A stretch of 58,753 nucleotides of DNA from Gammaproteobacteria bacterium (GTDB taxonomy: Bacteria > Pseudomonadota > Gammaproteobacteria > Eutrophobiales > Eutrophobiaceae): contig JANQJZ010000061.1 of assembly GCA_028281365.1 (NCBI GenBank), forward strand, positions 1 through 58,753, read 5' to 3'. Made by a program: the position numbers and the translations under genes. The notes under the pieces were generated by a model. The model was given only the letters and a program-made list of their open reading frames with translations, ran no database searches and had not been told where the DNA came from. Shown here one piece after another: positions 1-58,753 of this stretch; the stretch's first letter is position 1, and each line of letters opens with the position of its first letter.

Positions 1-1035
1 GAATTGTTGGATCAACACCCGACTAAACCGGACGTTATTTTTATCCCGGTTGGTGGTGGTGGACTGATTGCCGGTATTGCGGCTTATACCAAGGCAAGGT
101 TTCCTGAAATTAAAATAATTGGTGTGGAACCGGATGAAGCACCTTGTATGCACCATGCCCTGGAAGCAGGTGAACGTGTAGTATTGGACAAGATTGGTAT
201 TTTTGCTGACGGCGCAGCGGTAAAACAGGCTGGGGAAGAGAATTATCGATTGGCAAAAGAACTGGTCGATGAAATTTTATTGGTGAGTATTGATGAAATT
301 TGTGCAGCGGTAAAAGATATTTTTGAAGATACCCGTTCAATTCCAGAGCCTGCGGGTGCTTTAGCAGTTGCAGGATTAAAACAATATGTTGAAAGAGAAT
401 CGCTTGGTAGCAAGGAACTGGTCGCAATATTTAGTGGTGCCAATGTAAATTTTGATCGATTAAGACACATTGCAGAGTTGTCTGCTTTAGGTGAAAAACG
501 TGAAGCCCTGATCGCGATCATGATTCCTGAACGACCGGGTAGTTTTAGACGTCTATGCCATGACCTGGGCCCTCGTTTAATAACGGAGTTTAATTATCGC
601 TATGCTGATGATAACGATGCCCATGTTTTTACCGGTGTGCAATTAAAAAACGGTATAGAAGAAAAAAATACCTTATTAAATCACCTTGAAGAGAAGGGTT
701 ATGATGTTATCGATTTAAGTAATGATGTGATCGCAAAAATGCATATTCGATATATGGTTGGAGGGCATGCACCCCAGGCAGAGGATGAGATTATTTATCG
801 TTTCGAATTCCCTGAACGATCCGGCGCTTTATTACACTTTTTAACGGAAATGGGCGAACGCTGGAATATCAGCTTGTTCCATTATCGTAATCATGGAGCA
901 GCCTATGGCCGCGTATTGATGGGTTTTCAGGTCAAACAAGAAGAAAGAGAAGAATTTCAGAAGTTTGTTGAAAGCCTGGGGATTCTTTATTGGAAGGAAT
1001 CTGATAATCCGGCGTATAAAAAGTTTCTCAGTTAG
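1..1035 (+). CDS. ilvA: Threonine ammonia-lyase (threonine deaminase), C-terminal part
   Basis: This PLP enzyme converts threonine to 2-oxobutanoate, the first step of isoleucine synthesis. The frame is open from base 1, so the gene starts outside the window and the PLP-lysine region is missing. What remains is the end of the catalytic domain, including the glycine-rich phosphate-binding loop GGGGLIAGIAAYTK around residue 18, and SGANVNFDR. Two ACT-like regulatory modules follow, at roughly residues 170-245 and 265-343, with the typical ERPGSFRRLCHDLG and FPERSGALLHFL openings. Two ACT modules mark the biosynthetic, isoleucine-inhibited form rather than the short catabolic form. It is truncated by the window edge, not a pseudogene. 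Confidence 0.95.
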   Translation, partial: ELLDQHPTKPDVIFIPVGGGGLIAGIAAYTKARFPEIKIIGVEPDEAPCMHHALEAGERVVLDKIGIFADGAAVKQAGEENYRLAKELVDEILLVSIDEICAAVKDIFEDTRSIPEPAGALAVAGLKQYVERESLGSKELVAIFSGANVNFDRLRHIAELSALGEKREALIAIMIPERPGSFRRLCHDLGPRLITEFNYRYADDNDAHVFTGVQLKNGIEEKNTLLNHLEEKGYDVIDLSNDVIAKMHIRYMVGGHAPQAEDEIIYRFEFPERSGALLHFLTEMGERWNISLFHYRNHGAAYGRVLMGFQVKQEEREEFQKFVESLGILYWKESDNPAYKKFLS

Positions 1036-1369
1036 TAATTCTTTTTTAAACAGGTTTCGCCTGCAGGCGAGTTCCTTGCACCCACATCGCTAACACTTTA
1101 ATACAGGTACATAGGTATTTGGAGTGATTATTATCCCGTAATGTCCTGCCGAATAATTTAATCACGATAGCGAAAAACAGACAGGAAGTCTGTTTTAGCG
1201 TATACATTCATGGATGAATGTATACGCGGCGCGTCATCGGGATAAAATTATGAGGGAAGCCTCAGGCTAGGACATTCGGGAAAAATTTTCTTGGGTACTT
1301 CTTTTTAAAAAGAAGTACCTCGCCGTACAGGGCGAAAGCAAGTGTTAAAAAGACCTGGAACCTAAGATT
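1036..1369. repeat. Palindrome-rich intergenic spacer, possible MITE/REP-like element
   Basis: This 334-base spacer holds no convincing gene. It contains a run of perfect inverted repeats: TCGCCTGCAGGCGA at 1057-1070; AAAACAGAC and GTCTGTTTT around AGGAA at 1174-1196; GCGTATACATTCAT and its complement around GG at 1198-1227; and a 26-base palindrome with arm GGTACTTCTTTTT at 1294-1319. An outer pair also exists: TTATCCCG near 1131 matches CGGGATAA near 1239, and AATGTCCT near 1140 matches AGGACATT near 1270. Such nested symmetry is typical of non-autonomous palindromic elements. Some arms may also act as transcription terminators between convergent ilvA and the EVE gene. Confidence 0.5.
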
Positions 1370-1828
1370 TTACTCAAGCCCTAAAATATAATCCCATTCT
1401 TTTTTAGTTACCGGTGTAATCGATAGCCGATTGCCACGTTGTAATATCTTCATGTCCTTAAGTTGTTTGTGATTTCTTAATTCTTTTAATGAAATTGTAC
1501 GTTTAAATTTACGTTTATATTTTACATCAACCAGTATCCAGCGAGGATTATCGGGATCGCTTTTCGGATCGTAATGTTTATCATTTGGATCAAATGCGGT
1601 GGGGTCCGGGTAGCCTTCTTTATGGATGGTCATGATGCCAACAATACCGGGTTCATCACAGTTGGAATGATAGAAAAATACCTGATCACCTTTTTTCATA
1701 TCATCACGCATCATATTCCTTGCCTGATAATTACGTACGCCATCCCAGGGTTCGGTTTTGTCGGGATTATTTTTTAAATCGTTAATGCTGAACTCAGATG
1801 GTTCAGACTTCATTAGCCAATAGTTCAT
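1370..1828 (-). CDS. EVE-domain protein (thymocyte nuclear protein 1-like)
   Basis: A 152-residue single-domain protein. It has the EVE-family opening MNYWLMKSEPSEFSINDL, the WDGVRNYQARNMM segment, DQVFFYHSN and the SITPVTKKEWDYIL ending. EVE domains are PUA-like folds that bind modified bases in DNA or RNA; the ligand of this branch is not defined. The start was set at 1828 because everything upstream in the longer frame is unlike the family, while the conserved domain begins exactly at this Met. It lies downstream of the 6S RNA gene on the same strand and converges on ilvA. Family assignment is firm; cellular role is unknown. Confidence 0.88.
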   Translation of the reverse strand: MNYWLMKSEPSEFSINDLKNNPDKTEPWDGVRNYQARNMMRDDMKKGDQVFFYHSNCDEPGIVGIMTIHKEGYPDPTAFDPNDKHYDPKSDPDNPRWILVDVKYKRKFKRTISLKELRNHKQLKDMKILQRGNRLSITPVTKKEWDYILGLE

Positions 1829-1862
1829 TATTATTAATTTATTAATTAAAAGTAAAAAAGTA

Positions 1863-2055
1863 GGGGGTATCAACCGTGATGTCGTCACAGACTATGAACT
1901 TGAACCAGAGGTTCAAGGTGGGCATCCTTGGCAACGTATCAGGCTTTCCTCGTGGTTGGACATGCACAACAACACTGCTTTTGGATTCCCTGTTCAATAT
2001 CTTATCGGCTCAAGTTACCACGAGAATGATAACGAGCATCACAGAAGATACCCAA
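1863..2055 (-). ncRNA. ssrS: 6S RNA
   Basis: Read on the minus strand, this stretch contains the two most conserved 6S RNA blocks: TTGAGCCGATAAGATATT (E. coli has CTGAGCCGATATTTCATA) and CCACCTTGAACCTCTGGTTC, matching the 3' hairpin of E. coli 6S. The ends pair as GGGTATC at the 5' end (about 2053-2047) with GATACCC at the 3' end (about 1872-1865), giving the closing stem and a length near 190 nt. 6S RNA mimics an open promoter and sequesters the sigma70 RNA polymerase holoenzyme. Its place just downstream of zapA is the classical gammaproteobacterial position. Exact ends are estimates from the stem. Confidence 0.9.
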
Positions 2056-2064
2056 GCTTGAAAT

Positions 2065-2412
2065 CTAGCCGCCTTGTGAGACAGGGTTTTCGATATCGAC
2101 GATATCGATTTGTTTATCTCGCGCCAAGGCTTCATTAATTTTTCCCTGTAAGCGCTTTAAGGTACTGTCTATCTTAAAATTATAGTCCTGATTTTCCTTT
2201 TTGTATGCCAGTAATTCATTCGTGATATTTAATGCAGTCATCACAGCGATTCGTTCAGAGCCTATGACACTTCCGCTTTTTTTTAATTCCAGCATCTTTT
2301 GGTTAAGATAATCTACTGCCGTGCGAAGTGATTCTCTTTCTTCTTCCTCACAAGTTATTAAATATTCTTTATCGAGGATGGTGACGTTAATTGGAGCGTC
2401 ATCTTTGCTCAT
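2065..2412 (-). CDS. zapA: Cell division protein ZapA
   Basis: ZapA binds and bundles FtsZ filaments at the division ring. The 115-residue protein has the family's N-terminal head (PINVTILDKEYLITCEEEER, about residues 7-26) and the SERIAVMTALNITNELL helix, followed by a C-terminal coiled coil, at the usual length. The ATG overlaps the stop of the upstream zapB-like gene as ATGA (2409-2412), implying translational coupling. The 6S RNA gene begins about 10 bases downstream, so the RNA is probably processed from or adjacent to the zapA transcript, as in enterobacteria. Confidence 0.93.
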   Translation of the reverse strand: MSKDDAPINVTILDKEYLITCEEEERESLRTAVDYLNQKMLELKKSGSVIGSERIAVMTALNITNELLAYKKENQDYNFKIDSTLKRLQGKINEALARDKQIDIVDIENPVSQGG

Positions 2413-2627
2413 GCACGTGTTTCCATAGCACGTAATCGGGAAATCATTGATTCTATACGGGTTCTGGCTTGCTCTGTTTTTTCAATTAAAACAGCACGTT
2501 CATTGACCAGGCTTTCCTGCTGATTCCGTAATGCAGAGTTTTCTGATTTTAACTGGTTGACGGTATTAATCAGTTCATCAACCCTCGCTTCTAGTGCCCC
2601 CAGATCGGTATTTTCATTATCACTCAT
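2409..2627 (-). CDS. Small coiled-coil protein, TIGR02449/ZapB-like
   Basis: A 72-residue protein that is almost wholly heptad-patterned coiled coil (LEARVDELINTVNQLKSENS, then NERAVLIEKTEQARTRIESM). This is typical of the TIGR02449 family found directly before zapA in many gammaproteobacteria. It overlaps zapA by four bases in the same operon, so a role in Z-ring organisation similar to ZapB is likely but inferred from context. There are no signal peptide or membrane segments. The divergent promoter region shared with ygfB lies at 2628-2786. Confidence 0.8.
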   Translation of the reverse strand: MSDNENTDLGALEARVDELINTVNQLKSENSALRNQQESLVNERAVLIEKTEQARTRIESMISRLRAMETRA

Positions 2628-2786
2628 GATCGTTTCCTAAAGCGGTTGCGTAATAGTTAAACGTGAACCAAATTTATAGTTGATTTATCATTCGCATATC
2701 AATATAGAGTGCCTGAATAAACTGGTCAACAGCTTATCTTCATCAGGCTTCATTAATAGCCTTTTTTGGCTCAATTTGGCAGGAAT

Positions 2787-3362
2787 ATGGCAATAAATAC
2801 GTACACTACAATCGATTATGATGAATTAAATGCAGAATTGCGGTCAATACATGCAGGGATGGGTGCAGCTGAATGTCATGGTTTTATCTCCGGACACTTC
2901 TGCTATAGCAACTCAATAGTCGTAGAAATTTTACAGGATCTGATTTTAGCGGGTGTTGATGATAATGCAGGGATAGATGAATTTATTGCAACTTTAGCTG
3001 AACTGGCAAACCAGACAGCTAATCAAATCCTTGATGATGAAATCAGTTTTAATTTGCTACTACCGGATGATGAATCGTCCATGTCTGAGCGTACAAATGC
3101 ATTAGCGGAATGGTGCGCAGGATTTGTCAGTGGCTTAGGAATTGGCGGAATTGATAAAGATACACAGTCCAATCCGGACTGCGAAGAATTTATTAATGAT
3201 TTAATATCAATTTCCAAAATGGAAACATTTACCGAAGAAAGTGAAAGTGCAGAAAATGATCTATTTGAAATTATTGAATATGTTCGTATAGGTGTGATTA
3301 TGTTACACCAGGAATGGCATCATATAGAAAATTCAAATCAACAATCACGAGTCCTTCACTAA
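2787..3362 (+). CDS. ygfB: UPF0149 family protein, YgfB/YecA-like
   Basis: A 191-residue acidic protein with the UPF0149 signature GMGAAECHGFISGHFC near the N terminus and LAEWCAGFVSGLGIGG in the middle. E. coli YgfB is also encoded directly before pepP and ubiH. The biochemical role is not settled, though Pseudomonas YgfB has been linked to repression of a lysis/beta-lactamase pathway. The ATG at 2787 was chosen over an in-frame TTG at 2766 because it aligns with the usual family start, though the AGGA at 2781 is close. The stop overlaps the pepP start by one base (TAATG). Confidence 0.85.
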   Translation: MAINTYTTIDYDELNAELRSIHAGMGAAECHGFISGHFCYSNSIVVEILQDLILAGVDDNAGIDEFIATLAELANQTANQILDDEISFNLLLPDDESSMSERTNALAEWCAGFVSGLGIGGIDKDTQSNPDCEEFINDLISISKMETFTEESESAENDLFEIIEYVRIGVIMLHQEWHHIENSNQQSRVLH

Positions 3363-4675
3363 TGGATAAAAAAGAATATCAGCGACGACGTAAAAAACTG
3401 ATGGACATGATAGGTTCAGACAGTATTGCAATAATACCGACGGCATCCGTATATATTCGTAACAGGGATGTTGAGTTTCCTTTTCGTCCGGATAGTGACT
3501 TTTTTTATCTTACCGGTTATCCGGAACCTGAAGCCGTTGCAGTAATAATTCCTGATCGGGATGATGGTGAATTTATTTTATTTTGCCGCGAACGCGATGA
3601 AGAAATGGAAACCTGGCACGGCCGTCGTGCAGGATTGGAAGGTGCGTTAGAACAGTATGGCGCTGATGATGCGTTTCCGATTGAAGATATGGACGATATT
3701 TTACCTGGCTTGATCGAGGGTCATGATCGAATTTTCTATAATATGGGCAGCGACCAGAATTTTGATCAGCGCGTACTGGCCTGGGTTAATCAAATTAGAG
3801 GTAAAGCCAGGTCCGGTGTTATTGCGCCAGATGAATTTATTTCTTTAAATCATTTTCTGCACGATATGCGTCTCTATAAAAGCCGAAACGAAATTAAATT
3901 AATGCGTCAGGCAGCACGTATCTCTGCAAGTGCCCATAAACGTGCCATGCAACAATGTAAGCCTGGTATGCATGAATATCAAATTGAAGCGGAGTTAACG
4001 CATGAATTTATCCGTAATGGAGCCAGGGCTGCGGCTTATCCCTCAATTGTGGGTTCAGGTGCAAATGGCTGCATCTTACATTACACGGATAATCAGGATC
4101 AGATTCAGGATGGTGATCTTTTATTAATTGATGCGGGAGCTGAGTACCAGGGCTATGCCAGTGATATTACAAGGACCTTTCCTGTTAGTGGCAAGTTTTC
4201 CGGGGCACAACGTCAAATCTATGAATTGGTATTGGCAGCTCAATTAGCTGCAATCGAGCAAGTTAAGCCAGGTAATCATTGGAATGATCCACATGACGCC
4301 GCAGTCAAAGTATTAACGGAAGGTATGGTGAGTTTGGGAATACTAAAAGGTGATCCAAAAGAACTCATGAAAGACCAGGACTATACAAAATACTATATGC
4401 ATCGTACTGGTCACTGGATTGGTATGGATGTGCACGATGTTGGCGACTATAAGGTAGATGGCGAATGGCGAATGCTTGAACCTGGTATGGTTATGACAAT
4501 TGAACCAGGGCTTTACTTGCCTGCCGGTATGAAAGGATTACCTAAAAAATGGTGGAATATCGGGATTCGAATTGAGGATGACGTTTTAGTCACCAAGGAA
4601 AGTTATGACATTCTTAGTAAAGATGCACCGAAGTCTGCAGAAGAGATAGAGGAATTAATGACGAATGCAGCATGA
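3362..4675 (+). CDS. pepP: Xaa-Pro aminopeptidase P
   Basis: This cytosolic metallopeptidase removes N-terminal residues preceding proline. The 437-residue protein has the creatinase-like N-terminal domain (residues 1-170) and the pita-bread catalytic domain. All five metal ligands are visible: D257 in LLIDAGA, D268 in ASDITRTFP, H351 in RTGHWIGMDVHD, E381 in TIEPGLYLP and E405 in GIRIEDDV. The start at 3362 overlaps the ygfB stop by one base, and the 3' end overlaps ubiH by 11 bases. This indicates a coupled ygfB-pepP-ubiH-ubiI operon, the standard arrangement in gammaproteobacteria. Confidence 0.96.
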   Translation: MDKKEYQRRRKKLMDMIGSDSIAIIPTASVYIRNRDVEFPFRPDSDFFYLTGYPEPEAVAVIIPDRDDGEFILFCRERDEEMETWHGRRAGLEGALEQYGADDAFPIEDMDDILPGLIEGHDRIFYNMGSDQNFDQRVLAWVNQIRGKARSGVIAPDEFISLNHFLHDMRLYKSRNEIKLMRQAARISASAHKRAMQQCKPGMHEYQIEAELTHEFIRNGARAAAYPSIVGSGANGCILHYTDNQDQIQDGDLLLIDAGAEYQGYASDITRTFPVSGKFSGAQRQIYELVLAAQLAAIEQVKPGNHWNDPHDAAVKVLTEGMVSLGILKGDPKELMKDQDYTKYYMHRTGHWIGMDVHDVGDYKVDGEWRMLEPGMVMTIEPGLYLPAGMKGLPKKWWNIGIRIEDDVLVTKESYDILSKDAPKSAEEIEELMTNAA

Positions 4676-5882
4676 ATATGATGTAGCAATAATTGGTGCA
4701 GGTATGGTTGGCGCAAGCCTGGCCTGCGCATTGGCGCCGGGTAATTTAAAGATTGCCATAGTTGAACCGGTTAAATTAAGTAGTGACATACAACCCAGCT
4801 ATGATGATCGAGGGATTGCCTTATCATTATCTTCAAAACGTATCCTGGAATCACTGGGGGTATGGCAGCAGGTAGAACCTTTTGCAACACCAATAAAAAA
4901 AATTCATGTCACTGAGCAAGGAAGGTTTGGATCAACGCATATTGATACCAGCGGGTCCGAATATAATGAATTGGGTTTTGTTGTAATTGCCCGTAGCCTT
5001 GGTCAGGCATTACATAATCGACTATCAGAATTAAACAACGTTAGTTTAATATGTCCTGCAGAGTTAAGGCACTTTCAACAAAATAACTCGGGAATGTTTT
5101 TAGAGCTTGCTGTTGCTGAATCATTACAGGGAATTAACACAAAATTACTCGTTGGTGCAGATGGTAATAATTCTTTAGTAAGACGCCTGGCCGGATTAAA
5201 AACTGATCAATACGACTTTAACCAAACAGCCATTGTTGCCAACATTACAACTCAAAAAGATAATAGTGCAACTGCATACGAACGATTTACACCACACGGC
5301 CCAATCGCATTGTTACCCATCGGCAGAAATCGATCAGTATTGGTTTTTACAGTAAGCAGAGATAATTCAGAATGTTATCTATCAATGTCTGATGAACAGT
5401 TCATTGAGAAAGTGGAGTCAGAGTTTGGCCGGCGTTTGGGGAAGATTAATCAACTTGGGACACGTAAGTCTTATCCGATTATATTTATAGAAGCAATAAA
5501 ACAATATCAACAAAGCCTGGTTTTGCTGGGTAATGCTGCACATACCATTCATCCAAATGCCGCACAGGGATTCAATCTTGGATTACGTGATGTAGCCGGT
5601 CTGGCAGAGTGTATTTTTACAGGTATTAACAGGGGACTCGATCTTGATGACCTGTCTATTTTAGAAAGCTATATAAAATTAAGGGGTTTGGATCAACAAC
5701 ATGTTATGCAGTTTACTACCGGACTTGCCAGAAGTTTTTATAATCAATTTCCTTTACTAAGCGATGTCAGGCACTTTGCTCTCGTTTTACTGGATGTTTT
5801 TCCTGTTGTTAAAGATTCGTTCATGGAAAAAGCAATGGGAGTTTCAGGCCTACAACCCGGACTTGTCAGGGGACATGTTTAA
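4665..5882 (+). CDS. ubiH: 2-octaprenyl-6-methoxyphenol hydroxylase, UbiH
   Basis: An FAD monooxygenase of aerobic ubiquinone synthesis that hydroxylates C1 of the benzoquinone precursor ring. The 405-residue chain starts with the dinucleotide-binding motif IIGAGMVGASLACALA (residues about 9-24). It has DRGIALSLSSKRILESLGVW after it, the second FAD motif LLVGADGNNSLVRRLAGL near 165, and GNAAHTIHPNAAQGFNLGLRD near residue 290. The NAAQGFN form is typical of UbiH, whereas UbiI/VisC relatives have AGLGANLG. The ATG lies inside the end of pepP, and the stop shares a base with the next gene, so translation is coupled. Confidence 0.9.
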   Translation: MQHEYDVAIIGAGMVGASLACALAPGNLKIAIVEPVKLSSDIQPSYDDRGIALSLSSKRILESLGVWQQVEPFATPIKKIHVTEQGRFGSTHIDTSGSEYNELGFVVIARSLGQALHNRLSELNNVSLICPAELRHFQQNNSGMFLELAVAESLQGINTKLLVGADGNNSLVRRLAGLKTDQYDFNQTAIVANITTQKDNSATAYERFTPHGPIALLPIGRNRSVLVFTVSRDNSECYLSMSDEQFIEKVESEFGRRLGKINQLGTRKSYPIIFIEAIKQYQQSLVLLGNAAHTIHPNAAQGFNLGLRDVAGLAECIFTGINRGLDLDDLSILESYIKLRGLDQQHVMQFTTGLARSFYNQFPLLSDVRHFALVLLDVFPVVKDSFMEKAMGVSGLQPGLVRGHV

Positions 5883-7105
5883 TGTCGAATCAAGCTGAAA
5901 ATTTCGATGCAGATGTTGTTGTTGTCGGTGGAGGGATAATTGGTAGTGCATTTGCCTCATTATTGGGAAAGGCAGGTTTAAAAGTCATTTTACTTGATGC
6001 TGAACAACGCCAGGTTAATACTCTTAAACGAATTGATGCCCGTGTATTTGCTATTACATTGGCCTCCAGACATATCCTGAACAGTGCAGGTGCCTGGCAG
6101 CGACTGGCTGAAAGTGACGTTGCCTGTTTCCGGAAGATGCATGTCTGGGATGAAAATGGAATAGGAGAGATACATTTCGATAGTGCGTCAATCTGTCAAC
6201 CCACTATGGGTTATATAATTTCTCATCAGGCTATTGTTGATGCTTTGCAGGAAGAATTAATTGAAAATGAAAATGTTCGATGTATTTGGTCGGTATCGCC
6301 ATCGTATTTGAAGCAAGATACTGATGAAATCATTATAGGTCTGGAAGATGGGTTACGCTTTAAAACAAAACTTGTTGTTGCTGCAGATGGTAGTAATTCC
6401 AAAGTAAGAAACCTTGCACAAATTTATTATCAAAAACATGACTACAAACAATCTGCACTTGCCTGTGTGGTAACAACAGAATTTTCACACAATGAAGTAG
6501 CACGGCAACGTTTTCTGAAACGTGGTCCATTGGCATTTCTACCAATGAAGGATCCTTATCAATCTGCAATTGTATGGTCCAGTAGTCCAGAACATATTCA
6601 ACATCTCTATGATCTTGATGCGACCAGTTTTCATTCCGAGTTAGCAGAAGCTTTTGCCAATGAATTGGGTGAGATTAGTAAAAGTACGGATCGCGTTGTG
6701 TTTCCATTGATGCGTGCCCAGGCTGAAAAATATACTCATCAACGATTGGTGCTAATTGGTGATTGTGCCCATACTGTTCATCCTCTTGCAGGTCTTGGAG
6801 CCAATTTAGGTTTATTGGATGCTGCAGCATTAGCAGAGCTTATCATCGACTCCAGAGACCGGGGCAGGGATCCGGGGCGTATGATGGTCCTGCGTCGGTA
6901 TGAGCGTTGGCGAAAAGGCGAAAACAGAAACATGATGTATATACTCGAAGGGTTTAAATACCTCTTTGAAAATCAAATCCAGGCTGTACAATGGCTGCGC
7001 AATTTCGGTCTGGATATGGTCGATAGTTTACCTTTGGTTAAACATGCAATTATGAAAAGGGCTATGGGTCTGGAAGGAGACTTGCCTGTTTTTACGAAAC
7101 CCTGA
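5882..7105 (+). CDS. ubiI: UbiH/UbiF/VisC family FAD hydroxylase (UbiI-like)
   Basis: A second flavin monooxygenase of ubiquinone synthesis, paralogous to the gene before it. The 407 residues contain VVVGGGIIGSAFASLLG for ADP binding, the DARVFAITLASRHIL segment, VVAADGSNSKVRNLA and the closing FAD motif GDCAHTVHPLAGLGANLG. The latter form suggests UbiI (C5 hydroxylation) or UbiF (C6 hydroxylation). The gene position after ubiH favours UbiI, as in E. coli, but UbiF activity or broader regiospecificity cannot be excluded by sequence alone. TAATG overlap with ubiH (5880-5884) indicates co-translation. It is probably the last gene of the ygfB-pepP operon, because glnS is preceded by a 93-base gap. 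Confidence 0.85.
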   Translation: MSNQAENFDADVVVVGGGIIGSAFASLLGKAGLKVILLDAEQRQVNTLKRIDARVFAITLASRHILNSAGAWQRLAESDVACFRKMHVWDENGIGEIHFDSASICQPTMGYIISHQAIVDALQEELIENENVRCIWSVSPSYLKQDTDEIIIGLEDGLRFKTKLVVAADGSNSKVRNLAQIYYQKHDYKQSALACVVTTEFSHNEVARQRFLKRGPLAFLPMKDPYQSAIVWSSSPEHIQHLYDLDATSFHSELAEAFANELGEISKSTDRVVFPLMRAQAEKYTHQRLVLIGDCAHTVHPLAGLGANLGLLDAAALAELIIDSRDRGRDPGRMMVLRRYERWRKGENRNMMYILEGFKYLFENQIQAVQWLRNFGLDMVDSLPLVKHAIMKRAMGLEGDLPVFTKP

Positions 7106-7198
7106 TAAGCAATAAAAATCCTAAATTTCTTGATTCACAAACAGGATAACTATAATTATAAAATTTTGAGTTAATACTTAAGCCACTTTATATTCTTC

Positions 7199-8890
7199 AT
7201 GTCTGATAATTCAATTCCCGAAACCAGTAATTTTATTCGTAATATCATCAATGATGATTTAAAGAATAATAAAAATGACGGTCGCGTTCATACCCGGTTC
7301 CCACCTGAGCCAAATGGTTATTTACATATAGGCCATGCAAAATCAATCTGCCTGAACTTTGGAATCGCTGATGACTATCAGGGAGGGTTATGTAATCTTC
7401 GTTTCGATGATACAAACCCGGAAAAAGAAGATGTGGAATATACGGACTCGATTATGGAGGATGTTAAATGGCTTGGTTTTGATTGGGAGGATCGACTGTA
7501 TTATGCATCTGATTATTTTGATCAGTTATTTGAGTTTGCCAAACAGTTGATTCTCGATGACAAGGCCTATGTTGATCATTTAAGTACGGAAGAGATCCGG
7601 GAATATCGCGGTACATTAACCGAGCCAGGAAAACCAAGTCCATACCGTGAACGTAGTGCTGAAGAAAATCTGGAATTATTTGAACGGATGCGTGTTGGAG
7701 AATTTAAAGAAGGCGAGTGTCTATTGCGCGCAAAGATCGATATGGCTTCAGCAAATATGAATATGCGCGATCCCGCAATATATAGAATAAAAAAAGTTGA
7801 ACATCATCGTACGGGTAATAAATGGTTTATCTATCCGATGTATGATTACACACATTGTATCTCTGATGCACTTGAAGGCATTACACATTCATTATGTACG
7901 CTTGAATTTGAAGACCATCGCCCTTTATATGACTGGTTTCTGGATCAATTACCGGTGCCATGTCATCCACAGCAGATAGAATTTGCCCGTTTGAATCTAA
8001 ATTACACTGTTACCAGCAAACGCAAACTCAATGAACTGGTTACAGAGGGTCATGTCTCGGGTTGGGATGATCCGCGTATGCCGACAATTACCGGTATGCG
8101 GCGCCGGGGATATACGCCTGAAGCCATTCGCGATTTTTGTGATCGTATCGGTATTACGAAAAGCGATACCTTGATCGATGTTGGCGTGTTGGAAAATTGT
8201 GCCAGGGAAGATCTGGATAAACGTACACGTCGTGTATTAGGTGTGTTAAATCCACTAAAGGTGATAATCGATAACTATCCTGAAAGTGAAACAGAATTAC
8301 TTGATGCACCTTATCATCCTAATGATCCGGATATGGGTAACAGGCAATTACCTTTTTCTAAAGAGTTATTTATTGAACAGGATGATTTTATGGAAAACCC
8401 GCCAAAAAAATTCTTTCGCCTGGGTCCGGGTCGTGAAGTAAGGTTACGTTATGCCTATTTCATTACCTGTAATGAAGTCATTAAAGATGATGACGGGAAT
8501 ATTATTGAATTACGTTGTACCTATGACCCGGAGACTAAGGGTGGAAATGCACCTGATGAACGTAAAGTGAAAGGCACGCTACATTGGGTTTCGGCACAGC
8601 ATAGTCTGGCAACAGAAGTTCGTTTGTATGATCGTTTATTCAATGATCCTAAACCTGACAGTAGTCAACATGATAAGGACTGGAAAGATTTTTTAAATCC
8701 GGATTCCATTAAATTAATTAAACATGCCCGGCTTGAACCGTCATTGCAGAATGCAGAAAAAGAAGAGTTATTTCAATTTGAAAGACTTGGATATTTTTGT
8801 GTTGATCGAAAAGATAACTGTGAAGGCAGGCCGGTGTTTAATCGTACTGTAACGTTACGTGATTCCTGGGCAAAACAGAAACATAAATAA
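7199..8890 (+). CDS. glnS: Glutaminyl-tRNA synthetase
   Basis: A class I aminoacyl-tRNA synthetase charging tRNA-Gln directly; its presence indicates direct charging rather than only the transamidation route. The 563-residue protein has [14 protein letters not shown] with the HIGH motif at residues 43-46, the KMSKS equivalent VTSKRKL around residue 275, and the C-terminal beta-barrel anticodon-binding region beginning near residue 345. Length matches the E. coli enzyme (about 554). No strong Shine-Dalgarno sequence precedes the ATG. The stop abuts the stop of the convergent speD with no spacer. Confidence 0.97.
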
Positions 8891-9697
8891 TTAATGTTTA
8901 TTAACTTCTTTCCCGTTATAGATCTCTTCAATCTCAGCATAAATTAATTGTTCAATTTTTGCTCGTTTATCATCGGACAGTTCTTCCTTGCCTACCTTGA
9001 ACAGGTAATCATTCAGATCGAGGCCTTTTAACATCATTTTTGTGTGAAATATATTTTCCTGATAAATGTTGACATCCAGCATTTGATAAATGTTTTTAGT
9101 CGCTTCATCGATAAAGTTCTGGATCGAATTAATATCGTGATCCATGAAGAGTTTTTTGCCAGATGTATTACGTGTGAAACCCCTGACACGATAATCCATG
9201 ATCACGATATCAGACTCGAAACTATGGATAAGGAAGTTTAATGCCTTTAATGGAGAAATCATGCCACAGGTACTGACATCAATATCCGCACGGAAAGTGC
9301 ATATCCCCTGTTCGGGGTGTGTTTCGGGATAGGTGTGAACAGTCAGGTGACTTTTATCCAGGTGTGCAACTAACGACTCAGGCGTAGGGCCAGGTGTTTC
9401 ACTATTAGTTACCCCGGCAAGGGCAGGTATTTCCTCAGATATTAACAAGGTAACACTGGCTCCCAGCGGGTCATAATCTGCTTTTGCAACATTTAATATG
9501 TTTGCACCAATAATGTTGGCAACGTGTTCAAGAATATTTGTTAATCGATTAGAATTATATTCTTCATCGATGTAGTCCATGTACTCCTTAACTTCATCAT
9601 CAGACACAGCATAGCAAACATCATAGATGTTAAAGCTCAATGTTTTAGTCAGATTGTTGAAGCCGAATAACCGGATTTTTTCCTGATTATTTGTCAT
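8891..9697 (-). CDS. speD: S-adenosylmethionine decarboxylase proenzyme
   Basis: This enzyme makes decarboxylated AdoMet, the aminopropyl donor for spermidine synthesis. The 268-residue protein is the long E. coli type. It self-cleaves at the K115-S116 bond within [15 protein letters not shown] to create the pyruvoyl group. Other conserved parts are [20 protein letters not shown] and [17 protein letters not shown]. The start at 9697 was chosen because the family begins just before [13 protein letters not shown]; the 19 residues encoded upstream have no family counterpart, and AGG precedes this ATG. It is divergent from purC. No speE is seen in the window. Confidence 0.96.
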
Positions 9698-9819
9698 AAG
9701 CCTATTCCATTTTTCGGGGTCGGGGACATTACACCAGCATATTATAGCTAGCAATAGCTGAAAGCGAATGAGTATGGGAGAATACTGTTGAAATATATTA
9801 AGGAGTCATTTTTAAGATA

Positions 9820-10713
9820 ATGCAGGACAACTCAGAGACATTATATCGATCAAACATTAAAAGTCTAGCACTCATTAGTAGTGGCAAGGTCAGGGATATT
9901 TATAAAATAGATGAGCAACACATGTTGATCGTTACAAGTGATCGTCTATCTGCATTTGATGTAATTTTACCGGACCCTATACCGGGGAAAGGTCGAATTT
10001 TAACTGAAGTATCAAATTTCTGGTTTGATTATTGTAATAATATTATTTCAAATCACCTGACAAACATTTCTCTTAAAGAAATATTAACGAACGATGAAAA
10101 CCTGGAACTTTTAGAAGGACGTTCAATCATAGTACGGAAGCTCAGGGCACTGCCGGTAGAAGCAGTTATACGGGGATATTTAATAGGATCAGGCTGGAAT
10201 GACTATCGTTCGACAGGAAGTGTGTGTGGCATAGAGTTGCCTGAAGGATTGCAACAGGCTGAAAAGTTACCTGAACCGATTTTCACCCCGGCCACCAAGG
10301 CAGATGTCGGTGACCATGATGAAAATATTAATTTTGATAAAACAATAGAGTTGGTTGGATGTGAACTTGCAGAACAAATTCGTGCAACGAGTTTAGCAAT
10401 TTATACAAAGGCAGCAGAATATGCACTGAAACGCGGAATTATAATTGCTGATACAAAATTTGAATTTGGTGTCGATGATGATAACCAGCTTGTATTAATT
10501 GATGAAGTATTAACACCGGACTCTTCACGTTTCTGGCCGGTGAGTTCCTATAACATTGGAACCAGTCCACCAAGCTTTGACAAACAGTATATTCGTGATT
10601 ATCTCGAGACTCTGGGTTGGGATAAGACAGCTCCTGGTCCGAGCCTTCCACAGGGTGTGATTAATAACACTGCTGCAAAATATAAAGAGGCTAGAGATAT
10701 TCTTATTACTTAA
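9820..10713 (+). CDS. purC: SAICAR synthetase (phosphoribosylaminoimidazole-succinocarboxamide synthase)
   Basis: It ligates aspartate to CAIR in de novo purine synthesis. The 297-residue chain carries SSGKVRDIYKID at residue about 21, TSDRLSAFDVILPDPIPGKG, the RKLRALPVEAVIRGYLIGSG block, and IIADTKFEFGVD with DEVLTPDSSRFWP. The length belongs to the about 300-residue yeast ADE1-like branch rather than the about 237-residue E. coli branch. It is followed closely by the carbonic anhydrase gene in the same direction. A functional link through bicarbonate used in purine synthesis is plausible but inferred. Confidence 0.95.
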   Translation: MQDNSETLYRSNIKSLALISSGKVRDIYKIDEQHMLIVTSDRLSAFDVILPDPIPGKGRILTEVSNFWFDYCNNIISNHLTNISLKEILTNDENLELLEGRSIIVRKLRALPVEAVIRGYLIGSGWNDYRSTGSVCGIELPEGLQQAEKLPEPIFTPATKADVGDHDENINFDKTIELVGCELAEQIRATSLAIYTKAAEYALKRGIIIADTKFEFGVDDDNQLVLIDEVLTPDSSRFWPVSSYNIGTSPPSFDKQYIRDYLETLGWDKTAPGPSLPQGVINNTAAKYKEARDILIT

Positions 10714-10734
10714 ACACATGAGGGAAATAGTAGT

Positions 10735-11379
10735 ATGCAAGAAATAAATAAACTAATTGATGGTTATCAAAGATTTCATAAAAAATATTTTCAGGAGCAA
10801 CCGGAATTATATAAAAGCCTGTTTGAAGAAGGTCAATTTCCAAAATTTCTGGTTATTTCGTGCTGTGACTCCCGTGTTCATCCTGCACAGGTATTGGATA
10901 CGGCACCAGGTGATATATTTGTAGTTAGAAATGTTGCTAATTTGGTCCCGGTTAATGAAGTTGATGGTAAGTCACACGGCACCAGTGCTGCTATGGAATT
11001 TGCGGTTAAACACCTGGGTGTGGGACACATCATGATTATGGGGCATAGTCAGTGTGGCGGGATCAAGAGTTTAATGGAAGGCGACCATTCTGATAAGGAT
11101 TACGGATTTATTGATCCATGGATGAAAAATGCAAAATCTGCACGAGATAGAATATTAAAAGAACATTCTGACAAGGATTTTTCGGAACAGTGCTCACTAT
11201 GTGAAAAGGAATCAATTTGTGTTTCAATAGATAACCTTATGACATTCCCCTGGATAAAGGAGCGCCATGATTCCGGTAACTTATTTTTCCACGGATGGCA
11301 TTTTGATATTGGTAGTGGAGAACTGGTCGGTAAACAAGGTAATGAATTTGTTTCGGTAAAAAATATGATAATTGGATAG
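10735..11379 (+). CDS. Beta-class carbonic anhydrase
   Basis: A zinc enzyme that interconverts CO2 and bicarbonate. The 214-residue protein shows the beta-class zinc site: C43 and D45 in SCCDSRVHP, and H104 and C107 in MGHSQCGGIKS, with the catalytic Asp-Arg dyad D45/R47. RNVANLVP and the C-terminal FFHGWHFDIGSGEL segment also fit. An AGGG precedes the ATG by about ten bases. It lies 21 bases after purC and 12 before a small lipoprotein gene, so the three are probably one operon. Cytoplasmic; no signal peptide. Confidence 0.95.
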   Translation: MQEINKLIDGYQRFHKKYFQEQPELYKSLFEEGQFPKFLVISCCDSRVHPAQVLDTAPGDIFVVRNVANLVPVNEVDGKSHGTSAAMEFAVKHLGVGHIMIMGHSQCGGIKSLMEGDHSDKDYGFIDPWMKNAKSARDRILKEHSDKDFSEQCSLCEKESICVSIDNLMTFPWIKERHDSGNLFFHGWHFDIGSGELVGKQGNEFVSVKNMIIG

Positions 11380-11391
11380 TGAGAAGCTGAT

Positions 11392-11601
11392 ATGCATATT
11401 ATTATTAATACTTTTTTATTGATCCTGATCAGTATAAGTATTTCAGCATGTTCAGAAGAGGCAGATAAAGTAAGTGGTTCCGGAAAACATGTCTGGAAAG
11501 AACAAACAGATACGATTGATAAAGCCAGGAATGTAGAAAATGAAATACTGAATGCTGCTGATTCAGCAAGAAAAACTATCGAAGAACAAACAGATTACTA
11601 A
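11392..11601 (+). CDS. Small predicted lipoprotein
   Basis: A 69-residue protein with a hydrophobic signal (residues 5-19) ending in the lipobox ISAC, so C20 would be lipidated and the rest would sit in the periplasm. The mature part is short, charged and helical (KARNVENEILNAADSARKTI), resembling small helical lipoproteins of unknown role. It follows the carbonic anhydrase by 12 bases with a GAGAAG ribosome-binding site. No function can be assigned. Its 3' end is only 18 bases from the end of a convergent gene. Confidence 0.65.
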   Translation: MHIIINTFLLILISISISACSEEADKVSGSGKHVWKEQTDTIDKARNVENEILNAADSARKTIEEQTDY

Positions 11602-11619
11602 AAATAATTGTACTAAAAG

Positions 11620-11883
11620 TCAGCCTAATAATTTGATTAATGCATTCCTCGAATCAATATCTTCGACGGCTGTCATTGCAGTATTAAACGCCAGAACATT
11701 TTTGTCATGTTTATTAAGAAGCTTTTCCAGTTGTAGATTTTCGGCAATACTTGGACCGCCACCATCTTTATATTTTGTATCTATATCTTGTAAATAACTG
11801 AAATAAGCTTCCTTGCTTTTACTCATATCTACAAAGGCTTGATAAGCTACCTTTGCCTCCTCTGATAGTTCTTCGATTCCCAT
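11620..11883 (-). CDS. Small hypothetical protein, helical
   Basis: An 87-residue soluble, probably all-helical protein (ELSEEAKVAYQAFVDMSKSK, then AENLQLEKLLNKHDKNV). It lies 26 bases downstream of fba on the same strand, so it may be the last gene of the glycolytic operon. There are no membrane segments, cysteines or recognised motif. The ribosome-binding site is weak. I judge it real because the frame fills the gap exactly, has normal composition, and no better frame exists on the other strand, but it is unassigned. Confidence 0.55.
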   Translation of the reverse strand: MGIEELSEEAKVAYQAFVDMSKSKEAYFSYLQDIDTKYKDGGGPSIAENLQLEKLLNKHDKNVLAFNTAMTAVEDIDSRNALIKLLG

Positions 11884-11909
11884 AAAAAAGTACAGTTAAA
11901 GCAATTTAA

Positions 11910-12932
11910 CTAAGCAGCGTTTTCCATGTCAGTAGTGTACTCACCATTACAGGCAAGGCTATTACATTTTTCCCGATGTAATAAAGCGGCTTGAGCAGCA
12001 CCTACATTGGCCGAATCGCCTGACCAGGTTTTTAAACAAGGTTCCTGTAATGCACGACCATAAGAGAAACTTAACGGCCAGGGTAAATCCGGATTTTTAG
12101 CATTCATTTCATTTAAGTGTGCCGTTGCCAGTTCTGCACTTTGTCCACCGGAAAGAAAAACAATACCGGGAAGTTCAGCAGGGACATTCGCAAGCAGGCA
12201 TTTAACAGTTTGTTCGGCAACCTGCTCAACATTAGCCTGAACTGAACATTGTTTCCCTGAAACCACCATATTCGTTTTTAAAATTGTATGCTCGATAGCA
12301 ACATCCTGACTCTTAAGAGTATTGAACAATGTGGACAAGGTATTTTCGGTAACTTCATAACAACGTTCGATCGTATTATCTGCATCCATTAATACTTCCG
12401 GTTCAACCATGGGGACAATGCCTGCCTCCTGGCAAAGGCCCGCGTAACGAGACAAGGCATGTGCATTGGCATCAATACAGGCCTGACTGGGTATATTGTC
12501 TCCAATTGTTATTACAGCACGCCACTTTGCGAATTTAGCACCAAGTGCTTTATATTCAGTTAATCGATCACGTAGTCCATCAAGACCTTCCGTTACTTTT
12601 TCACCTGGATGTAATGCAAACTCCTTTGCGCCAGTATCAACTTTAATACCGGGCATTATGCCTTGAACGACTAAAGCTTTAGAAAAAGGTGTTCCATTAC
12701 TGGTTGATTGGCGAATGGTCTCATCAAACAAAATCATTCCGCTTATATATTCGTTACCGCCTGGATTAGTGATAAGTAAATCTCGATAGGCACGCCGATT
12801 TTCTTCAGTAGATTCAACACTGATTGTATCGAATCGTTTTTTTATCGTCGGTGTGCTTTCGTCAATAGCAAGAATACCTTTGCCTTTTGCTACCATAGCC
12901 TTTGCTGTTGCTTCTAGTTCTGCTGCGCTCAT
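11910..12932 (-). CDS. fba: Fructose-bisphosphate aldolase, class I
   Basis: It cleaves fructose-1,6-bisphosphate to DHAP and glyceraldehyde-3-phosphate. The 340-residue protein is the eukaryote-like class I (Schiff-base) type, not the zinc class II enzyme usual in enterobacteria. It shows GILAIDESTPTIKKRF at residue 18, FAKWRAV with K136, and the Schiff-base lysine K219 in HTILKTNMV. FLSGGQSAELAT follows near 260, with SFSYGRALQEP later. It is the last enzyme gene of tkt-gap-pgk-pyk-fba on the minus strand, 35 bases after pyk. Class I aldolases at this site occur in several gammaproteobacteria, so it is unusual but not unique. Confidence 0.95.
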   Translation of the reverse strand: MSAAELEATAKAMVAKGKGILAIDESTPTIKKRFDTISVESTEENRRAYRDLLITNPGGNEYISGMILFDETIRQSTSNGTPFSKALVVQGIMPGIKVDTGAKEFALHPGEKVTEGLDGLRDRLTEYKALGAKFAKWRAVITIGDNIPSQACIDANAHALSRYAGLCQEAGIVPMVEPEVLMDADNTIERCYEVTENTLSTLFNTLKSQDVAIEHTILKTNMVVSGKQCSVQANVEQVAEQTVKCLLANVPAELPGIVFLSGGQSAELATAHLNEMNAKNPDLPWPLSFSYGRALQEPCLKTWSGDSANVGAAQAALLHREKCNSLACNGEYTTDMENAA

Positions 12933-12967
12933 CTTTTTTGCCTCATTGATACAATCTATTACTGTTT

Positions 12968-14410
12968 CTAAAGTGTGTGCTCTAATGCTTGACCAACCTG
13001 AATAATTTTCATGTTATTAGTACCGCCACGTTTCCCTCTGAGGTCGCCTTTAGTAATAATAACAAAGTCACCATCTGTAACGGTACCCTGGTTGATCAAC
13101 TGATCGACCATTTGTTTATTAGCCTCCAGGGGGTCGGTGTGTGTTATGTCCAGTTTCATGGGATAAACACCACGATATAAAGATACTCGCCTGCGTGTTG
13201 CCGTATGCCGCGTAAAAGCAAATATTGGAATCCCTGAACTGATTCGAGACATCCACAAACAAGTACTACCTGTCTCCGTTAGAGAGCAAATAGCTTTGGC
13301 ACCAATGTGATTAGCCGCATACATACTCGACATAGCAACTGCTTCTTCGCTACTATCAAAACGTTGATTAATTCTATGATCAGATATGCGAACACTGCGT
13401 TGCTTTTCTGCTTCTTCACAGATTCGCGACATAGATTCAACAGCCTTATCCGGATAATTACCTATACTGGTCTCTCCGGATAACATTACTGCATCTGTAC
13501 CATCAATAACTGCATTGGCAACATCAAATACCTCGGCACGGGTCGGGATCTTGTGTTCGATCATCGATTCCATCATTTGTGTAGCTGTAATGACAGGGCG
13601 ATCCATGTCTCGGGCCATTTTGATAAGGCTTTTTTGTACAGGCGGTAATGCCGCATCACCAATCTCTACACCCAGATCCCCACGGGCGATCATGATTCCG
13701 TCTGATGCTTCTATAATTTCTTCTATATGATTAAGTGACTCAGCCCGTTCTATCTTTGCTATGATTTCTGCCTTACAATCGCATTCATCCATCATTTTAC
13801 GCGCTCTTTTTATATCTTCAGCATCCCTGGGAAAAGAAATAGCGATATAGTCAACCTTGATTGCTGCAGCATGATTTAAATCATTAATATCCTTATCTGT
13901 GACAGCGCTGGCAGACAATCCTCCTCCCTGAAGATTTAATCCCTTGTTATTACTTAACTCGCCACCCGTTATAACTTCACAATCAATAATATGTTTATCG
14001 ACAGATTTTATTTGTAAAACTATTTTTCCATCATCAACTAATATAACGTCATCAGCTTTGACATCTCTTGCTAACTCTTTATAACTTACGCCAACCTGTG
14101 TTTCATCACCTGCATCACTAGCGAGTTCAGTGTTAATTTTAAAACTACTACCTTCTTTTAATTCTACTTTTCCGTTTTTGAAATGTTCGATTCTGATTTT
14201 AGGGCCTTGTAAATCCGCAATTACCGCAACGGCATGTTTATATTTATATGAAAGATCGCGAATTTCATTTATTCGTCTCTCGTGTATTTCATGGGTTTGA
14301 TGAGAATAATTAATTCGAAAGACATCCACCCCGGCCAGAAATAATTTTTCCAGCATTCCATGACGGTCAGTTGCCGGACCAAGGGTTGCAATAATTTTTG
14401 TTCTTCTCAT
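12968..14410 (-). CDS. pyk: Pyruvate kinase
   Basis: It makes pyruvate and ATP from phosphoenolpyruvate. The 480-residue protein begins RRTKIIATLGPATD and has the active-site lysine segment AEIIAKIERAESL near 218, GIMIARGDLGVEIG near 244, and VITATQMMESMIEHKIPTRA near 275. The C-terminal allosteric domain ends with GDLRGKRGGTNNMKIIQVG, which resembles the AMP/sugar-phosphate-regulated type II (PykA) branch. It lies between pgk and fba; the 84-base pgk-pyk gap contains a terminator-like hairpin. Cytosolic, presumably tetrameric. Confidence 0.96.
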   Translation of the reverse strand: MRRTKIIATLGPATDRHGMLEKLFLAGVDVFRINYSHQTHEIHERRINEIRDLSYKYKHAVAVIADLQGPKIRIEHFKNGKVELKEGSSFKINTELASDAGDETQVGVSYKELARDVKADDVILVDDGKIVLQIKSVDKHIIDCEVITGGELSNNKGLNLQGGGLSASAVTDKDINDLNHAAAIKVDYIAISFPRDAEDIKRARKMMDECDCKAEIIAKIERAESLNHIEEIIEASDGIMIARGDLGVEIGDAALPPVQKSLIKMARDMDRPVITATQMMESMIEHKIPTRAEVFDVANAVIDGTDAVMLSGETSIGNYPDKAVESMSRICEEAEKQRSVRISDHRINQRFDSSEEAVAMSSMYAANHIGAKAICSLTETGSTCLWMSRISSGIPIFAFTRHTATRRRVSLYRGVYPMKLDITHTDPLEANKQMVDQLINQGTVTDGDFVIITKGDLRGKRGGTNNMKIIQVGQALEHTL

Positions 14411-14448
14411 CTGATAAAGATTATCCGTACAGTTTTATAGTTATCGTT

Positions 14449-14472
14449 AAAACAGGGAACAATTTTTCCCTG
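14449..14472 (-). terminator. Terminator-like hairpin between pgk and pyk
   Basis: In the pgk mRNA sense (minus strand) the sequence reads CAGGGAA, a six-base loop, TTCCCTG and then TTTT. The stem is seven perfect base pairs with a short U-run. It could act as a partial terminator or mRNA-stability element that lowers pyk and fba expression relative to tkt-gap-pgk. The short U-run makes full termination doubtful. Confidence 0.4.
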
Positions 14473-14494
14473 GCTTCTGGTTAACAAAGAAAAG

Positions 14495-15706
14495 TTACAA
14501 TTCTCTCGCTCTCTCCATCGCTGTCCATGCACGTGCTGCTTCTTCAAGAATTGCAATCGCGGGGAGTTTTTTACCTTCCAGGAATTCCAGGAATGCACCA
14601 CCACCCGTTGAGATGTAGGAAATATTATCTTCTACGTTAAATTTTGAAATTGCGGCAATCGTATCACCACCACCCGCTATGGAGTAGGCATCACTTTCAG
14701 CAATTGCTTTTGCCAGACATTCAGTTCCATTGCTAAATTGATCAAACTCGAATACACCTAAAGGGCCATTCCAGACAATTGTTTTTGCACTGCTTATTAT
14801 TTTATTAAGATGATCTGCTGTCTCAGGTCCTATATCCATGATCATATCGTCATCTTTAATATCACTGATCATTTTTGTTACTGCAGAAGTGTTTTCATTG
14901 AATTCCTTACCACATACAACATCCCTAGGTAACGGAATTTGACAACCTTGTTCTTCAGCCTGTTTCATCAAGTTATTGGCTACGTCAACCAGGTCAGGTT
15001 CATAAAGTGATTTACCAATTCTATAACCTGCTGCCTTTAAAAAAGTATTAACAATTCCTCCACCAACAATAAGCTGATCAACTTTTTCCAATAAGGTTTC
15101 GAGAATAGTTAGTTTGGTTGAGACCTTCGCCCCACCAACGATTGCAATAACAGGCTTGGCCGGTTCCCTAAGCGCTTTGGTTAATGCTTTTAATTCATTA
15201 ATCAGTAGCGGTCCCGCTGCAGATATTGCTGCATATTTTGCAACCCCATGGGTTGAAGCCTGTGCACGATGCGCAGTAGCAAAGGCATCATTGATATAAA
15301 CTTGACAAAGTTGTGCCATTTTTCGTGCTAATTCCTCGTCGTTATCAATTTCACCATGTTCAAAACGGACATTCTCACAAAGTACGACCTGTTTATCAGA
15401 CATATCAATGCCATTGGTCCAGTCCTTGATTAACGCAACTTCAAAATCAAGAAAGTTACTTAAACATTTAGCTACCGGGGCTAATGAAAAAGCTTCGTCG
15501 AATTCGCCTGCTACTGGACGGCCAAGATGTGAAACCAGGATTATATTTGCTCCGGCTTCAAGCACCTGGTTTATAGTAGGTAAAGTTGCCTTGATCCTTA
15601 CGTCATTAGTTACAACACCATCTTTTAACGGAACATTATAATCTTCACGAATAAGTACCGTTTTACCTGACAGGTCCAGATCAGCAATTTTTACCAATAT
15701 TGACAT
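14495..15706 (-). CDS. pgk: Phosphoglycerate kinase
   Basis: It interconverts 1,3-bisphosphoglycerate/ADP and 3-phosphoglycerate/ATP. The 403 residues include the substrate-binding opening [45 protein letters not shown], the [12 protein letters not shown] block, and the nucleotide-binding [19 protein letters not shown] ending. The N-terminal motif has EDYNVP where the family usually has ADLNVP, but the Asp and Asn are kept. It sits 12 bases downstream of gap and is probably translationally linked to it. Confidence 0.97.
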
Positions 15707-15718
15707 TATTTAATTTAA

Positions 15719-16732
15719 CTATCCGGCATTCATTAATGCTATTGTTGTATCCAGCATTCGATTAGAAAAACCCCATTCATTGTCATACCACGCAACCACC
15801 TTTACAAGAGTTCCTTCAATAACTTTTGTTAATGAAGCATCATAGGTTGATGATGCCGGATCATGGTTGAAGTCGATTGAAACTAAAGGTGCATCGTTAT
15901 AGGCGAGAACACCTTTAAGAGAACCCCCGGCGGCATCTTTCATCAAGGAATTAATCTCATCTATTGATGTTTCACGTGCAGCTGAAAAACTCAGATCAAC
16001 CATTGAAACATTGATAGTCGGTACACGTACTGCATAACCATCAAGTTTCCCGTTTAACTCAGGTAAAACCAGTCCGACTGCAGCTGCAGCGCCAGTTTTT
16101 GTTGGAATCATGGACATTGTTGCCGAACGGGCCCGGCGAAGATCTGAATGATATACATCGGTTAATACCTGATCATTGGTATAAGCATGTACCGTTGTCA
16201 TCACACCGCCAACGACGCCAATATGTTCGTGTAAGACCTTTACTACCGGAGCCAGGCAATTGGTTGTGCATGAAGCATTGGAAATAACCGTATCTGAAGA
16301 TTTAAGTACATCGTGGTTTACCCCATAAACAATAGTAGCATCAACATCATTACCACCTGGCGCAGAGATAATAACTTTCTTTGCACCACCATCAAGATGT
16401 GCGTTTGCCTTGGCTTTACTGGTAAAGAAACCGGTTGATTCATGTACAACATCGACGCCAAGTTCAGACCAGGGTAATTTGGCCGGGTCACGTTCGGATA
16501 AGACACGAACCTTATCGCCATTAACGATCATATTTTCACCCTCAACAGATATTGTCCCGGGGAATTTTCCATGTGCAGTATCATATTGAGTAAGATGTGC
16601 ATTGGTATTTGCATCTCCCAGGTCATTAATTGCGACGATTTGAATTTCGTCTGTTCGTCCTGATTCATACAATGCACGCAAGATATTACGACCGATACGC
16701 CCATAGCCATTTATACCAACTTTAATTGTCAT
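15719..16732 (-). CDS. gap: Glyceraldehyde-3-phosphate dehydrogenase, type I
   Basis: An NAD-dependent phosphorylating dehydrogenase. The 337 residues show the Rossmann opening [19 protein letters not shown]37 in VAINDLGD (NAD preference), catalytic C155 in [13 protein letters not shown]182 in [10 protein letters not shown], and the [19 protein letters not shown] phosphate site. The N-terminal YESGR and DFNHDP features are shared with erythrose-4-phosphate dehydrogenase. However, the catalytic surroundings (HAYTNDQ, TKTGAA) are those of GAPDH. Position between tkt and pgk is the common proteobacterial cluster order. Confidence 0.94.
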
Positions 16733-16771
16733 TCTTCACTCCGCTCTTTATATATTATTTCTAAATTATTT

Positions 16772-18772
16772 CTATTCGGCTAAATAATCATTAACCATTT
16801 GCTTCAGGTTTGTTTCGGTCAGACCAAAATGCTCAAATACCTTTTTAGCGGGAGCCGACTCACCAAAGGTATCAACACCTAATGCTATACCATCCAGACC
16901 AATATATTTTCGCCAATAATCAGTGACACCTGCTTCTACAGCGATTCGTTTACGGCATGAACCCGGTAGAACAGATTCCTTGTAATCATTATTTTGTTGA
17001 TCGAAAGTATCTGCGCTAGGCATTGATACAACACGAATATTTTTCCCGGTAGAATTTAATTCAGTTGCGACATTTTTTGCCATTTCTACTTCAGAACCGG
17101 TAGCGATAATTATGGCATCGGGTTTATCAGTACCTTCGATTAAAACATATCCACCACGCTTTGTATTATTAAGCTGTGACTCGTCTCTTTCGATATGAGC
17201 TAAACCTTGCCGGGAAAATAATAAACTTGTCGGTCCATCTCGTCGTTCAATTGCCGCCTGCCAGGCCGCAACAGATTCAACTGCATCGCAGGGTCGCCAT
17301 AAAGACATATTAGGCATCAGGCGCAGTGTTGCAGCTTGCTCGACTGCCTGATGTGTTGGGCCGTCTTCACCCAGGCCAATCGAATCATGGGTAAATACAA
17401 AAATATTCTGTGTCTTCATTAGTGCTGACATACGTAGTGCATTTCTTGCGTATTCCGAAAACATTAAAAAGGTACCGGAGTAAGGGATAAAGCCCCCATG
17501 TAAGGCAATGCCATTGTTAATCGCCGCCATTGCAAATTCACGGACACCGTAAGAAATATAATTGCCGTTTTTGTTTTCTTTACTAATGCCAACCGAACCG
17601 GACCAATTCGTTAAATTAGACCCGGTTAGATCTGCAGATCCCCCGATCATTTCCGGCAAATGTTTTGCAAAGGCTTCTATTGCATTTTGTGATGCCTTAC
17701 GTGATGCGATCGATTCAGCTTTATCATTAGCCGAATGAATGTACTCATTAACTAATTTATCCCAATTATCGGGTAATTCGCCTTTCATCCTGCGTTTATA
17801 CTCCGCAGCCAGATCAGGGTGTGCTGCTTCGTAGTCTGAAAATTTCTTTTGCCATTCAGCCTCAGCTTTTGCGCCACGTTGTTTAGCATCCCAGGCCGCA
17901 TAATAATCATCAGGTATAACGAAAGGTTCGTAATTCCAGCCTAATCTTTCCCGGGTGAGTTTAATTTCTGCTTCACCGAGTGCTGCTCCATGACAAGATT
18001 CCTTGCCTTCTTTATTAGGTGAACCCCAGCCAATGATGGTTTTACAACAAAGCATGCTGGGTTGCTTGTTGTTCGCAATGGCTTGTTCCAGTGCATTTTT
18101 AATTTCATCCGGGTTATGACCATCAATGTCTCTGATAACGTGCCAACCGTAAGCTTCAAAGCGTCCGGCAACGTCTTCAGTAAACCAGCCTTCAACATCA
18201 CCATCGATAGATATCTTATTGCTATCGTAAATAGCAATTAATTTTCCGAGCCCCAGGGTTCCTGCGAGTGAGCTGGCCTCATGCGAGATCCCTTCCATCA
18301 AGCAACCATCGCCAACAGAAACATAGGTATAGTGATTTACAATATCAAAACTATCCTGATTAAATTTTGCTGCCAGTACTGATTCTGCCAGGGCCATACC
18401 TACGGCATTCGCAAGCCCCTGGCCTAATGGACCGGTTGTTGTTTCTACACCTGGCGCGTATCCATATTCCGGATGTCCCGGTGTTTTGGAATGAAGTTGA
18501 CGAAATTGCCTAATCTCATCCATGGACAGGTCATAACCCGTCAGATGTAATAATGAATAAATCAACATCGAACCGTGACCGTTCGACATGACAAACCGGT
18601 CGCGATTGTCCCAGTCCGGATTGTTCGGGTTATGCTTTAAGAAATCATTCCACAGGACTTCAGCAATATCCGCCATGCCCATCGGTGCCCCCGGATGCCC
18701 CGAATTGGCACGTTGAACGGCATCCATACTTAATGCACGTATCGCATTGGCAAGTTCATGCCTGGTTAGCAT
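16772..18772 (-). CDS. tkt: Transketolase
   Basis: A thiamine-diphosphate enzyme moving two-carbon units in the pentose phosphate or Calvin cycle. At 666 residues it matches E. coli TktA closely. It begins with [20 protein letters not shown] and the [17 protein letters not shown] block, has the ThDP motif [13 protein letters not shown] around residue 155, [20 protein letters not shown] in the pyrimidine domain, and a standard C-terminal domain. The ATG at 18772 was chosen over upstream in-frame starts because it aligns with family N termini and is preceded by GGGGGA at good spacing. It heads the tkt-gap-pgk-pyk-fba operon. No RuBisCO or phosphoribulokinase is visible, so a carbon-fixation role is not supported here. 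Confidence 0.96.
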
Positions 18773-18969
18773 TATCATTCCCCCATTAAAAGCCCGAAGG
18801 CCGGAAAAAAATGTATCAATTCTGTATAAGGAGCCTGGTGTTAGCACCGTACTTCATGTGGTGAATAAGGTGTAAAGCTAAAAGCCTGCGATTACGCGGC
18901 TATTTGGGCAGGTATCCACCTAATTTCAGGGCGGCTATTCTCGCTTACCTGTCACGCTGGAGCAAGTTG

Positions 18970-19530
18970 CTATCCGTCGTTTTTCCACTTAATTGAGCAG
19001 CCCATACTGGGGATCTGTTCACGAGGACCCCGGTCGGAATTTGCAATCTCCGTCATTGCTTCTACAAGGTCGCGTCGCATATTTTTTTTGGGTGGCTTCA
19101 TGCCGCTGGCATCCAGGCGTCCACGGTACTGTAATTCAAGTGATTTGTTATATCCAAAAAAATCCGGGGTACAGATCGCACCGTAAGCTTTGGCAATCTC
19201 CTGACTTTCATCGAACAGATAAGGAAAGGGATAATTAAAATCCCTGGCAATTTTTTGCATATTTTCGAACGAATCTTCCGGGTAGTCACTGGGGTCATTA
19301 GACATAATAGCGACACTGTTAATCCCTTTTTCTATTAATGTTAACGTGTCTTCAACCAGTCTTGCTTGTATGGCTTTAACGTACGGACAGTGATTACAAA
19401 TAAACATAACCAGTGTGCCTCTTTCTCCTGTGCAGTCAGCTAGAGTCCACTCTTTTCCATCTACACCCGGGAGTTTAAAGTCATACGCTTTTTCACCAAA
19501 GTTACAAATCGGGGTTTCCTTCAAGACCAT
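18970..19530 (-). CDS. Thioredoxin-fold redoxin (PRX-like/AhpC-TSA family)
   Basis: A 186-residue cytosolic protein of the peroxiredoxin-like thioredoxin-fold group. It has the typical FKLPGVDGKEWTLADC lead, then TLVMFICNHCPYVKAIQARL with a CNHC motif, the SVAIMSNDPSDYPEDSFENM segment and AYGAICTPDFFGYNKSLELQ. Such proteins usually occur as stand-alone genes in proteobacteria and are predicted thiol oxidoreductases, but substrates are unknown. It is divergent from metK and 197 bases upstream of tkt on the same strand, so co-transcription with tkt is possible but not evident. Confidence 0.85.
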   Translation of the reverse strand: MVLKETPICNFGEKAYDFKLPGVDGKEWTLADCTGERGTLVMFICNHCPYVKAIQARLVEDTLTLIEKGINSVAIMSNDPSDYPEDSFENMQKIARDFNYPFPYLFDESQEIAKAYGAICTPDFFGYNKSLELQYRGRLDASGMKPPKKNMRRDLVEAMTEIANSDRGPREQIPSMGCSIKWKNDG

Positions 19531-19669
19531 GTCTGGGTTACCTGTATCAAAATTTTTAATGATTAGATTTTATCGCTTTTCTAAAAAAATCGTCATATTT
19601 CGTGCGCTATCTGTTGAATGAGGATAGAATTCGCACGCTCTAAAAATCATAAAACTACGGAAATAAAGT

Positions 19670-20833
19670 ATGGCTGATAATTTTTTATTTACTTCAGAGT
19701 CTGTCTCTGAAGGGCACCCGGACAAAGTTGCCGATCAAGTTTCGGACTCTGTCATTGATGCAATCTTTGCTCAAGACAAACAGGCGCGGGTCGCTTGTGA
19801 AACAATGATCAATACAGGCATGGTAGTCCTTTCCGGAGAAATCACGACATCAGCAAATATTGATTATCAAATAACCGCTCGCGATATGATACGTGAGATT
19901 GGTTATACCTCGTCTGACCTGGGCTTTGATGCGGATAGCTGTGCGGTATTGGTTTCCCTGGACAAACAATCGGCTGATATAGCGCAAGGTGTTAATGAAG
20001 GTGAAGGACTGGACCTGGATCAAGGTGCCGGGGATCAGGGCTTGATGTTTGGCTATGCCTGTAATGAAACAGATGTATTAATGCCATTCCCGATTACCTA
20101 TTCTCATCTATTAGTTAAACAACAGTCTGATGTTCGTAAAGCAGGAAAATTAAACTGGTTGAGACCTGATGCAAAATCACAGGTTACAGTGGTTTATCAA
20201 GACAACAAACCTGTAGCAATTGATACAGTCGTATTATCAACACAACACGATCCGGATATTGAACATAAAGATCTGGAACAAGCTGTGATCGAAGAAATTA
20301 TTAAACCTGTTCTTCCGGGTAACATGATTAATGATAAAACACGTTACCTGGTTAATCCCACAGGTCGTTTTGTCATTGGTGGGCCAGTTGGCGATTGTGG
20401 TTTAACCGGGAGAAAAATTATCGTTGACACTTATGGTGGTATGGCACGACATGGTGGTGGTGCATTTTCCGGTAAAGACCCTTCCAAGGTTGATCGTTCG
20501 GCAACGTATGCTGCACGTTATGTTGCCAAGAATATTGTTGCTGCCGGATTAGCCGAGCGTTGTGAAATACAGGTTTCATATGCAATTGGTGTCGCAGAAC
20601 CGACTTCGATTAGTGTCGAGACCTTTGGAACAGGAAATATTGACGATAGTAAATTGATCGGCGCTATCAGGGAGATCTTTGATCTTCGACCAAAAGGGAT
20701 TATACAGATGCTTGATTTACTGCGTCCTATCTATCGGCAAACAGCAGCTTATGGTCATTTTGGACGTAGTGATATCGATCTTCCATGGGAGAAAACGGAT
20801 AAGGCGGACGCTCTAAAGCAGGCTTTATCTTAA
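19670..20833 (+). CDS. metK: S-adenosylmethionine synthetase
   Basis: It makes AdoMet from methionine and ATP. The 387 residues contain [20 protein letters not shown] with the ATP-binding histidine, [15 protein letters not shown] (residue about 120), the P-loop-like [20 protein letters not shown], and the [14 protein letters not shown] helix. A GGAAAT precedes the ATG. It begins an AdoMet-cycle block with ahcY and metF; metK, the SAH riboswitch and ahcY are contiguous. Divergent from the redoxin gene; the promoter should lie within 19531-19669. Confidence 0.97.
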
Positions 20834-20835
20834 AT

Positions 20836-20861
20836 TTTGATCAAGTTTTTTCTTGATCAAA
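20836..20861 (+). terminator. Perfect hairpin downstream of metK
   Basis: TTTGATCAAG and CTTGATCAAA form a ten-base-pair perfect stem around a six-T loop, three bases after the metK stop. There is no U-run after the stem, so classic intrinsic termination is uncertain. It may protect the metK 3' end or separate it from the riboswitch-controlled ahcY leader. Confidence 0.4.
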
Positions 20862-20923
20862 CGATAACAAACCTTGAATCCAGAGCTGAGAGGTCTATAC
20901 TCTCACTCCCTTTTACAACCGTA

Positions 20924-20996
20924 GTCCTGAGGAGCGTTGCGACGGAATAATCCGCTAGGCTCAGGGTAGAACGGCAAGATTAATAACGGCGCTCGC
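20924..20996 (+). promoter_or_regulatory. S-adenosylhomocysteine (SAH) riboswitch
   Basis: The ahcY leader contains the SAH-aptamer signature: CCTGAGGAGCGTTGCGACGG at 20926-20945, then CTAGGCTCAGG near 20955-20965, then AACGGCGCTC at 20985-20994. CCTGAG (20926-20931) pairs with CTCAGG (20960-20965), and GAGCG (20932-20936) can pair with CGCTC (20990-20994) to form the pseudoknot stem. Known SAH riboswitches are ON switches found upstream of ahcY. They raise expression when SAH accumulates, which is the substrate of the downstream enzyme. Confidence 0.88.
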
Positions 20997-21022
20997 TTAT
21001 TTTGTTTAACAGGAGAAACAAC

Positions 21023-22438
21023 ATGAGCGTAGCAGCATCTACTATCTCATCTGATTATCACATTGCAGATATTTCTTTGGCTGAATGGGGCCATAAGGAA
21101 ATTCGTATTGCTGAAACTGAAATGCCCGGCCTGATGGCCATTCGTGAAGAGTACGGTGAAGAGAAACCATTAAAAGGCGCGCGCATTGCCGGATCATTGC
21201 ATATGACTATTCAAACGGCGGTATTGATTGAAACTCTACGTGCTTTAGGTGCCGAAGTACGTTGGGCATCGTGTAACATTTTTTCAACACAGGATCATGC
21301 AGCGGCAGCAATCGCCGATCAAAACATTCCCGTGTTTGCCTATAAAGGCGAGACGCTTGAAGAATATTGGGAATACACCCATCGCATTATGGCCTGGGCC
21401 GATGGCGGTTCACCTAACATGATTCTTGATGATGGTGGTGACGCGACCTTGCTTTTAATTTTGGGCACTAAAGCTGAAAAAGATCCTTCTGTTATAGAAA
21501 ACCCGGGCTCTGAAGAAGAGACATGTTTATTTGCTTCCATTAAAAAGAAACTGGCCGAAGACAGTGATTTTTATTCGCGTACCCTGGCTAACATTAAAGG
21601 CGTTACCGAAGAAACGACTACAGGAGTGCAACGTCTTTATCAAATGCAAAAGAAGGGTGAATTACCTTTCCCTGCAATCAATGTGAATGATTCAGTTACC
21701 AAATCCAAATTCGATAACCTTTATGGTTGTCGCGAATCTTTGGTTGACGGTATCAAACGTGCAACGGATGTTATGGTTGCCGGCAAAATTGCTGTCGTAC
21801 TGGGTTATGGTGATGTCGGTAAAGGTTGTGCTCAATCGTTACGCGGTTTAGGTGCAACTGTTTGGGTGACTGAAATTGATCCTATCTGTGCGTTGCAGGC
21901 TTCAATGGAAGGTTATCGAGTGGTAAAGATGGATGATGTTTGTGATAAAGGCGATATCTTTGTTACGACGACAGGAAACTTTAATGTTATTCAGCATGAG
22001 CATATGCTCAAAATGAAGGACCAGGCCATTGTTTGTAATATTGGACATTTTGATAATGAAATTGATGTTGCCAGTCTGGAAAAATACGAATGGGAAGAAA
22101 TTAAACCACAGGTCGATCACGTTATCTTTCCGGATGGGAAAAGAATCATTCTTTTAGCCAAAGGACGTTTGGTTAATTTAGGTTGTGCAACCGGCCACCC
22201 CAGTTTTGTTATGTCTAATTCATTTACTAATCAGGTTTTGGCGCAAATCGAATTATTTACACGTGGCGATAATTATGAAAAGGATGTTTATGTATTACCA
22301 AAACACCTGGATGAAAAAGTTGCCCGGCTTCATCTTGAAAGGATAGGTGCCAGTTTAACAACACTGACGCAAGAGCAAGCTGATTATATCAACGTTAAAG
22401 TTGAGGGTCCGTATAAGCCTGACCACTATCGCTATTAA
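21023..22438 (+). CDS. ahcY: S-adenosylhomocysteine hydrolase (adenosylhomocysteinase)
   Basis: It splits SAH to homocysteine and adenosine, relieving product inhibition of methyltransferases. The 471-residue NAD-bound protein includes [50 protein letters not shown], the NAD motif [15 protein letters not shown] near residue 250, and the C-terminal [12 protein letters not shown]. The start at 21023 follows AGGAGAAACAAC, a strong ribosome-binding site, and is preferred to an earlier in-frame ATG. Expression is probably controlled by the SAH riboswitch in its leader. metF follows after 160 bases. Confidence 0.97.
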
Positions 22439-22598
22439 ATAAAAATTGCCTATTTTCACGAATACTTCGTTGCAACACTTTTTCCGGTGCTCATGTATTG
22501 TCATATACACTCCGCTCCTCAAAAGTATTGCGCCTCGTATTTGCAAAAATATTTCAATTTTTAGTCCAGGTTGATTTAAGTTTTTAAAGGATCGAAAA

Positions 22599-23462
22599 AT
22601 GGAATCGCAAAAACAGTATAAGAAAAAATTCAGTTTTGAATTTTTTCCACCAAAAACACCGGAAGCAGTAGGTAAGTTACAAACAACCCAGGCTAAACTG
22701 GCTGAAATGAATCCGGACTTTTTTTCGGTGACGTTTGGCGCGGGTGGTAGTACTCGTGATATGACTTTTGAAACTGTTATGGATATTCATGCCAAGACCG
22801 GTATCGAAGCAGCACCACACATTTCCTGTATTGGTAATCTTAATGATGAAATTAAGGCCATACTTGAAAATTATAAGGACAATGGCATTAAGCGAATTGT
22901 CGCGTTACGTGGCGATCTACCTTCAGGTGCAGTCGGTTATGGTCAATTACGATACGCAAATGAATTAGTTGAATTTATTCGCCAGGAAACCGGTGATCAT
23001 TTTCATATAGAAGTTGCAGCCTATCCTGAATTTCATCCACAAGCTCCCAATGCAAAAACAGATATAGAAAACTTCAGGAAAAAGGTCGATGCAGGAGCAA
23101 ACAGTGCAATTACACAATACTTTTATAATCCATTTGCCTATTATCGATTTGTCGATAATTGTGAAAAGTTGGGTGTCGATATCCCAATAGTCGCAGGTGT
23201 TATGCCAATTATAAATTGTACTCAACTAGTCCGGTTTTCAGAGGGATGCGGAGCAGAAATTCCACGTTGGATACTAAAAAGATTACAGGAATTTGGTGAT
23301 GATCGTGTCTCAATCCGCAAATTTGGTATTGATGTTACTACTGAACTATGTGAGCAATTACTCACTAACGACGCACCCGGACTACATTTTTATACCATGA
23401 ATCAGTCCGAGGCCAGTGTTGCTATATGGAAAAATCTTGGTATTGATCAACGAGATAGTTAA
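22599..23462 (+). CDS. metF: 5,10-methylenetetrahydrofolate reductase
   Basis: A flavoprotein reducing methylene-THF to methyl-THF for methionine synthesis. The 287 residues begin with KFSFEFFPPKTPEAVGKL and have VTFGAGGSTRDMT, the IVALRGDLP loop (residue about 104), AAYPEFHP, and ITQYFYNPFAYYRFVDNC. The length equals that of E. coli MetF. It completes the metK-ahcY-metF set, though no methionine synthase is in the window. AAAGGATCG precedes the ATG as a ribosome-binding site. Confidence 0.96.
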   Translation: MESQKQYKKKFSFEFFPPKTPEAVGKLQTTQAKLAEMNPDFFSVTFGAGGSTRDMTFETVMDIHAKTGIEAAPHISCIGNLNDEIKAILENYKDNGIKRIVALRGDLPSGAVGYGQLRYANELVEFIRQETGDHFHIEVAAYPEFHPQAPNAKTDIENFRKKVDAGANSAITQYFYNPFAYYRFVDNCEKLGVDIPIVAGVMPIINCTQLVRFSEGCGAEIPRWILKRLQEFGDDRVSIRKFGIDVTTELCEQLLTNDAPGLHFYTMNQSEASVAIWKNLGIDQRDS

Positions 23463-23604
23463 TCAAATCCACTTATATAATGATGTTCTAAAATTAGACC
23501 TCATTTCGCTGCACAATACATTTCTAAATATTTTATTAAATCTCCTTGCTGATCTATGGCTAAGGTTGTATGTTTGCATGTGAAAGTATTTAGGAATCAA
23601 TGCT

Positions 23605-25047
23605 TTGTCAACGAATGTTCATAAAATTAGCGCAGTAGCGGATCTGGATAAACCGCTACTTTTGTTTGTTGACGATGACCCTATCATCGTTGATGCGCTT
23701 TCTATTGTCCTGGAGAAGGATTTCGACTTAATAACTGCTGATTCCAGAAAACAGGTTAAGTCGATACTACAGGATTTATCTGTTAAACCATCTCTTGCTC
23801 TTGTAGATCTGGGATTGCCGCCCAAACCTCATTCACCTGAAGAAGGTTTTAAACTTATTGAAGAACTAATGGCTGTGAATGACAGTTTCAAGATCCTTGT
23901 TTTATCCGGTCAAAATGAAGATGCAAACATCCATCATGCTTTAACACTTGGTGCTGTCGACTTTATACCTAAACCTTGCGATATGGCTTTACTCAAAGCC
24001 AGGCTGAGCCATCAAATAATGATGTTACAAGCTGAGTCAACGGAAAATGAATCAGATATAAGTGAAAGTAAATTATTAGGAGAGAGTGACGCTTTAAAAA
24101 CATTGCGTGATCTAATCAATCAATTTGCTGATACACCATATCCTGTTCTCGTCGAGGGTGAATCAGGAACAGGAAAGGAATTGGTTGCAGAAGAACTTCA
24201 CAATATGAGCAGTCGTTCAAATTTACCCTTTTTAACCATCAATTGTGCGGCATTTACACCGGAATTATTAGAAGCCCAATTATTTGGCCATGTTAAAGGT
24301 GCGTTTACCGGCGCGACATCAGAGCGGGCCGGGTTCTTCGAAGAAGCAGGCGAAGGCACATTATTTCTGGATGAGATAGGTGAGCTGCCTTTAGCATTAC
24401 AGTCAAAGTTATTACGCGTTTTGGAAAATGGTGAATATTACCGAATAGGAGAAACGCGTCCGCGTATATCCAAGGCAAGAATCATTACTGCCACCAATAG
24501 GGATCTAAAAGAAGAGGTTCGTGCAGGCAGTTTTAGACAGGATCTTTATCATCGTTTATGTGTTTTAACTATTATTGTTCCGCCACTTCGAGAGAGGGAG
24601 CATGATGCACAACGGCTTTTAGAGTATTTCAGTAAACTTTATGCAACGGGTAATCCGGTTTTTAACCTGGACAAAAAGGCTAAAAATCTAATCGAAAGTT
24701 ATACTTTTCCCGGAAATATCCGTGAATTACGAAATATTGTGATTCGATTAACGGCCAAGTTTGCTGGTAAGACTGTCTCTGAAAAAGATTTAAAAACGGA
24801 GCTTGAAACGGATTATCAGCTGATATCAACGGACCCGGAAAATGGCCTGAATTTGATTAGTGAGGAATTAAACGATAAAAACTTCCATCTGGATGATAAG
24901 TTAACTGACTGGGAGCGGCGCTATGTAAATCAGGCTCTTGCACTCAGTAATGGAAATTTAAGTAAAGCGGCGCGTATTCTGGGTGTAAATCGTACTACAC
25001 TATATAGCAGACTACAGCGTCTAAATATAACGACTTCAACGGACTAG
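23605..25047 (+). CDS. Sigma54-dependent response regulator, PEP-CTERM-box (PrsR) family-like
   Basis: A 480-residue NtrC-type activator. The receiver domain (18-140) has DDD at 23-25, phosphoacceptor D68 in LALVDLGLPP and a lysine in FIPKPCD. The AAA+ domain has Walker A GESGTGKE at 185-192, the sigma54 loop GAFTGA at 232-237 and Walker B GTLFLDEIGE. A Fis-type helix-turn-helix (LSKAARILGVNRTTLYSRLQ) closes the chain. The LGLPPKPHSPEEGFKLIEEL receiver insertion is characteristic of the TIGR02915-like regulators found with exosortase systems. Here no exosortase is present and the gene heads a pilus locus, so its likely target is the sigma54 promoter before the pilin. The start codon is TTG; a nearby ATG at 23600 is out of frame. 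Its cognate kinase is probably the one at 39764-41452. Confidence 0.88.
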   Translation: MSTNVHKISAVADLDKPLLLFVDDDPIIVDALSIVLEKDFDLITADSRKQVKSILQDLSVKPSLALVDLGLPPKPHSPEEGFKLIEELMAVNDSFKILVLSGQNEDANIHHALTLGAVDFIPKPCDMALLKARLSHQIMMLQAESTENESDISESKLLGESDALKTLRDLINQFADTPYPVLVEGESGTGKELVAEELHNMSSRSNLPFLTINCAAFTPELLEAQLFGHVKGAFTGATSERAGFFEEAGEGTLFLDEIGELPLALQSKLLRVLENGEYYRIGETRPRISKARIITATNRDLKEEVRAGSFRQDLYHRLCVLTIIVPPLREREHDAQRLLEYFSKLYATGNPVFNLDKKAKNLIESYTFPGNIRELRNIVIRLTAKFAGKTVSEKDLKTELETDYQLISTDPENGLNLISEELNDKNFHLDDKLTDWERRYVNQALALSNGNLSKAARILGVNRTTLYSRLQRLNITTSTD

Positions 25048-25061
25048 GGCACGGTAAATAT

Positions 25062-26516
25062 ATGTATTATGACTATTATGGTTTAAAACAGCCCCCGTTT
25101 AAAATAACACCAGATACCAGTCTGTTTTTTCCTGGTGGAGATCGAGGTGCAATCCTGGATGCTCTCATTTATGCCATCGTTAGTGGCGAGGGCATCGTCA
25201 AACTGGTAGGTGAGGTAGGCAGCGGGAAAACGACTTTGTGTCGGATGCTTGAAAAAGAGCTGCCAAAAAATATTGAAGTAGTTTATTTAGCCAATCCAAG
25301 TCTATCACCTGATAATATTCTTCATGCAATTGCGTTTGAATTACATTTAAAAGTAAGACCGGATGACAGTCGTCTGAAAGTAATGAATTCATTACAAAAC
25401 TATTTACTGGAACGACACGCAGAAAATAAACAGGTTGTTGTTTTTGTGGAAGAGGCGCAAAGCATGCCTATTGCAACTCTGGAAGAGATTCGTTTACTAA
25501 GTAATCTGGAAACTGCTCAAAATAAATTATTGCAAATAGTAATCTTTGGCCAGCCGGAACTTGATGTCATGATTTCAAAACAGGAAATCAGACAATTAAA
25601 GGAAAGAATTACATATAGCTTTTATCTTGCACCACTAAAACCTGATGAAGTTAAAGATTATATTAATTCCCGTTTACGAGCCTGTGGTTATCGCTCTGTT
25701 GAACTTTTTAATGATACTGCAATAAAAAAGATAGCCAAATATTCAAAAGGTTTATTACGACGAATTAATATTCTGGCCGATAAAGCTATGTTGGCTGGCT
25801 ATGCAGATAATGTCAGTACTATTAAAGCAAAACATGTCAAATTAGCTGCCAAGGAAACGGAGTTTATCAGTTTACATAACATACCGATATTGCATTGGAG
25901 TTTGGCAGCTTTGTTAATTATTGCTTTTATTGGGGCAATGTTCTTCATACCAAAAATTAATTGGACATCATTTGATGTTCCTTCGCTTGTGAAGCATGAA
26001 GCAGATAAAAATAGCAGCAGTTTAGATTTTAATATAAATGATGATGTTGATGATGGCACATTAACGCTGCTTGACGAAACGGAAGCAAATCAAAATAAAA
26101 ATAAGGACAACAGCCAGTCAGCTGTTGCTATAAATAATACTTCTGAAAATTATGAAAATAAATCTTTAGAAAAAAAGATAGTATTGGAAGAACCTGTTCA
26201 GAGACCTGATCCTTCAGAATACTCTGAGCCTGATTGGCGTATCTTAGATAACAATGTTTATATATATCCGGAAGAAACGGAAGAGATTGTCATAGCAGAT
26301 AAACAAGATGATGACAGTCAAAATGACTTACTGGAAATACGTGATTTGATTCGATCAATTAGTGGTCGTAGTGAAGATGAAGAAGCATTGTTAAATCAAT
26401 TGAAAATTCTACCTTCCGAGGTTGCGATAAATTATAAATCTGTTGCTGAAGATCGTACTTGTAAGTTATGTAGCACAATTATTTATCGGCCTTTAAAAAA
26501 TGATGAAAAGCTTTAA
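25062..26516 (+). CDS. mshM: MSHA biogenesis ATPase MshM (ExeA/GspA-like)
   Basis: A 484-residue membrane-anchored AAA ATPase. Its opening YYDYYGLKQPPFKITPDTS is the ExeA/MshM signature. It has Walker A GEVGSGKTT at 50-58, a Walker B VVVFVEEAQ at 125-133 (Glu where many relatives have Asp), and sensor elements (IVIFGQPELD). One membrane segment lies at about 278-296. In this family the ATPase helps insert or assemble the secretin through peptidoglycan. The remaining 185 residues are an acidic, low-complexity periplasmic tail that ends unusually in a CKLC motif. It follows the regulator by 14 bases, and mshL comes next. Confidence 0.88.
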   Translation: MYYDYYGLKQPPFKITPDTSLFFPGGDRGAILDALIYAIVSGEGIVKLVGEVGSGKTTLCRMLEKELPKNIEVVYLANPSLSPDNILHAIAFELHLKVRPDDSRLKVMNSLQNYLLERHAENKQVVVFVEEAQSMPIATLEEIRLLSNLETAQNKLLQIVIFGQPELDVMISKQEIRQLKERITYSFYLAPLKPDEVKDYINSRLRACGYRSVELFNDTAIKKIAKYSKGLLRRINILADKAMLAGYADNVSTIKAKHVKLAAKETEFISLHNIPILHWSLAALLIIAFIGAMFFIPKINWTSFDVPSLVKHEADKNSSSLDFNINDDVDDGTLTLLDETEANQNKNKDNSQSAVAINNTSENYENKSLEKKIVLEEPVQRPDPSEYSEPDWRILDNNVYIYPEETEEIVIADKQDDDSQNDLLEIRDLIRSISGRSEDEEALLNQLKILPSEVAINYKSVAEDRTCKLCSTIIYRPLKNDEKL

Positions 26517-26581
26517 CTATTAATGAAATTAATCGAGACATTAAACATATGAATATAATTTTTCGGGGGAACTTTTTTAAA

Positions 26582-28228
26582 ATGATTAATAAAATCACCC
26601 TGTGTTTTATGCTGGCTTTTCTGGCATCCTGTGCAGAGATGGAACCAATACCAATTGAACCTTCAGAAGCACACATAAGTCAGGAAAAGTCTCCAGCCGT
26701 TGATACAAATATCCCGGAACTTGTTGAGCAAGTTCCAATATTGCCCGAACCGAGTGAGCCGGAACAACTTGAACGATATACGGTAGTTGTAAATGAAGTA
26801 CCCGTTAAGGAATTGTTATTTGCCCTTGCCCGGGATGCAAAGATTAATGTCGATATTAACCCTGAGATTGAAGGTAATGTAACGATTAATGCAGTGGAAC
26901 AAACCTTACCTCAAATATTAAAACGAATTTCAAAACAAGTAGACCTCAGGTACGAATATGATGGTGATAATCTGATAGTTTCTACAGATGAGCCATACCT
27001 GCATACTTATATTATTAGTTATTTAAATCTTGCCAGAGATACGACGGGTACTGTTGCTGTATCGACACAGATTGATTCCAGTACTGGTGGCGGGGCAGCT
27101 GATTTTTCCGGAAATAACTCGACTACAACAGTAACGAGCAGATCATTTCACCGGTTTTGGGAAAATCTCTCACAAAATATACACGCTATTATTGGTATAG
27201 AAGGAGGTTCGACTGGTGAAACAATTACATCCACCGAAAATGTAATCATCAGTCCTGAGAGTGGTGTCGTTACAGTTAAAGCAACTGCTGAACAGCATGA
27301 GGAAGTTCAATATTATATTGATCTCGTCACAGCCAGCCTGCAACGGCAGATATTAATCGAGGCAACTGTCGTAGAGGTAACACTGAATGATCAATTTCAA
27401 ACGGGTATTGATTGGGAATCTGTCAGGGTTGCAGCAGCTGGAGGATTGAGTATCGCAACCAGTTTGATTGGAACCCCCGGTTTAGCAGCAGCTCCTCCAT
27501 TTACTGCAACAACGTCATCTTTAATCCTGAATTATGATAATCCGGAAGGTGCCGGGAGAAATATATCGGCAACCTTGAGTTTATTAAGGGAGTTTGGCGA
27601 TACAAAAGTTCTTTCCAGTCCCCAATTAATGGTCTTGAATAATCATACTGCTGTTTTAAAAGTGGTTGAAAATTTTGTTTATTTTGATATTGAACAAGAG
27701 GTTGCAACAAGTACAGTTGCAGGTGTTGCGCCAACTGTAGCAACAACGGCGACTGCCCAGACTGTACCAATTGGTTTAGTTATGGCAGTAACACCACAAG
27801 TAGATAAAAATGATGTCGTAACTTTGAATATAAGGCCGACGATTTCTTCAGTTGTCAGTACTACCAATGATCCAACGCCAGGGCTTACGATTGCAAATGC
27901 GGTGCCTGTTGTTCGTGTCAGGGAAATGGAATCTATTCTCAGGGTTAATAATCAACAGGTTGCTGTTCTCGGTGGCTTAATGCAAGACACGGTTATAGCT
28001 GATAACAATGAAGTACCGTTTTTATCTGATATACCGATTGTGGGTGAAGGTTTTAAGTCTCGTGATAGACGATCACAAAAGTCTGAACTTGTTATCTTCA
28101 TTCGTCCGGTAGTCGTGAAAAATGCAAGTCTGGATGGAGATCTGGCGAATTATAAACAGTATCTGGAACGGCAAAATCTTTCATTGGATGATGTTAAACC
28201 GTCTATGAAACATTATCGAAAAGAGTAA
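26582..28228 (+). CDS. mshL: MSHA secretin MshL (PilQ/GspD family)
   Basis: The outer-membrane channel of the pilus. With the chosen ATG the 548-residue protein starts with the lipoprotein signal MINKITLCFMLAFLASC, so C17 would be lipidated. An STN-like domain follows (VPVKELLFALARDAKINVDI), then N-domains. The secretin core has VLSSPQLMVLNNHTAVLKV, a Gly/Val-rich gate region, VAVLGGLMQD and ELVIFIRPVVV. An upstream in-frame ATG at 26549 would lengthen it by 11 residues and spoil the signal peptide less cleanly; a GGGGGA lies before 26582 at rather long spacing. Order mshM-mshL-mshN is close to Vibrio MSHA loci. Confidence 0.9.
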   Translation: MINKITLCFMLAFLASCAEMEPIPIEPSEAHISQEKSPAVDTNIPELVEQVPILPEPSEPEQLERYTVVVNEVPVKELLFALARDAKINVDINPEIEGNVTINAVEQTLPQILKRISKQVDLRYEYDGDNLIVSTDEPYLHTYIISYLNLARDTTGTVAVSTQIDSSTGGGAADFSGNNSTTTVTSRSFHRFWENLSQNIHAIIGIEGGSTGETITSTENVIISPESGVVTVKATAEQHEEVQYYIDLVTASLQRQILIEATVVEVTLNDQFQTGIDWESVRVAAAGGLSIATSLIGTPGLAAAPPFTATTSSLILNYDNPEGAGRNISATLSLLREFGDTKVLSSPQLMVLNNHTAVLKVVENFVYFDIEQEVATSTVAGVAPTVATTATAQTVPIGLVMAVTPQVDKNDVVTLNIRPTISSVVSTTNDPTPGLTIANAVPVVRVREMESILRVNNQQVAVLGGLMQDTVIADNNEVPFLSDIPIVGEGFKSRDRRSQKSELVIFIRPVVVKNASLDGDLANYKQYLERQNLSLDDVKPSMKHYRKE

Positions 28229-28230
28229 TC

Positions 28231-30006
28231 ATGAGTTTATTAATGGATGCCTTGAAAAAGGCAGAAGAAGAAAAGAAACGGGCGGCTAAAAGGCTTGAAC
28301 AGGTTGAATCGGAGACCCATGCTGATACTGAATCCACTTCCCCTGTTGAGAATGATTCATCTGTCGATGAGCAAAATATTGCTGCAAGTAATGACGCAGG
28401 AAAACCGATATCAGATACTATTCAGTTATCATTAGAACCGATTGCCAAACAGGAGATAGTAGAAGATAAAATCCCGGAAACCAGCGTCAACAAGGAAGAA
28501 AGCGAAAATACAGGTAATATTGATTTAGAAGAATCAGCTGAAGTTATTAGTCCTCATTCTGAAGATCTAACATTGGAAAATCAGGCGTTGCCCGAGGCGT
28601 TTGATAAGACCAGGGAAGAATCAATAGATCTTAATGATACAACAATCATCGAAGGTTTAAGTACTGAAGACGTATCCGCTCCATTTGACGATACATTTCA
28701 TGGCGTTTTGTTTGAAGAGGAACAGGAAGTCGATCTTTATGAAGAGACATTACCTGGGGTCCCGGCAGAGACATTGGCTAAAGATCTTGGTGGCGGCGAA
28801 TATCATCCTACACCTGTTGCTGCACAAACAGTTTTTACTGCGAGTAAGGGGGTGGGCCAGAGTAAAACTTTTATTACATGGGCGATTGTAAGTGTTCTTG
28901 CGTTATTAGCAGTTGTTTCATTTTCAGTATTTTATTATTTCACTATTACACCTGTATCAAGAGAACTACCGTCACCGCTTGTTGCCCGTGGAATTGAATC
29001 GCTACCGGAAAGACCATCGGTTATTGAACCGGTATCAGAACCAGGAGTTGTATCCGGAACAATTATCAGCCCTGAACAGGAGGCTGAAACAGTTAATACC
29101 GGGAAAACCGTAATCGATGAAGAAACAGCAAAGCAAATTGTTTCAGAGTTTGATGATTTACAACAAGAGATAGCACAGGAAGAAGCCGGGATTATTGAAG
29201 AAGAATCAATACAACCAGAGGTTTCTTCTGAACAAGAAGAGATTGCATCCCTTGCCGATGAGACAGAGGAAAGTGCTGTAGAAGAAATACCGGTCGAGCC
29301 AGAAAGAATAGTAGCAGAAGATATCCCTGTAAAACCTGCAGAGCACATGAATGTATCCAAAGCCATGCCGTTGGAAAATATACAACTCGATACCAGCTTG
29401 ATACAAATCAGTAAGAACAAAAAACCTAAACAGGAAAATATAAAAATAAAAGAGGCGTTTAAGGCGTATCAACAGGGTCAGTATGCTATTGCAAAGTCAT
29501 TCTATCTGGATGTAATAAAGACAGAACCGGATAATCGTGATGCTCATTTGGGTCTAGCCGCGTTGGCAACTCTCGATAATGATCGTAGTAGTGCATATAG
29601 TCATTATGTGCACTTACTGGAATTAAACCCTGCAGACGCATTAGCTCTCAATAGCCTGGTTGCTTTGTCAAATAACCCTGATCCTGTATCTGACGAAAGC
29701 GTGATTAAAACGTTAATTCAAAAAGAGGGTGATTTGCCTTACCTGCATTTTTCTCTCGGAAACATCTATGCAAAACAACTACGTTGGGCAGAAGCACAAC
29801 AAGCCTTTTTCGATGCCTATCGTCTGGATACGACTAATCCGGATTATGTTGTAAATCTTGCTATTAGTCTTGATCATATTGGCCAGTATGGAACAGCGCT
29901 TGATTATTACAAGACTGCAATTGAACTCTCTGAGAATAATCAGGCCAGGTTTGATTCAAGATCTGTAAACAATCGTATTTTAACTTTATCAGAAATTATT
30001 AATTAA
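28231..30006 (+). CDS. mshN: MSHA biogenesis TPR protein MshN-like
   Basis: A 591-residue bitopic membrane protein. It starts with MSLLMDALKKAEEEKKRAAK, the usual MshN/GspB-type cytoplasmic head. A long acidic linker follows, then one membrane helix at about 214-238, another acidic proline-rich periplasmic stretch, and TPR units from about residue 405 to 575 (FKAYQQGQYAIAKSFYLDVI and following). TPR proteins of this place are thought to scaffold the periplasmic pilus machinery, in particular secretin assembly. The gap to mshL is two bases and to mshE five, so co-translation is likely. The two Glu-rich linkers are much longer than in Vibrio MshN. Confidence 0.82.
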   Translation: MSLLMDALKKAEEEKKRAAKRLEQVESETHADTESTSPVENDSSVDEQNIAASNDAGKPISDTIQLSLEPIAKQEIVEDKIPETSVNKEESENTGNIDLEESAEVISPHSEDLTLENQALPEAFDKTREESIDLNDTTIIEGLSTEDVSAPFDDTFHGVLFEEEQEVDLYEETLPGVPAETLAKDLGGGEYHPTPVAAQTVFTASKGVGQSKTFITWAIVSVLALLAVVSFSVFYYFTITPVSRELPSPLVARGIESLPERPSVIEPVSEPGVVSGTIISPEQEAETVNTGKTVIDEETAKQIVSEFDDLQQEIAQEEAGIIEEESIQPEVSSEQEEIASLADETEESAVEEIPVEPERIVAEDIPVKPAEHMNVSKAMPLENIQLDTSLIQISKNKKPKQENIKIKEAFKAYQQGQYAIAKSFYLDVIKTEPDNRDAHLGLAALATLDNDRSSAYSHYVHLLELNPADALALNSLVALSNNPDPVSDESVIKTLIQKEGDLPYLHFSLGNIYAKQLRWAEAQQAFFDAYRLDTTNPDYVVNLAISLDHIGQYGTALDYYKTAIELSENNQARFDSRSVNNRILTLSEIIN

Positions 30007-30011
30007 TCATT

Positions 30012-31727
30012 ATGACTGGCGCTCATAAAAAACATCTTCGACTTGGTGAAATCCTTATAAATAAAGGCGTAACCACGCTTGATCAAATTGATATTGCGTT
30101 AACGGAACAAAAAAAGAGTAAGGAGCACCTCGGTAAGATTCTTGTGCGATTAGGCTTTGCAACCGAGGCCATAATAAGGGATGTTATTGGTGGCGTAATC
30201 GGCCAGGAAAGTGTCGATTTAAATACGGCTGTAGCAGATAGTGATGCCATCTCAATGATTCCTAAAGACATGGCGCGTCGATTACGAATTTTGCCATTAA
30301 CCTATGACAATAGACGCCGTTTATTGACATTGGCAATGGCGGATACATTTAATGTTGTTGCACTGGATCAAATTAATACTCATCTTAGTGGTAATGCAGA
30401 GGTTATTCCAGTATTAGCAGGCGAGGCAGAAATTGAAAAAGCAATTGATCAATTTTATGGTTTTGAACTTTCTGTTGACGGCATTTTACATGAAATAGAA
30501 ACAGGTGAAATTGATTATCAAAGTCTTGATGCTGAATCAGATGAATATAGTCAACCTGTTGTCCGTCTCGTAAACGCATTACTTGCTGATGCAGTTAAAA
30601 GGAATGCATCGGACATTCACTTTGAACCTGAAGAAGGTTTTTTACGATTCCGCTATCGTATTGATGGTGTGCTTCGTCAGATAAGAAGTCTTCATAAAAA
30701 TTACTGGTCAGCAATTGCAGTTCGTTTAAAGGTAATGGCTGCTATGGACATCGCAGAAACAAGGGCACCTCAAGATGGACGTATTTCTTTATCATTTTCC
30801 GGCAGATTGGTTGATTTCCGGGTCTCTACTCTACCTACAGTACATGGTGAAAATATTGTTCTCCGTGTATTGGATAGACAGAAAGGTATTGTTTCATTTG
30901 AGGAACTTGGATTAAAGGATGATGCACTTAATGCTTTAAAACTTATGGTCGCCCGGCCAGAAGGAATTATATTGGTAACCGGACCAACTGGTAGTGGTAA
31001 GACAACGACACTCTATTCGATATTGAATTATCTGAACACAGAATCAGTAAATATCATGACCCTGGAAGATCCGGTTGAATACCCGACAACAATGATTCGA
31101 CAAACATCTGCAAATGAAACATCAAGGCTCGACTTTGCAAGTGGTATTCGATCGCTTATGCGTCAGGACCCGGATATCATACTTGTTGGTGAGGTGCGTG
31201 ATGAAGATACTGCAAGTATGGCATTTCGTGCCGCAATGACAGGACATCAGGTATTTTCAACATTACATACAAATTCAGCGTTAGGTTCTATCCCAAGGTT
31301 ACTCGATATTGGCGTTAAACCAGACATTATCGCAGGAAATATAATCGGGATAATAGCGCAACGACTTATTCGCAAATTATGTAACGCTTGTAAAGAAGCT
31401 TATCCATTAGGCGATTTGGAAAGAAGTTTACTCGGATTAAAAATTACGGATAAGCAAAAAGAAATTTTCAAAGCAAAGGGTTGCGATAAATGTGATAACC
31501 AGGGTTTTAGTGGACGACTTGCTTTACAGGAAGTATTGCACTTTGACTCTGACATGGATGAATTAATCGCAAGAAAAGGCACGCAGCGTGACTTATTACG
31601 TCTTGCATTATCCAAAGGTTTTAGAACATTAGCTGATGTAGGTGCAAGTCGTGTTCTGGATGGTTCCACCAGTTTGGAAGAAATGTCACGTGTAGTCGAT
31701 CTAACAGCAAGATTAAAGACCAAATAA
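30012..31727 (+). CDS. mshE: MSHA pilus extension ATPase MshE (GspE/PilB family)
   Basis: A hexameric ATPase that powers pilus polymerisation. The 571-residue protein has an N-terminal MshEN-like region at 8-65 with LRLGEILINKG and a second HLGKILVRLGF half, the family's c-di-GMP-binding motif. The second half has His in place of the usual basic residue. It also has Walker A GPTGSGKT at 324-331, Walker B DIILVGEVRD at 388-397, the TGHQVFSTLHT His box, and a tetracysteine zinc module (CNACKEAYP and CDKCDNQGF) near 460-500. It lies between mshN and mshG with gaps of a few bases. Confidence 0.93.
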   Translation: MTGAHKKHLRLGEILINKGVTTLDQIDIALTEQKKSKEHLGKILVRLGFATEAIIRDVIGGVIGQESVDLNTAVADSDAISMIPKDMARRLRILPLTYDNRRRLLTLAMADTFNVVALDQINTHLSGNAEVIPVLAGEAEIEKAIDQFYGFELSVDGILHEIETGEIDYQSLDAESDEYSQPVVRLVNALLADAVKRNASDIHFEPEEGFLRFRYRIDGVLRQIRSLHKNYWSAIAVRLKVMAAMDIAETRAPQDGRISLSFSGRLVDFRVSTLPTVHGENIVLRVLDRQKGIVSFEELGLKDDALNALKLMVARPEGIILVTGPTGSGKTTTLYSILNYLNTESVNIMTLEDPVEYPTTMIRQTSANETSRLDFASGIRSLMRQDPDIILVGEVRDEDTASMAFRAAMTGHQVFSTLHTNSALGSIPRLLDIGVKPDIIAGNIIGIIAQRLIRKLCNACKEAYPLGDLERSLLGLKITDKQKEIFKAKGCDKCDNQGFSGRLALQEVLHFDSDMDELIARKGTQRDLLRLALSKGFRTLADVGASRVLDGSTSLEEMSRVVDLTARLKTK

Positions 31728-31730
31728 AGC

Positions 31731-32936
31731 ATGGAATTTTATCAATACAAGGCAATTGATGAACAAGGCCGTATACATAATGGCCAGGTCGATGCGGTTA
31801 ATATTGCTGATCTTGAAATGCGCCTGCGTAAACTCGGGCTTGATTTGGTTAATTATAAGGAAGTTAAATCAAGTGCGCAGCGTGTTACCGGATCAGGTGT
31901 AAAAAGGCGCGATCTAATAACATTTTGTTTCCATCTTGAACAAACATCCCGCGCAGGGGTACCGATTCTCGACAGCTTACAGGACCTCAGGGATAGTGCT
32001 GATAACCCGCGATTGGCAGAGGTTGTAAATGCCATGATTGAAGCTATCGAGGGTGGTAAAACGCTTTCAGAAGCGATGATGGATTTTGAAGTTGTTTTTG
32101 GAAATATATTTACCAACCTGGTTAAGGCTGGTGAACAATCCGGAGAAATCAGCCAGGTATTCGAGAAACTTGGTGAAAACCTTAAATGGCAAGATGAACA
32201 AGCAGCACAAACGAAAAAATTATTAATGTATCCGGCTTTTGTCGGAACAGTCGTTGGTGCGGTTGTTTTCTTTCTTATGACTTATCTTGTTCCGGAATTA
32301 TTAAAATTTGTTAAAACTATGGGACAGGAGTTACCGGCTCATACCAAGGCCCTTATAGTTGTTTCAAATATATTTGTAAATTACTGGTATATATTATTAC
32401 TTTTACCAATTGTAATTATTCTTGTAATTTATATCGGGATAAAAGTAAGCCCTCGTTTTCATCTTATGTATGATGAGCTTAAATTAAAGATTCCTGTAAT
32501 CGGGCCAATCCTGAAAAAGATTATTTTAACGAGACTCTCCAGTTTTTTTGCCATTATGTATGCCTCAGGGATAACAATTATTGAATGTATTAGAACAGGC
32601 GAAGAGATCGCCGGGAATAAATCAGTTGAATTAGCTATGCGACAGGTAGGACAACAAATTGCCGATGGTATGACTCTGAGCGATAGTTTTGAATCAACAA
32701 AATTATTTCCGCCACTCGTGCTGCGTATGATACGTGTCGGTGAAAACACGGGTGCATTACAAGATGCTTTGTTAAACATCAGCTATTTCTATTCGCGTGA
32801 TATTAAAGAATCAATTGAACGACTTCAGGCGATGATTGAACCAGGCATGACCATGATCCTCGGTTCTATTATTGCATGGGTTATGTTTTCTGTATTAGGA
32901 CCGATTTATGATCTCATTACTAAAGTCAAAATCTGA
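31731..32936 (+). CDS. mshG: MSHA inner-membrane platform protein MshG (GspF/PilC family)
   Basis: The polytopic platform on which the extension ATPase acts. The 401 residues include the N-terminal YQYKAIDEQGRIHNGQ motif, two repeated GspF domains (about 65-190 and 270-390, with FEKLGENLKWQDEQ and the matching LLNISYFYSRDIKESIERL), and three membrane helices near 170, 220 and 375. Length is standard. The end overlaps the start of mshI by 29 bases; the overlapping ATG at 32908 has AGGA in front. Confidence 0.93.
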   Translation: MEFYQYKAIDEQGRIHNGQVDAVNIADLEMRLRKLGLDLVNYKEVKSSAQRVTGSGVKRRDLITFCFHLEQTSRAGVPILDSLQDLRDSADNPRLAEVVNAMIEAIEGGKTLSEAMMDFEVVFGNIFTNLVKAGEQSGEISQVFEKLGENLKWQDEQAAQTKKLLMYPAFVGTVVGAVVFFLMTYLVPELLKFVKTMGQELPAHTKALIVVSNIFVNYWYILLLLPIVIILVIYIGIKVSPRFHLMYDELKLKIPVIGPILKKIILTRLSSFFAIMYASGITIIECIRTGEEIAGNKSVELAMRQVGQQIADGMTLSDSFESTKLFPPLVLRMIRVGENTGALQDALLNISYFYSRDIKESIERLQAMIEPGMTMILGSIIAWVMFSVLGPIYDLITKVKI

Positions 32937-34488
32937 TTTTTTTGATAGTCGGGCGCTATATATTAGTACCGATAAAATATCGGTATATCATTGGCACAAG
33001 GGTAAGTTAGGCAGTTCATACCTGTTTGATAAAGATGATACAGGCAGGGAAAATTTCAAACGTTACTTACAGGAATCTGCCAATACGCCAATAAATATTG
33101 TGGTAGATATCATTGAAGAGGAATTCCGTCAGGATACTATTCCTCATGTATTTGGTTCAGATCGCAAGGCCATTATCGAACGCAAGCAATCCCGTCTGTT
33201 TCGCGATGCAGCCTATTTTTATACACAAAACCAGGGCAGGGAAGAAGCGGGAAGGCGTGACGATCGGCTGTTATTTATGGCTATTAATAACCGGGATATA
33301 TTGACACCGTGGATAACATTACTGGATGAACATAAAATACCATTAAGAGGTATTCTGTCTATTCCCTTACTTCTCCAGTCATTTGTAAAAACGATACCGG
33401 ATTTATCTGACCACGCACTGGTCGTTTCGTTACATAGTATCAGTGGATTAAGGCAAACTTATTTTCACAGTAAACACTTACAAATTAGCCGTCTTTCAAA
33501 ATTACCCCGTTTTGGCACGGTTTCATATGCCCCCAGGATAATCGCTGATGTTGAGAAGATACAGCGTTATATAAACAGTTTAAGACTAGTTCCAAATGAT
33601 GCTTCTTTAGATGTCTATTTCATGGCAGATAGATCAACACTGAACCAGTTGAAAAACGAGACCATCGCATCGCCAATGGTTCGCCGAAATTATCTCGACA
33701 TAAATAAGTTATTTGAGTCAGACGATAGCAATCTTTCAAGGTCTACACCATTTTGTGATCATTTATTAATGCATCATTTGTTAGAGGCAAGGGTTAAAAA
33801 TTGTTACGCATCTGACAAAGAAATGCGCTATTCGAAAATGCGTAATATTCGATATGCTATGAATATTGCCAGTATTCTTTTACTTGTTACCAGTTTTATT
33901 TATGGCGGTATTAATATAATGGGTGCGTTAACTTATCAACAGGAGAGTGAAGCATCTAAGAGCAAGGCAGCCTTTTACCAGACAAGGTACAACCTAGCCA
34001 GGGAACGTTTACCTAAAACACCAGTTGAGCCGGCACAGGTTAAAATTGCAGTAGATGCAGCAAAAACGCTAAAACAATATAAATCTACTCCGTATGAGAT
34101 GTTAACTTACCTGGGCAAAGGGTTAGAGAAATTTCCAGAAATTAAACTTGATAACCTGGAATGGAGTTATAGCATTAGCCCGGTCGGTAATGATACATCC
34201 AATAATGACAGTGATTTACCACCAGATCTAAATGATGAAAACAAGGTTAAGTATTATCAAATATCAAATATAAAGGCACATATTGATCCGTTTGACGGGA
34301 ATTATCGTGAAGCGATATCTTTGGTAAATGAATTCGCGGAAACATTACGAAGCTTTGAATCGACACACCAAATCATTATTGAGTCATTCCCACTCGATAT
34401 AAGTTCGGATGCGCAATTGCAGGGAGATTACGGTGGCGTAGGGAAAGAAGCGTTATTTACATTAACAGCAATTATCGGGATAAATTAA
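32908..34488 (+). CDS. mshI: MshI-like pilus assembly protein (PilM/PilN/GspL type)
   Basis: A 526-residue bitopic inner-membrane protein with a cytoplasmic actin-like domain (residues about 1-300), a single membrane helix at 317-340 and a periplasmic coiled-coil/ferredoxin-like part of about 185 residues. This plan is that of GspL or of a PilM-PilN fusion. Direct similarity is weak and rests on position before mshJ and mshK and on topology. It overlaps mshG by 29 bases and mshJ by one (TAATG), so it belongs to the same operon. It would link the ATPase/platform to the periplasmic MshJ-MshK. Confidence 0.7.
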   Translation: MISLLKSKSDFFDSRALYISTDKISVYHWHKGKLGSSYLFDKDDTGRENFKRYLQESANTPINIVVDIIEEEFRQDTIPHVFGSDRKAIIERKQSRLFRDAAYFYTQNQGREEAGRRDDRLLFMAINNRDILTPWITLLDEHKIPLRGILSIPLLLQSFVKTIPDLSDHALVVSLHSISGLRQTYFHSKHLQISRLSKLPRFGTVSYAPRIIADVEKIQRYINSLRLVPNDASLDVYFMADRSTLNQLKNETIASPMVRRNYLDINKLFESDDSNLSRSTPFCDHLLMHHLLEARVKNCYASDKEMRYSKMRNIRYAMNIASILLLVTSFIYGGINIMGALTYQQESEASKSKAAFYQTRYNLARERLPKTPVEPAQVKIAVDAAKTLKQYKSTPYEMLTYLGKGLEKFPEIKLDNLEWSYSISPVGNDTSNNDSDLPPDLNDENKVKYYQISNIKAHIDPFDGNYREAISLVNEFAETLRSFESTHQIIIESFPLDISSDAQLQGDYGGVGKEALFTLTAIIGIN

Positions 34489-35117
34489 TGGAAAACAACG
34501 ACAGTAATATTGACTGGAGCATCCTTAGAGGATCGATAATATTTTTAATTTTGTGCCTTGTAATCTGTAGTGGATTAATTGGAGGCAGTTATTACTTCAA
34601 TGATAGTCAAAATCGCGAATTGAAAAGAAATAAAGCCATTTTTACATCAATCAGTAGAAAATATCTTGATGTCGATCAGGAAGAAAAACTGGTACAGGAT
34701 TTCTACCCCCAGTTTGTTAAATTATATAACAAGGGAATTATTGGAAGAGAGCAAAGGTTAAACTGGATTGAGGCTTTGCGGCAATCTGGCGAGCAGATTA
34801 AATTACCGGCCTTAAGATATTCGATTAATTCGCAACAGGAATATACACCTGGTTTCGACATTAATTACCAGGGTTATAAACTTTATCGCAGTACTATGGA
34901 ATTAAATCTTGGCTTATTACATGAAGGCGATCTATTTAAATTACTAAATTACATTAACAAAAATGCGAATGGCACATATACGATTTCAGAATGTTCTTTT
35001 GAACTAGATGGTATCGAAATTAAATATGATAAAAATCACACAAATATATCAGCAAAGTGTATGTTGCATTGGATTACCATTGATCTGGATGATGATAGAA
35101 GGATTGAAATCGGATGA
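34488..35117 (+). CDS. mshJ: MshJ-like pilus assembly protein (PilO/GspM type)
   Basis: A 209-residue protein with a short cytoplasmic tail, one membrane helix at 13-36 and a periplasmic domain, the layout of PilO, GspM and MshJ. The assignment depends on size, topology and location between mshI and mshK-like, since sequence motifs are poor in this family. The start shares a base with the mshI stop, and its end overlaps the next start as ATGA (35114-35117). It likely forms the inner-membrane alignment complex with MshI. Confidence 0.7.
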   Translation: MENNDSNIDWSILRGSIIFLILCLVICSGLIGGSYYFNDSQNRELKRNKAIFTSISRKYLDVDQEEKLVQDFYPQFVKLYNKGIIGREQRLNWIEALRQSGEQIKLPALRYSINSQQEYTPGFDINYQGYKLYRSTMELNLGLLHEGDLFKLLNYINKNANGTYTISECSFELDGIEIKYDKNHTNISAKCMLHWITIDLDDDRRIEIG

Positions 35118-35560
35118 AGACGATTTATTTTCTCAAACGAATTTTTTTATTCCTCTTTTGCGCAACCTTGATCTTGCCGGTGAATGCTGATGAGTTGGGA
35201 CGGCTGTTTACCACGCAATCTGAAAGAGCAAAGCTGGAAAAAATAAGGTATGCAAAACCGAAACCTGAAGTAGTAGAAGAAATTGAGATTGAAGAAATTA
35301 TCGAACCCATTGTTGAAGAGGAAAAAGTCGTACGAGATGTGATTACTGTAAGAGGTTTGGTACATCGAAGTGATGGCAAGAATACTGCCTGGATTAATAG
35401 CAGTAATACTTATGAAGGCGACCTGGAATCCCAATATATAGAAGTATCCAGTGAACAGATATCAACGGAAGATGTCACAATTGTAATGCCCGATAATGAG
35501 ACTAAAATTAAGATAAAAGTCGGTGATTCTTTTGATCCCGAGAGTCAGGACGAAAACTAG
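35114..35560 (+). CDS. MshK-like periplasmic protein
   Basis: A 148-residue exported protein: signal peptide of about 25 residues (FLFLFCATLILPVNA), then LGRLFTTQSERAKLEKIRYA, a motif common in MshK-like proteins, an acidic Glu/Ile linker and a small beta-rich C-terminal domain (VRGLVHRSDGKNTAWINSSN). It is comparable in plan and position to PilP/GspC-type bridge proteins that connect the inner-membrane complex to the secretin. Position after MshJ supports this; direct function is inferred. Confidence 0.7.
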   Translation: MKTIYFLKRIFLFLFCATLILPVNADELGRLFTTQSERAKLEKIRYAKPKPEVVEEIEIEEIIEPIVEEEKVVRDVITVRGLVHRSDGKNTAWINSSNTYEGDLESQYIEVSSEQISTEDVTIVMPDNETKIKIKVGDSFDPESQDEN

Positions 35561-35585
35561 GTATTACACATTTTTTTATTTTTAA

Positions 35586-38500
35586 ATGCATTATATAAAT
35601 TGTATATCCTCTCGTCAGTGCGGTGCTGCAATGTTGGCATTCTTGTTAATTTTAATTGCAGCCTCGTCTTATGCATTAGTGACCAAATTAAATGCAAATG
35701 TACGGACATATACCAGGGACAGTTCGAGTCTTGGCAGTTTAAATGATGCCAAGGCAGCTTTGATTGGCTATGCTGTAAATTACCCTCTGGACCATGCTGG
35801 AAAGGGCCCCGGATATTTGCCGTGCCCGGACATTAATAATAATGGCAGTGCCGGGTCTTCATGTTCATTGTCTGGTAATACAACAATTGGTCGCATACCG
35901 TGGAAAACACTGGAACTGGACCATCTTCGAGATGCAGCAGGTGAAACGTTATGGTATGCAGTTGCTGATAATTTTCGCAGTAATCCCTCTTTGGATATCT
36001 TAAATAGCGAAACACCGGCTCAATTTACCCTGGACGGTAATACCGATGTCGTCGCAGTCATTATTGCGCCGGGTTCTGTGATAGGAGCACAGGAAAGAGA
36101 CAGGACCGATACAAATATCTCTACCGAGATAGGTAATTATCTGGAAGATGATAATAATGATTTTGATATTGATTTTATATCTGTTGATCCTGATGCATCG
36201 AATATTAATGATTTTAACGATGTCATTATCACAATAACTCGTGATGAATTGATGGAGGCAGTTGAGAAACGGGTATTAGGTGAAGTTAAGTCTGCACTAT
36301 CAAACTACAAAACAACACATGGTGCTTATCCCTGGGTGTCTGTATTTACTGATCCTAAAGCGGTTGTCCGACAACTTACTGGTACTGCAGATGCCGGAAG
36401 TAATGCAACAACATTGGTTGACAGCGCTAATAACTTTACCTTGCGAGGTGTCACAGTCGGAGATGACGTTTACAATATCACTGATGGTTCCCTGGGTATA
36501 GTAAGTGCGGTTTCAGCCAATTCACTAACTATATCCAGCCTTTCTTTAGGTACCGAGGATGATTTTGATACCGGTGATGGATATGTCATTGTTCCAAAAT
36601 CAACATCTTCGATATTAACAAACGTCGCCACGGTCGGCGGCGATAATAATACATTAGCTGATAGTGTTAATGATCTAACACAAATAGGTGCGGAAGTTGG
36701 TGATGTAATCGACAATATTACAGATGGCTCATCTGCAACTATTACATCTATCTCAACGAATGAAATTGAAGTAGATGGCCTGAGTGGTGGAACAGATAAC
36801 CAGTTCCAAACAAATGATGATTATCAGATTAGAACCAATTACGGTCAGTCAACGAACTCATCTTCAAGTACGACTCAATTAGATGACAGTAATAAAAATT
36901 TTATTGCAATGGGTATACAGGCAGGAGAGTTGCTCATTAACCATACGGACGGTTCCATAGGCAAGGTATCTGCTGTTGTTGATGCAGATACACTAACCGT
37001 AGAAAAACTTGAATTTGGTTCAGACAATACTTTCGAGGCTAACGACTATTACTCATTGCCAAAATACAACACGGATAATAATACACGTAATGGACTACTC
37101 TCGATTCATGAGACAGGAAAACATTTCTCTACCAGTTTCGATATCGATCTCAATATTTCCTTATTGCAAAATTCACAGGTAAGTTTTGATTCTGTTGGAT
37201 ATCCGGCTGTCGATGCAACTTATTCAGCAGCTTTGGAAACTCATATCAGGAATTACTACGCTGCTCCATTTAATGATTCATTCTCGATTAGTTTAAATAA
37301 TGGGGTATGTCGCTGGTTTGCCCCTGATATTGCCGAGTGTTATGGTCCGTATACATCAGAAAATATAAACATATCCGGAACGATTACTTCAGGCTTCAAC
37401 ACTGCAATAGTTAATGATAGTAATGCAGACTTTGTAACAGATGGCATAAAGCGGGGTGATATTGTACAGAATTATGATGATGAGTATTTTGTAGTATCCG
37501 GAACTGCTGATGCAGGCACCCGGGGAACGGCAACGGGAGCAAGCATTGGTTTGGTATTAGCCGATACAAACAATAATTTTGTAAATCTTGGTGTTGCTGT
37601 AGGCGATACGATTACCAATGTTACTGATGGTTCAAGTGGCACGGTTTCAACAGTTGCTGCAAACCAGATAACAGCAGACGCCTTAACCGGTGGAACGGAC
37701 AATGATTTTGATTCCGGTGATACTTATCAGGTAACAGGTTCGGCAAAGATGTATGATGCTGGCACCAATCTGAGCACAAATAATGTTTCAGCATACCAAT
37801 ACCTGATTCATAACAATACAACAGGTATTCGTGCTGTAATTACGGATGTCGATACAGACAATTCATTGAGTGCAGTTGAGTTTGCGAATCAGGGTAGTTC
37901 GATTACGTTTTCACCCGGCGACAGTTTTTCAATCTATACACCGGGTATTGTTGTAGTCTCTGCACGTAATAGTTCCACGCAATTAACGACAACCAGATCG
38001 GGGAATTATAATCCGGATTTCGATCTGATAGGCTCCTACGAAGAGTATTACAGGATTTTACCTGCTGCTAATTCAACAGCTAATAGTACGGTAAGCGATG
38101 TCGATTCTACGGGTTCGACAGACAGATTTACAGATACCTCCGCATCATTTTTTGCAGAAGGTGTAACAATAGGAGACATTATTGAAAATGTAACGGATGG
38201 TTCATTCGGAGAGATAACAAATGTCGATGACGCACAAACCATTACAACCCGGTTATATGGTGGTAGTGAATCAGACTTTGAGGAAGACGATGTTTATATT
38301 ATTTATCATGATTATGTTTATTCCAGAGTGCATGAGTTCCATACTCGAATTTCGGGTGACGTCGTAACTGGAACGTCTGCACAGGAGAGAGTGCGCGAAG
38401 TATGTATGAATTACACGGGCACTGATTGCGTTAATATTAATCCCAATCAAGATTTTACCGGTAATGGTGGTACACCACTTATTACTGTTCGGGATTTCGA

Positions 38501-38963
38501 AGAAGACGGGCTAACCGAAGTAGGTCGTGCATTTTTTACACCCGATACCGGTACCGAAGGAAGTCTTAAGGTATCTAATATTGATTATTATTTATCAGAA
38601 TTAGGCGGGGACTTACCCTCCTGGTTTACCGAAAACGACTGGCATAAATTTGTCTATGTTGCCTATAGTGTCGGTGACGTCCCCGGTGCAGCCTCTGCCT
38701 GTGTAGCTGGCACTAATTGTTTAACCTTGAATGGTGTCGGTAATCCGAATAATGATAAAAATGCGATTTTAATAGCAGCTGGGGATGAAATTAATACAAC
38801 ACTGGATAGTTCATGTGGCACGATTACCTCTACTGCTCAGAACAGGGCAAACGGCACGATTAATGAATATTTTGAATCCGGAAATTGCAGTCAGGGGGAT
38901 GATGCTTTTCAAAAGCAAACATTCACAACTACATTCAATGATTTGATAAGGATTGTTGAATAA
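35586..38963 (+). CDS. Giant pseudopilin-like protein with about 70-residue tandem repeats
   Basis: A 1125-residue protein. The N terminus RQCGAAMLAFLLILIAASSY is a class III signal-like segment with cleavage expected after G13, but the conserved Glu at mature position 5 is absent, as in the tip pseudopilins GspK and PilX. Residues 54-135 form a pseudopilin domain (AALIGYAVNYPLDHAGKGPG, LPCPD, RIPWKTLELDHLRDAAGETL) shared with the next gene. A beta-rich repeat occurs at about 266-337, 345-415, 422-493, 639-718 and 833-905, with weaker copies at 600-640 and 720-786. Its consensus is DSxNxFxxxGVxVGDxIxN then TDGSxGxVSxV, then GGTDNxFxxGDxY. Ten cysteines are present, the last in a C-terminal domain (930-1125). 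It could be a pilus-tip adhesin or stalk. Confidence 0.8.
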   Translation: MHYINCISSRQCGAAMLAFLLILIAASSYALVTKLNANVRTYTRDSSSLGSLNDAKAALIGYAVNYPLDHAGKGPGYLPCPDINNNGSAGSSCSLSGNTTIGRIPWKTLELDHLRDAAGETLWYAVADNFRSNPSLDILNSETPAQFTLDGNTDVVAVIIAPGSVIGAQERDRTDTNISTEIGNYLEDDNNDFDIDFISVDPDASNINDFNDVIITITRDELMEAVEKRVLGEVKSALSNYKTTHGAYPWVSVFTDPKAVVRQLTGTADAGSNATTLVDSANNFTLRGVTVGDDVYNITDGSLGIVSAVSANSLTISSLSLGTEDDFDTGDGYVIVPKSTSSILTNVATVGGDNNTLADSVNDLTQIGAEVGDVIDNITDGSSATITSISTNEIEVDGLSGGTDNQFQTNDDYQIRTNYGQSTNSSSSTTQLDDSNKNFIAMGIQAGELLINHTDGSIGKVSAVVDADTLTVEKLEFGSDNTFEANDYYSLPKYNTDNNTRNGLLSIHETGKHFSTSFDIDLNISLLQNSQVSFDSVGYPAVDATYSAALETHIRNYYAAPFNDSFSISLNNGVCRWFAPDIAECYGPYTSENINISGTITSGFNTAIVNDSNADFVTDGIKRGDIVQNYDDEYFVVSGTADAGTRGTATGASIGLVLADTNNNFVNLGVAVGDTITNVTDGSSGTVSTVAANQITADALTGGTDNDFDSGDTYQVTGSAKMYDAGTNLSTNNVSAYQYLIHNNTTGIRAVITDVDTDNSLSAVEFANQGSSITFSPGDSFSIYTPGIVVVSARNSSTQLTTTRSGNYNPDFDLIGSYEEYYRILPAANSTANSTVSDVDSTGSTDRFTDTSASFFAEGVTIGDIIENVTDGSFGEITNVDDAQTITTRLYGGSESDFEEDDVYIIYHDYVYSRVHEFHTRISGDVVTGTSAQERVREVCMNYTGTDCVNINPNQDFTGNGGTPLITVRDFEEDGLTEVGRAFFTPDTGTEGSLKVSNIDYYLSELGGDLPSWFTENDWHKFVYVAYSVGDVPGAASACVAGTNCLTLNGVGNPNNDKNAILIAAGDEINTTLDSSCGTITSTAQNRANGTINEYFESGNCSQGDDAFQKQTFTTTFNDLIRIVE

Positions 38964-38980
38964 AATTTATTATCCCGATT

Positions 38981-39772
38981 ATGAAGTATAAATATAATAA
39001 TTATAGTGGTTTTACACTTGTTGAATTGGCAATGGTGCTATTTATCCTTGCATTGTTGTTGGGTACATTACTAACACCACTTGCGACGAGCATTGAACAA
39101 CAGGACCGTGAAACCACGACAAAATTATTAGAGGATATCCGTGATAGTCTACTTGGTTACGCGATAGTTAATGGTCATTTCCCATGTCCGGATTGTTCTG
39201 ATACGGTAACGGGAAGTTGTGCTACTGTTAATACTGTCGATTCAAGCTGGATCAATAATGGTGAAGAGGATGGCGTCGATAACCCTGTTACTACTGCTAC
39301 AAATGATCGCAGTTCTGCAAATTTTGTAAGTTGCGCAACCGAGGTTGGGAACTTGCCCTGGGTAACTCTGGATGTCCCGGAAAATGATGCCTGGGGCACA
39401 CGTTTTATTTATAGAGTAAACACGATATTTGCAGATAATACTGACGGTACAGCCAGTTGTACCAATCCTGCCGCTAATGTTTCTTTTTGTCTGGATTCTG
39501 CTAATGATGCGACATTAGATGTCCAGGATGTTAGTGGCAGTTCTGTCGCAGCTGACGTTCCTGCTATAGTTGTATCAGTGGGCAATAATAGTGACGAATT
39601 ATTTACTAATTTATCATCTTTAGAGCAACAAAATCAGGATGGAACAGCAAATACGATTTTTATAGCCGATGATTATCAACAACAGTCCGGTGCCGAATTT
39701 GATGATTTGCTAATCTGGATTACCCCACCAACCTTGATGTTTCATATGGTTAAAGCAGAAAAATTACCTTAA
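38981..39772 (+). CDS. Pseudopilin with class III signal peptide
   Basis: A 263-residue prepilin-like protein starting MKYKYNNYSGFTLVELAMVL, with cleavage after G10 and the canonical Glu at mature +5. The globular part repeats the pattern of the preceding giant protein: DSLLGYAIVNGHFPCPD, NLPWVTLDVPENDAWGTRFI, with four cysteines clustered around residues 65-115. It probably forms a minor pilin complex with its neighbour. Its 3' end overlaps the end of the convergent histidine-kinase gene by nine bases, so these two transcripts interfere. Confidence 0.85.
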   Translation: MKYKYNNYSGFTLVELAMVLFILALLLGTLLTPLATSIEQQDRETTTKLLEDIRDSLLGYAIVNGHFPCPDCSDTVTGSCATVNTVDSSWINNGEEDGVDNPVTTATNDRSSANFVSCATEVGNLPWVTLDVPENDAWGTRFIYRVNTIFADNTDGTASCTNPAANVSFCLDSANDATLDVQDVSGSSVAADVPAIVVSVGNNSDELFTNLSSLEQQNQDGTANTIFIADDYQQQSGAEFDDLLIWITPPTLMFHMVKAEKLP

Positions 39773-41452
39773 ATTATTATTAATATTTGTCATTTCAAAA
39801 CAAACATTACCATCCTGATTTTTATTTAGTATTAACTCATACCCTACAGACTGGGCTTGTAACGCAGCCTGATAAAGCCCTATACCCAGACCATTATCTG
39901 AATCCAACGGTTCAAATAATATAACTTTCGAAATATTTTCCGGAATTGCCTTTCCATTATCAGAAAATTTTAAACTAATTGATTTATCATTACACAATAA
40001 AGATGTTTTGGCTGTAATATTGGATTCAGATTTTAATTTAGATTGGAAATTTTCCTTCAGGTTATCAAAGACACTATCGAATAAATCTACAGGAATAAGT
40101 GGGTCACCATTAATATCAGACTCAAAAGTTATGTAAGAATCTTCATTCCTGGATTGAATATCCTGCCACCAGTCTTTTAAATAAATCAGCTTGTTTTCCG
40201 TATCAATGGGTGATTGCAGCTTATCCAATGCCAATTGTAATCTTTGGGTTAATGTCGGTAATTGGCGTTTAAGTAAGTCTTGTGTAACAGCTTTATCTGC
40301 ATCACTTGAATCAATAAGAAGAACGCTGGTAATAGCATGAAGTGATTGCAGTAAATTTTTTATATCATGTGTTATTCTTGCGCCCGTTTCATATATCGCT
40401 TTTAAATGTGTTTGTTTCGTTAATTCCTTTTCTCGTATTTTTCCGATATATAAATTACATACAAGTTTTATTAATAACTGGCAATGTAATTGTAATGCAC
40501 CGCCTGTTGCTCCATAGGTGTATAGTTTTACATGTAGCTCATGATCTTTTAAATTTAGCTCGTATGTATTTATTTCGCCTATTGTTCCTTTAGAAGTTTT
40601 AGTGCTCCATGAAACACCGGAAATCCACTCGAAATTTGCAAGTTCCTGCATGGCTGCTTCCAGAAAAGTATTTGCAGTTTCCTGTTTTTCTGCATGAATA
40701 GAAAGCTCAGTTAACCATAGTTCAAATGGAGTACCAATATTCAATAATGAATTAGACCAAAGTTGAGTAAATTCACTATAACGTGACTGCGATGTTAATA
40801 ACCAACTGATAAATATTATGCATAAACCAATCGCAACGGACACTTGAATTAAAGCAACAATATAAGTGGTATTGCTTAAATACATATTTAGCAAACTACC
40901 CATTGAAACCAGGCTGGCCAACATCGAAGTATTAATCGCATGTAATAAATCGACAGGGTATTGAGTGTTTGGTCCCTGCGTAACTGTAGGTAGAAATAGA
41001 ATAATGACAGGTAATATAGGTAGAACTATTTTAAAAATACCTTCAAAACCCGTTTCAGTATTCGCTAACATTGTTGTACAAGCCATAAATAATTGGCTGA
41101 CCAGAAAAATGACAACAATTAAAAATATAGCTCTTTCACTACGGATTGTAATAACACGTCCGCTTACAAACCCTATTAATAAAACCAGCCAGGTAAAAAG
41201 TAGCCAGAGATTTAGCCAGTAAACCGTGAGAAAGGTAAGCGTAATAAATAAAATACCATAATCCAGTCTAAGTCTTTCATCACTTTTCCAGATTGGTTGC
41301 CAGATAAGGAATAAGCCAAAATGAACCAGCATTAAAGATTTAGAGAGCAGGCTGCCAAAATCCAGCCATATCGACAGATGCAGCAATTCAAGCATTAAGG
41401 CAAGTAAAAAAATATTGCTTTTTGACTTAATAATTTTGAATATATTCGACAT
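39764..41452 (-). CDS. Membrane sensor histidine kinase
   Basis: A sensor of about 562 residues with about seven N-terminal hydrophobic helices (residues 17-225), a GAF-like middle (about 240-340), an H-box ETGARITHDIKNLLQSL with phospho-accepting His about residue 362, and an ATPase domain with FDNLKENF (N box), KFSDNGKAI and GLGIGLYQAALQAQ. The ATG at 41452 was used; a GTG twelve bases upstream is also possible. It is the only orphan kinase in the pilus locus, so it is the likely partner of the response regulator at 23605. The membrane region may sense the envelope or pilus state. It is divergent from the ABC permease. Confidence 0.85.
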   Translation of the reverse strand: MSNIFKIIKSKSNIFLLALMLELLHLSIWLDFGSLLSKSLMLVHFGLFLIWQPIWKSDERLRLDYGILFITLTFLTVYWLNLWLLFTWLVLLIGFVSGRVITIRSERAIFLIVVIFLVSQLFMACTTMLANTETGFEGIFKIVLPILPVIILFLPTVTQGPNTQYPVDLLHAINTSMLASLVSMGSLLNMYLSNTTYIVALIQVSVAIGLCIIFISWLLTSQSRYSEFTQLWSNSLLNIGTPFELWLTELSIHAEKQETANTFLEAAMQELANFEWISGVSWSTKTSKGTIGEINTYELNLKDHELHVKLYTYGATGGALQLHCQLLIKLVCNLYIGKIREKELTKQTHLKAIYETGARITHDIKNLLQSLHAITSVLLIDSSDADKAVTQDLLKRQLPTLTQRLQLALDKLQSPIDTENKLIYLKDWWQDIQSRNEDSYITFESDINGDPLIPVDLFDSVFDNLKENFQSKLKSESNITAKTSLLCNDKSISLKFSDNGKAIPENISKVILFEPLDSDNGLGIGLYQAALQAQSVGYELILNKNQDGNVCFEMTNINNNLR

Positions 41453-41530
41453 TAATGATTTCACTTGGAAAAATGCATAATATATATATTACACTATTAT
41501 TTTAATTTAAATATTAAGCGATTCGATCAT

Positions 41531-42301
41531 ATGCATAATTCTGTTACTACAATTGCAAAATATACATTTCTGGAAGCGTTAAGAAACCGTCTTTTTTTTA
41601 TTGTCTTGATTGGACTGATCTGTGCTTTTGGATTAAGTAAATTCATCGGTGAATTGTCCGTCACCGAACGTACTCAGATCGAAATCTCAATGCTAAGTGT
41701 CAGTCTGCGTTTGTTTATTGTATTTATCATGGGACTTTTTGTGACAACGAGTATAGTTCGCGAATTTAATGATAAAGGATTTGAGCTTGTTTTATCACAC
41801 CCTGTTGCCAGATATTCATATTATCTGGGTAAACTTCTTGGTTTTTGCCTGATGTCCATAATTTTATCTGTTCTGGTCAGTATTCCTTTATTGTTAGAAG
41901 TACCGGTAATCCCGGTTTTCTACTGGTGTTTATCATTAATATGTGAATTATTTATAATCAACGCACTTGCTATAATGTGTTTGTTCACATTCAATAATAT
42001 TACCTTTTCTTTTAGTGCCGTCGTGTTATTTTACTTATTGTCACGATTAATGGATTTAATTCAATTAATCAGTGAGAGCCCCATACTGGAAACAAATACG
42101 ATTTCCCAGGCGTTAATAAACTATGTTCTTGATGGAATTGCTTATTTGTTACCTGATTTAAATAGTTTTACACAAACTGTATGGCTGGTTTATGGGGAAG
42201 TATCAGTTACCGATTTATTACCGGTCATGGTTCAAACGATAATTTATCTTGTTTTATTATCAACGATTGCTCTTTTTGATTTGTATCGAAAAGAGTTGTG
42301 A
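41531..42301 (+). CDS. ABC-2 type transporter permease
   Basis: A 256-residue integral membrane protein with six or so helices and an ABC-2/NosY-like layout: AKYTFLEALRNRLFFIVLIG near the N terminus, SIVREFNDKGFELVLSHPVA with the conserved amphipathic coupling region, and a C-terminal LVLLSTIALFDLYRKEL. The ATG at 41531 is used because the longer frame starts with a poor, non-family N terminus from a TTG. The partner ATPase (45437) is 3 kb away, separated by three genes. The cargo is unknown; location suggests pilin or pilus-glycan related transport. Confidence 0.82.
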   Translation: MHNSVTTIAKYTFLEALRNRLFFIVLIGLICAFGLSKFIGELSVTERTQIEISMLSVSLRLFIVFIMGLFVTTSIVREFNDKGFELVLSHPVARYSYYLGKLLGFCLMSIILSVLVSIPLLLEVPVIPVFYWCLSLICELFIINALAIMCLFTFNNITFSFSAVVLFYLLSRLMDLIQLISESPILETNTISQALINYVLDGIAYLLPDLNSFTQTVWLVYGEVSVTDLLPVMVQTIIYLVLLSTIALFDLYRKEL

Positions 42302-42316
42302 TTGGTATTACCCTGA

Positions 42317-43054
42317 ATGCAATTTTATAAATTTAACCAGGAAGTTCGTTCAATATCCTTTATTCCAAATAGTGTATGGTTTTTTTTATGTCTTGGTCTT
42401 TTGTTACAAATTGGCTGGCATAGCCAAAAAGTTGAACGGTCTTTGAAAATAAGCAATTTACCATCAACACCAAAGGAATCAGTGATTAGAATCTTTTCTC
42501 TTGATGAAAAGATTGCCAGCTCAAAATTTTTGATGCTTTGGCTGCAAGCGTTTGATAATCAACCTGGTATAAGCCTTTCATTTAAGCAGCTTGATTATGA
42601 CAGATTGATAAGCTGGTTGAATCTAATATATGAACTGGATCCCCGGTCAGAATACCCGCTTTTATCTGCGAGCCGTATATATACAGAAGTACCTGATAAT
42701 GTAAAAAGAAAAAAGATGCTTGATTTTGTTTTGGAAAAATTTTTAGAAGAGCCTGGGAAACGCTGGCAATGGATGACACATGCAATTTACGTTGCTAAAC
42801 ATAAAATGAAGGATTTGGATTTGGCATTAAGATTGGCAAGAAAAATAAGGGAAAACACTTCTGAAAACCAGGCACCTTATTGGGCGCGGCAAATGGAAAT
42901 TTTTATACTGGAAGATAAAGGTGAATTGGAAAGTGCGATGATAATTATAGGAGGGTTATTGGATAGTGGTGAGCTTGATGATCCACACCAGAGAGAATTT
43001 CTTGAACAACGTTTAAAAGAAATAGAGCAGCGACAATCAGAAAATTTAAATTAG
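42317..43054 (+). CDS. Membrane-anchored protein with helical repeat, unknown function
   Basis: A 245-residue protein with a membrane helix around residues 20-37 (SVWFFLCLGLLLQIGW) and a soluble part of TPR-like helical hairpins (YDRLISWLNLIYELDPRSEY; WQWMTHAIYVAKHKMKDLDL; LALRLARKIRENTSENQAPY). It is 15 bases downstream of the ABC permease and probably co-transcribed with it. No family was recognised with confidence. Helical repeats suggest a scaffold for the permease or pilin. It converges on the adenylate cyclase gene with a 16-base gap. Confidence 0.7.
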   Translation: MQFYKFNQEVRSISFIPNSVWFFLCLGLLLQIGWHSQKVERSLKISNLPSTPKESVIRIFSLDEKIASSKFLMLWLQAFDNQPGISLSFKQLDYDRLISWLNLIYELDPRSEYPLLSASRIYTEVPDNVKRKKMLDFVLEKFLEEPGKRWQWMTHAIYVAKHKMKDLDLALRLARKIRENTSENQAPYWARQMEIFILEDKGELESAMIIIGGLLDSGELDDPHQREFLEQRLKEIEQRQSENLN

Positions 43055-43070
43055 TAATAATAAAATATCT

Positions 43071-44351
43071 TCATCTTTGTTGTATATTCATTAATATTTT
43101 TAACATTGCTTTATAATATTTATCAGTTTTGTCATTTTCATATAATTCCCTGAATAAGCGGGCAGCATTCTTGTATTTTTCTTCCTGATAAAAAGATATG
43201 GCTTCAGAATGTAATATCAATTTTTCTTTTAACTGATCGTCAAGTTTATCTTCGTAACACATTGGTTGAAAAATTTTTGTAAGGTGACGTTTGCCCCGCA
43301 CCTTAACTTGATCAAGTTCACGGCAAATTATTCCTTTAATCTGTTTTTCAGTATGTTCACTAATAATTATAGGGACCCTGTAAACCCTGGTGAGAGTTTC
43401 TATCCTGGAAGCAAGGTTAACGGCATCACCAATTGCAGTATAGGTCATACGGTATTTTGAACCCATGTTGCCAACATTTGCTCGCCCGGTATTTATGCCT
43501 ATACCCATGTTAGGCCCGGGCCAACCTCGCGAAATAAAAGTTTTAGCTAATTGTTTTATAGCATTATCCATTTCCAATGCTGCTTCCGTTGCACGTTGAG
43601 CATGTTCAGGTTGATCTGTTGGTGCATTCCAGAATGCCATGATTGCATCGCCGATATATTTATCTATTGTTCCGCCATGTTTAAACAATATCTCTGTCAT
43701 AACTGTAAAATATTCGTTTAACAGTTTATTTAACTGTTTTGGGTTTATTTGTTCGGAAATGCCGGTGAAATTTTGTAAATCACAAAAAAAGACAGTAAGT
43801 GTTTTTGCTTCACCTTCAAGTGATACTTCTTTTGATTGTCGACTTAGTTCCTGGGCAAGCTGAGGAGGCACGTATTGTCCAAAAGTTTCCAGCAATTGCT
43901 GTTTAGACTGAATCTCAATGAAGTAGCTAATAAGCACATTTACCATATAGATAACAATGATAGTTAACATACAAAACTCAATTGGAATCAGGGCCGCTGC
44001 AGAACCGGAATAACCAAAAAGTAAAGTTACTATTAGTATAAAAACAGTAAATAAAAAGGATTTTATTGGTGATAATACAGGTAGGGTGATCGTTAAAATC
44101 AGGCCCGAAATCAGCAATAGAATAAACTCTTTACTCCGGAGTGTTTTCCCTAATAGATGATTATAGTCATCGGATCGACCGAATAATTTGCTGCTGATAT
44201 TAAATATAGGGTTTTGACTAATCGTTATTTCTATCAGGCCTATTGCACCTGATAGAAATATCATAAATACAATAAAGATTACGGATGATTTTATTAGTAT
44301 GTCTTTTGTTAACCTGGGCATGCCTAATTTACTGAAACAGATAAAATCCAT
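43071..44351 (-). CDS. Class III adenylate cyclase with membrane anchor
   Basis: A 426-residue cyclase producing cAMP. Three to four hydrophobic helices (about 20-145) are followed by the linker FGQYVPPQLAQELSR and a complete class III domain: metal Asp D191 in VFFCDLQNFTG, K231 (adenine specificity) with second metal D235 in TIDKYIGDAIMAFW, and YTAIGDAVNLASRIE with transition-state Asn/Arg. The linker is typical of CHASE2-cyclases, but the large extracellular CHASE2 domain is reduced to about 35 residues, so the input may be different. A helical C-terminal tail follows. It is divergent from the pilin and may tie cAMP to pilus output. Confidence 0.88.
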   Translation of the reverse strand: MDFICFSKLGMPRLTKDILIKSSVIFIVFMIFLSGAIGLIEITISQNPIFNISSKLFGRSDDYNHLLGKTLRSKEFILLLISGLILTITLPVLSPIKSFLFTVFILIVTLLFGYSGSAAALIPIEFCMLTIIVIYMVNVLISYFIEIQSKQQLLETFGQYVPPQLAQELSRQSKEVSLEGEAKTLTVFFCDLQNFTGISEQINPKQLNKLLNEYFTVMTEILFKHGGTIDKYIGDAIMAFWNAPTDQPEHAQRATEAALEMDNAIKQLAKTFISRGWPGPNMGIGINTGRANVGNMGSKYRMTYTAIGDAVNLASRIETLTRVYRVPIIISEHTEKQIKGIICRELDQVKVRGKRHLTKIFQPMCYEDKLDDQLKEKLILHSEAISFYQEEKYKNAARLFRELYENDKTDKYYKAMLKILMNIQQR

Positions 44352-44479
44352 ATTGTGTAGTTGATATAGTTATAATGCCTGAATAAGGCAGATGATTAAT
44401 CTTATAGAGTGATCACAGATTTACCAAATTTATAATTATGTGTTTACCAGGATAGCGAGTTATGTTGGTTGATGAAATT

Positions 44480-44495
44480 TCAACAGATCTGTTGA
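44480..44495. promoter_or_regulatory. 16-bp perfect palindrome upstream of pilin promoter
   Basis: TCAACAGATCTGTTGA is a perfect inverted repeat, and a further GTTGA/TCAAC pair starts at 44468. Its position 75 bases before the sigma54 -24 element is right for an enhancer site of an NtrC-type activator, such as the response regulator encoded at 23605. Alternatively it could serve the divergent cyclase gene, whose start lies 129 bases away. Confidence 0.55.
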
Positions 44496-44569
44496 TAAGT
44501 CATCGAAATTGCTCATAATAAATCTTAAGATCAAGCCTGATTTTTCAATAAAATCAATACTATACATAA

Positions 44570-44586
44570 TTGGCACGATGCCTGCT
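44570..44586 (+). promoter_or_regulatory. Sigma54 (RpoN) promoter of the pilin gene
   Basis: TTGGCACGATGCCTGC matches the sigma54 consensus TTGGCACG-N4-TTGC with one mismatch, and GG (44572-44573) and GC (44584-44585) have the exact ten-base spacing. Transcription would start near 44597, leaving a leader of about 40 bases with a GGAG ribosome-binding site (44628-44631) before the pilin ATG. Confidence 0.8.
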
Positions 44587-44638
44587 TATAGTTATGCTAA
44601 ATAGCTTTTTATAGAAATGGTTTTAATGGAGAAGCAAA

Positions 44639-45325
44639 ATGAAGATTAGTAAGCAGAAAGGTTTTACCCTAGTGGAAATCGCAATTGTCCTGGTAATTAT
44701 TGGTTTGCTTTTAGGCGGAATTCTTAAAGGCCAGGAATTAATCAATAGTGCCCGGGTTCGTAACCTGGCCGATCAAAATTCAGGCGTGCAGGCTGCGTAT
44801 TATGGTTTTATTGACCGTTACCGCCAGGTACCGGGTGACTGGTCTGCAAGTGCGGCTACAACCGCTATCGGACAGACGATTAATAGCGGTGGTGATGGTG
44901 ATGGTCGGATTGATGTTACTGACAGTTTTGTAGAATCAGGAGGCGTTTGGGAACAATTATCCAAAGCCGGGTTCATATCTGGAAACTATGTTGGTAGTAG
45001 TGATGAAGCTACCTATCGGGCTAATGCTCCGGTTAATGCTTTCAATGGTGCCGTTTTATTAAAACGTACAACCGATTATGCGGGAACAGCGCCGGAAAGA
45101 CTGGCTTTTATGTTTGGTGAACAAATACCGGTCAGTATTATGCGGGAACTGGATGTGAAGCTGGACGATGGTGTCCCCACAACGGGTGTCTTGCGATTTG
45201 TAGATCCTGCTGGAAGTGATGGCGGTAATGAAGTGTATGATAGTGCATCTGCCACTTGTGTTAATGGCGGTGATTGGGATATCGCTGCAAATTCACAGGA
45301 TTGTACCGGTGTGTTCTTGTATTAA
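44639..45325 (+). CDS. Major type IV pilin / prepilin (MshA-like)
   Basis: A 228-residue prepilin. The leader is MKISKQKG with cleavage before F9, followed by FTLVEIAIVLVIIGLLLGGI; Glu13 is mature position 5. The head has helix ARVRNLADQNSGVQAAYYGF, a Gly/Asp-rich GGDGDGRID segment that could bind calcium (about residues 84-92), and a C-terminal disulfide loop C207-C222. It has a dedicated sigma54 promoter and its own terminator, so it is expressed as a single highly regulated unit. That, and the lone pilin sequence in the locus, mark it as the probable major subunit. The similarity to Vibrio MshA is limited to the N terminus. Confidence 0.88.
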   Translation: MKISKQKGFTLVEIAIVLVIIGLLLGGILKGQELINSARVRNLADQNSGVQAAYYGFIDRYRQVPGDWSASAATTAIGQTINSGGDGDGRIDVTDSFVESGGVWEQLSKAGFISGNYVGSSDEATYRANAPVNAFNGAVLLKRTTDYAGTAPERLAFMFGEQIPVSIMRELDVKLDDGVPTTGVLRFVDPAGSDGGNEVYDSASATCVNGGDWDIAANSQDCTGVFLY

Positions 45326-45349
45326 TTAGTTATAATTCATTTTTATTGC

Positions 45350-45380
45350 ACAACGGCCCGTTTACGGGCCGTTGTCTTTT
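45350..45380 (+). terminator. Intrinsic terminator of the pilin gene
   Basis: ACAACGGCCCG (45350-45360), loop TTTA and CGGGCCGTTGT (45365-45375) form an 11-base-pair perfect GC-rich stem followed by CTTTT. It lies 25 bases after the pilin stop and separates it from the ABC ATPase gene. Being almost symmetric it may work in both directions. Confidence 0.9.
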
Positions 45381-45436
45381 AAGCAGTAAATAATTTATAT
45401 TTTAAATAATTTAATGTCGTGGGGGGCATTAGCCTG

Positions 45437-46189
45437 ATGAGACTATATGCCATTGAGTTTGATTCTGTCAGAAAACAATACAGGGAAAATATTGTATTGT
45501 CTCGAATCAGTTTCCAGATTGAACCAGGCGAATTCATTGGTTTAGTCGGCGTAAATGGTGCAGGTAAAACCACCATTATTAAATGTTTACTGGACTTTGC
45601 TGGATTAACATCGGGTGCCATTAAAATATATGGAGTTACGCATACAGAGACTGATTCCAGAAGTAAACTGGTCTTTTTACCTGAAAAATTTATGCCACCT
45701 TATTATTTAACCGGTAAGGATTTCTTAAAATATTCATTAGAACTGCATAAAATTAATTATGATGAGCACGAAGTTAATTCAATATTAGATGTCCTGGATC
45801 TTGATCGAAATGCGTTATTAAAACCAGTCAGACAATATTCCAAAGGTATGGCTCAAAAGATTGGTCTAGCATCATGCCTGCTTAGTGAAAAAGAACTTTT
45901 TATTTTCGATGAGCCAATGAGCGGTCTGGACCCGAAGGCAAGGGCTAATTTAAAGCAATATCTTTTAATGCTGAAAGATAAAGGAAAAAGTCTTTTTTTT
46001 AGTACTCATTTGCTGGATGACGTAAATTTCTTATGTGATCGAATAATTATCTTACATGGCGGGGACATCCGTTTTTTCGGTTCTCCTGCTGAATGTATAA
46101 AACAGTATAAAGTTGATAATCTAGAGCAAGCCTATATGCAATGCATAGGAAATAATACCGGGGAACCGGTTAATTCTACTGTCATTTAG
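45437..46189 (+). CDS. ABC transporter ATP-binding protein
   Basis: A 250-residue ATPase: Walker A GVNGAGKTTIIK, Q-loop region LVFLPEKFMPP (Gln replaced by Glu/Lys, as in some drug/polysaccharide ATPases), signature YSKGMAQKIGLAS, Walker B LFIFDEPMSGLD, and H-loop FFSTHLLDD. It pairs naturally with the permease at 41531. The ATG at 45437 is chosen over a GTG at 45419 because the family usually begins just before the LYAIEFDSVRKQY strand; GGGGGG lies upstream. Located between pilin and the GT-C gene. Confidence 0.9.
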   Translation: MRLYAIEFDSVRKQYRENIVLSRISFQIEPGEFIGLVGVNGAGKTTIIKCLLDFAGLTSGAIKIYGVTHTETDSRSKLVFLPEKFMPPYYLTGKDFLKYSLELHKINYDEHEVNSILDVLDLDRNALLKPVRQYSKGMAQKIGLASCLLSEKELFIFDEPMSGLDPKARANLKQYLLMLKDKGKSLFFSTHLLDDVNFLCDRIIILHGGDIRFFGSPAECIKQYKVDNLEQAYMQCIGNNTGEPVNSTVI

Positions 46190-46237
46190 TAGACTTTATT
46201 AGTTTATGCTGCTCTTTATATATGACAGATTGTATTA

Positions 46238-48130
46238 ATGTTTCAATACGTGTCCCCAGTTAAAAATTTCCTCTATTTAATTTCTATACTTTTAATTACG
46301 ATTTATATCTATTCGGCTGGTTTAAACGGGCCACTTCTTTTTGACGATCATATTAATCTAGAACCGCTAAAAAATCTTGAAAACGATCTGGTTTCATGGA
46401 CAGAGGTATTACGTAGCTCTCCACATGGAAATGATCGACCAGTATCGATATTGAGTTTTATTATTAATTGGAAGATTACCGGAGACAATGTCTGGTATCT
46501 AAAATTAACTAATCTGTTGATACATTTATTATGTGGCGTACTTATATTTTGTTTGTCATATATTTTATTAAACAAAAAAAATATTTTTACCAAAAACAAT
46601 AACACCTGTTTGGCGTTATTTATTATGTCTGCCTGGCTGTTATCTCCATATCAGGTGTCCACTGTACTATATGTTATACAGCGAATGGCTCAGCTTTCCG
46701 GTTTATTTATGCTGGCGGCGATACTTTGTTATGTGACAGGAAGAAACAGGATAGAAGCGCATGAAATAAAACGGGGAATTATATTAATAATTATTGCGAT
46801 TTTATTTTTTTGGCCACTTTCATTTCTTAGTAAACAAAATTCTGCAGTCCTGCCATTAGTGTTGTTATTCATCGAAATATTTTTTTATGGGGAAAACTCA
46901 ACATATTCAAACAAGTTAAAACTTCTATTGAGTCTATTCATCATTATTCCAGTTTTATTTGTTTTTTATTATGTTTTTTTAAACCCTGAATGGATTGCTG
47001 CAGGTTATAGCGGCAGGGATTTTACTTTATATGAAAGATTAATTACGCAACCACGTATTTTGTTTGATTATGCATCAAATTTATTATTATTGCCTGGCGG
47101 AAGCCCTATGGGGCTTTTTCATGATGACTATATAAAATCAACCGGGATATTTTCCCCGCCAGAAACAATAATATCGATTATAAGTCTACTTATAATTTTA
47201 TTTTTATGTGTAATTTATAGAAAGGCAAATACAGGAATAATATTATTTGGAGTTATTTTTTTTCTATCTACCCATCTGGTTGAGTCAACTTTTCTGCCAT
47301 TAGAATTATATTTTGAACATAGAAATTACCTTCCAGGTTTCGGTTTATATTTTGCTCTTGGTTCCGGTATAGGGTTCTTACTAAATAATAGAAAATACTC
47401 AAAGCTGACCATTTTAATCATGTTAATTCTGTTGACGTGGTTTTCGATACTGACTTACCATCGTGCGAGCATTTGGCAGAATATAGGTGAGATACTACAT
47501 ACATCGGTAGTGGCTCATCCTGGCTCATGGAGGGCACAAACGCGCATAGCTAATTTATCGATATTGAATGGTGAGAGAGATATTGCATATAAGCATTTAG
47601 ATAAAGCCTTGCAAATTAACGATACAAAAGGCAAATACGGAATTGTTTTAAGCCAACTTATTGCTCATTGTTATTCTAATGAGATCCCGCAAGAGAAACT
47701 CTATTTAAATCTGGAAAATACCAGACTTTTAGATGATACATATACATTTAGTATCTTGCGATGGTTTAATCAATTACTAAATGCCAATGAGTGTGGAAAT
47801 CTCGATAAGGAAAGAATCATTTATACAATTTCCGGATCATTAAAAAATGAAAAAGCAAAACATTTGGCAAAATTATGGGAATTAAACTTATATGTGGGTC
47901 AATTTTATTCGGCAATAAATGATGATAAAAATGCCCTTACACATTACCTTAAGGCATATGAATTAAATGACAGTTATTATGATGCCGCAATTCTGGCGCT
48001 TGAATTGCAAATATCCATGTCGGAGTATGAGTCTGCTAAAAGTTTATTAAATCGTATAGACCAGACTGACTCGTATAAATATAGTTATCAAAGAAAAATT
48101 TTTGAAAAATACAAATTAATGATTAAATAA
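46238..48130 (+). CDS. GT-C-like membrane glycosyltransferase with C-terminal TPRs
   Basis: A 630-residue protein with about ten membrane helices (residues 12-415) and a soluble TPR region (about 425-625; LSILNGERDIAYKHLDKALQ, YLKAYELNDSYYDAAIL). An early GPLLFDDHINLEPL motif (D36, D37) in the first loop matches the catalytic Asp pair of GT-C enzymes such as the TMTC/PMT group, and NDRPVSILSF in the same loop is also typical. Homologues next to pilin genes are plausible pilin O-glycosyltransferases, but donor and acceptor are unknown. It is downstream of the ABC ATPase with a 48-base gap. Confidence 0.75.
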   Translation: MFQYVSPVKNFLYLISILLITIYIYSAGLNGPLLFDDHINLEPLKNLENDLVSWTEVLRSSPHGNDRPVSILSFIINWKITGDNVWYLKLTNLLIHLLCGVLIFCLSYILLNKKNIFTKNNNTCLALFIMSAWLLSPYQVSTVLYVIQRMAQLSGLFMLAAILCYVTGRNRIEAHEIKRGIILIIIAILFFWPLSFLSKQNSAVLPLVLLFIEIFFYGENSTYSNKLKLLLSLFIIIPVLFVFYYVFLNPEWIAAGYSGRDFTLYERLITQPRILFDYASNLLLLPGGSPMGLFHDDYIKSTGIFSPPETIISIISLLIILFLCVIYRKANTGIILFGVIFFLSTHLVESTFLPLELYFEHRNYLPGFGLYFALGSGIGFLLNNRKYSKLTILIMLILLTWFSILTYHRASIWQNIGEILHTSVVAHPGSWRAQTRIANLSILNGERDIAYKHLDKALQINDTKGKYGIVLSQLIAHCYSNEIPQEKLYLNLENTRLLDDTYTFSILRWFNQLLNANECGNLDKERIIYTISGSLKNEKAKHLAKLWELNLYVGQFYSAINDDKNALTHYLKAYELNDSYYDAAILALELQISMSEYESAKSLLNRIDQTDSYKYSYQRKIFEKYKLMIK

Positions 48131-48586
48131 TTAGCGTAATGCTTGTATGAGAAAGTCATAGGCAATTTGATAAATTTCCGGGCATTTACTTGCCCTGGGT
48201 CCTGCAATATTTAATATTTTTATATCTTCTTGTATAAGCCAATCACTAACTGAATTAACGTCCCTTGTTTTATTTAGATCAATCAGCTTTATTGGTTTAT
48301 TAATATCCCTGGCATATTGAAAGGTATACCTGGTTCCGCCTTCAAGTACATTTAAATACAGTATTAATGTAGCATCCGCATCTTCAATATTAAGACGGGT
48401 TCTTTCAGGGTAGTCAGAAGAATCCGTTTCCTTTAACGAATATTCAGAACTGATTTCTCCATCTTCTGCTCGACGACCGTTTGGACACCAACCGCCCTCC
48501 TGGATATTTAAAGATTTGGCAACGTCCAGAGCAGCACGATCGACACCAGTTTGACCACCACTGATTATTTTTCTCAGACTGTGCAA
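48131..48586 (-). CDS. Putative molybdenum carrier / YpsA-like Rossmann protein
   Basis: A 151-residue Rossmann-like protein. The N-terminal KIISGGQTGVDRAALDVA and GGWCPNGRRAEDG segments and LEGGTRYTFQYARD are characteristic of the putative molybdenum-carrier family (PF12694), related to LOG and DprA/YpsA folds. Function in vivo is not established. A TTG start at 48586 is the only reasonable one in frame. It lies 20 bases downstream of the fecR-like gene and probably shares its transcript. Confidence 0.78.
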   Translation of the reverse strand: MHSLRKIISGGQTGVDRAALDVAKSLNIQEGGWCPNGRRAEDGEISSEYSLKETDSSDYPERTRLNIEDADATLILYLNVLEGGTRYTFQYARDINKPIKLIDLNKTRDVNSVSDWLIQEDIKILNIAGPRASKCPEIYQIAYDFLIQALR

Positions 48587-48606
48587 TTGTTGATTATTAA
48601 AGAATA

Positions 48607-49368
48607 TTAGTATGGTGAAATTGAAGAACGTCTTCGCCCACCTGGTACAGGGAAAGGTGGTTGACGACCGACCAGCTCTTCTATCAATTGTAATTCAATA
48701 TCATCGTGATTTTTAAACGGTGCAGGTCGAATTAATTGTCCATCTTGTCCTGAAGCACTTATGTAGCGAGGCGCATCATGATGTTCCGATACAATACGTT
48801 CCTTACTATTAGGATCATTTACTGCGACTATTTCAGTTTCACCATAGCAGGTGCAAACATATGATTCATCCGGATATGATTCTACATAGATACCTGTTCC
48901 ACGAATGCCAATTGTAGCGGTAGGTGTAGTTATACGATGTTTGCTTTTGCCAAATACCGATAATAATTTGCCCGTTACTAATCGTAATGAATTAACCAGG
49001 GCTTGTTTAATATTTTTACCGGTTTTTTCTTCTTTACCGGATGAAAGATTCAAGCGGCTATTGCTTCTTAAGATAAAGGCATCTTTTCCGACAGCAAATA
49101 TAATGTAACTCTTGTCGCTGGTTTCAATAATATCGTTTGCAGTTACCGGGGTTTCCAATGTTGCTACGTTACCATTAACTTTTACGACACCTTTTAGATC
49201 ATAAATTGATCGTCCCTGCAAAAGACCACCAGGTAATTGACCAAGTTTTTCCGCCTGGAGATTATTTGAAATTAACAGTCCCGAACTCGTAATACCGGCA
49301 TAAGCGCCAGAAGCCAATAACTGTAGCAAAAACGTTCTTCGCGATTCTTCAAAACTGTCGGTTGGCAT
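48607..49368 (-). CDS. Tat-exported FecR-domain protein
   Basis: A 253-residue exported protein. The N terminus SFEESRRTFLLQLLASGAYAG is a twin-arginine signal (SRRTFL), unusual for FecR-like proteins. The FecR domain spans about residues 55-180 (KGVVKVNGNVATLETPVTAN, FILRSNSRLNL, ITTPTATIGIRGTGIYVE). The tail is proline-rich (QPPFPVPGGRRRSS). There is no anti-sigma helical anchor or sigma factor nearby, so this is not classical FecIR iron signalling. A strong AAAGGAGGAACG precedes the ATG. Divergent from an outer-membrane barrel gene. Confidence 0.88.
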   Translation of the reverse strand: MPTDSFEESRRTFLLQLLASGAYAGITSSGLLISNNLQAEKLGQLPGGLLQGRSIYDLKGVVKVNGNVATLETPVTANDIIETSDKSYIIFAVGKDAFILRSNSRLNLSSGKEEKTGKNIKQALVNSLRLVTGKLLSVFGKSKHRITTPTATIGIRGTGIYVESYPDESYVCTCYGETEIVAVNDPNSKERIVSEHHDAPRYISASGQDGQLIRPAPFKNHDDIELQLIEELVGRQPPFPVPGGRRRSSISPY

Positions 49369-49520
49369 ATATACGTTCCTCCTTTGCTAAAAAGCATACT
49401 TTTTTTATGACTGATTTTCTTACTAAATCGCTTCTGACAAACTAGAAAGTAAATAAATATATTGAAATCAGTTATTTATCGTATATTATTAATAAATCAG
49501 ATAAAATAAATAAATGCAAA

Positions 49521-50408
49521 ATGTTATATAAATTATTGTTTTTTAAGGCAATAATATCAATATTTCTTTGCCAACCAACACTTGCTGCTTCCTATTATGG
49601 TAGTGGTTTGAACGGTGATGTAGGTGCCGGAATACGTTATGACGATAATATTAGTCGGGCGGAGTTGGATTCAGATATTGAATACGATCTGGTTTCCATA
49701 TTGAATGGCCGTCTTGGTTATCAGACAGTGATCGACCCGCATTCATTGTTAAATTTCTCTGCTTCAATTGTTTTTGAACGAATGGAACAATTCAAATCTT
49801 TAAATAATGTGCGCCTGTCTGGCAGTGTGGATTATTTTTATCAGGCTGAAAGCGGAATATTTAAACCCTGGTTTAATCTGAATGCCCGGATTAGTGAGTT
49901 AAAATTTAATAAGAGTAATATCAGGGATAGTCAATTACTTGATGTAAAGGTCGGTGTCGGTAAGCGTTTTACAAATAATTTTACCGCGATAGCTTCATAT
50001 AAATACCAGCAGCGATTTTCAGAAGAAAAAGTGTTCGATTTGGTTAACAATGGATTGAATCTCGATCTGGAATATCAATATTCAAAGCTGGCAATCTTAT
50101 ATACCAATTACCAATTTACAGTGGGTGAGGTTGTATCAACCGCTATTCCGAACAGCCGAATTATCAGTGCAGCAGAAACAGTTGCCCCGGATGATGTATT
50201 TTCACCGGGCACCGGGCCGGGTTGCACTAATCGACGTTGTGCCTATCGACTTGATGCAATAACTCACAATATAGGTGCAGGTTTGAACCTGAATTTTGGC
50301 GAAAATACCGTACTTGATTTTGCTACACAGTATCATCATTCTGATGCGGCCGGGGATAATCAATATCAAGGTTTAATCTATCATGCCAATTTATGGTATG
50401 TCTTTTAA
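49521..50408 (+). CDS. Outer-membrane beta-barrel protein
   Basis: A 295-residue exported protein with a signal peptide cleaved after about residue 22 (FLCQPTLAA). Alternating amphipathic strands follow (DVGAGIRYDDNISRAELDSD, NLDLEYQYSKLAILYTNYQF, TVLDFATQYHHSDAAGD), with a terminal aromatic LWYVF, the outer-membrane insertion signal. A hairpin with two cysteines (CTNRRC) occurs near residue 240. Similar barrels accompany FecR and adenylate-cyclase genes elsewhere. The substrate is unknown. Confidence 0.82.
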   Translation: MLYKLLFFKAIISIFLCQPTLAASYYGSGLNGDVGAGIRYDDNISRAELDSDIEYDLVSILNGRLGYQTVIDPHSLLNFSASIVFERMEQFKSLNNVRLSGSVDYFYQAESGIFKPWFNLNARISELKFNKSNIRDSQLLDVKVGVGKRFTNNFTAIASYKYQQRFSEEKVFDLVNNGLNLDLEYQYSKLAILYTNYQFTVGEVVSTAIPNSRIISAAETVAPDDVFSPGTGPGCTNRRCAYRLDAITHNIGAGLNLNFGENTVLDFATQYHHSDAAGDNQYQGLIYHANLWYVF

Positions 50409-50471
50409 ATATGGACATAGGCATACCAATGTTAAATACTAGGTTTATTTATTTGTTCTAATTAAAACTAT

Positions 50472-51005
50472 ATGCGAATTTTAATCTTATTACTTACTTT
50501 GGTTTTTAATGTAGCTGAAGCACGTATGTACCAATGGGTCGAGCCCGAGACAGGTACAACGCAATTATCCGGTAAACCGCCAGCCTGGTATAGAAGTGCA
50601 GGTGGTGGTCCGCGTGTCTTTGTATTTGATAATGGTCGATTAATAGATGATACGGCAGTCGAAGTTAGTGATGAAGTTCGCCAGAGAATGCGCCAAAAGG
50701 CTTTTATAATTGCAGAAGAGGACCATCAAAAAGCCAAGGAAAAGATTGCAAAATCAAGAAAACTAAAACAAAAGTTTGGGGAGACACAATCTAAAGAAGA
50801 CCAGGCATTGGAAACCGAAGACGTTAGTGATGATGAACCCGTACCCGAACTGGTTTCAATTGAACAAAATAATGATGAAGATGAAATAGAAAAGGAGATG
50901 GGAAGCGAATTTCCTGACAAGTCCCTGGAAGAATTGAAAAAGCTTATTACAGACTGGGAAGCATCACAGGCGGAAAGTGCAAAACAAACTATAGAGCAAC
51001 AATAA
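50472..51005 (+). CDS. DUF4124-like periplasmic protein
   Basis: A 177-residue protein with a short signal peptide (ILLLTLVFNVAEA) and a DUF4124-type N-terminal domain ARMYQWVEPETGTTQLSGKP, in which the Trp/Gly/Thr/Pro pattern is diagnostic. The rest is a highly charged helical region (about 80-177) with Lys/Glu repeats. It follows the barrel gene by 63 bases and converges on the kinase gene. Its role is unknown; DUF4124 modules are thought to bind peptidoglycan or ligands. Confidence 0.75.
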   Translation: MRILILLLTLVFNVAEARMYQWVEPETGTTQLSGKPPAWYRSAGGGPRVFVFDNGRLIDDTAVEVSDEVRQRMRQKAFIIAEEDHQKAKEKIAKSRKLKQKFGETQSKEDQALETEDVSDDEPVPELVSIEQNNDEDEIEKEMGSEFPDKSLEELKKLITDWEASQAESAKQTIEQQ

Positions 51006-51008
51006 ACA

Positions 51009-52466
51009 CTAGAAAAAAGATTTTATAGTTTGCCAGATACCTCGTTTATGATCTGTGAGTAACGATTCCATAGATAATAGTGATTGATTTTTCGGATCAA
51101 TCTGAAGACCGATATCAATATAGGTCTTGGTTTTATCAACCTCATTATTTGCCAATGCCCGTTCAGCAAGAATGACATATCGATCTGCGATAGAAAGGAT
51201 TCCTTCATAGGCCAGGCGGTTATTTGGTTGCAGTTCCAATAAACGCGAAAAATAATAGTAGGCATTATCCTTGGGTGGATAGGTTAATTTGAATTCATCC
51301 AGACTTTGTTTTCCCAACCAGCCTAATGCTCGTATTACTTCGTCCGAAACAGGTTCGGCAACCTGTTTTACCGGTTCTGTTGGTGTCGTTTCGTTGTTTG
51401 CAGCGACCTGAACATCTTCTACAGTTTGATCGGCGAGGTTTACAGAAGTAGATACATTGACAGGTAATACAGTATTGGTTGAGGCTTGAGTAATTTTTGT
51501 GCTCGTACTTTTAAGTCTAATTTCAACAAATTGCAGGCTAAAAAAGAAAATTGCAGATACGATCAATAAGCCGATCAAAATAGTCATGGTTTTCTTTTTC
51601 CCGGGTTGTACTTTTCCTTTTGTTTTTCGGCCAGCACCAGTTATATCAATATCAACCTGACTTTCAGTTTCGTTCATCGCCTGAAGTTTTTTTACACTAT
51701 TCAGTAATTCTTCGGCATTCGCAAAACGCTCATCCAGGGACTTTGCCATCATCCGGTTTAGAAAAGATTGGTAAATTGCCAGTTTTTCCGGAAGTGTTGG
51801 TACGGGTGAAGTTTTATGCTGAATCACGATGTCTATCACTGAATCAGAGTGATAGGGTTTATAGCCGGTCAACATTTCATGAAAGATACAGCCAAGACTA
51901 TATATATCACTTCGAGCATCGACTTTTTTACCGTCTGCTTGTTCCGGGCTGACATAATTAGGACTGCCCAAAAATATTCCCGTTGAAGTCAGGTCCTTAT
52001 CGTCATCGGTTTGTTTTGCGATGCCGAAATCAGTCAGTAGAGGCGTATTATCGTCTCTAAAAAGAATATTTGCAGGTTTAACATCACGGTGAATAACATT
52101 ATGACTATGGGCACTACCTAGCGCGGAACCAATTTTAGCCACTATATCCAGCGCAGCTTTGGGGGAAATATGTGATTCCAGTCGTTTTTTTAAGTCTCCA
52201 CCCTGTACATATTCCATTGATATATATAAGTCATTACCTGACAAGCCAATATCATAGATTGTGATAATGTTTGGATGATGGAGTGAAGCAACGATTCGAC
52301 CTTCGTCAATAAATCGTTGCGTCATATCCTGGGCCGAGTCACGTTGGGCACTGTCCAGAATTTTCAACACGACAGAACGTTCAAGGGATTCCTGAGTGGC
52401 AAGATATACGGTCGCCATGCCGCCCTTGCCTATCTCTCTATCAATTTTATAACCTGGTATATCCAC
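51009..52466 (-). CDS. Membrane Ser/Thr protein kinase (PknB-like)
   Basis: A 485-residue Hanks-type kinase. The kinase domain (1-265) has G-loop GKGGMA at 13-18, K35, HRDVKPAN at 126-133, DFG at 146-148 and an activation segment (STGIFLGSPNYVSPEQADGK). A membrane helix (about 296-315) leads to a periplasmic TPR-like tail (about 385-480; NRLAYEGILSIADRYVILAE). There are no PASTA domains. A GTG start is used, as MDIPGYKIDREIGKGG is standard. A TPR extracellular domain could sense outer-membrane or pilus components. Confidence 0.93.
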   Translation of the reverse strand: MDIPGYKIDREIGKGGMATVYLATQESLERSVVLKILDSAQRDSAQDMTQRFIDEGRIVASLHHPNIITIYDIGLSGNDLYISMEYVQGGDLKKRLESHISPKAALDIVAKIGSALGSAHSHNVIHRDVKPANILFRDDNTPLLTDFGIAKQTDDDKDLTSTGIFLGSPNYVSPEQADGKKVDARSDIYSLGCIFHEMLTGYKPYHSDSVIDIVIQHKTSPVPTLPEKLAIYQSFLNRMMAKSLDERFANAEELLNSVKKLQAMNETESQVDIDITGAGRKTKGKVQPGKKKTMTILIGLLIVSAIFFFSLQFVEIRLKSTSTKITQASTNTVLPVNVSTSVNLADQTVEDVQVAANNETTPTEPVKQVAEPVSDEVIRALGWLGKQSLDEFKLTYPPKDNAYYYFSRLLELQPNNRLAYEGILSIADRYVILAERALANNEVDKTKTYIDIGLQIDPKNQSLLSMESLLTDHKRGIWQTIKSFF

Positions 52467-53020
52467 TAACTTAGTCTTTATTATTTTTTGTTCTAAATTT
52501 ATTTACGATTTCCCTTGGTCCTGTCATCCTTTCTGTATAGTCTACAAGTAGACTTTAACTTATTGTTATTGTAGTCGAAATTATGGTCACGGTATTGTGT
52601 CAATTTAACTATACCAGCCTGCCTGCACCAAGTTTATCTGATCAGGAATTTAAAAAATATAGCTGAAGAGTCATGATAGGCTATTAAATCAAATTCACAT
52701 AAAAGGTGGAAATCCAAAGGTTTTAACGAGTTGGGAAGTTATAATATTCAGGAACCAGCCTGTTCAGGTAGCCTGTCTGTCAAACAAATTATAATTCAGG
52801 ATGATTTAGCAGTTAATTTAGTTGACGGGCATGATAGTCGTGGCATTATGTTGTTTTCAGAAGCAGGTTTGATTTAGAAACAAGCGCAAAAAATTATAAC
52901 TGATAAGAAAAACAGACGGATGTTTGACAGTGCGTTTTACTCTCTTGTTTTAAAAATAAGTTTCATCTGCAAAAATTTATGGCTAATAAATATAACACAA
53001 AGGATTATTAAGCATAGACG
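52467..53020. other. 554-base intergenic region with a short palindrome and a stop-bounded frame
   Basis: The stretch separates the divergent kinase and rsd genes. Near the kinase side, AGTCTAC-AA-GTAGACT at 52539-52554 is a seven-base inverted repeat, 73 bases upstream of the kinase start. From about 52684 to 52877 a plus-strand frame is open without a good ATG; it would encode NIQEPACSGSLSVKQIII and DDLAVNLVDGHDSRGIML, then stops. It has no recognisable family and may be a decayed gene fragment. I see no RNA gene. Confidence 0.35.
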
Positions 53021-53482
53021 ATGAATAAACAGGTCGACACAGTTCAAGAAAGGCGTAGTCGTAGTAATGCGTTGATTCAACATATGTTGAAGGAACGAAA
53101 CCAACTGTTGTCATTGTTACTCGAAGTATCCTCTGCTGGTATTGAGGGAAAAAATATTAAATCAATTCCCGGCCTGGAAGAATTTATGCAGGTGTTGGTG
53201 GATTATATTGCGGCAGGTCATTTTGGTTTGTATGAGCGTATAGCAGAGGGTAAAGAAAGGCGTAAGGCAGTATCGAATCTCGCTGTGGAAATTTATCCAA
53301 GGATTGAAGAAACGACCGAAACGGCGTTAGCTTTTGATGAAAAATACAATTCAGAAAACAACAAGAAGAATGATTTAAGCCGGTTTCAATCGGATTTATC
53401 GAAATTAGGGGAAGAACTAACTACCCGTATAGAACTTGAGGACCAGTTAATTAATTTGATGCTTGTATCCAAAGCCGCATAA
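53021..53482 (+). CDS. rsd: Anti-sigma70 regulator, Rsd/AlgQ family
   Basis: A 153-residue helical protein. The LIQHMLKERNQLLSLLLEVS segment, FMQVLVDYIAAGHFGLYERI and LGEELTTRIELEDQLINLML match E. coli Rsd and Pseudomonas AlgQ. Rsd binds sigma70 in stationary phase and so favours alternative sigma factors, such as the sigma54 used by the pilin. In Pseudomonas, algQ lies close to algR and argH, as here. It converges on a terB-like gene with a two-base gap. Confidence 0.9.
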   Translation: MNKQVDTVQERRSRSNALIQHMLKERNQLLSLLLEVSSAGIEGKNIKSIPGLEEFMQVLVDYIAAGHFGLYERIAEGKERRKAVSNLAVEIYPRIEETTETALAFDEKYNSENNKKNDLSRFQSDLSKLGEELTTRIELEDQLINLMLVSKAA

Positions 53483-53484
53483 AT

Positions 53485-53937
53485 TCATTGTTTTTCTGCA
53501 GCTGTTATTTTGGCCTTAATATAGTTTGAATGGGATACATATAATAAATCAGCAATTTTTCTAATGTAGTACTCTTCATATTTGTCCAGGACAGAATCGG
53601 CATACGCAATTTGCCACAAATTTTCTATTATTATCAGTTTTTCGCTTTCGTTAAGGTTGTCATTTATCAATCGGGTAAAATCGTAGAGCGAAACTGCATG
53701 GTCAACTTCATTTTCTGCAAGGTTAATTAATTCATTTAAATCATTATCGGTTAAACCAAAATTATCAAATAATAATTTATTGATCGTATCTCTTTCTTTT
53801 TCATCGATCCTGTCATCTGCAAGACTGATTTCAATCATTAGTACAGCTGTTGCCAGCTCTATCGTATGAGGTTTGTTATGTACGACTTCGTTATTATCAA
53901 ATAATTCTTTAAATAAATTATTCAGGGATTTAATCAT
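53485..53937 (-). CDS. TerB family protein
   Basis: A 150-residue all-helical cytoplasmic protein. It has the TerB/TerB-like pattern AVLMIEISLADDRIDEKERD near residue 30 and LWQIAYADSVLDKYEEYYIR near 106, with the DD-R-D-E acidic metal-binding pattern duplicated in two EF-like halves. TerB family names refer to tellurite resistance, but stand-alone members have no shown link. The gene is 7 bases downstream of hspQ and likely co-transcribed with it. Confidence 0.85.
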   Translation of the reverse strand: MIKSLNNLFKELFDNNEVVHNKPHTIELATAVLMIEISLADDRIDEKERDTINKLLFDNFGLTDNDLNELINLAENEVDHAVSLYDFTRLINDNLNESEKLIIIENLWQIAYADSVLDKYEEYYIRKIADLLYVSHSNYIKAKITAAEKQ

Positions 53938-53944
53938 CTACTAC

Positions 53945-54256
53945 TTAATTATTTGAGTTAATTGGAAAGTAACGACCATCAACAAAATTATCAAAATATA
54001 ATTTAATCAATGGATGATGTATGGGCAAAATAGAATCTGCAGCTTCAAGATTACGTTCAGCAACATAAGTATTGTGTTGCGCATTATCAACCAGGACATG
54101 GTACCAGGGTTCATTTTTTGGAGGTCTCGATTTTGCAACATTTTCATACCATTCATCGGTTCCGCTAAAAACCGGGTCTACATCAAAAATAACACCACGA
54201 TAGTCAAATCGTTGATGATGTATAATCTGGCCAATGGAAAATTTTACGTGTTGCAT
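53945..54256 (-). CDS. hspQ: Heat shock protein HspQ (YccV-like)
   Basis: A 103-residue protein with the HspQ/YccV pattern FSIGQIIHHQRFDYRGVIFD, DVDPVFSGTDEWYENV and PWYHVLVDNAQHNTYVAERN. In E. coli HspQ binds hemimethylated oriC DNA, promotes degradation of mutant DnaA and acts as a Lon specificity enhancer. Length and motif order agree with the family. It is upstream of the terB-like gene in the same direction and divergent from rsmE. A TATAAT-like -10 box lies at 54286-54291 on the minus strand. Confidence 0.88.
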   Translation of the reverse strand: MQHVKFSIGQIIHHQRFDYRGVIFDVDPVFSGTDEWYENVAKSRPPKNEPWYHVLVDNAQHNTYVAERNLEAADSILPIHHPLIKLYFDNFVDGRYFPINSNN

Positions 54257-54353
54257 AATGTTTAAAGTTTTTAAATTGTTAATTCATTATACTATCAGAA
54301 TGAATTGAGCATTTATTAAATTACAAAATTTATCCTGTTATTGTATAAAAATA

Positions 54354-55085
54354 ATGCATATCCCTAGACTATATCTGGATAAAACAATAGAAGTGGGTCA
54401 GATTATCAGTTTACCAACTGAGAAAAGCCATCACTTGTCAAAGGTGCTTAGAATGCATAAACAGGATGCAGTGATATTATTTAATAACTCAGATTGCGAA
54501 TTTAATGGCGCTTTAACGGAAATAACTGATAAAACAGTCAAAGTTAAAGTAACAAACTGTACGACTATAGATCGTGAATCACCGATTGTTCTCACGCTCG
54601 CACTTGCTATATCCCGGGGTCAGCCGATGGATTATTCTATTCAAAAAGCAGTTGAACTCGGTGTGAATCATATTGTTCCATTATTCACAGAGTATAGTAA
54701 TGTGAAAAAAAAAGAGGCCTTAAGTGAAAAAAAACTGATGCATTGGCGTAATATTATTATTAGCGCCGCTGAGCAATCAGGACGGACCAGGCTTCCTTCA
54801 TTAGTACATCCAAAAAATTTCTGTGACTGGTTAATTGAAGATGCATCTTTAAATAAATGCATTATGCATCCTGGTAGTGAAAAAACATTAAACAATCTTT
54901 CCGTATCTGGAAATGAGTTGGCTATAATTATAGGCCCCGAGGGTGGTTTCAGCGATGTAGAAGTAGACTATGCTCGTGATCATTCCTGTATGCAGTTTAG
55001 TTTGGGACCTCGTATCTTGCGATTAGAGACAGCGGTAGTAGCCGGTTTGAGTCTTATCCAATTTTGTTGCGGTGACTTGAAATAA
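54354..55085 (+). CDS. rsmE: 16S rRNA (uracil1498-N3)-methyltransferase
   Basis: An AdoMet-dependent SPOUT methyltransferase modifying U1498 of 16S rRNA. The 243 residues have an N-terminal PUA-like domain (EKSHHLSKVLRMHKQDAVIL) and a trefoil-knot domain with KAVELGVNHIVPLFTEYSNV, the ISAAEQSGRTRLP element, IIGPEGGFSDVEVDYA (knot loop) and LGPRILRLETAVVAGLSLIQ. The ATG at 54354 is near a weak TATAAA promoter. gshA follows 43 bases later. Confidence 0.96.
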   Translation: MHIPRLYLDKTIEVGQIISLPTEKSHHLSKVLRMHKQDAVILFNNSDCEFNGALTEITDKTVKVKVTNCTTIDRESPIVLTLALAISRGQPMDYSIQKAVELGVNHIVPLFTEYSNVKKKEALSEKKLMHWRNIIISAAEQSGRTRLPSLVHPKNFCDWLIEDASLNKCIMHPGSEKTLNNLSVSGNELAIIIGPEGGFSDVEVDYARDHSCMQFSLGPRILRLETAVVAGLSLIQFCCGDLK

Positions 55086-55128
55086 TGATATCGGGGTATT
55101 ATTTATAGACATATAATTTATATTTCAG

Positions 55129-56427
55129 ATGATTAACATGAACCAAATAGCCTCAGTTCCACATCTAACGACTGCATTAAATGGTCCTTTTTATCAATTA
55201 GAACGATTACTCCTGGAAAATCAAACCACCATAGAGGGGTGGTTCAGAAAAGCCTGTCGCGACATCAAGGTCCCTTTTTATGCCTCAGTGGATATACGAA
55301 ATGCGGGTCATAAGATAGCCCCAATAGATACTAATTTGTTTCCTGCCGGGTTTAATAATTTAAATCCGGCGTTTGAATCATTATGTATTCAGGCTGTACA
55401 AATGGCAGTTGAACATGTTGATCATCCGGTGGATAAAATACTCATCATTCCGGAAAGTCATACACGCAATCTTTTTTATCTGGAGAATATTGCAAGTTTG
55501 CAATCAATAATTGAAAAGGCAGGGTTTGAAACCCGGGTTGGTAGTTTAATGGCCGGGATAAATGAGGCAACAAGTATAGATCTGGAATCTTCCCGATCAG
55601 TATTACTGGAACCAGTTATCCGAAATCAAAATCGTATTTCATTACATAATTTCGAACCGGATTTAATATTGTTAAATAATGATCTTGCTGCTGGTAAACC
55701 TGAACTATTAGATAATATTGAACAAACAATTACACCACCCATGGCACTTGGCTGGTCATCCAGATTAAAGTCGAATCATTTTTCTTTTTACCAGCAAGTT
55801 GCTCAGGAATTTGCGGGTTTAATTGATATAGATCCATGGTTAATCGATCCCATGTTTCGAAATTGTGGTGAAGTAGATTTTATGAAACGAGAAGGTGTCG
55901 ATTGTCTTTCAAAAAACGTTAATGCATTAATTGATGCCATCAATACAAAATATTCTGAATATAATATCGAATGCGACCCATTTGTAATGGTAAAGGCTGA
56001 TGCAGGTACCTATGGCATGGGTGTGATGACAATACATAACCCGGACGAAATTGCAGAACTCAACCGTAAAGACCGTACTCGTATGGCGACGACAAAAGAA
56101 GGCCAGAAGGTTACTCAGGTCATCATTCAGGAAGGTGTCTATACTCACGAAACCTGGGGCGATAAGGGAACAGTAGCCGAGCCTGTTGTATATATGTTAG
56201 ATCGTCAAGTTGTTGGTGGATTCTATCGAGTTCATGAAAAACGTTCGGCGAGTCAAAATTTAAATGCACCTGGTATGCGGTTTGAACCTCTTGCATTTGA
56301 CGATTGTTGTAATTCACCTGACCCCAATCAGGAACTGGATAGTCATCAAAATCGATTTTATATCTATGGCGTTATCGCTCGATTAGCACTAATAGCCGCT
56401 TCCAGGGAACTGATCAGCGTTGTTTAA
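55129..56427 (+). CDS. gshA: Glutamate-cysteine ligase, proteobacterial (TIGR02049) type
   Basis: It makes gamma-glutamylcysteine, the first step of glutathione synthesis. The 432-residue chain lacks E. coli GshA similarity and fits the separate group found in beta- and some gammaproteobacteria: SVPHLTTALNGPFYQLERLL at the N terminus, PIDTNLFPAGFNNLNP, PPMALGWSSRLKSNHF, MVKADAGTYGMGVMTIHNP and FEPLAFDDC. The fold resembles ATP-grasp enzymes. Alternative Met codons at the start (55129 or 55138) cannot be told apart by eye. No gshB in the window. The end overlaps the convergent algR gene by 14 bases. Confidence 0.9.
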   Translation: MINMNQIASVPHLTTALNGPFYQLERLLLENQTTIEGWFRKACRDIKVPFYASVDIRNAGHKIAPIDTNLFPAGFNNLNPAFESLCIQAVQMAVEHVDHPVDKILIIPESHTRNLFYLENIASLQSIIEKAGFETRVGSLMAGINEATSIDLESSRSVLLEPVIRNQNRISLHNFEPDLILLNNDLAAGKPELLDNIEQTITPPMALGWSSRLKSNHFSFYQQVAQEFAGLIDIDPWLIDPMFRNCGEVDFMKREGVDCLSKNVNALIDAINTKYSEYNIECDPFVMVKADAGTYGMGVMTIHNPDEIAELNRKDRTRMATTKEGQKVTQVIIQEGVYTHETWGDKGTVAEPVVYMLDRQVVGGFYRVHEKRSASQNLNAPGMRFEPLAFDDCCNSPDPNQELDSHQNRFYIYGVIARLALIAASRELISVV

Positions 56428-57133
56428 TAATTGACTTTACGTCAGCCAGATGACGGCGACTAACGGCCAGTTCCAGCGGTATTCCCCGTAATTTAATCAT
56501 ATGTTGGCCAGCGGAATTTTTATAAAAACTCTCGATATATTTTTTTGAAACCAGCGCGTTTCTATGAATTCGTGTAAAGTATTCGGGAAATTCTTTCTCA
56601 AGTGAGACTAATGGCTCATCTACAAGAATTTCACCACCCGGCCAGGCAGCAGTTACATATTTTTGTTCTGCCTTAAGATAATAAATATTTTCTACTGAAA
56701 TTAACTGTAACTTTCCATTAATTATCGCACTTAAGTGCGAGCGTTTTTCGACATTAAGACTGGAAAGCTTTGATGAATTGATTATTGCCGCACGTTCGAT
56801 TGCAGTTTTAAGTCGATCTTTACGAATCGGCTTTAATAAATAATCTACAGCGTTTGCATCAAAAGCACTGAGAGCGTGATCCTGATAGGCGGTAGTAAAA
56901 ACAATAGCTGGCGGTGAATCATAATGTAATAAATGGTTTGCTAACTCAAGCCCATCCATTCTGGGCATACGTATATCGAGTAATAGAATATCAGGCAAAT
57001 CATTTGCTATTTTATCCAGGGCATCCAAACCATTTACGGCTTCATCAATGGTTGCATCAGGGTATAACTCAAGGACCAGATTAAGCAGCCTTTCCCGGGC
57101 CAGAGATTCATCATCGACGATAAGCAATTTCAT
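56414..57133 (-). CDS. algR: LytTR response regulator AlgR
   Basis: A 239-residue response regulator with receiver domain (1-120; DD at 7-8, phosphoacceptor D53, KPIRKDR lysine motif) and a LytTR DNA-binding domain (about 135-239; ENIYYLKAEQKYVTAAWPGG, FTRIHRNALVSKKYIESFYK). AlgR-type regulators control alginate, type IV pili and rhamnolipids in Pseudomonas. It overlaps algZ by four bases (ATGA at 57130-57133) and the end of gshA by 14. Pilus genes 10 kb or more away could be targets; this is inferred. Confidence 0.93.
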   Translation of the reverse strand: MKLLIVDDESLARERLLNLVLELYPDATIDEAVNGLDALDKIANDLPDILLLDIRMPRMDGLELANHLLHYDSPPAIVFTTAYQDHALSAFDANAVDYLLKPIRKDRLKTAIERAAIINSSKLSSLNVEKRSHLSAIINGKLQLISVENIYYLKAEQKYVTAAWPGGEILVDEPLVSLEKEFPEYFTRIHRNALVSKKYIESFYKNSAGQHMIKLRGIPLELAVSRRHLADVKSIIKQR

Positions 57134-58182
57134 TTTGTTAAATAAGGTAATGTGATCGTAACTCGATATATATTTTCATTCGTGCTGACAGATAGATCAC
57201 CCCTTTTATCAAATAGAGTCAATAATCGTTGACGTATATTATCCTGGGCTTGTTTGTTGCCATGATGATGATCTTCAATATTCTCCGGCGGTAATGGGTT
57301 TATAACGTTAATGATTAATTGATCATTCTGAAACGCTCCTTCAATTCTGACAGCACCACCTTCCGGTAACCGCTCAATACCATGATAGATAGCATTTTCA
57401 AGTAGTGGTTGTAAGCTTAATGGCGGGATCAAGGCATCATTTGGCAAGGTGTTGATGTCCCATTCTATTTCTAATCTGTTATCTAAACGTAGTTGTTCTA
57501 TGCGTAAATAGGTTTCACAGATACGCCACTCATCGGATAGTTTTACAAGTTCTACGGGTTCTAACAGGCTTGCTCGAAATAAATCCGCCAAATCTTCAAT
57601 CGATTGTTCTGCCTGTTGCGGGGATTTTCTGGTTAAGCTGGCAATCGTGTTCATACAGTTGAATAAAAAATGGGGTCGTATGCGAGATTGCAATGCCTGA
57701 AACCGGGATGTTGCTGTGGTCTCGATGTTTTTGCGCCATTGATGTTGTACATAGAGATAACGCAAGACAATTGCCCCGACAATTGCTGCTACGCTGACCG
57801 AGCGCGCTATAAATAAAATGTGTTGATTTGGATTGGCAGAATGCAGACCCCGGCTATCATACAGGAATAACCAGGCCAATTCGGTAATGATTAATGTAAT
57901 AACGATGATCAACAGGAAACACACGATAGCGGCGACAGGTTCAGACAATAATGAAATTTTATGCCTGAAAATACATAATAGGCCCACGCAGGTCAGTGCT
58001 ATCCATTGAATAAATAAAGAATTCATGGCCAAATCAAGCAGAATATTGCGAGTATGAAGTGGTAGCGCCAGGGTAAGGATAATTGCAAGTAACTCAGCAC
58101 TAAGTATGACAATAAACAAGACATCTGCAGAGCAAAAATTCGGCAGAAAACTGGAATTGTTTATTTTACTATTCTCAGACAT
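57130..58182 (-). CDS. algZ: Sensor histidine kinase AlgZ/FimS
   Basis: A 350-residue His_kinase-family sensor: about four to five membrane helices (20-145), phospho-accepting H171 in QSRIRPHFLFNCMNTIASLT, and an ATPase domain with LQPLLENAIYHGIERLPEGG (N box) and an incomplete G box, which is normal for LytS/AlgZ kinases. Order argH-algZ-algR (divergent argH) is the same as in Pseudomonas. AlgZ there controls twitching motility by type IV pili. The overlapped start of algR implies fixed stoichiometry. Confidence 0.92.
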   Translation of the reverse strand: MSENSKINNSSFLPNFCSADVLFIVILSAELLAIILTLALPLHTRNILLDLAMNSLFIQWIALTCVGLLCIFRHKISLLSEPVAAIVCFLLIIVITLIITELAWLFLYDSRGLHSANPNQHILFIARSVSVAAIVGAIVLRYLYVQHQWRKNIETTATSRFQALQSRIRPHFLFNCMNTIASLTRKSPQQAEQSIEDLADLFRASLLEPVELVKLSDEWRICETYLRIEQLRLDNRLEIEWDINTLPNDALIPPLSLQPLLENAIYHGIERLPEGGAVRIEGAFQNDQLIINVINPLPPENIEDHHHGNKQAQDNIRQRLLTLFDKRGDLSVSTNENIYRVTITLPYLTK

Positions 58183-58258
58183 ATGAAATTCACGCGGTTT
58201 CTTTACTTAATCAGTTATACTGTTCTCACTCTGAATACTACACATTAAAGCACGGAAT

Positions 58259-58753
58259 ATGGTATCAAATAGTAAAGAAAAACTCTGGGGTGGCAGATTT
58301 AGCACACCTACTGATGAATTTGTTGAGCAGTTCACACAATCCATTTCTTACGATCAACGTCTTGCTCACCATGACATTATAGGGTCAATTGCTCACGTAC
58401 GGATGTTGGCTAAAGTTGATGTCATCTCTAAAGAAGAGAGTGAACAAATTATCCAGGCCCTGGAGCAACTGGATATAGATATCCAGGCTGGAAAATTGCA
58501 ATGGTCTGTATCACTTGAAGATGTTCATATGAATATCGAAGCGACGCTGGTTGAACGTATTGGCGATGTTGGAAAAAAATTACATACGGGGCGTTCCCGT
58601 AATGATCAGATTGCAACAGATATTCGTCTCTATCTGCGAGATGAGATTGACGAAATTTGTGAACATATAGTATCGGTTATCGAAAATCTGTTGAATCTTG
58701 CTGCTGAACATTACGATACTATTATGCCGGGTTTTACTCATTTACAATCCGCC
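58259..58753 (+). CDS. argH: Argininosuccinate lyase, N-terminal part
   Basis: It splits argininosuccinate to arginine and fumarate, the last step of arginine synthesis. The 165 visible residues include the N-terminal LWGGRFSTPTDEFVEQFTQS, SLEDVHMNIEATLVERIGDV, and the conserved HTGRSRNDQIATDIRLYLRD segment; the window ends within MPGFTHLQSA. The start at 58259 is fixed by the LWGGRF motif about 8 residues in. It is divergent from algZ. Truncated only by the window edge. Confidence 0.96.
   Translation, partial: MVSNSKEKLWGGRFSTPTDEFVEQFTQSISYDQRLAHHDIIGSIAHVRMLAKVDVISKEESEQIIQALEQLDIDIQAGKLQWSVSLEDVHMNIEATLVERIGDVGKKLHTGRSRNDQIATDIRLYLRDEIDEICEHIVSVIENLLNLAAEHYDTIMPGFTHLQSA

Follow-up and report, generated by a model that had tools for sequence, protein, structure and literature searches.

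The modular tip pilin is an already known kind of protein. Tip pseudopilins of the GspK/PilK type lack Glu5, carry a domain inserted into the pilin head and are adjoined by a partner pilin in which Glu5 is present. In modular pilins, binding or adhesive domains are grafted onto the pilin, and GspK has an inserted domain as well (PMC8179133). In PilB and PilC of Streptococcus sanguinis, named vWA or lectin domains follow one pilin module (PMC8179133). A subunit without Glu5 caps the tip complex (PMC10191384), and an MSHA pilus system is recognised by the presence of mshE, mshG, mshL and mshM (PMC6668835).

We analyzed a stretch of 58,753 nucleotides from a gammaproteobacterium of the order Eutrophobiales (in the following the window), in which an open reading frame of 1125 residues with an ATG start (35586-38963; all coordinates refer to the forward strand unless stated otherwise) encodes a giant GspK-like modular minor pilin, here called BIG. 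Like the GspK/PilK tip pseudopilins, BIG has no Glu5, an insert in the pilin head and an adjoining partner pilin with Glu5; unlike them, it does not match T2SSK, contains two pilin-like modules and carries an insert of all-beta repeats in place of an alpha-domain. Compared with PilB and PilC, the additional domain is an unnamed phage-type barrel, which is present in several copies, is located inside the second pilin-like module and belongs to the MSHA-like system of a diderm. This variant of the modular-pilin architecture, i.e. a tandem array of barrels shared with phages in the second of two pilin modules, encoded within a conserved and little-described second MSHA-like system, appears to be new within the open-licence literature.

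The MSHA-like locus and its relatives

The locus begins with genes for an MshM/ExeA-like ATPase (25062-26516, assigned by profile match and synteny), an MshL-type secretin (26549-28228; TIGR02519, exactly at the cut-off of 250.2), a TPR protein in the MshN position (28231-30006), an MshE-like extension ATPase with an MshE-related c-di-GMP-binding domain (30012-31727; NF053729 above cut-off) and an MshG/GspF-like platform protein (31731-32936), followed by three proteins that are assigned by position only, based on synteny, as MshI (32908-34488), MshJ (34488-35117) and MshK (35114-35560). BIG and a sister pilin come next, and behind them is located, on the opposite strand, the gene of a membrane histidine-kinase-like protein (39764-41464, reverse strand; weak HATPase_c match below cut-off), which is conserved beside the locus. 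Genes for ABC permeases complete the order. A further prepilin of 228 aa with Glu5 (44639-45325) is, judged from synteny, a candidate for the major pilin MshA. All four genes that define an MSHA system are represented, with MshL exactly at the curated cut-off and MshM as an ExeA-like ATPase recognised by its place. The locus shares with the MSHA pilus of Vibrio cholerae the M-L-N-E-G-I-J-K gene set and the c-di-GMP-binding ATPase of the MshE type, and it differs from it by the absence of MshQ and by the position of BIG and the sister pilin directly after the K gene.

MshQ (DUF6701) is absent from the cluster in the window, and the only DUF6701 match of the genome is located on another contig. 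As a fuller MSHA-type cluster is present on contig C75, beside an MshQ-like protein with an open frame of 1726 aa, we consider the system in the window as a second MSHA-like filament. The genome also encodes a PilY1-family protein on contig C10 and one prepilin peptidase. The presence of MshQ and PilY1 homologues on other contigs is in line with the statement of the first-pass annotation that BIG is a protein different from both, and it rules out that BIG, as a substitute for MshQ, is the sole MSHA adhesin of this genome.

A comparison of related loci revealed that the gene order of the locus recurs, with BIG directly after the gene in the K position, in 19 of 20 cases, 18 of which were found by homology search, while the K gene of one locus (L050) was recognised by eye. 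The idea that relatives always sit after mshK holds with this restriction: in the one exception (L034), BIG is found alone on a short contig beside bolA, murA and his genes, which may be due either to a genuine relocation or to faulty assembly, and in some Burkholderiales two extra pilins are located between K and BIG. The same locus order is also found in further Beta- and Gammaproteobacteria, among them Propionivibrio limicola, a culturable species with the repeat-free form of BIG, MAGs of Accumulibacter and Methylococcaceae and Betaproteobacterium GR16-43.

Pilin-like modules and repeats of the giant pilin

The N terminus of BIG starts with a basic prepilin-type leader (aa 1-13, 35586-35624; ...SSRQCG|AAMLA), which ends with Gly13 at position -1 and is followed by Ala instead of Glu at position +5. 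The adjacent hydrophobic segment forms a conserved long alpha-1 helix (aa 14-69, 35625-35792), which AlphaFold predicts for residues 9-69. In 68 homologous rows, in which some loci are counted twice from one and the same record, Gly occupies position -1 in 68/68 and none (0/68) has Glu at position +5, and the prepilin-like N terminus without Glu5 suggested by the first-pass annotation therefore holds for the whole family of rows. A basic leader, Gly(-1) and a hydrophobic helix, as expected for a type IV prepilin, are all present, and of the two hallmarks of GspK, BIG shares the absence of Glu5 and lacks a match to the T2SSK profile. Searches with BIG gave no match to N_methyl or any other pilin profile of Pfam and NCBIfam, no Pfam family at E<=1, T2SSK included, and no match to the tip-adhesin domain of PilY1/PilC (PF05567). 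Because neither a pilin nor a T2SSK profile matches, the pilin status of BIG rests on homology: judged by the relationship of its first module to the recognised sister pilin, BIG is a pilin.

This sister pilin, which corresponds to the smaller pseudopilin noticed earlier beside BIG (38981-39772), has Glu5 (GFTLVE), matches PF07963 (N_methyl) above cut-off and adjoins BIG in nearly all loci. Module 1 of BIG (aa 14-218, 35625-36239) is homologous to it with an hhalign E value of 7e-22. A second module opens with a helix and a loop (EAVEKRVLGEVKSALSNY...GAYPW..FTDP; aa 219-258, 36240-36359) and ends with a C-terminal part (aa 1005-1125, 38598-38960) that matches the module 1 profile (hhalign E 3.4e-10); the C terminus aligns with the corresponding part of module 1, and single-profile searches agree. 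These profile comparisons show that BIG contains two pilin-like modules in tandem, which are related to the sister pilin, and the earlier description as a pseudopilin was right in kind and has to be extended from one module to two, with the repeats in the second. In short homologues, e.g. L073 and L076, module 2 is complete and uninterrupted and consists of the helix, YP..., GRLPED..., WF..NGW, YLED.N and ND. In BIG, three repeats directly follow the GAYPW..F.DP motif and further copies precede the conserved WF..NDWHK... end, and judged from the sequence, the repeats seem to interrupt module 2 in the loop region that connects its helix to the later strands.

A profile retrained on proteins from other genomes only detects five full repeats, namely repeat 1 (aa 263-338, 36372-36599; match at aa 266-335, 75 bits), repeat 2 (aa 343-418, 36612-36839; aa 347-415, 64 bits), repeat 3 (aa 420-495, 36843-37070; aa 424-490, 70 bits), repeat 5 (aa 644-718, 37515-37739; aa 647-716, 83 bits) and repeat 7 (aa 834-907, 38085-38306; aa 840-906, 56 bits). 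Besides these, it finds a half repeat (aa 597-641, 37374-37508; aa 598-640, 32 bits) and a degenerate repeat (aa 717-786, 37734-37943; aa 718-783, 22 bits), which agrees well with the five clear and two degenerate copies counted before. In leave-one-out profiles within BIG, the full copies reach 53-79 bits each, whereas the best-scoring of 999 shuffles per copy does not exceed 12.6 bits, and as these scores are far above those of the shuffles, the repeats do not arise by chance. A cysteine-rich character, which had also been proposed, was rejected, as BIG contains 12 Cys in 1125 residues (1.07%). The full-length AlphaFold model has a moderate mean pLDDT of 71.5 and for this reason leaves the domain packing unsettled.

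Homologues of BIG without repeats have a length of about 300-650 aa, are encoded at the corresponding place of the locus in both Beta- and Gammaproteobacteria and show both pilin-like modules, which argues for the pilin part as the core to which the repeats have been added. A tree of module 1 contains six changes in repeat presence, at least four of which are forced by well-supported branches, and the simplest reading of this tree is one gain followed by several losses of the repeats. As some close relatives are devoid of repeats, the repeats are not essential. For the first three repeats, the nearest neighbour is the copy at the same position in the protein of another species in 49 of 54 cases and a copy of the same protein in 0 of 54. 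This grouping by position across species indicates that the three-repeat array is old, and a recent duplication of these repeats is ruled out.

Within the Eutrophobiales, 27 of 53 genomes contain the repeats, and the repeat matches listed are all located in BIG or BIG fragments. A broader repeat profile matched in nine of 369 gammaproteobacterial genomes. In eight of the nine, which cover four families besides that of the window, the repeats are part of BIG inside an MSHA-like locus, and the ninth contains one copy in a 593-aa open reading frame resembling a phage virion protein. Among the sampled Gammaproteobacteria, the repeat is therefore confined to this pilin and a single phage-like reading frame. 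An earlier, narrower profile had detected the genome of the window only among 398 Pseudomonadota, a result that carries no claim of absence, as the broader profile found more.

Phage relatives and fold of the repeat

Neither the repeat nor the whole BIG protein gave a significant match to Pfam, NCBIfam, PHROGs or PDB sequences, and the view that the repeat is not a named domain stands to this extent. It is not private to BIG, as a homologous module is present in virion proteins of phages. These relatives were recovered only by a motif scan of viral contigs in combination with HMM searches; tblastn searches of annotated phage and plasmid collections with the repeat consensus gave no match, and the same holds for the phage versions of the repeat. 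The scan yielded 91 stretches, and a repeat profile trained exclusively on pilin copies matched 76 viral open reading frames on 74 of them, while reversed and shuffled controls gave no matches. When the 13 residues of the search motif are masked, an E value below 1e-3 is still obtained for 38 of the viral reading frames. As the scan is seeded with a motif, these counts are uninformative on the overall frequency of the repeat.

The majority of the viral carriers have a length of about 300-320 aa and contain a single copy near residues 135-205; the one of them that was scanned against Pfam matches SU10_adaptor (PF24175) with an E value of 3e-14, and a carrier of 436 aa matches the same family with 3e-11. 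A carrier of 1228 aa has the N terminus of a tail fibre, and further carriers, large proteins that resemble virion components, contain up to five copies. Pilin and viral copies are up to 56% identical. The sequence comparisons thus reveal a clear homology between the BIG repeat and a module of phage proteins, namely of SU10-type head-tail adaptors, of tail fibres and of other large proteins of the virion, and BIG combines a pilin module with a domain known outside type IV filaments, as is typical for modular pilins. The SU10-type adaptor is a protein of the virion neck that has the module of 70 aa in common with BIG, with clear sequence homology and in one copy, and is otherwise unrelated to BIG.

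For structure prediction of the repeat, an alignment of 67 sequences including pilin and viral copies was used. Repeat 5 is predicted as a six-stranded barrel (AlphaFold model m852eee3db89d, pLDDT 97.3). A Foldseek comparison with predicted viral models gave a best E value of 1.6e-6 with a TM score of 0.83 and 48% identity. The best solved structure is the C-terminal region of the Solidus phage tailspike 24qj (Z 8.7, 2.7 Å over 74 residues), followed by the gene transfer agent virion protein 6tba_7A (Z 7.8, 2.3 Å over 71 residues). The barrels of F1/V1-ATPases and lambda gpJ rank lower (Z 6-7). In gpJ, the similar barrel comprises residues 490-566 (Z 6.6-6.8, 2.4-2.8 Å over 66-71 residues) and coincides with the beta-domain 483-569, which has been described as an insert in the HDIV domain (PMC10721106). 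The beta-domains of gpJ and of the Solidus tailspike have no significant sequence similarity to the repeat and the Z values are middling, which is no proof of common descent; homology is established by the sequence matches only. The matches to the N-terminal barrels of F1/V1-ATPases and to EF1A domain 2 (Z about 6-7) were rejected as a functional clue, as small barrels of this kind are common and the scores are tied.

Possible function of the repeat array

We assume that BIG serves as a minor pilin of the tip type in a second type IV filament similar to MSHA and displays a string of surface- or ligand-binding barrels, and estimate the probability of this reading at roughly 60%. The assignment as a GspK-like tip-type minor pilin of an MSHA-like operon, already proposed in the first-pass annotation, is supported by the absence of Glu5 and by the location after the K gene. 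In the proposed mechanism, the prepilin peptidase would cleave BIG after Gly13 and, because it has no Glu5, BIG would not form a salt bridge to a subunit above and would cap the filament. The sister pilin, in which Glu5 is present, would dock beneath BIG, comparable to the GspK/I/J or PilHIJK tip complexes, and by analogy both proteins might prime and cap the filament, while the MshE-like motor would push the BIG tip through the secretin. The acidic barrels would project from the tip as a bead string and bind to a surface or a polysaccharide, and the filament might act as a modular-pilin adhesin or tether, in which the repeats would be an effector that the conserved tip pilin may or may not carry.

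A match of the repeat to a known domain with an unrelated role had been named beforehand as an argument against a tip adhesin, and the phage virion proteins provide such a match in part. In the head-tail adaptors, an adhesive role of the module is not obvious, and it may have a structural or decorative function there. As some other carriers are tail fibres or tail-type proteins, the role of the repeat in phages is not clearly unrelated, and for this reason the tip adhesin remains the leading reading, in which we infer adhesion, tip location, export and binding alike. More tentatively, and with the odds in our view against it, an unnamed surface-binding barrel that is derived from or shared with viruses might have been taken up as a tandem array by the tip subunit of a type IV filament. 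Bacteria and phages would then carry one and the same binding module at the tips of the structures used for attachment, and they may compete for the same ligands. The results suggest that the repeat is an unnamed building block for surface proteins common to bacteria and their viruses. An unclassified domain common to phage virions and a pilus tip raises the questions which ligand is bound by the barrel and in which direction it was borrowed, by the pilus from the phage or the reverse. If surface polysaccharides are the ligands of the barrels, adhesive parts of pili as well as of phage tails would be predictable from a single motif in uncultured bacteria.

The main rival, which we regard as unlikely, is a function of the repeats as a passive stalk or spacer: rigid barrels would lengthen the tip and hold the distal part of module 2 off the shaft, and binding would be mediated by the C-terminal module or a partner protein. 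The position of the repeats between the two parts of module 2, the conservation of the C-terminal piece, the contiguous array of the first three repeats kept by position (49/54 nearest neighbours) and the variable copy number with possible loss of repeats would all fit to a spacer. However, if module 2 folds as one unit, the ends of the insert would be close to each other and the repeats would loop out without spacing the C terminus, and the module is also found as a single inserted copy in unrelated virion proteins.

Still less probable is a secretion pseudopilus similar to the T2SS, in which BIG would be a GspK-like tip contacting cargo or secretin and the repeats would recognise the cargo. 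GspK likewise lacks Glu5, ABC-transporter genes accompany the locus, the sister pilin has a weak similarity to GspG, and a domain inserted in the pilin fold is also known from GspK (PMC8179133). On the other hand, the secretin matches MshL and the ATPase has a c-di-GMP domain of the MshE type, which are both characteristic of surface pili, a role as major pilin is conceivable for the prepilin of 228 aa, and no dedicated cargo was identified.

Compared with the tip adhesin, an interaction of the repeats with phages, based on a shared binding specificity and acting as decoy, receptor mimic or competitor for the same glycans, seems improbable. The restriction of the repeat, among sampled Gammaproteobacteria, to this pilin and a phage-like reading frame, its wide occurrence in viral contigs and the identity of up to 56% between pilin and viral copies are in line with such a role, but no given phage is tied to these hosts, the viral scan was seeded with a motif and the sampling of cellular genomes is limited, and the array of three repeats is old and, with its copies conserved position by position, not fast-changing. 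Chance low-complexity repeats of Asp, Gly, Thr and Ser or a mis-joined assembly, to which the acidic and lysine-poor composition of the repeats with a pI of about 4 might point, are refuted by the independent profiles, by the leave-one-out and shuffle tests and by the presence of the repeats in the BIG gene in 27 of 53 genomes of the order as well as in other gammaproteobacterial families.

Gene neighbourhood of the pilus locus

Beside the MSHA-like pilus locus, the window encodes an ABC-2-type permease, a 245-residue protein and an ABC ATPase (41465-43054 and 45419-46189), and a gene for an adenylate/guanylate cyclase-domain protein (43071-44351, minus strand) adjoins the locus. A synteny comparison revealed that the ABC-2-type permease and the 245-residue protein accompany the pilus locus in most relatives, and that the cyclase-domain gene is kept beside it in many of them.

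Variant BIG homologues and a further filament locus

Several relatives differ in the form or the placement of BIG, the 1125-residue GspK-like minor pilin with repeats of about 70 residues inserted into the second of its two pilin-like modules. The homologue at locus L064 is close to the BIG of the window, with a module 1 that is about 46% identical; it is only 350 residues long, lacks the repeats and has a short module 2. At another locus (L050:8186-9440) the homologue is made up of two overlapping frames, one for module 1 and one for module 2, which suggests a frameshift. The repeat-bearing BIG gene of L034 (genome G009, contig C98) adjoins bolA, murA and his genes and not msh genes, a placement that may reflect a relocation or an assembly error. 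In the Burkholderiales loci L087, L090, L094 and L099 the gene in the MshK position is followed by two extra pilins and then by BIG.

The organism's own genome contains an additional type IV filament locus on contig C3 (L284). It encodes two prepilins that match the profile of the sister pilin, the smaller pilin encoded after BIG. An extension ATPase and a second ATPase frame are also part of this locus, together with a gene for a secretin-like protein.

The 70-residue module in viral contigs

In viral contigs L203, L146, L175 and others, the 70-residue module of BIG is found mid-protein in SU10-type phage head-tail adaptors, apparently as an insertion into this neck protein. Viral contig L191 encodes a 1177-residue open reading frame with five copies of the module.

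RNA elements in the window

Two RNA elements were annotated in the window, a 6S RNA (1867-2050, minus strand) and a SAH riboswitch (20923-21001, plus strand). The latter lies directly upstream of an open reading frame at 21002, whose product is S-adenosylhomocysteine hydrolase-like.
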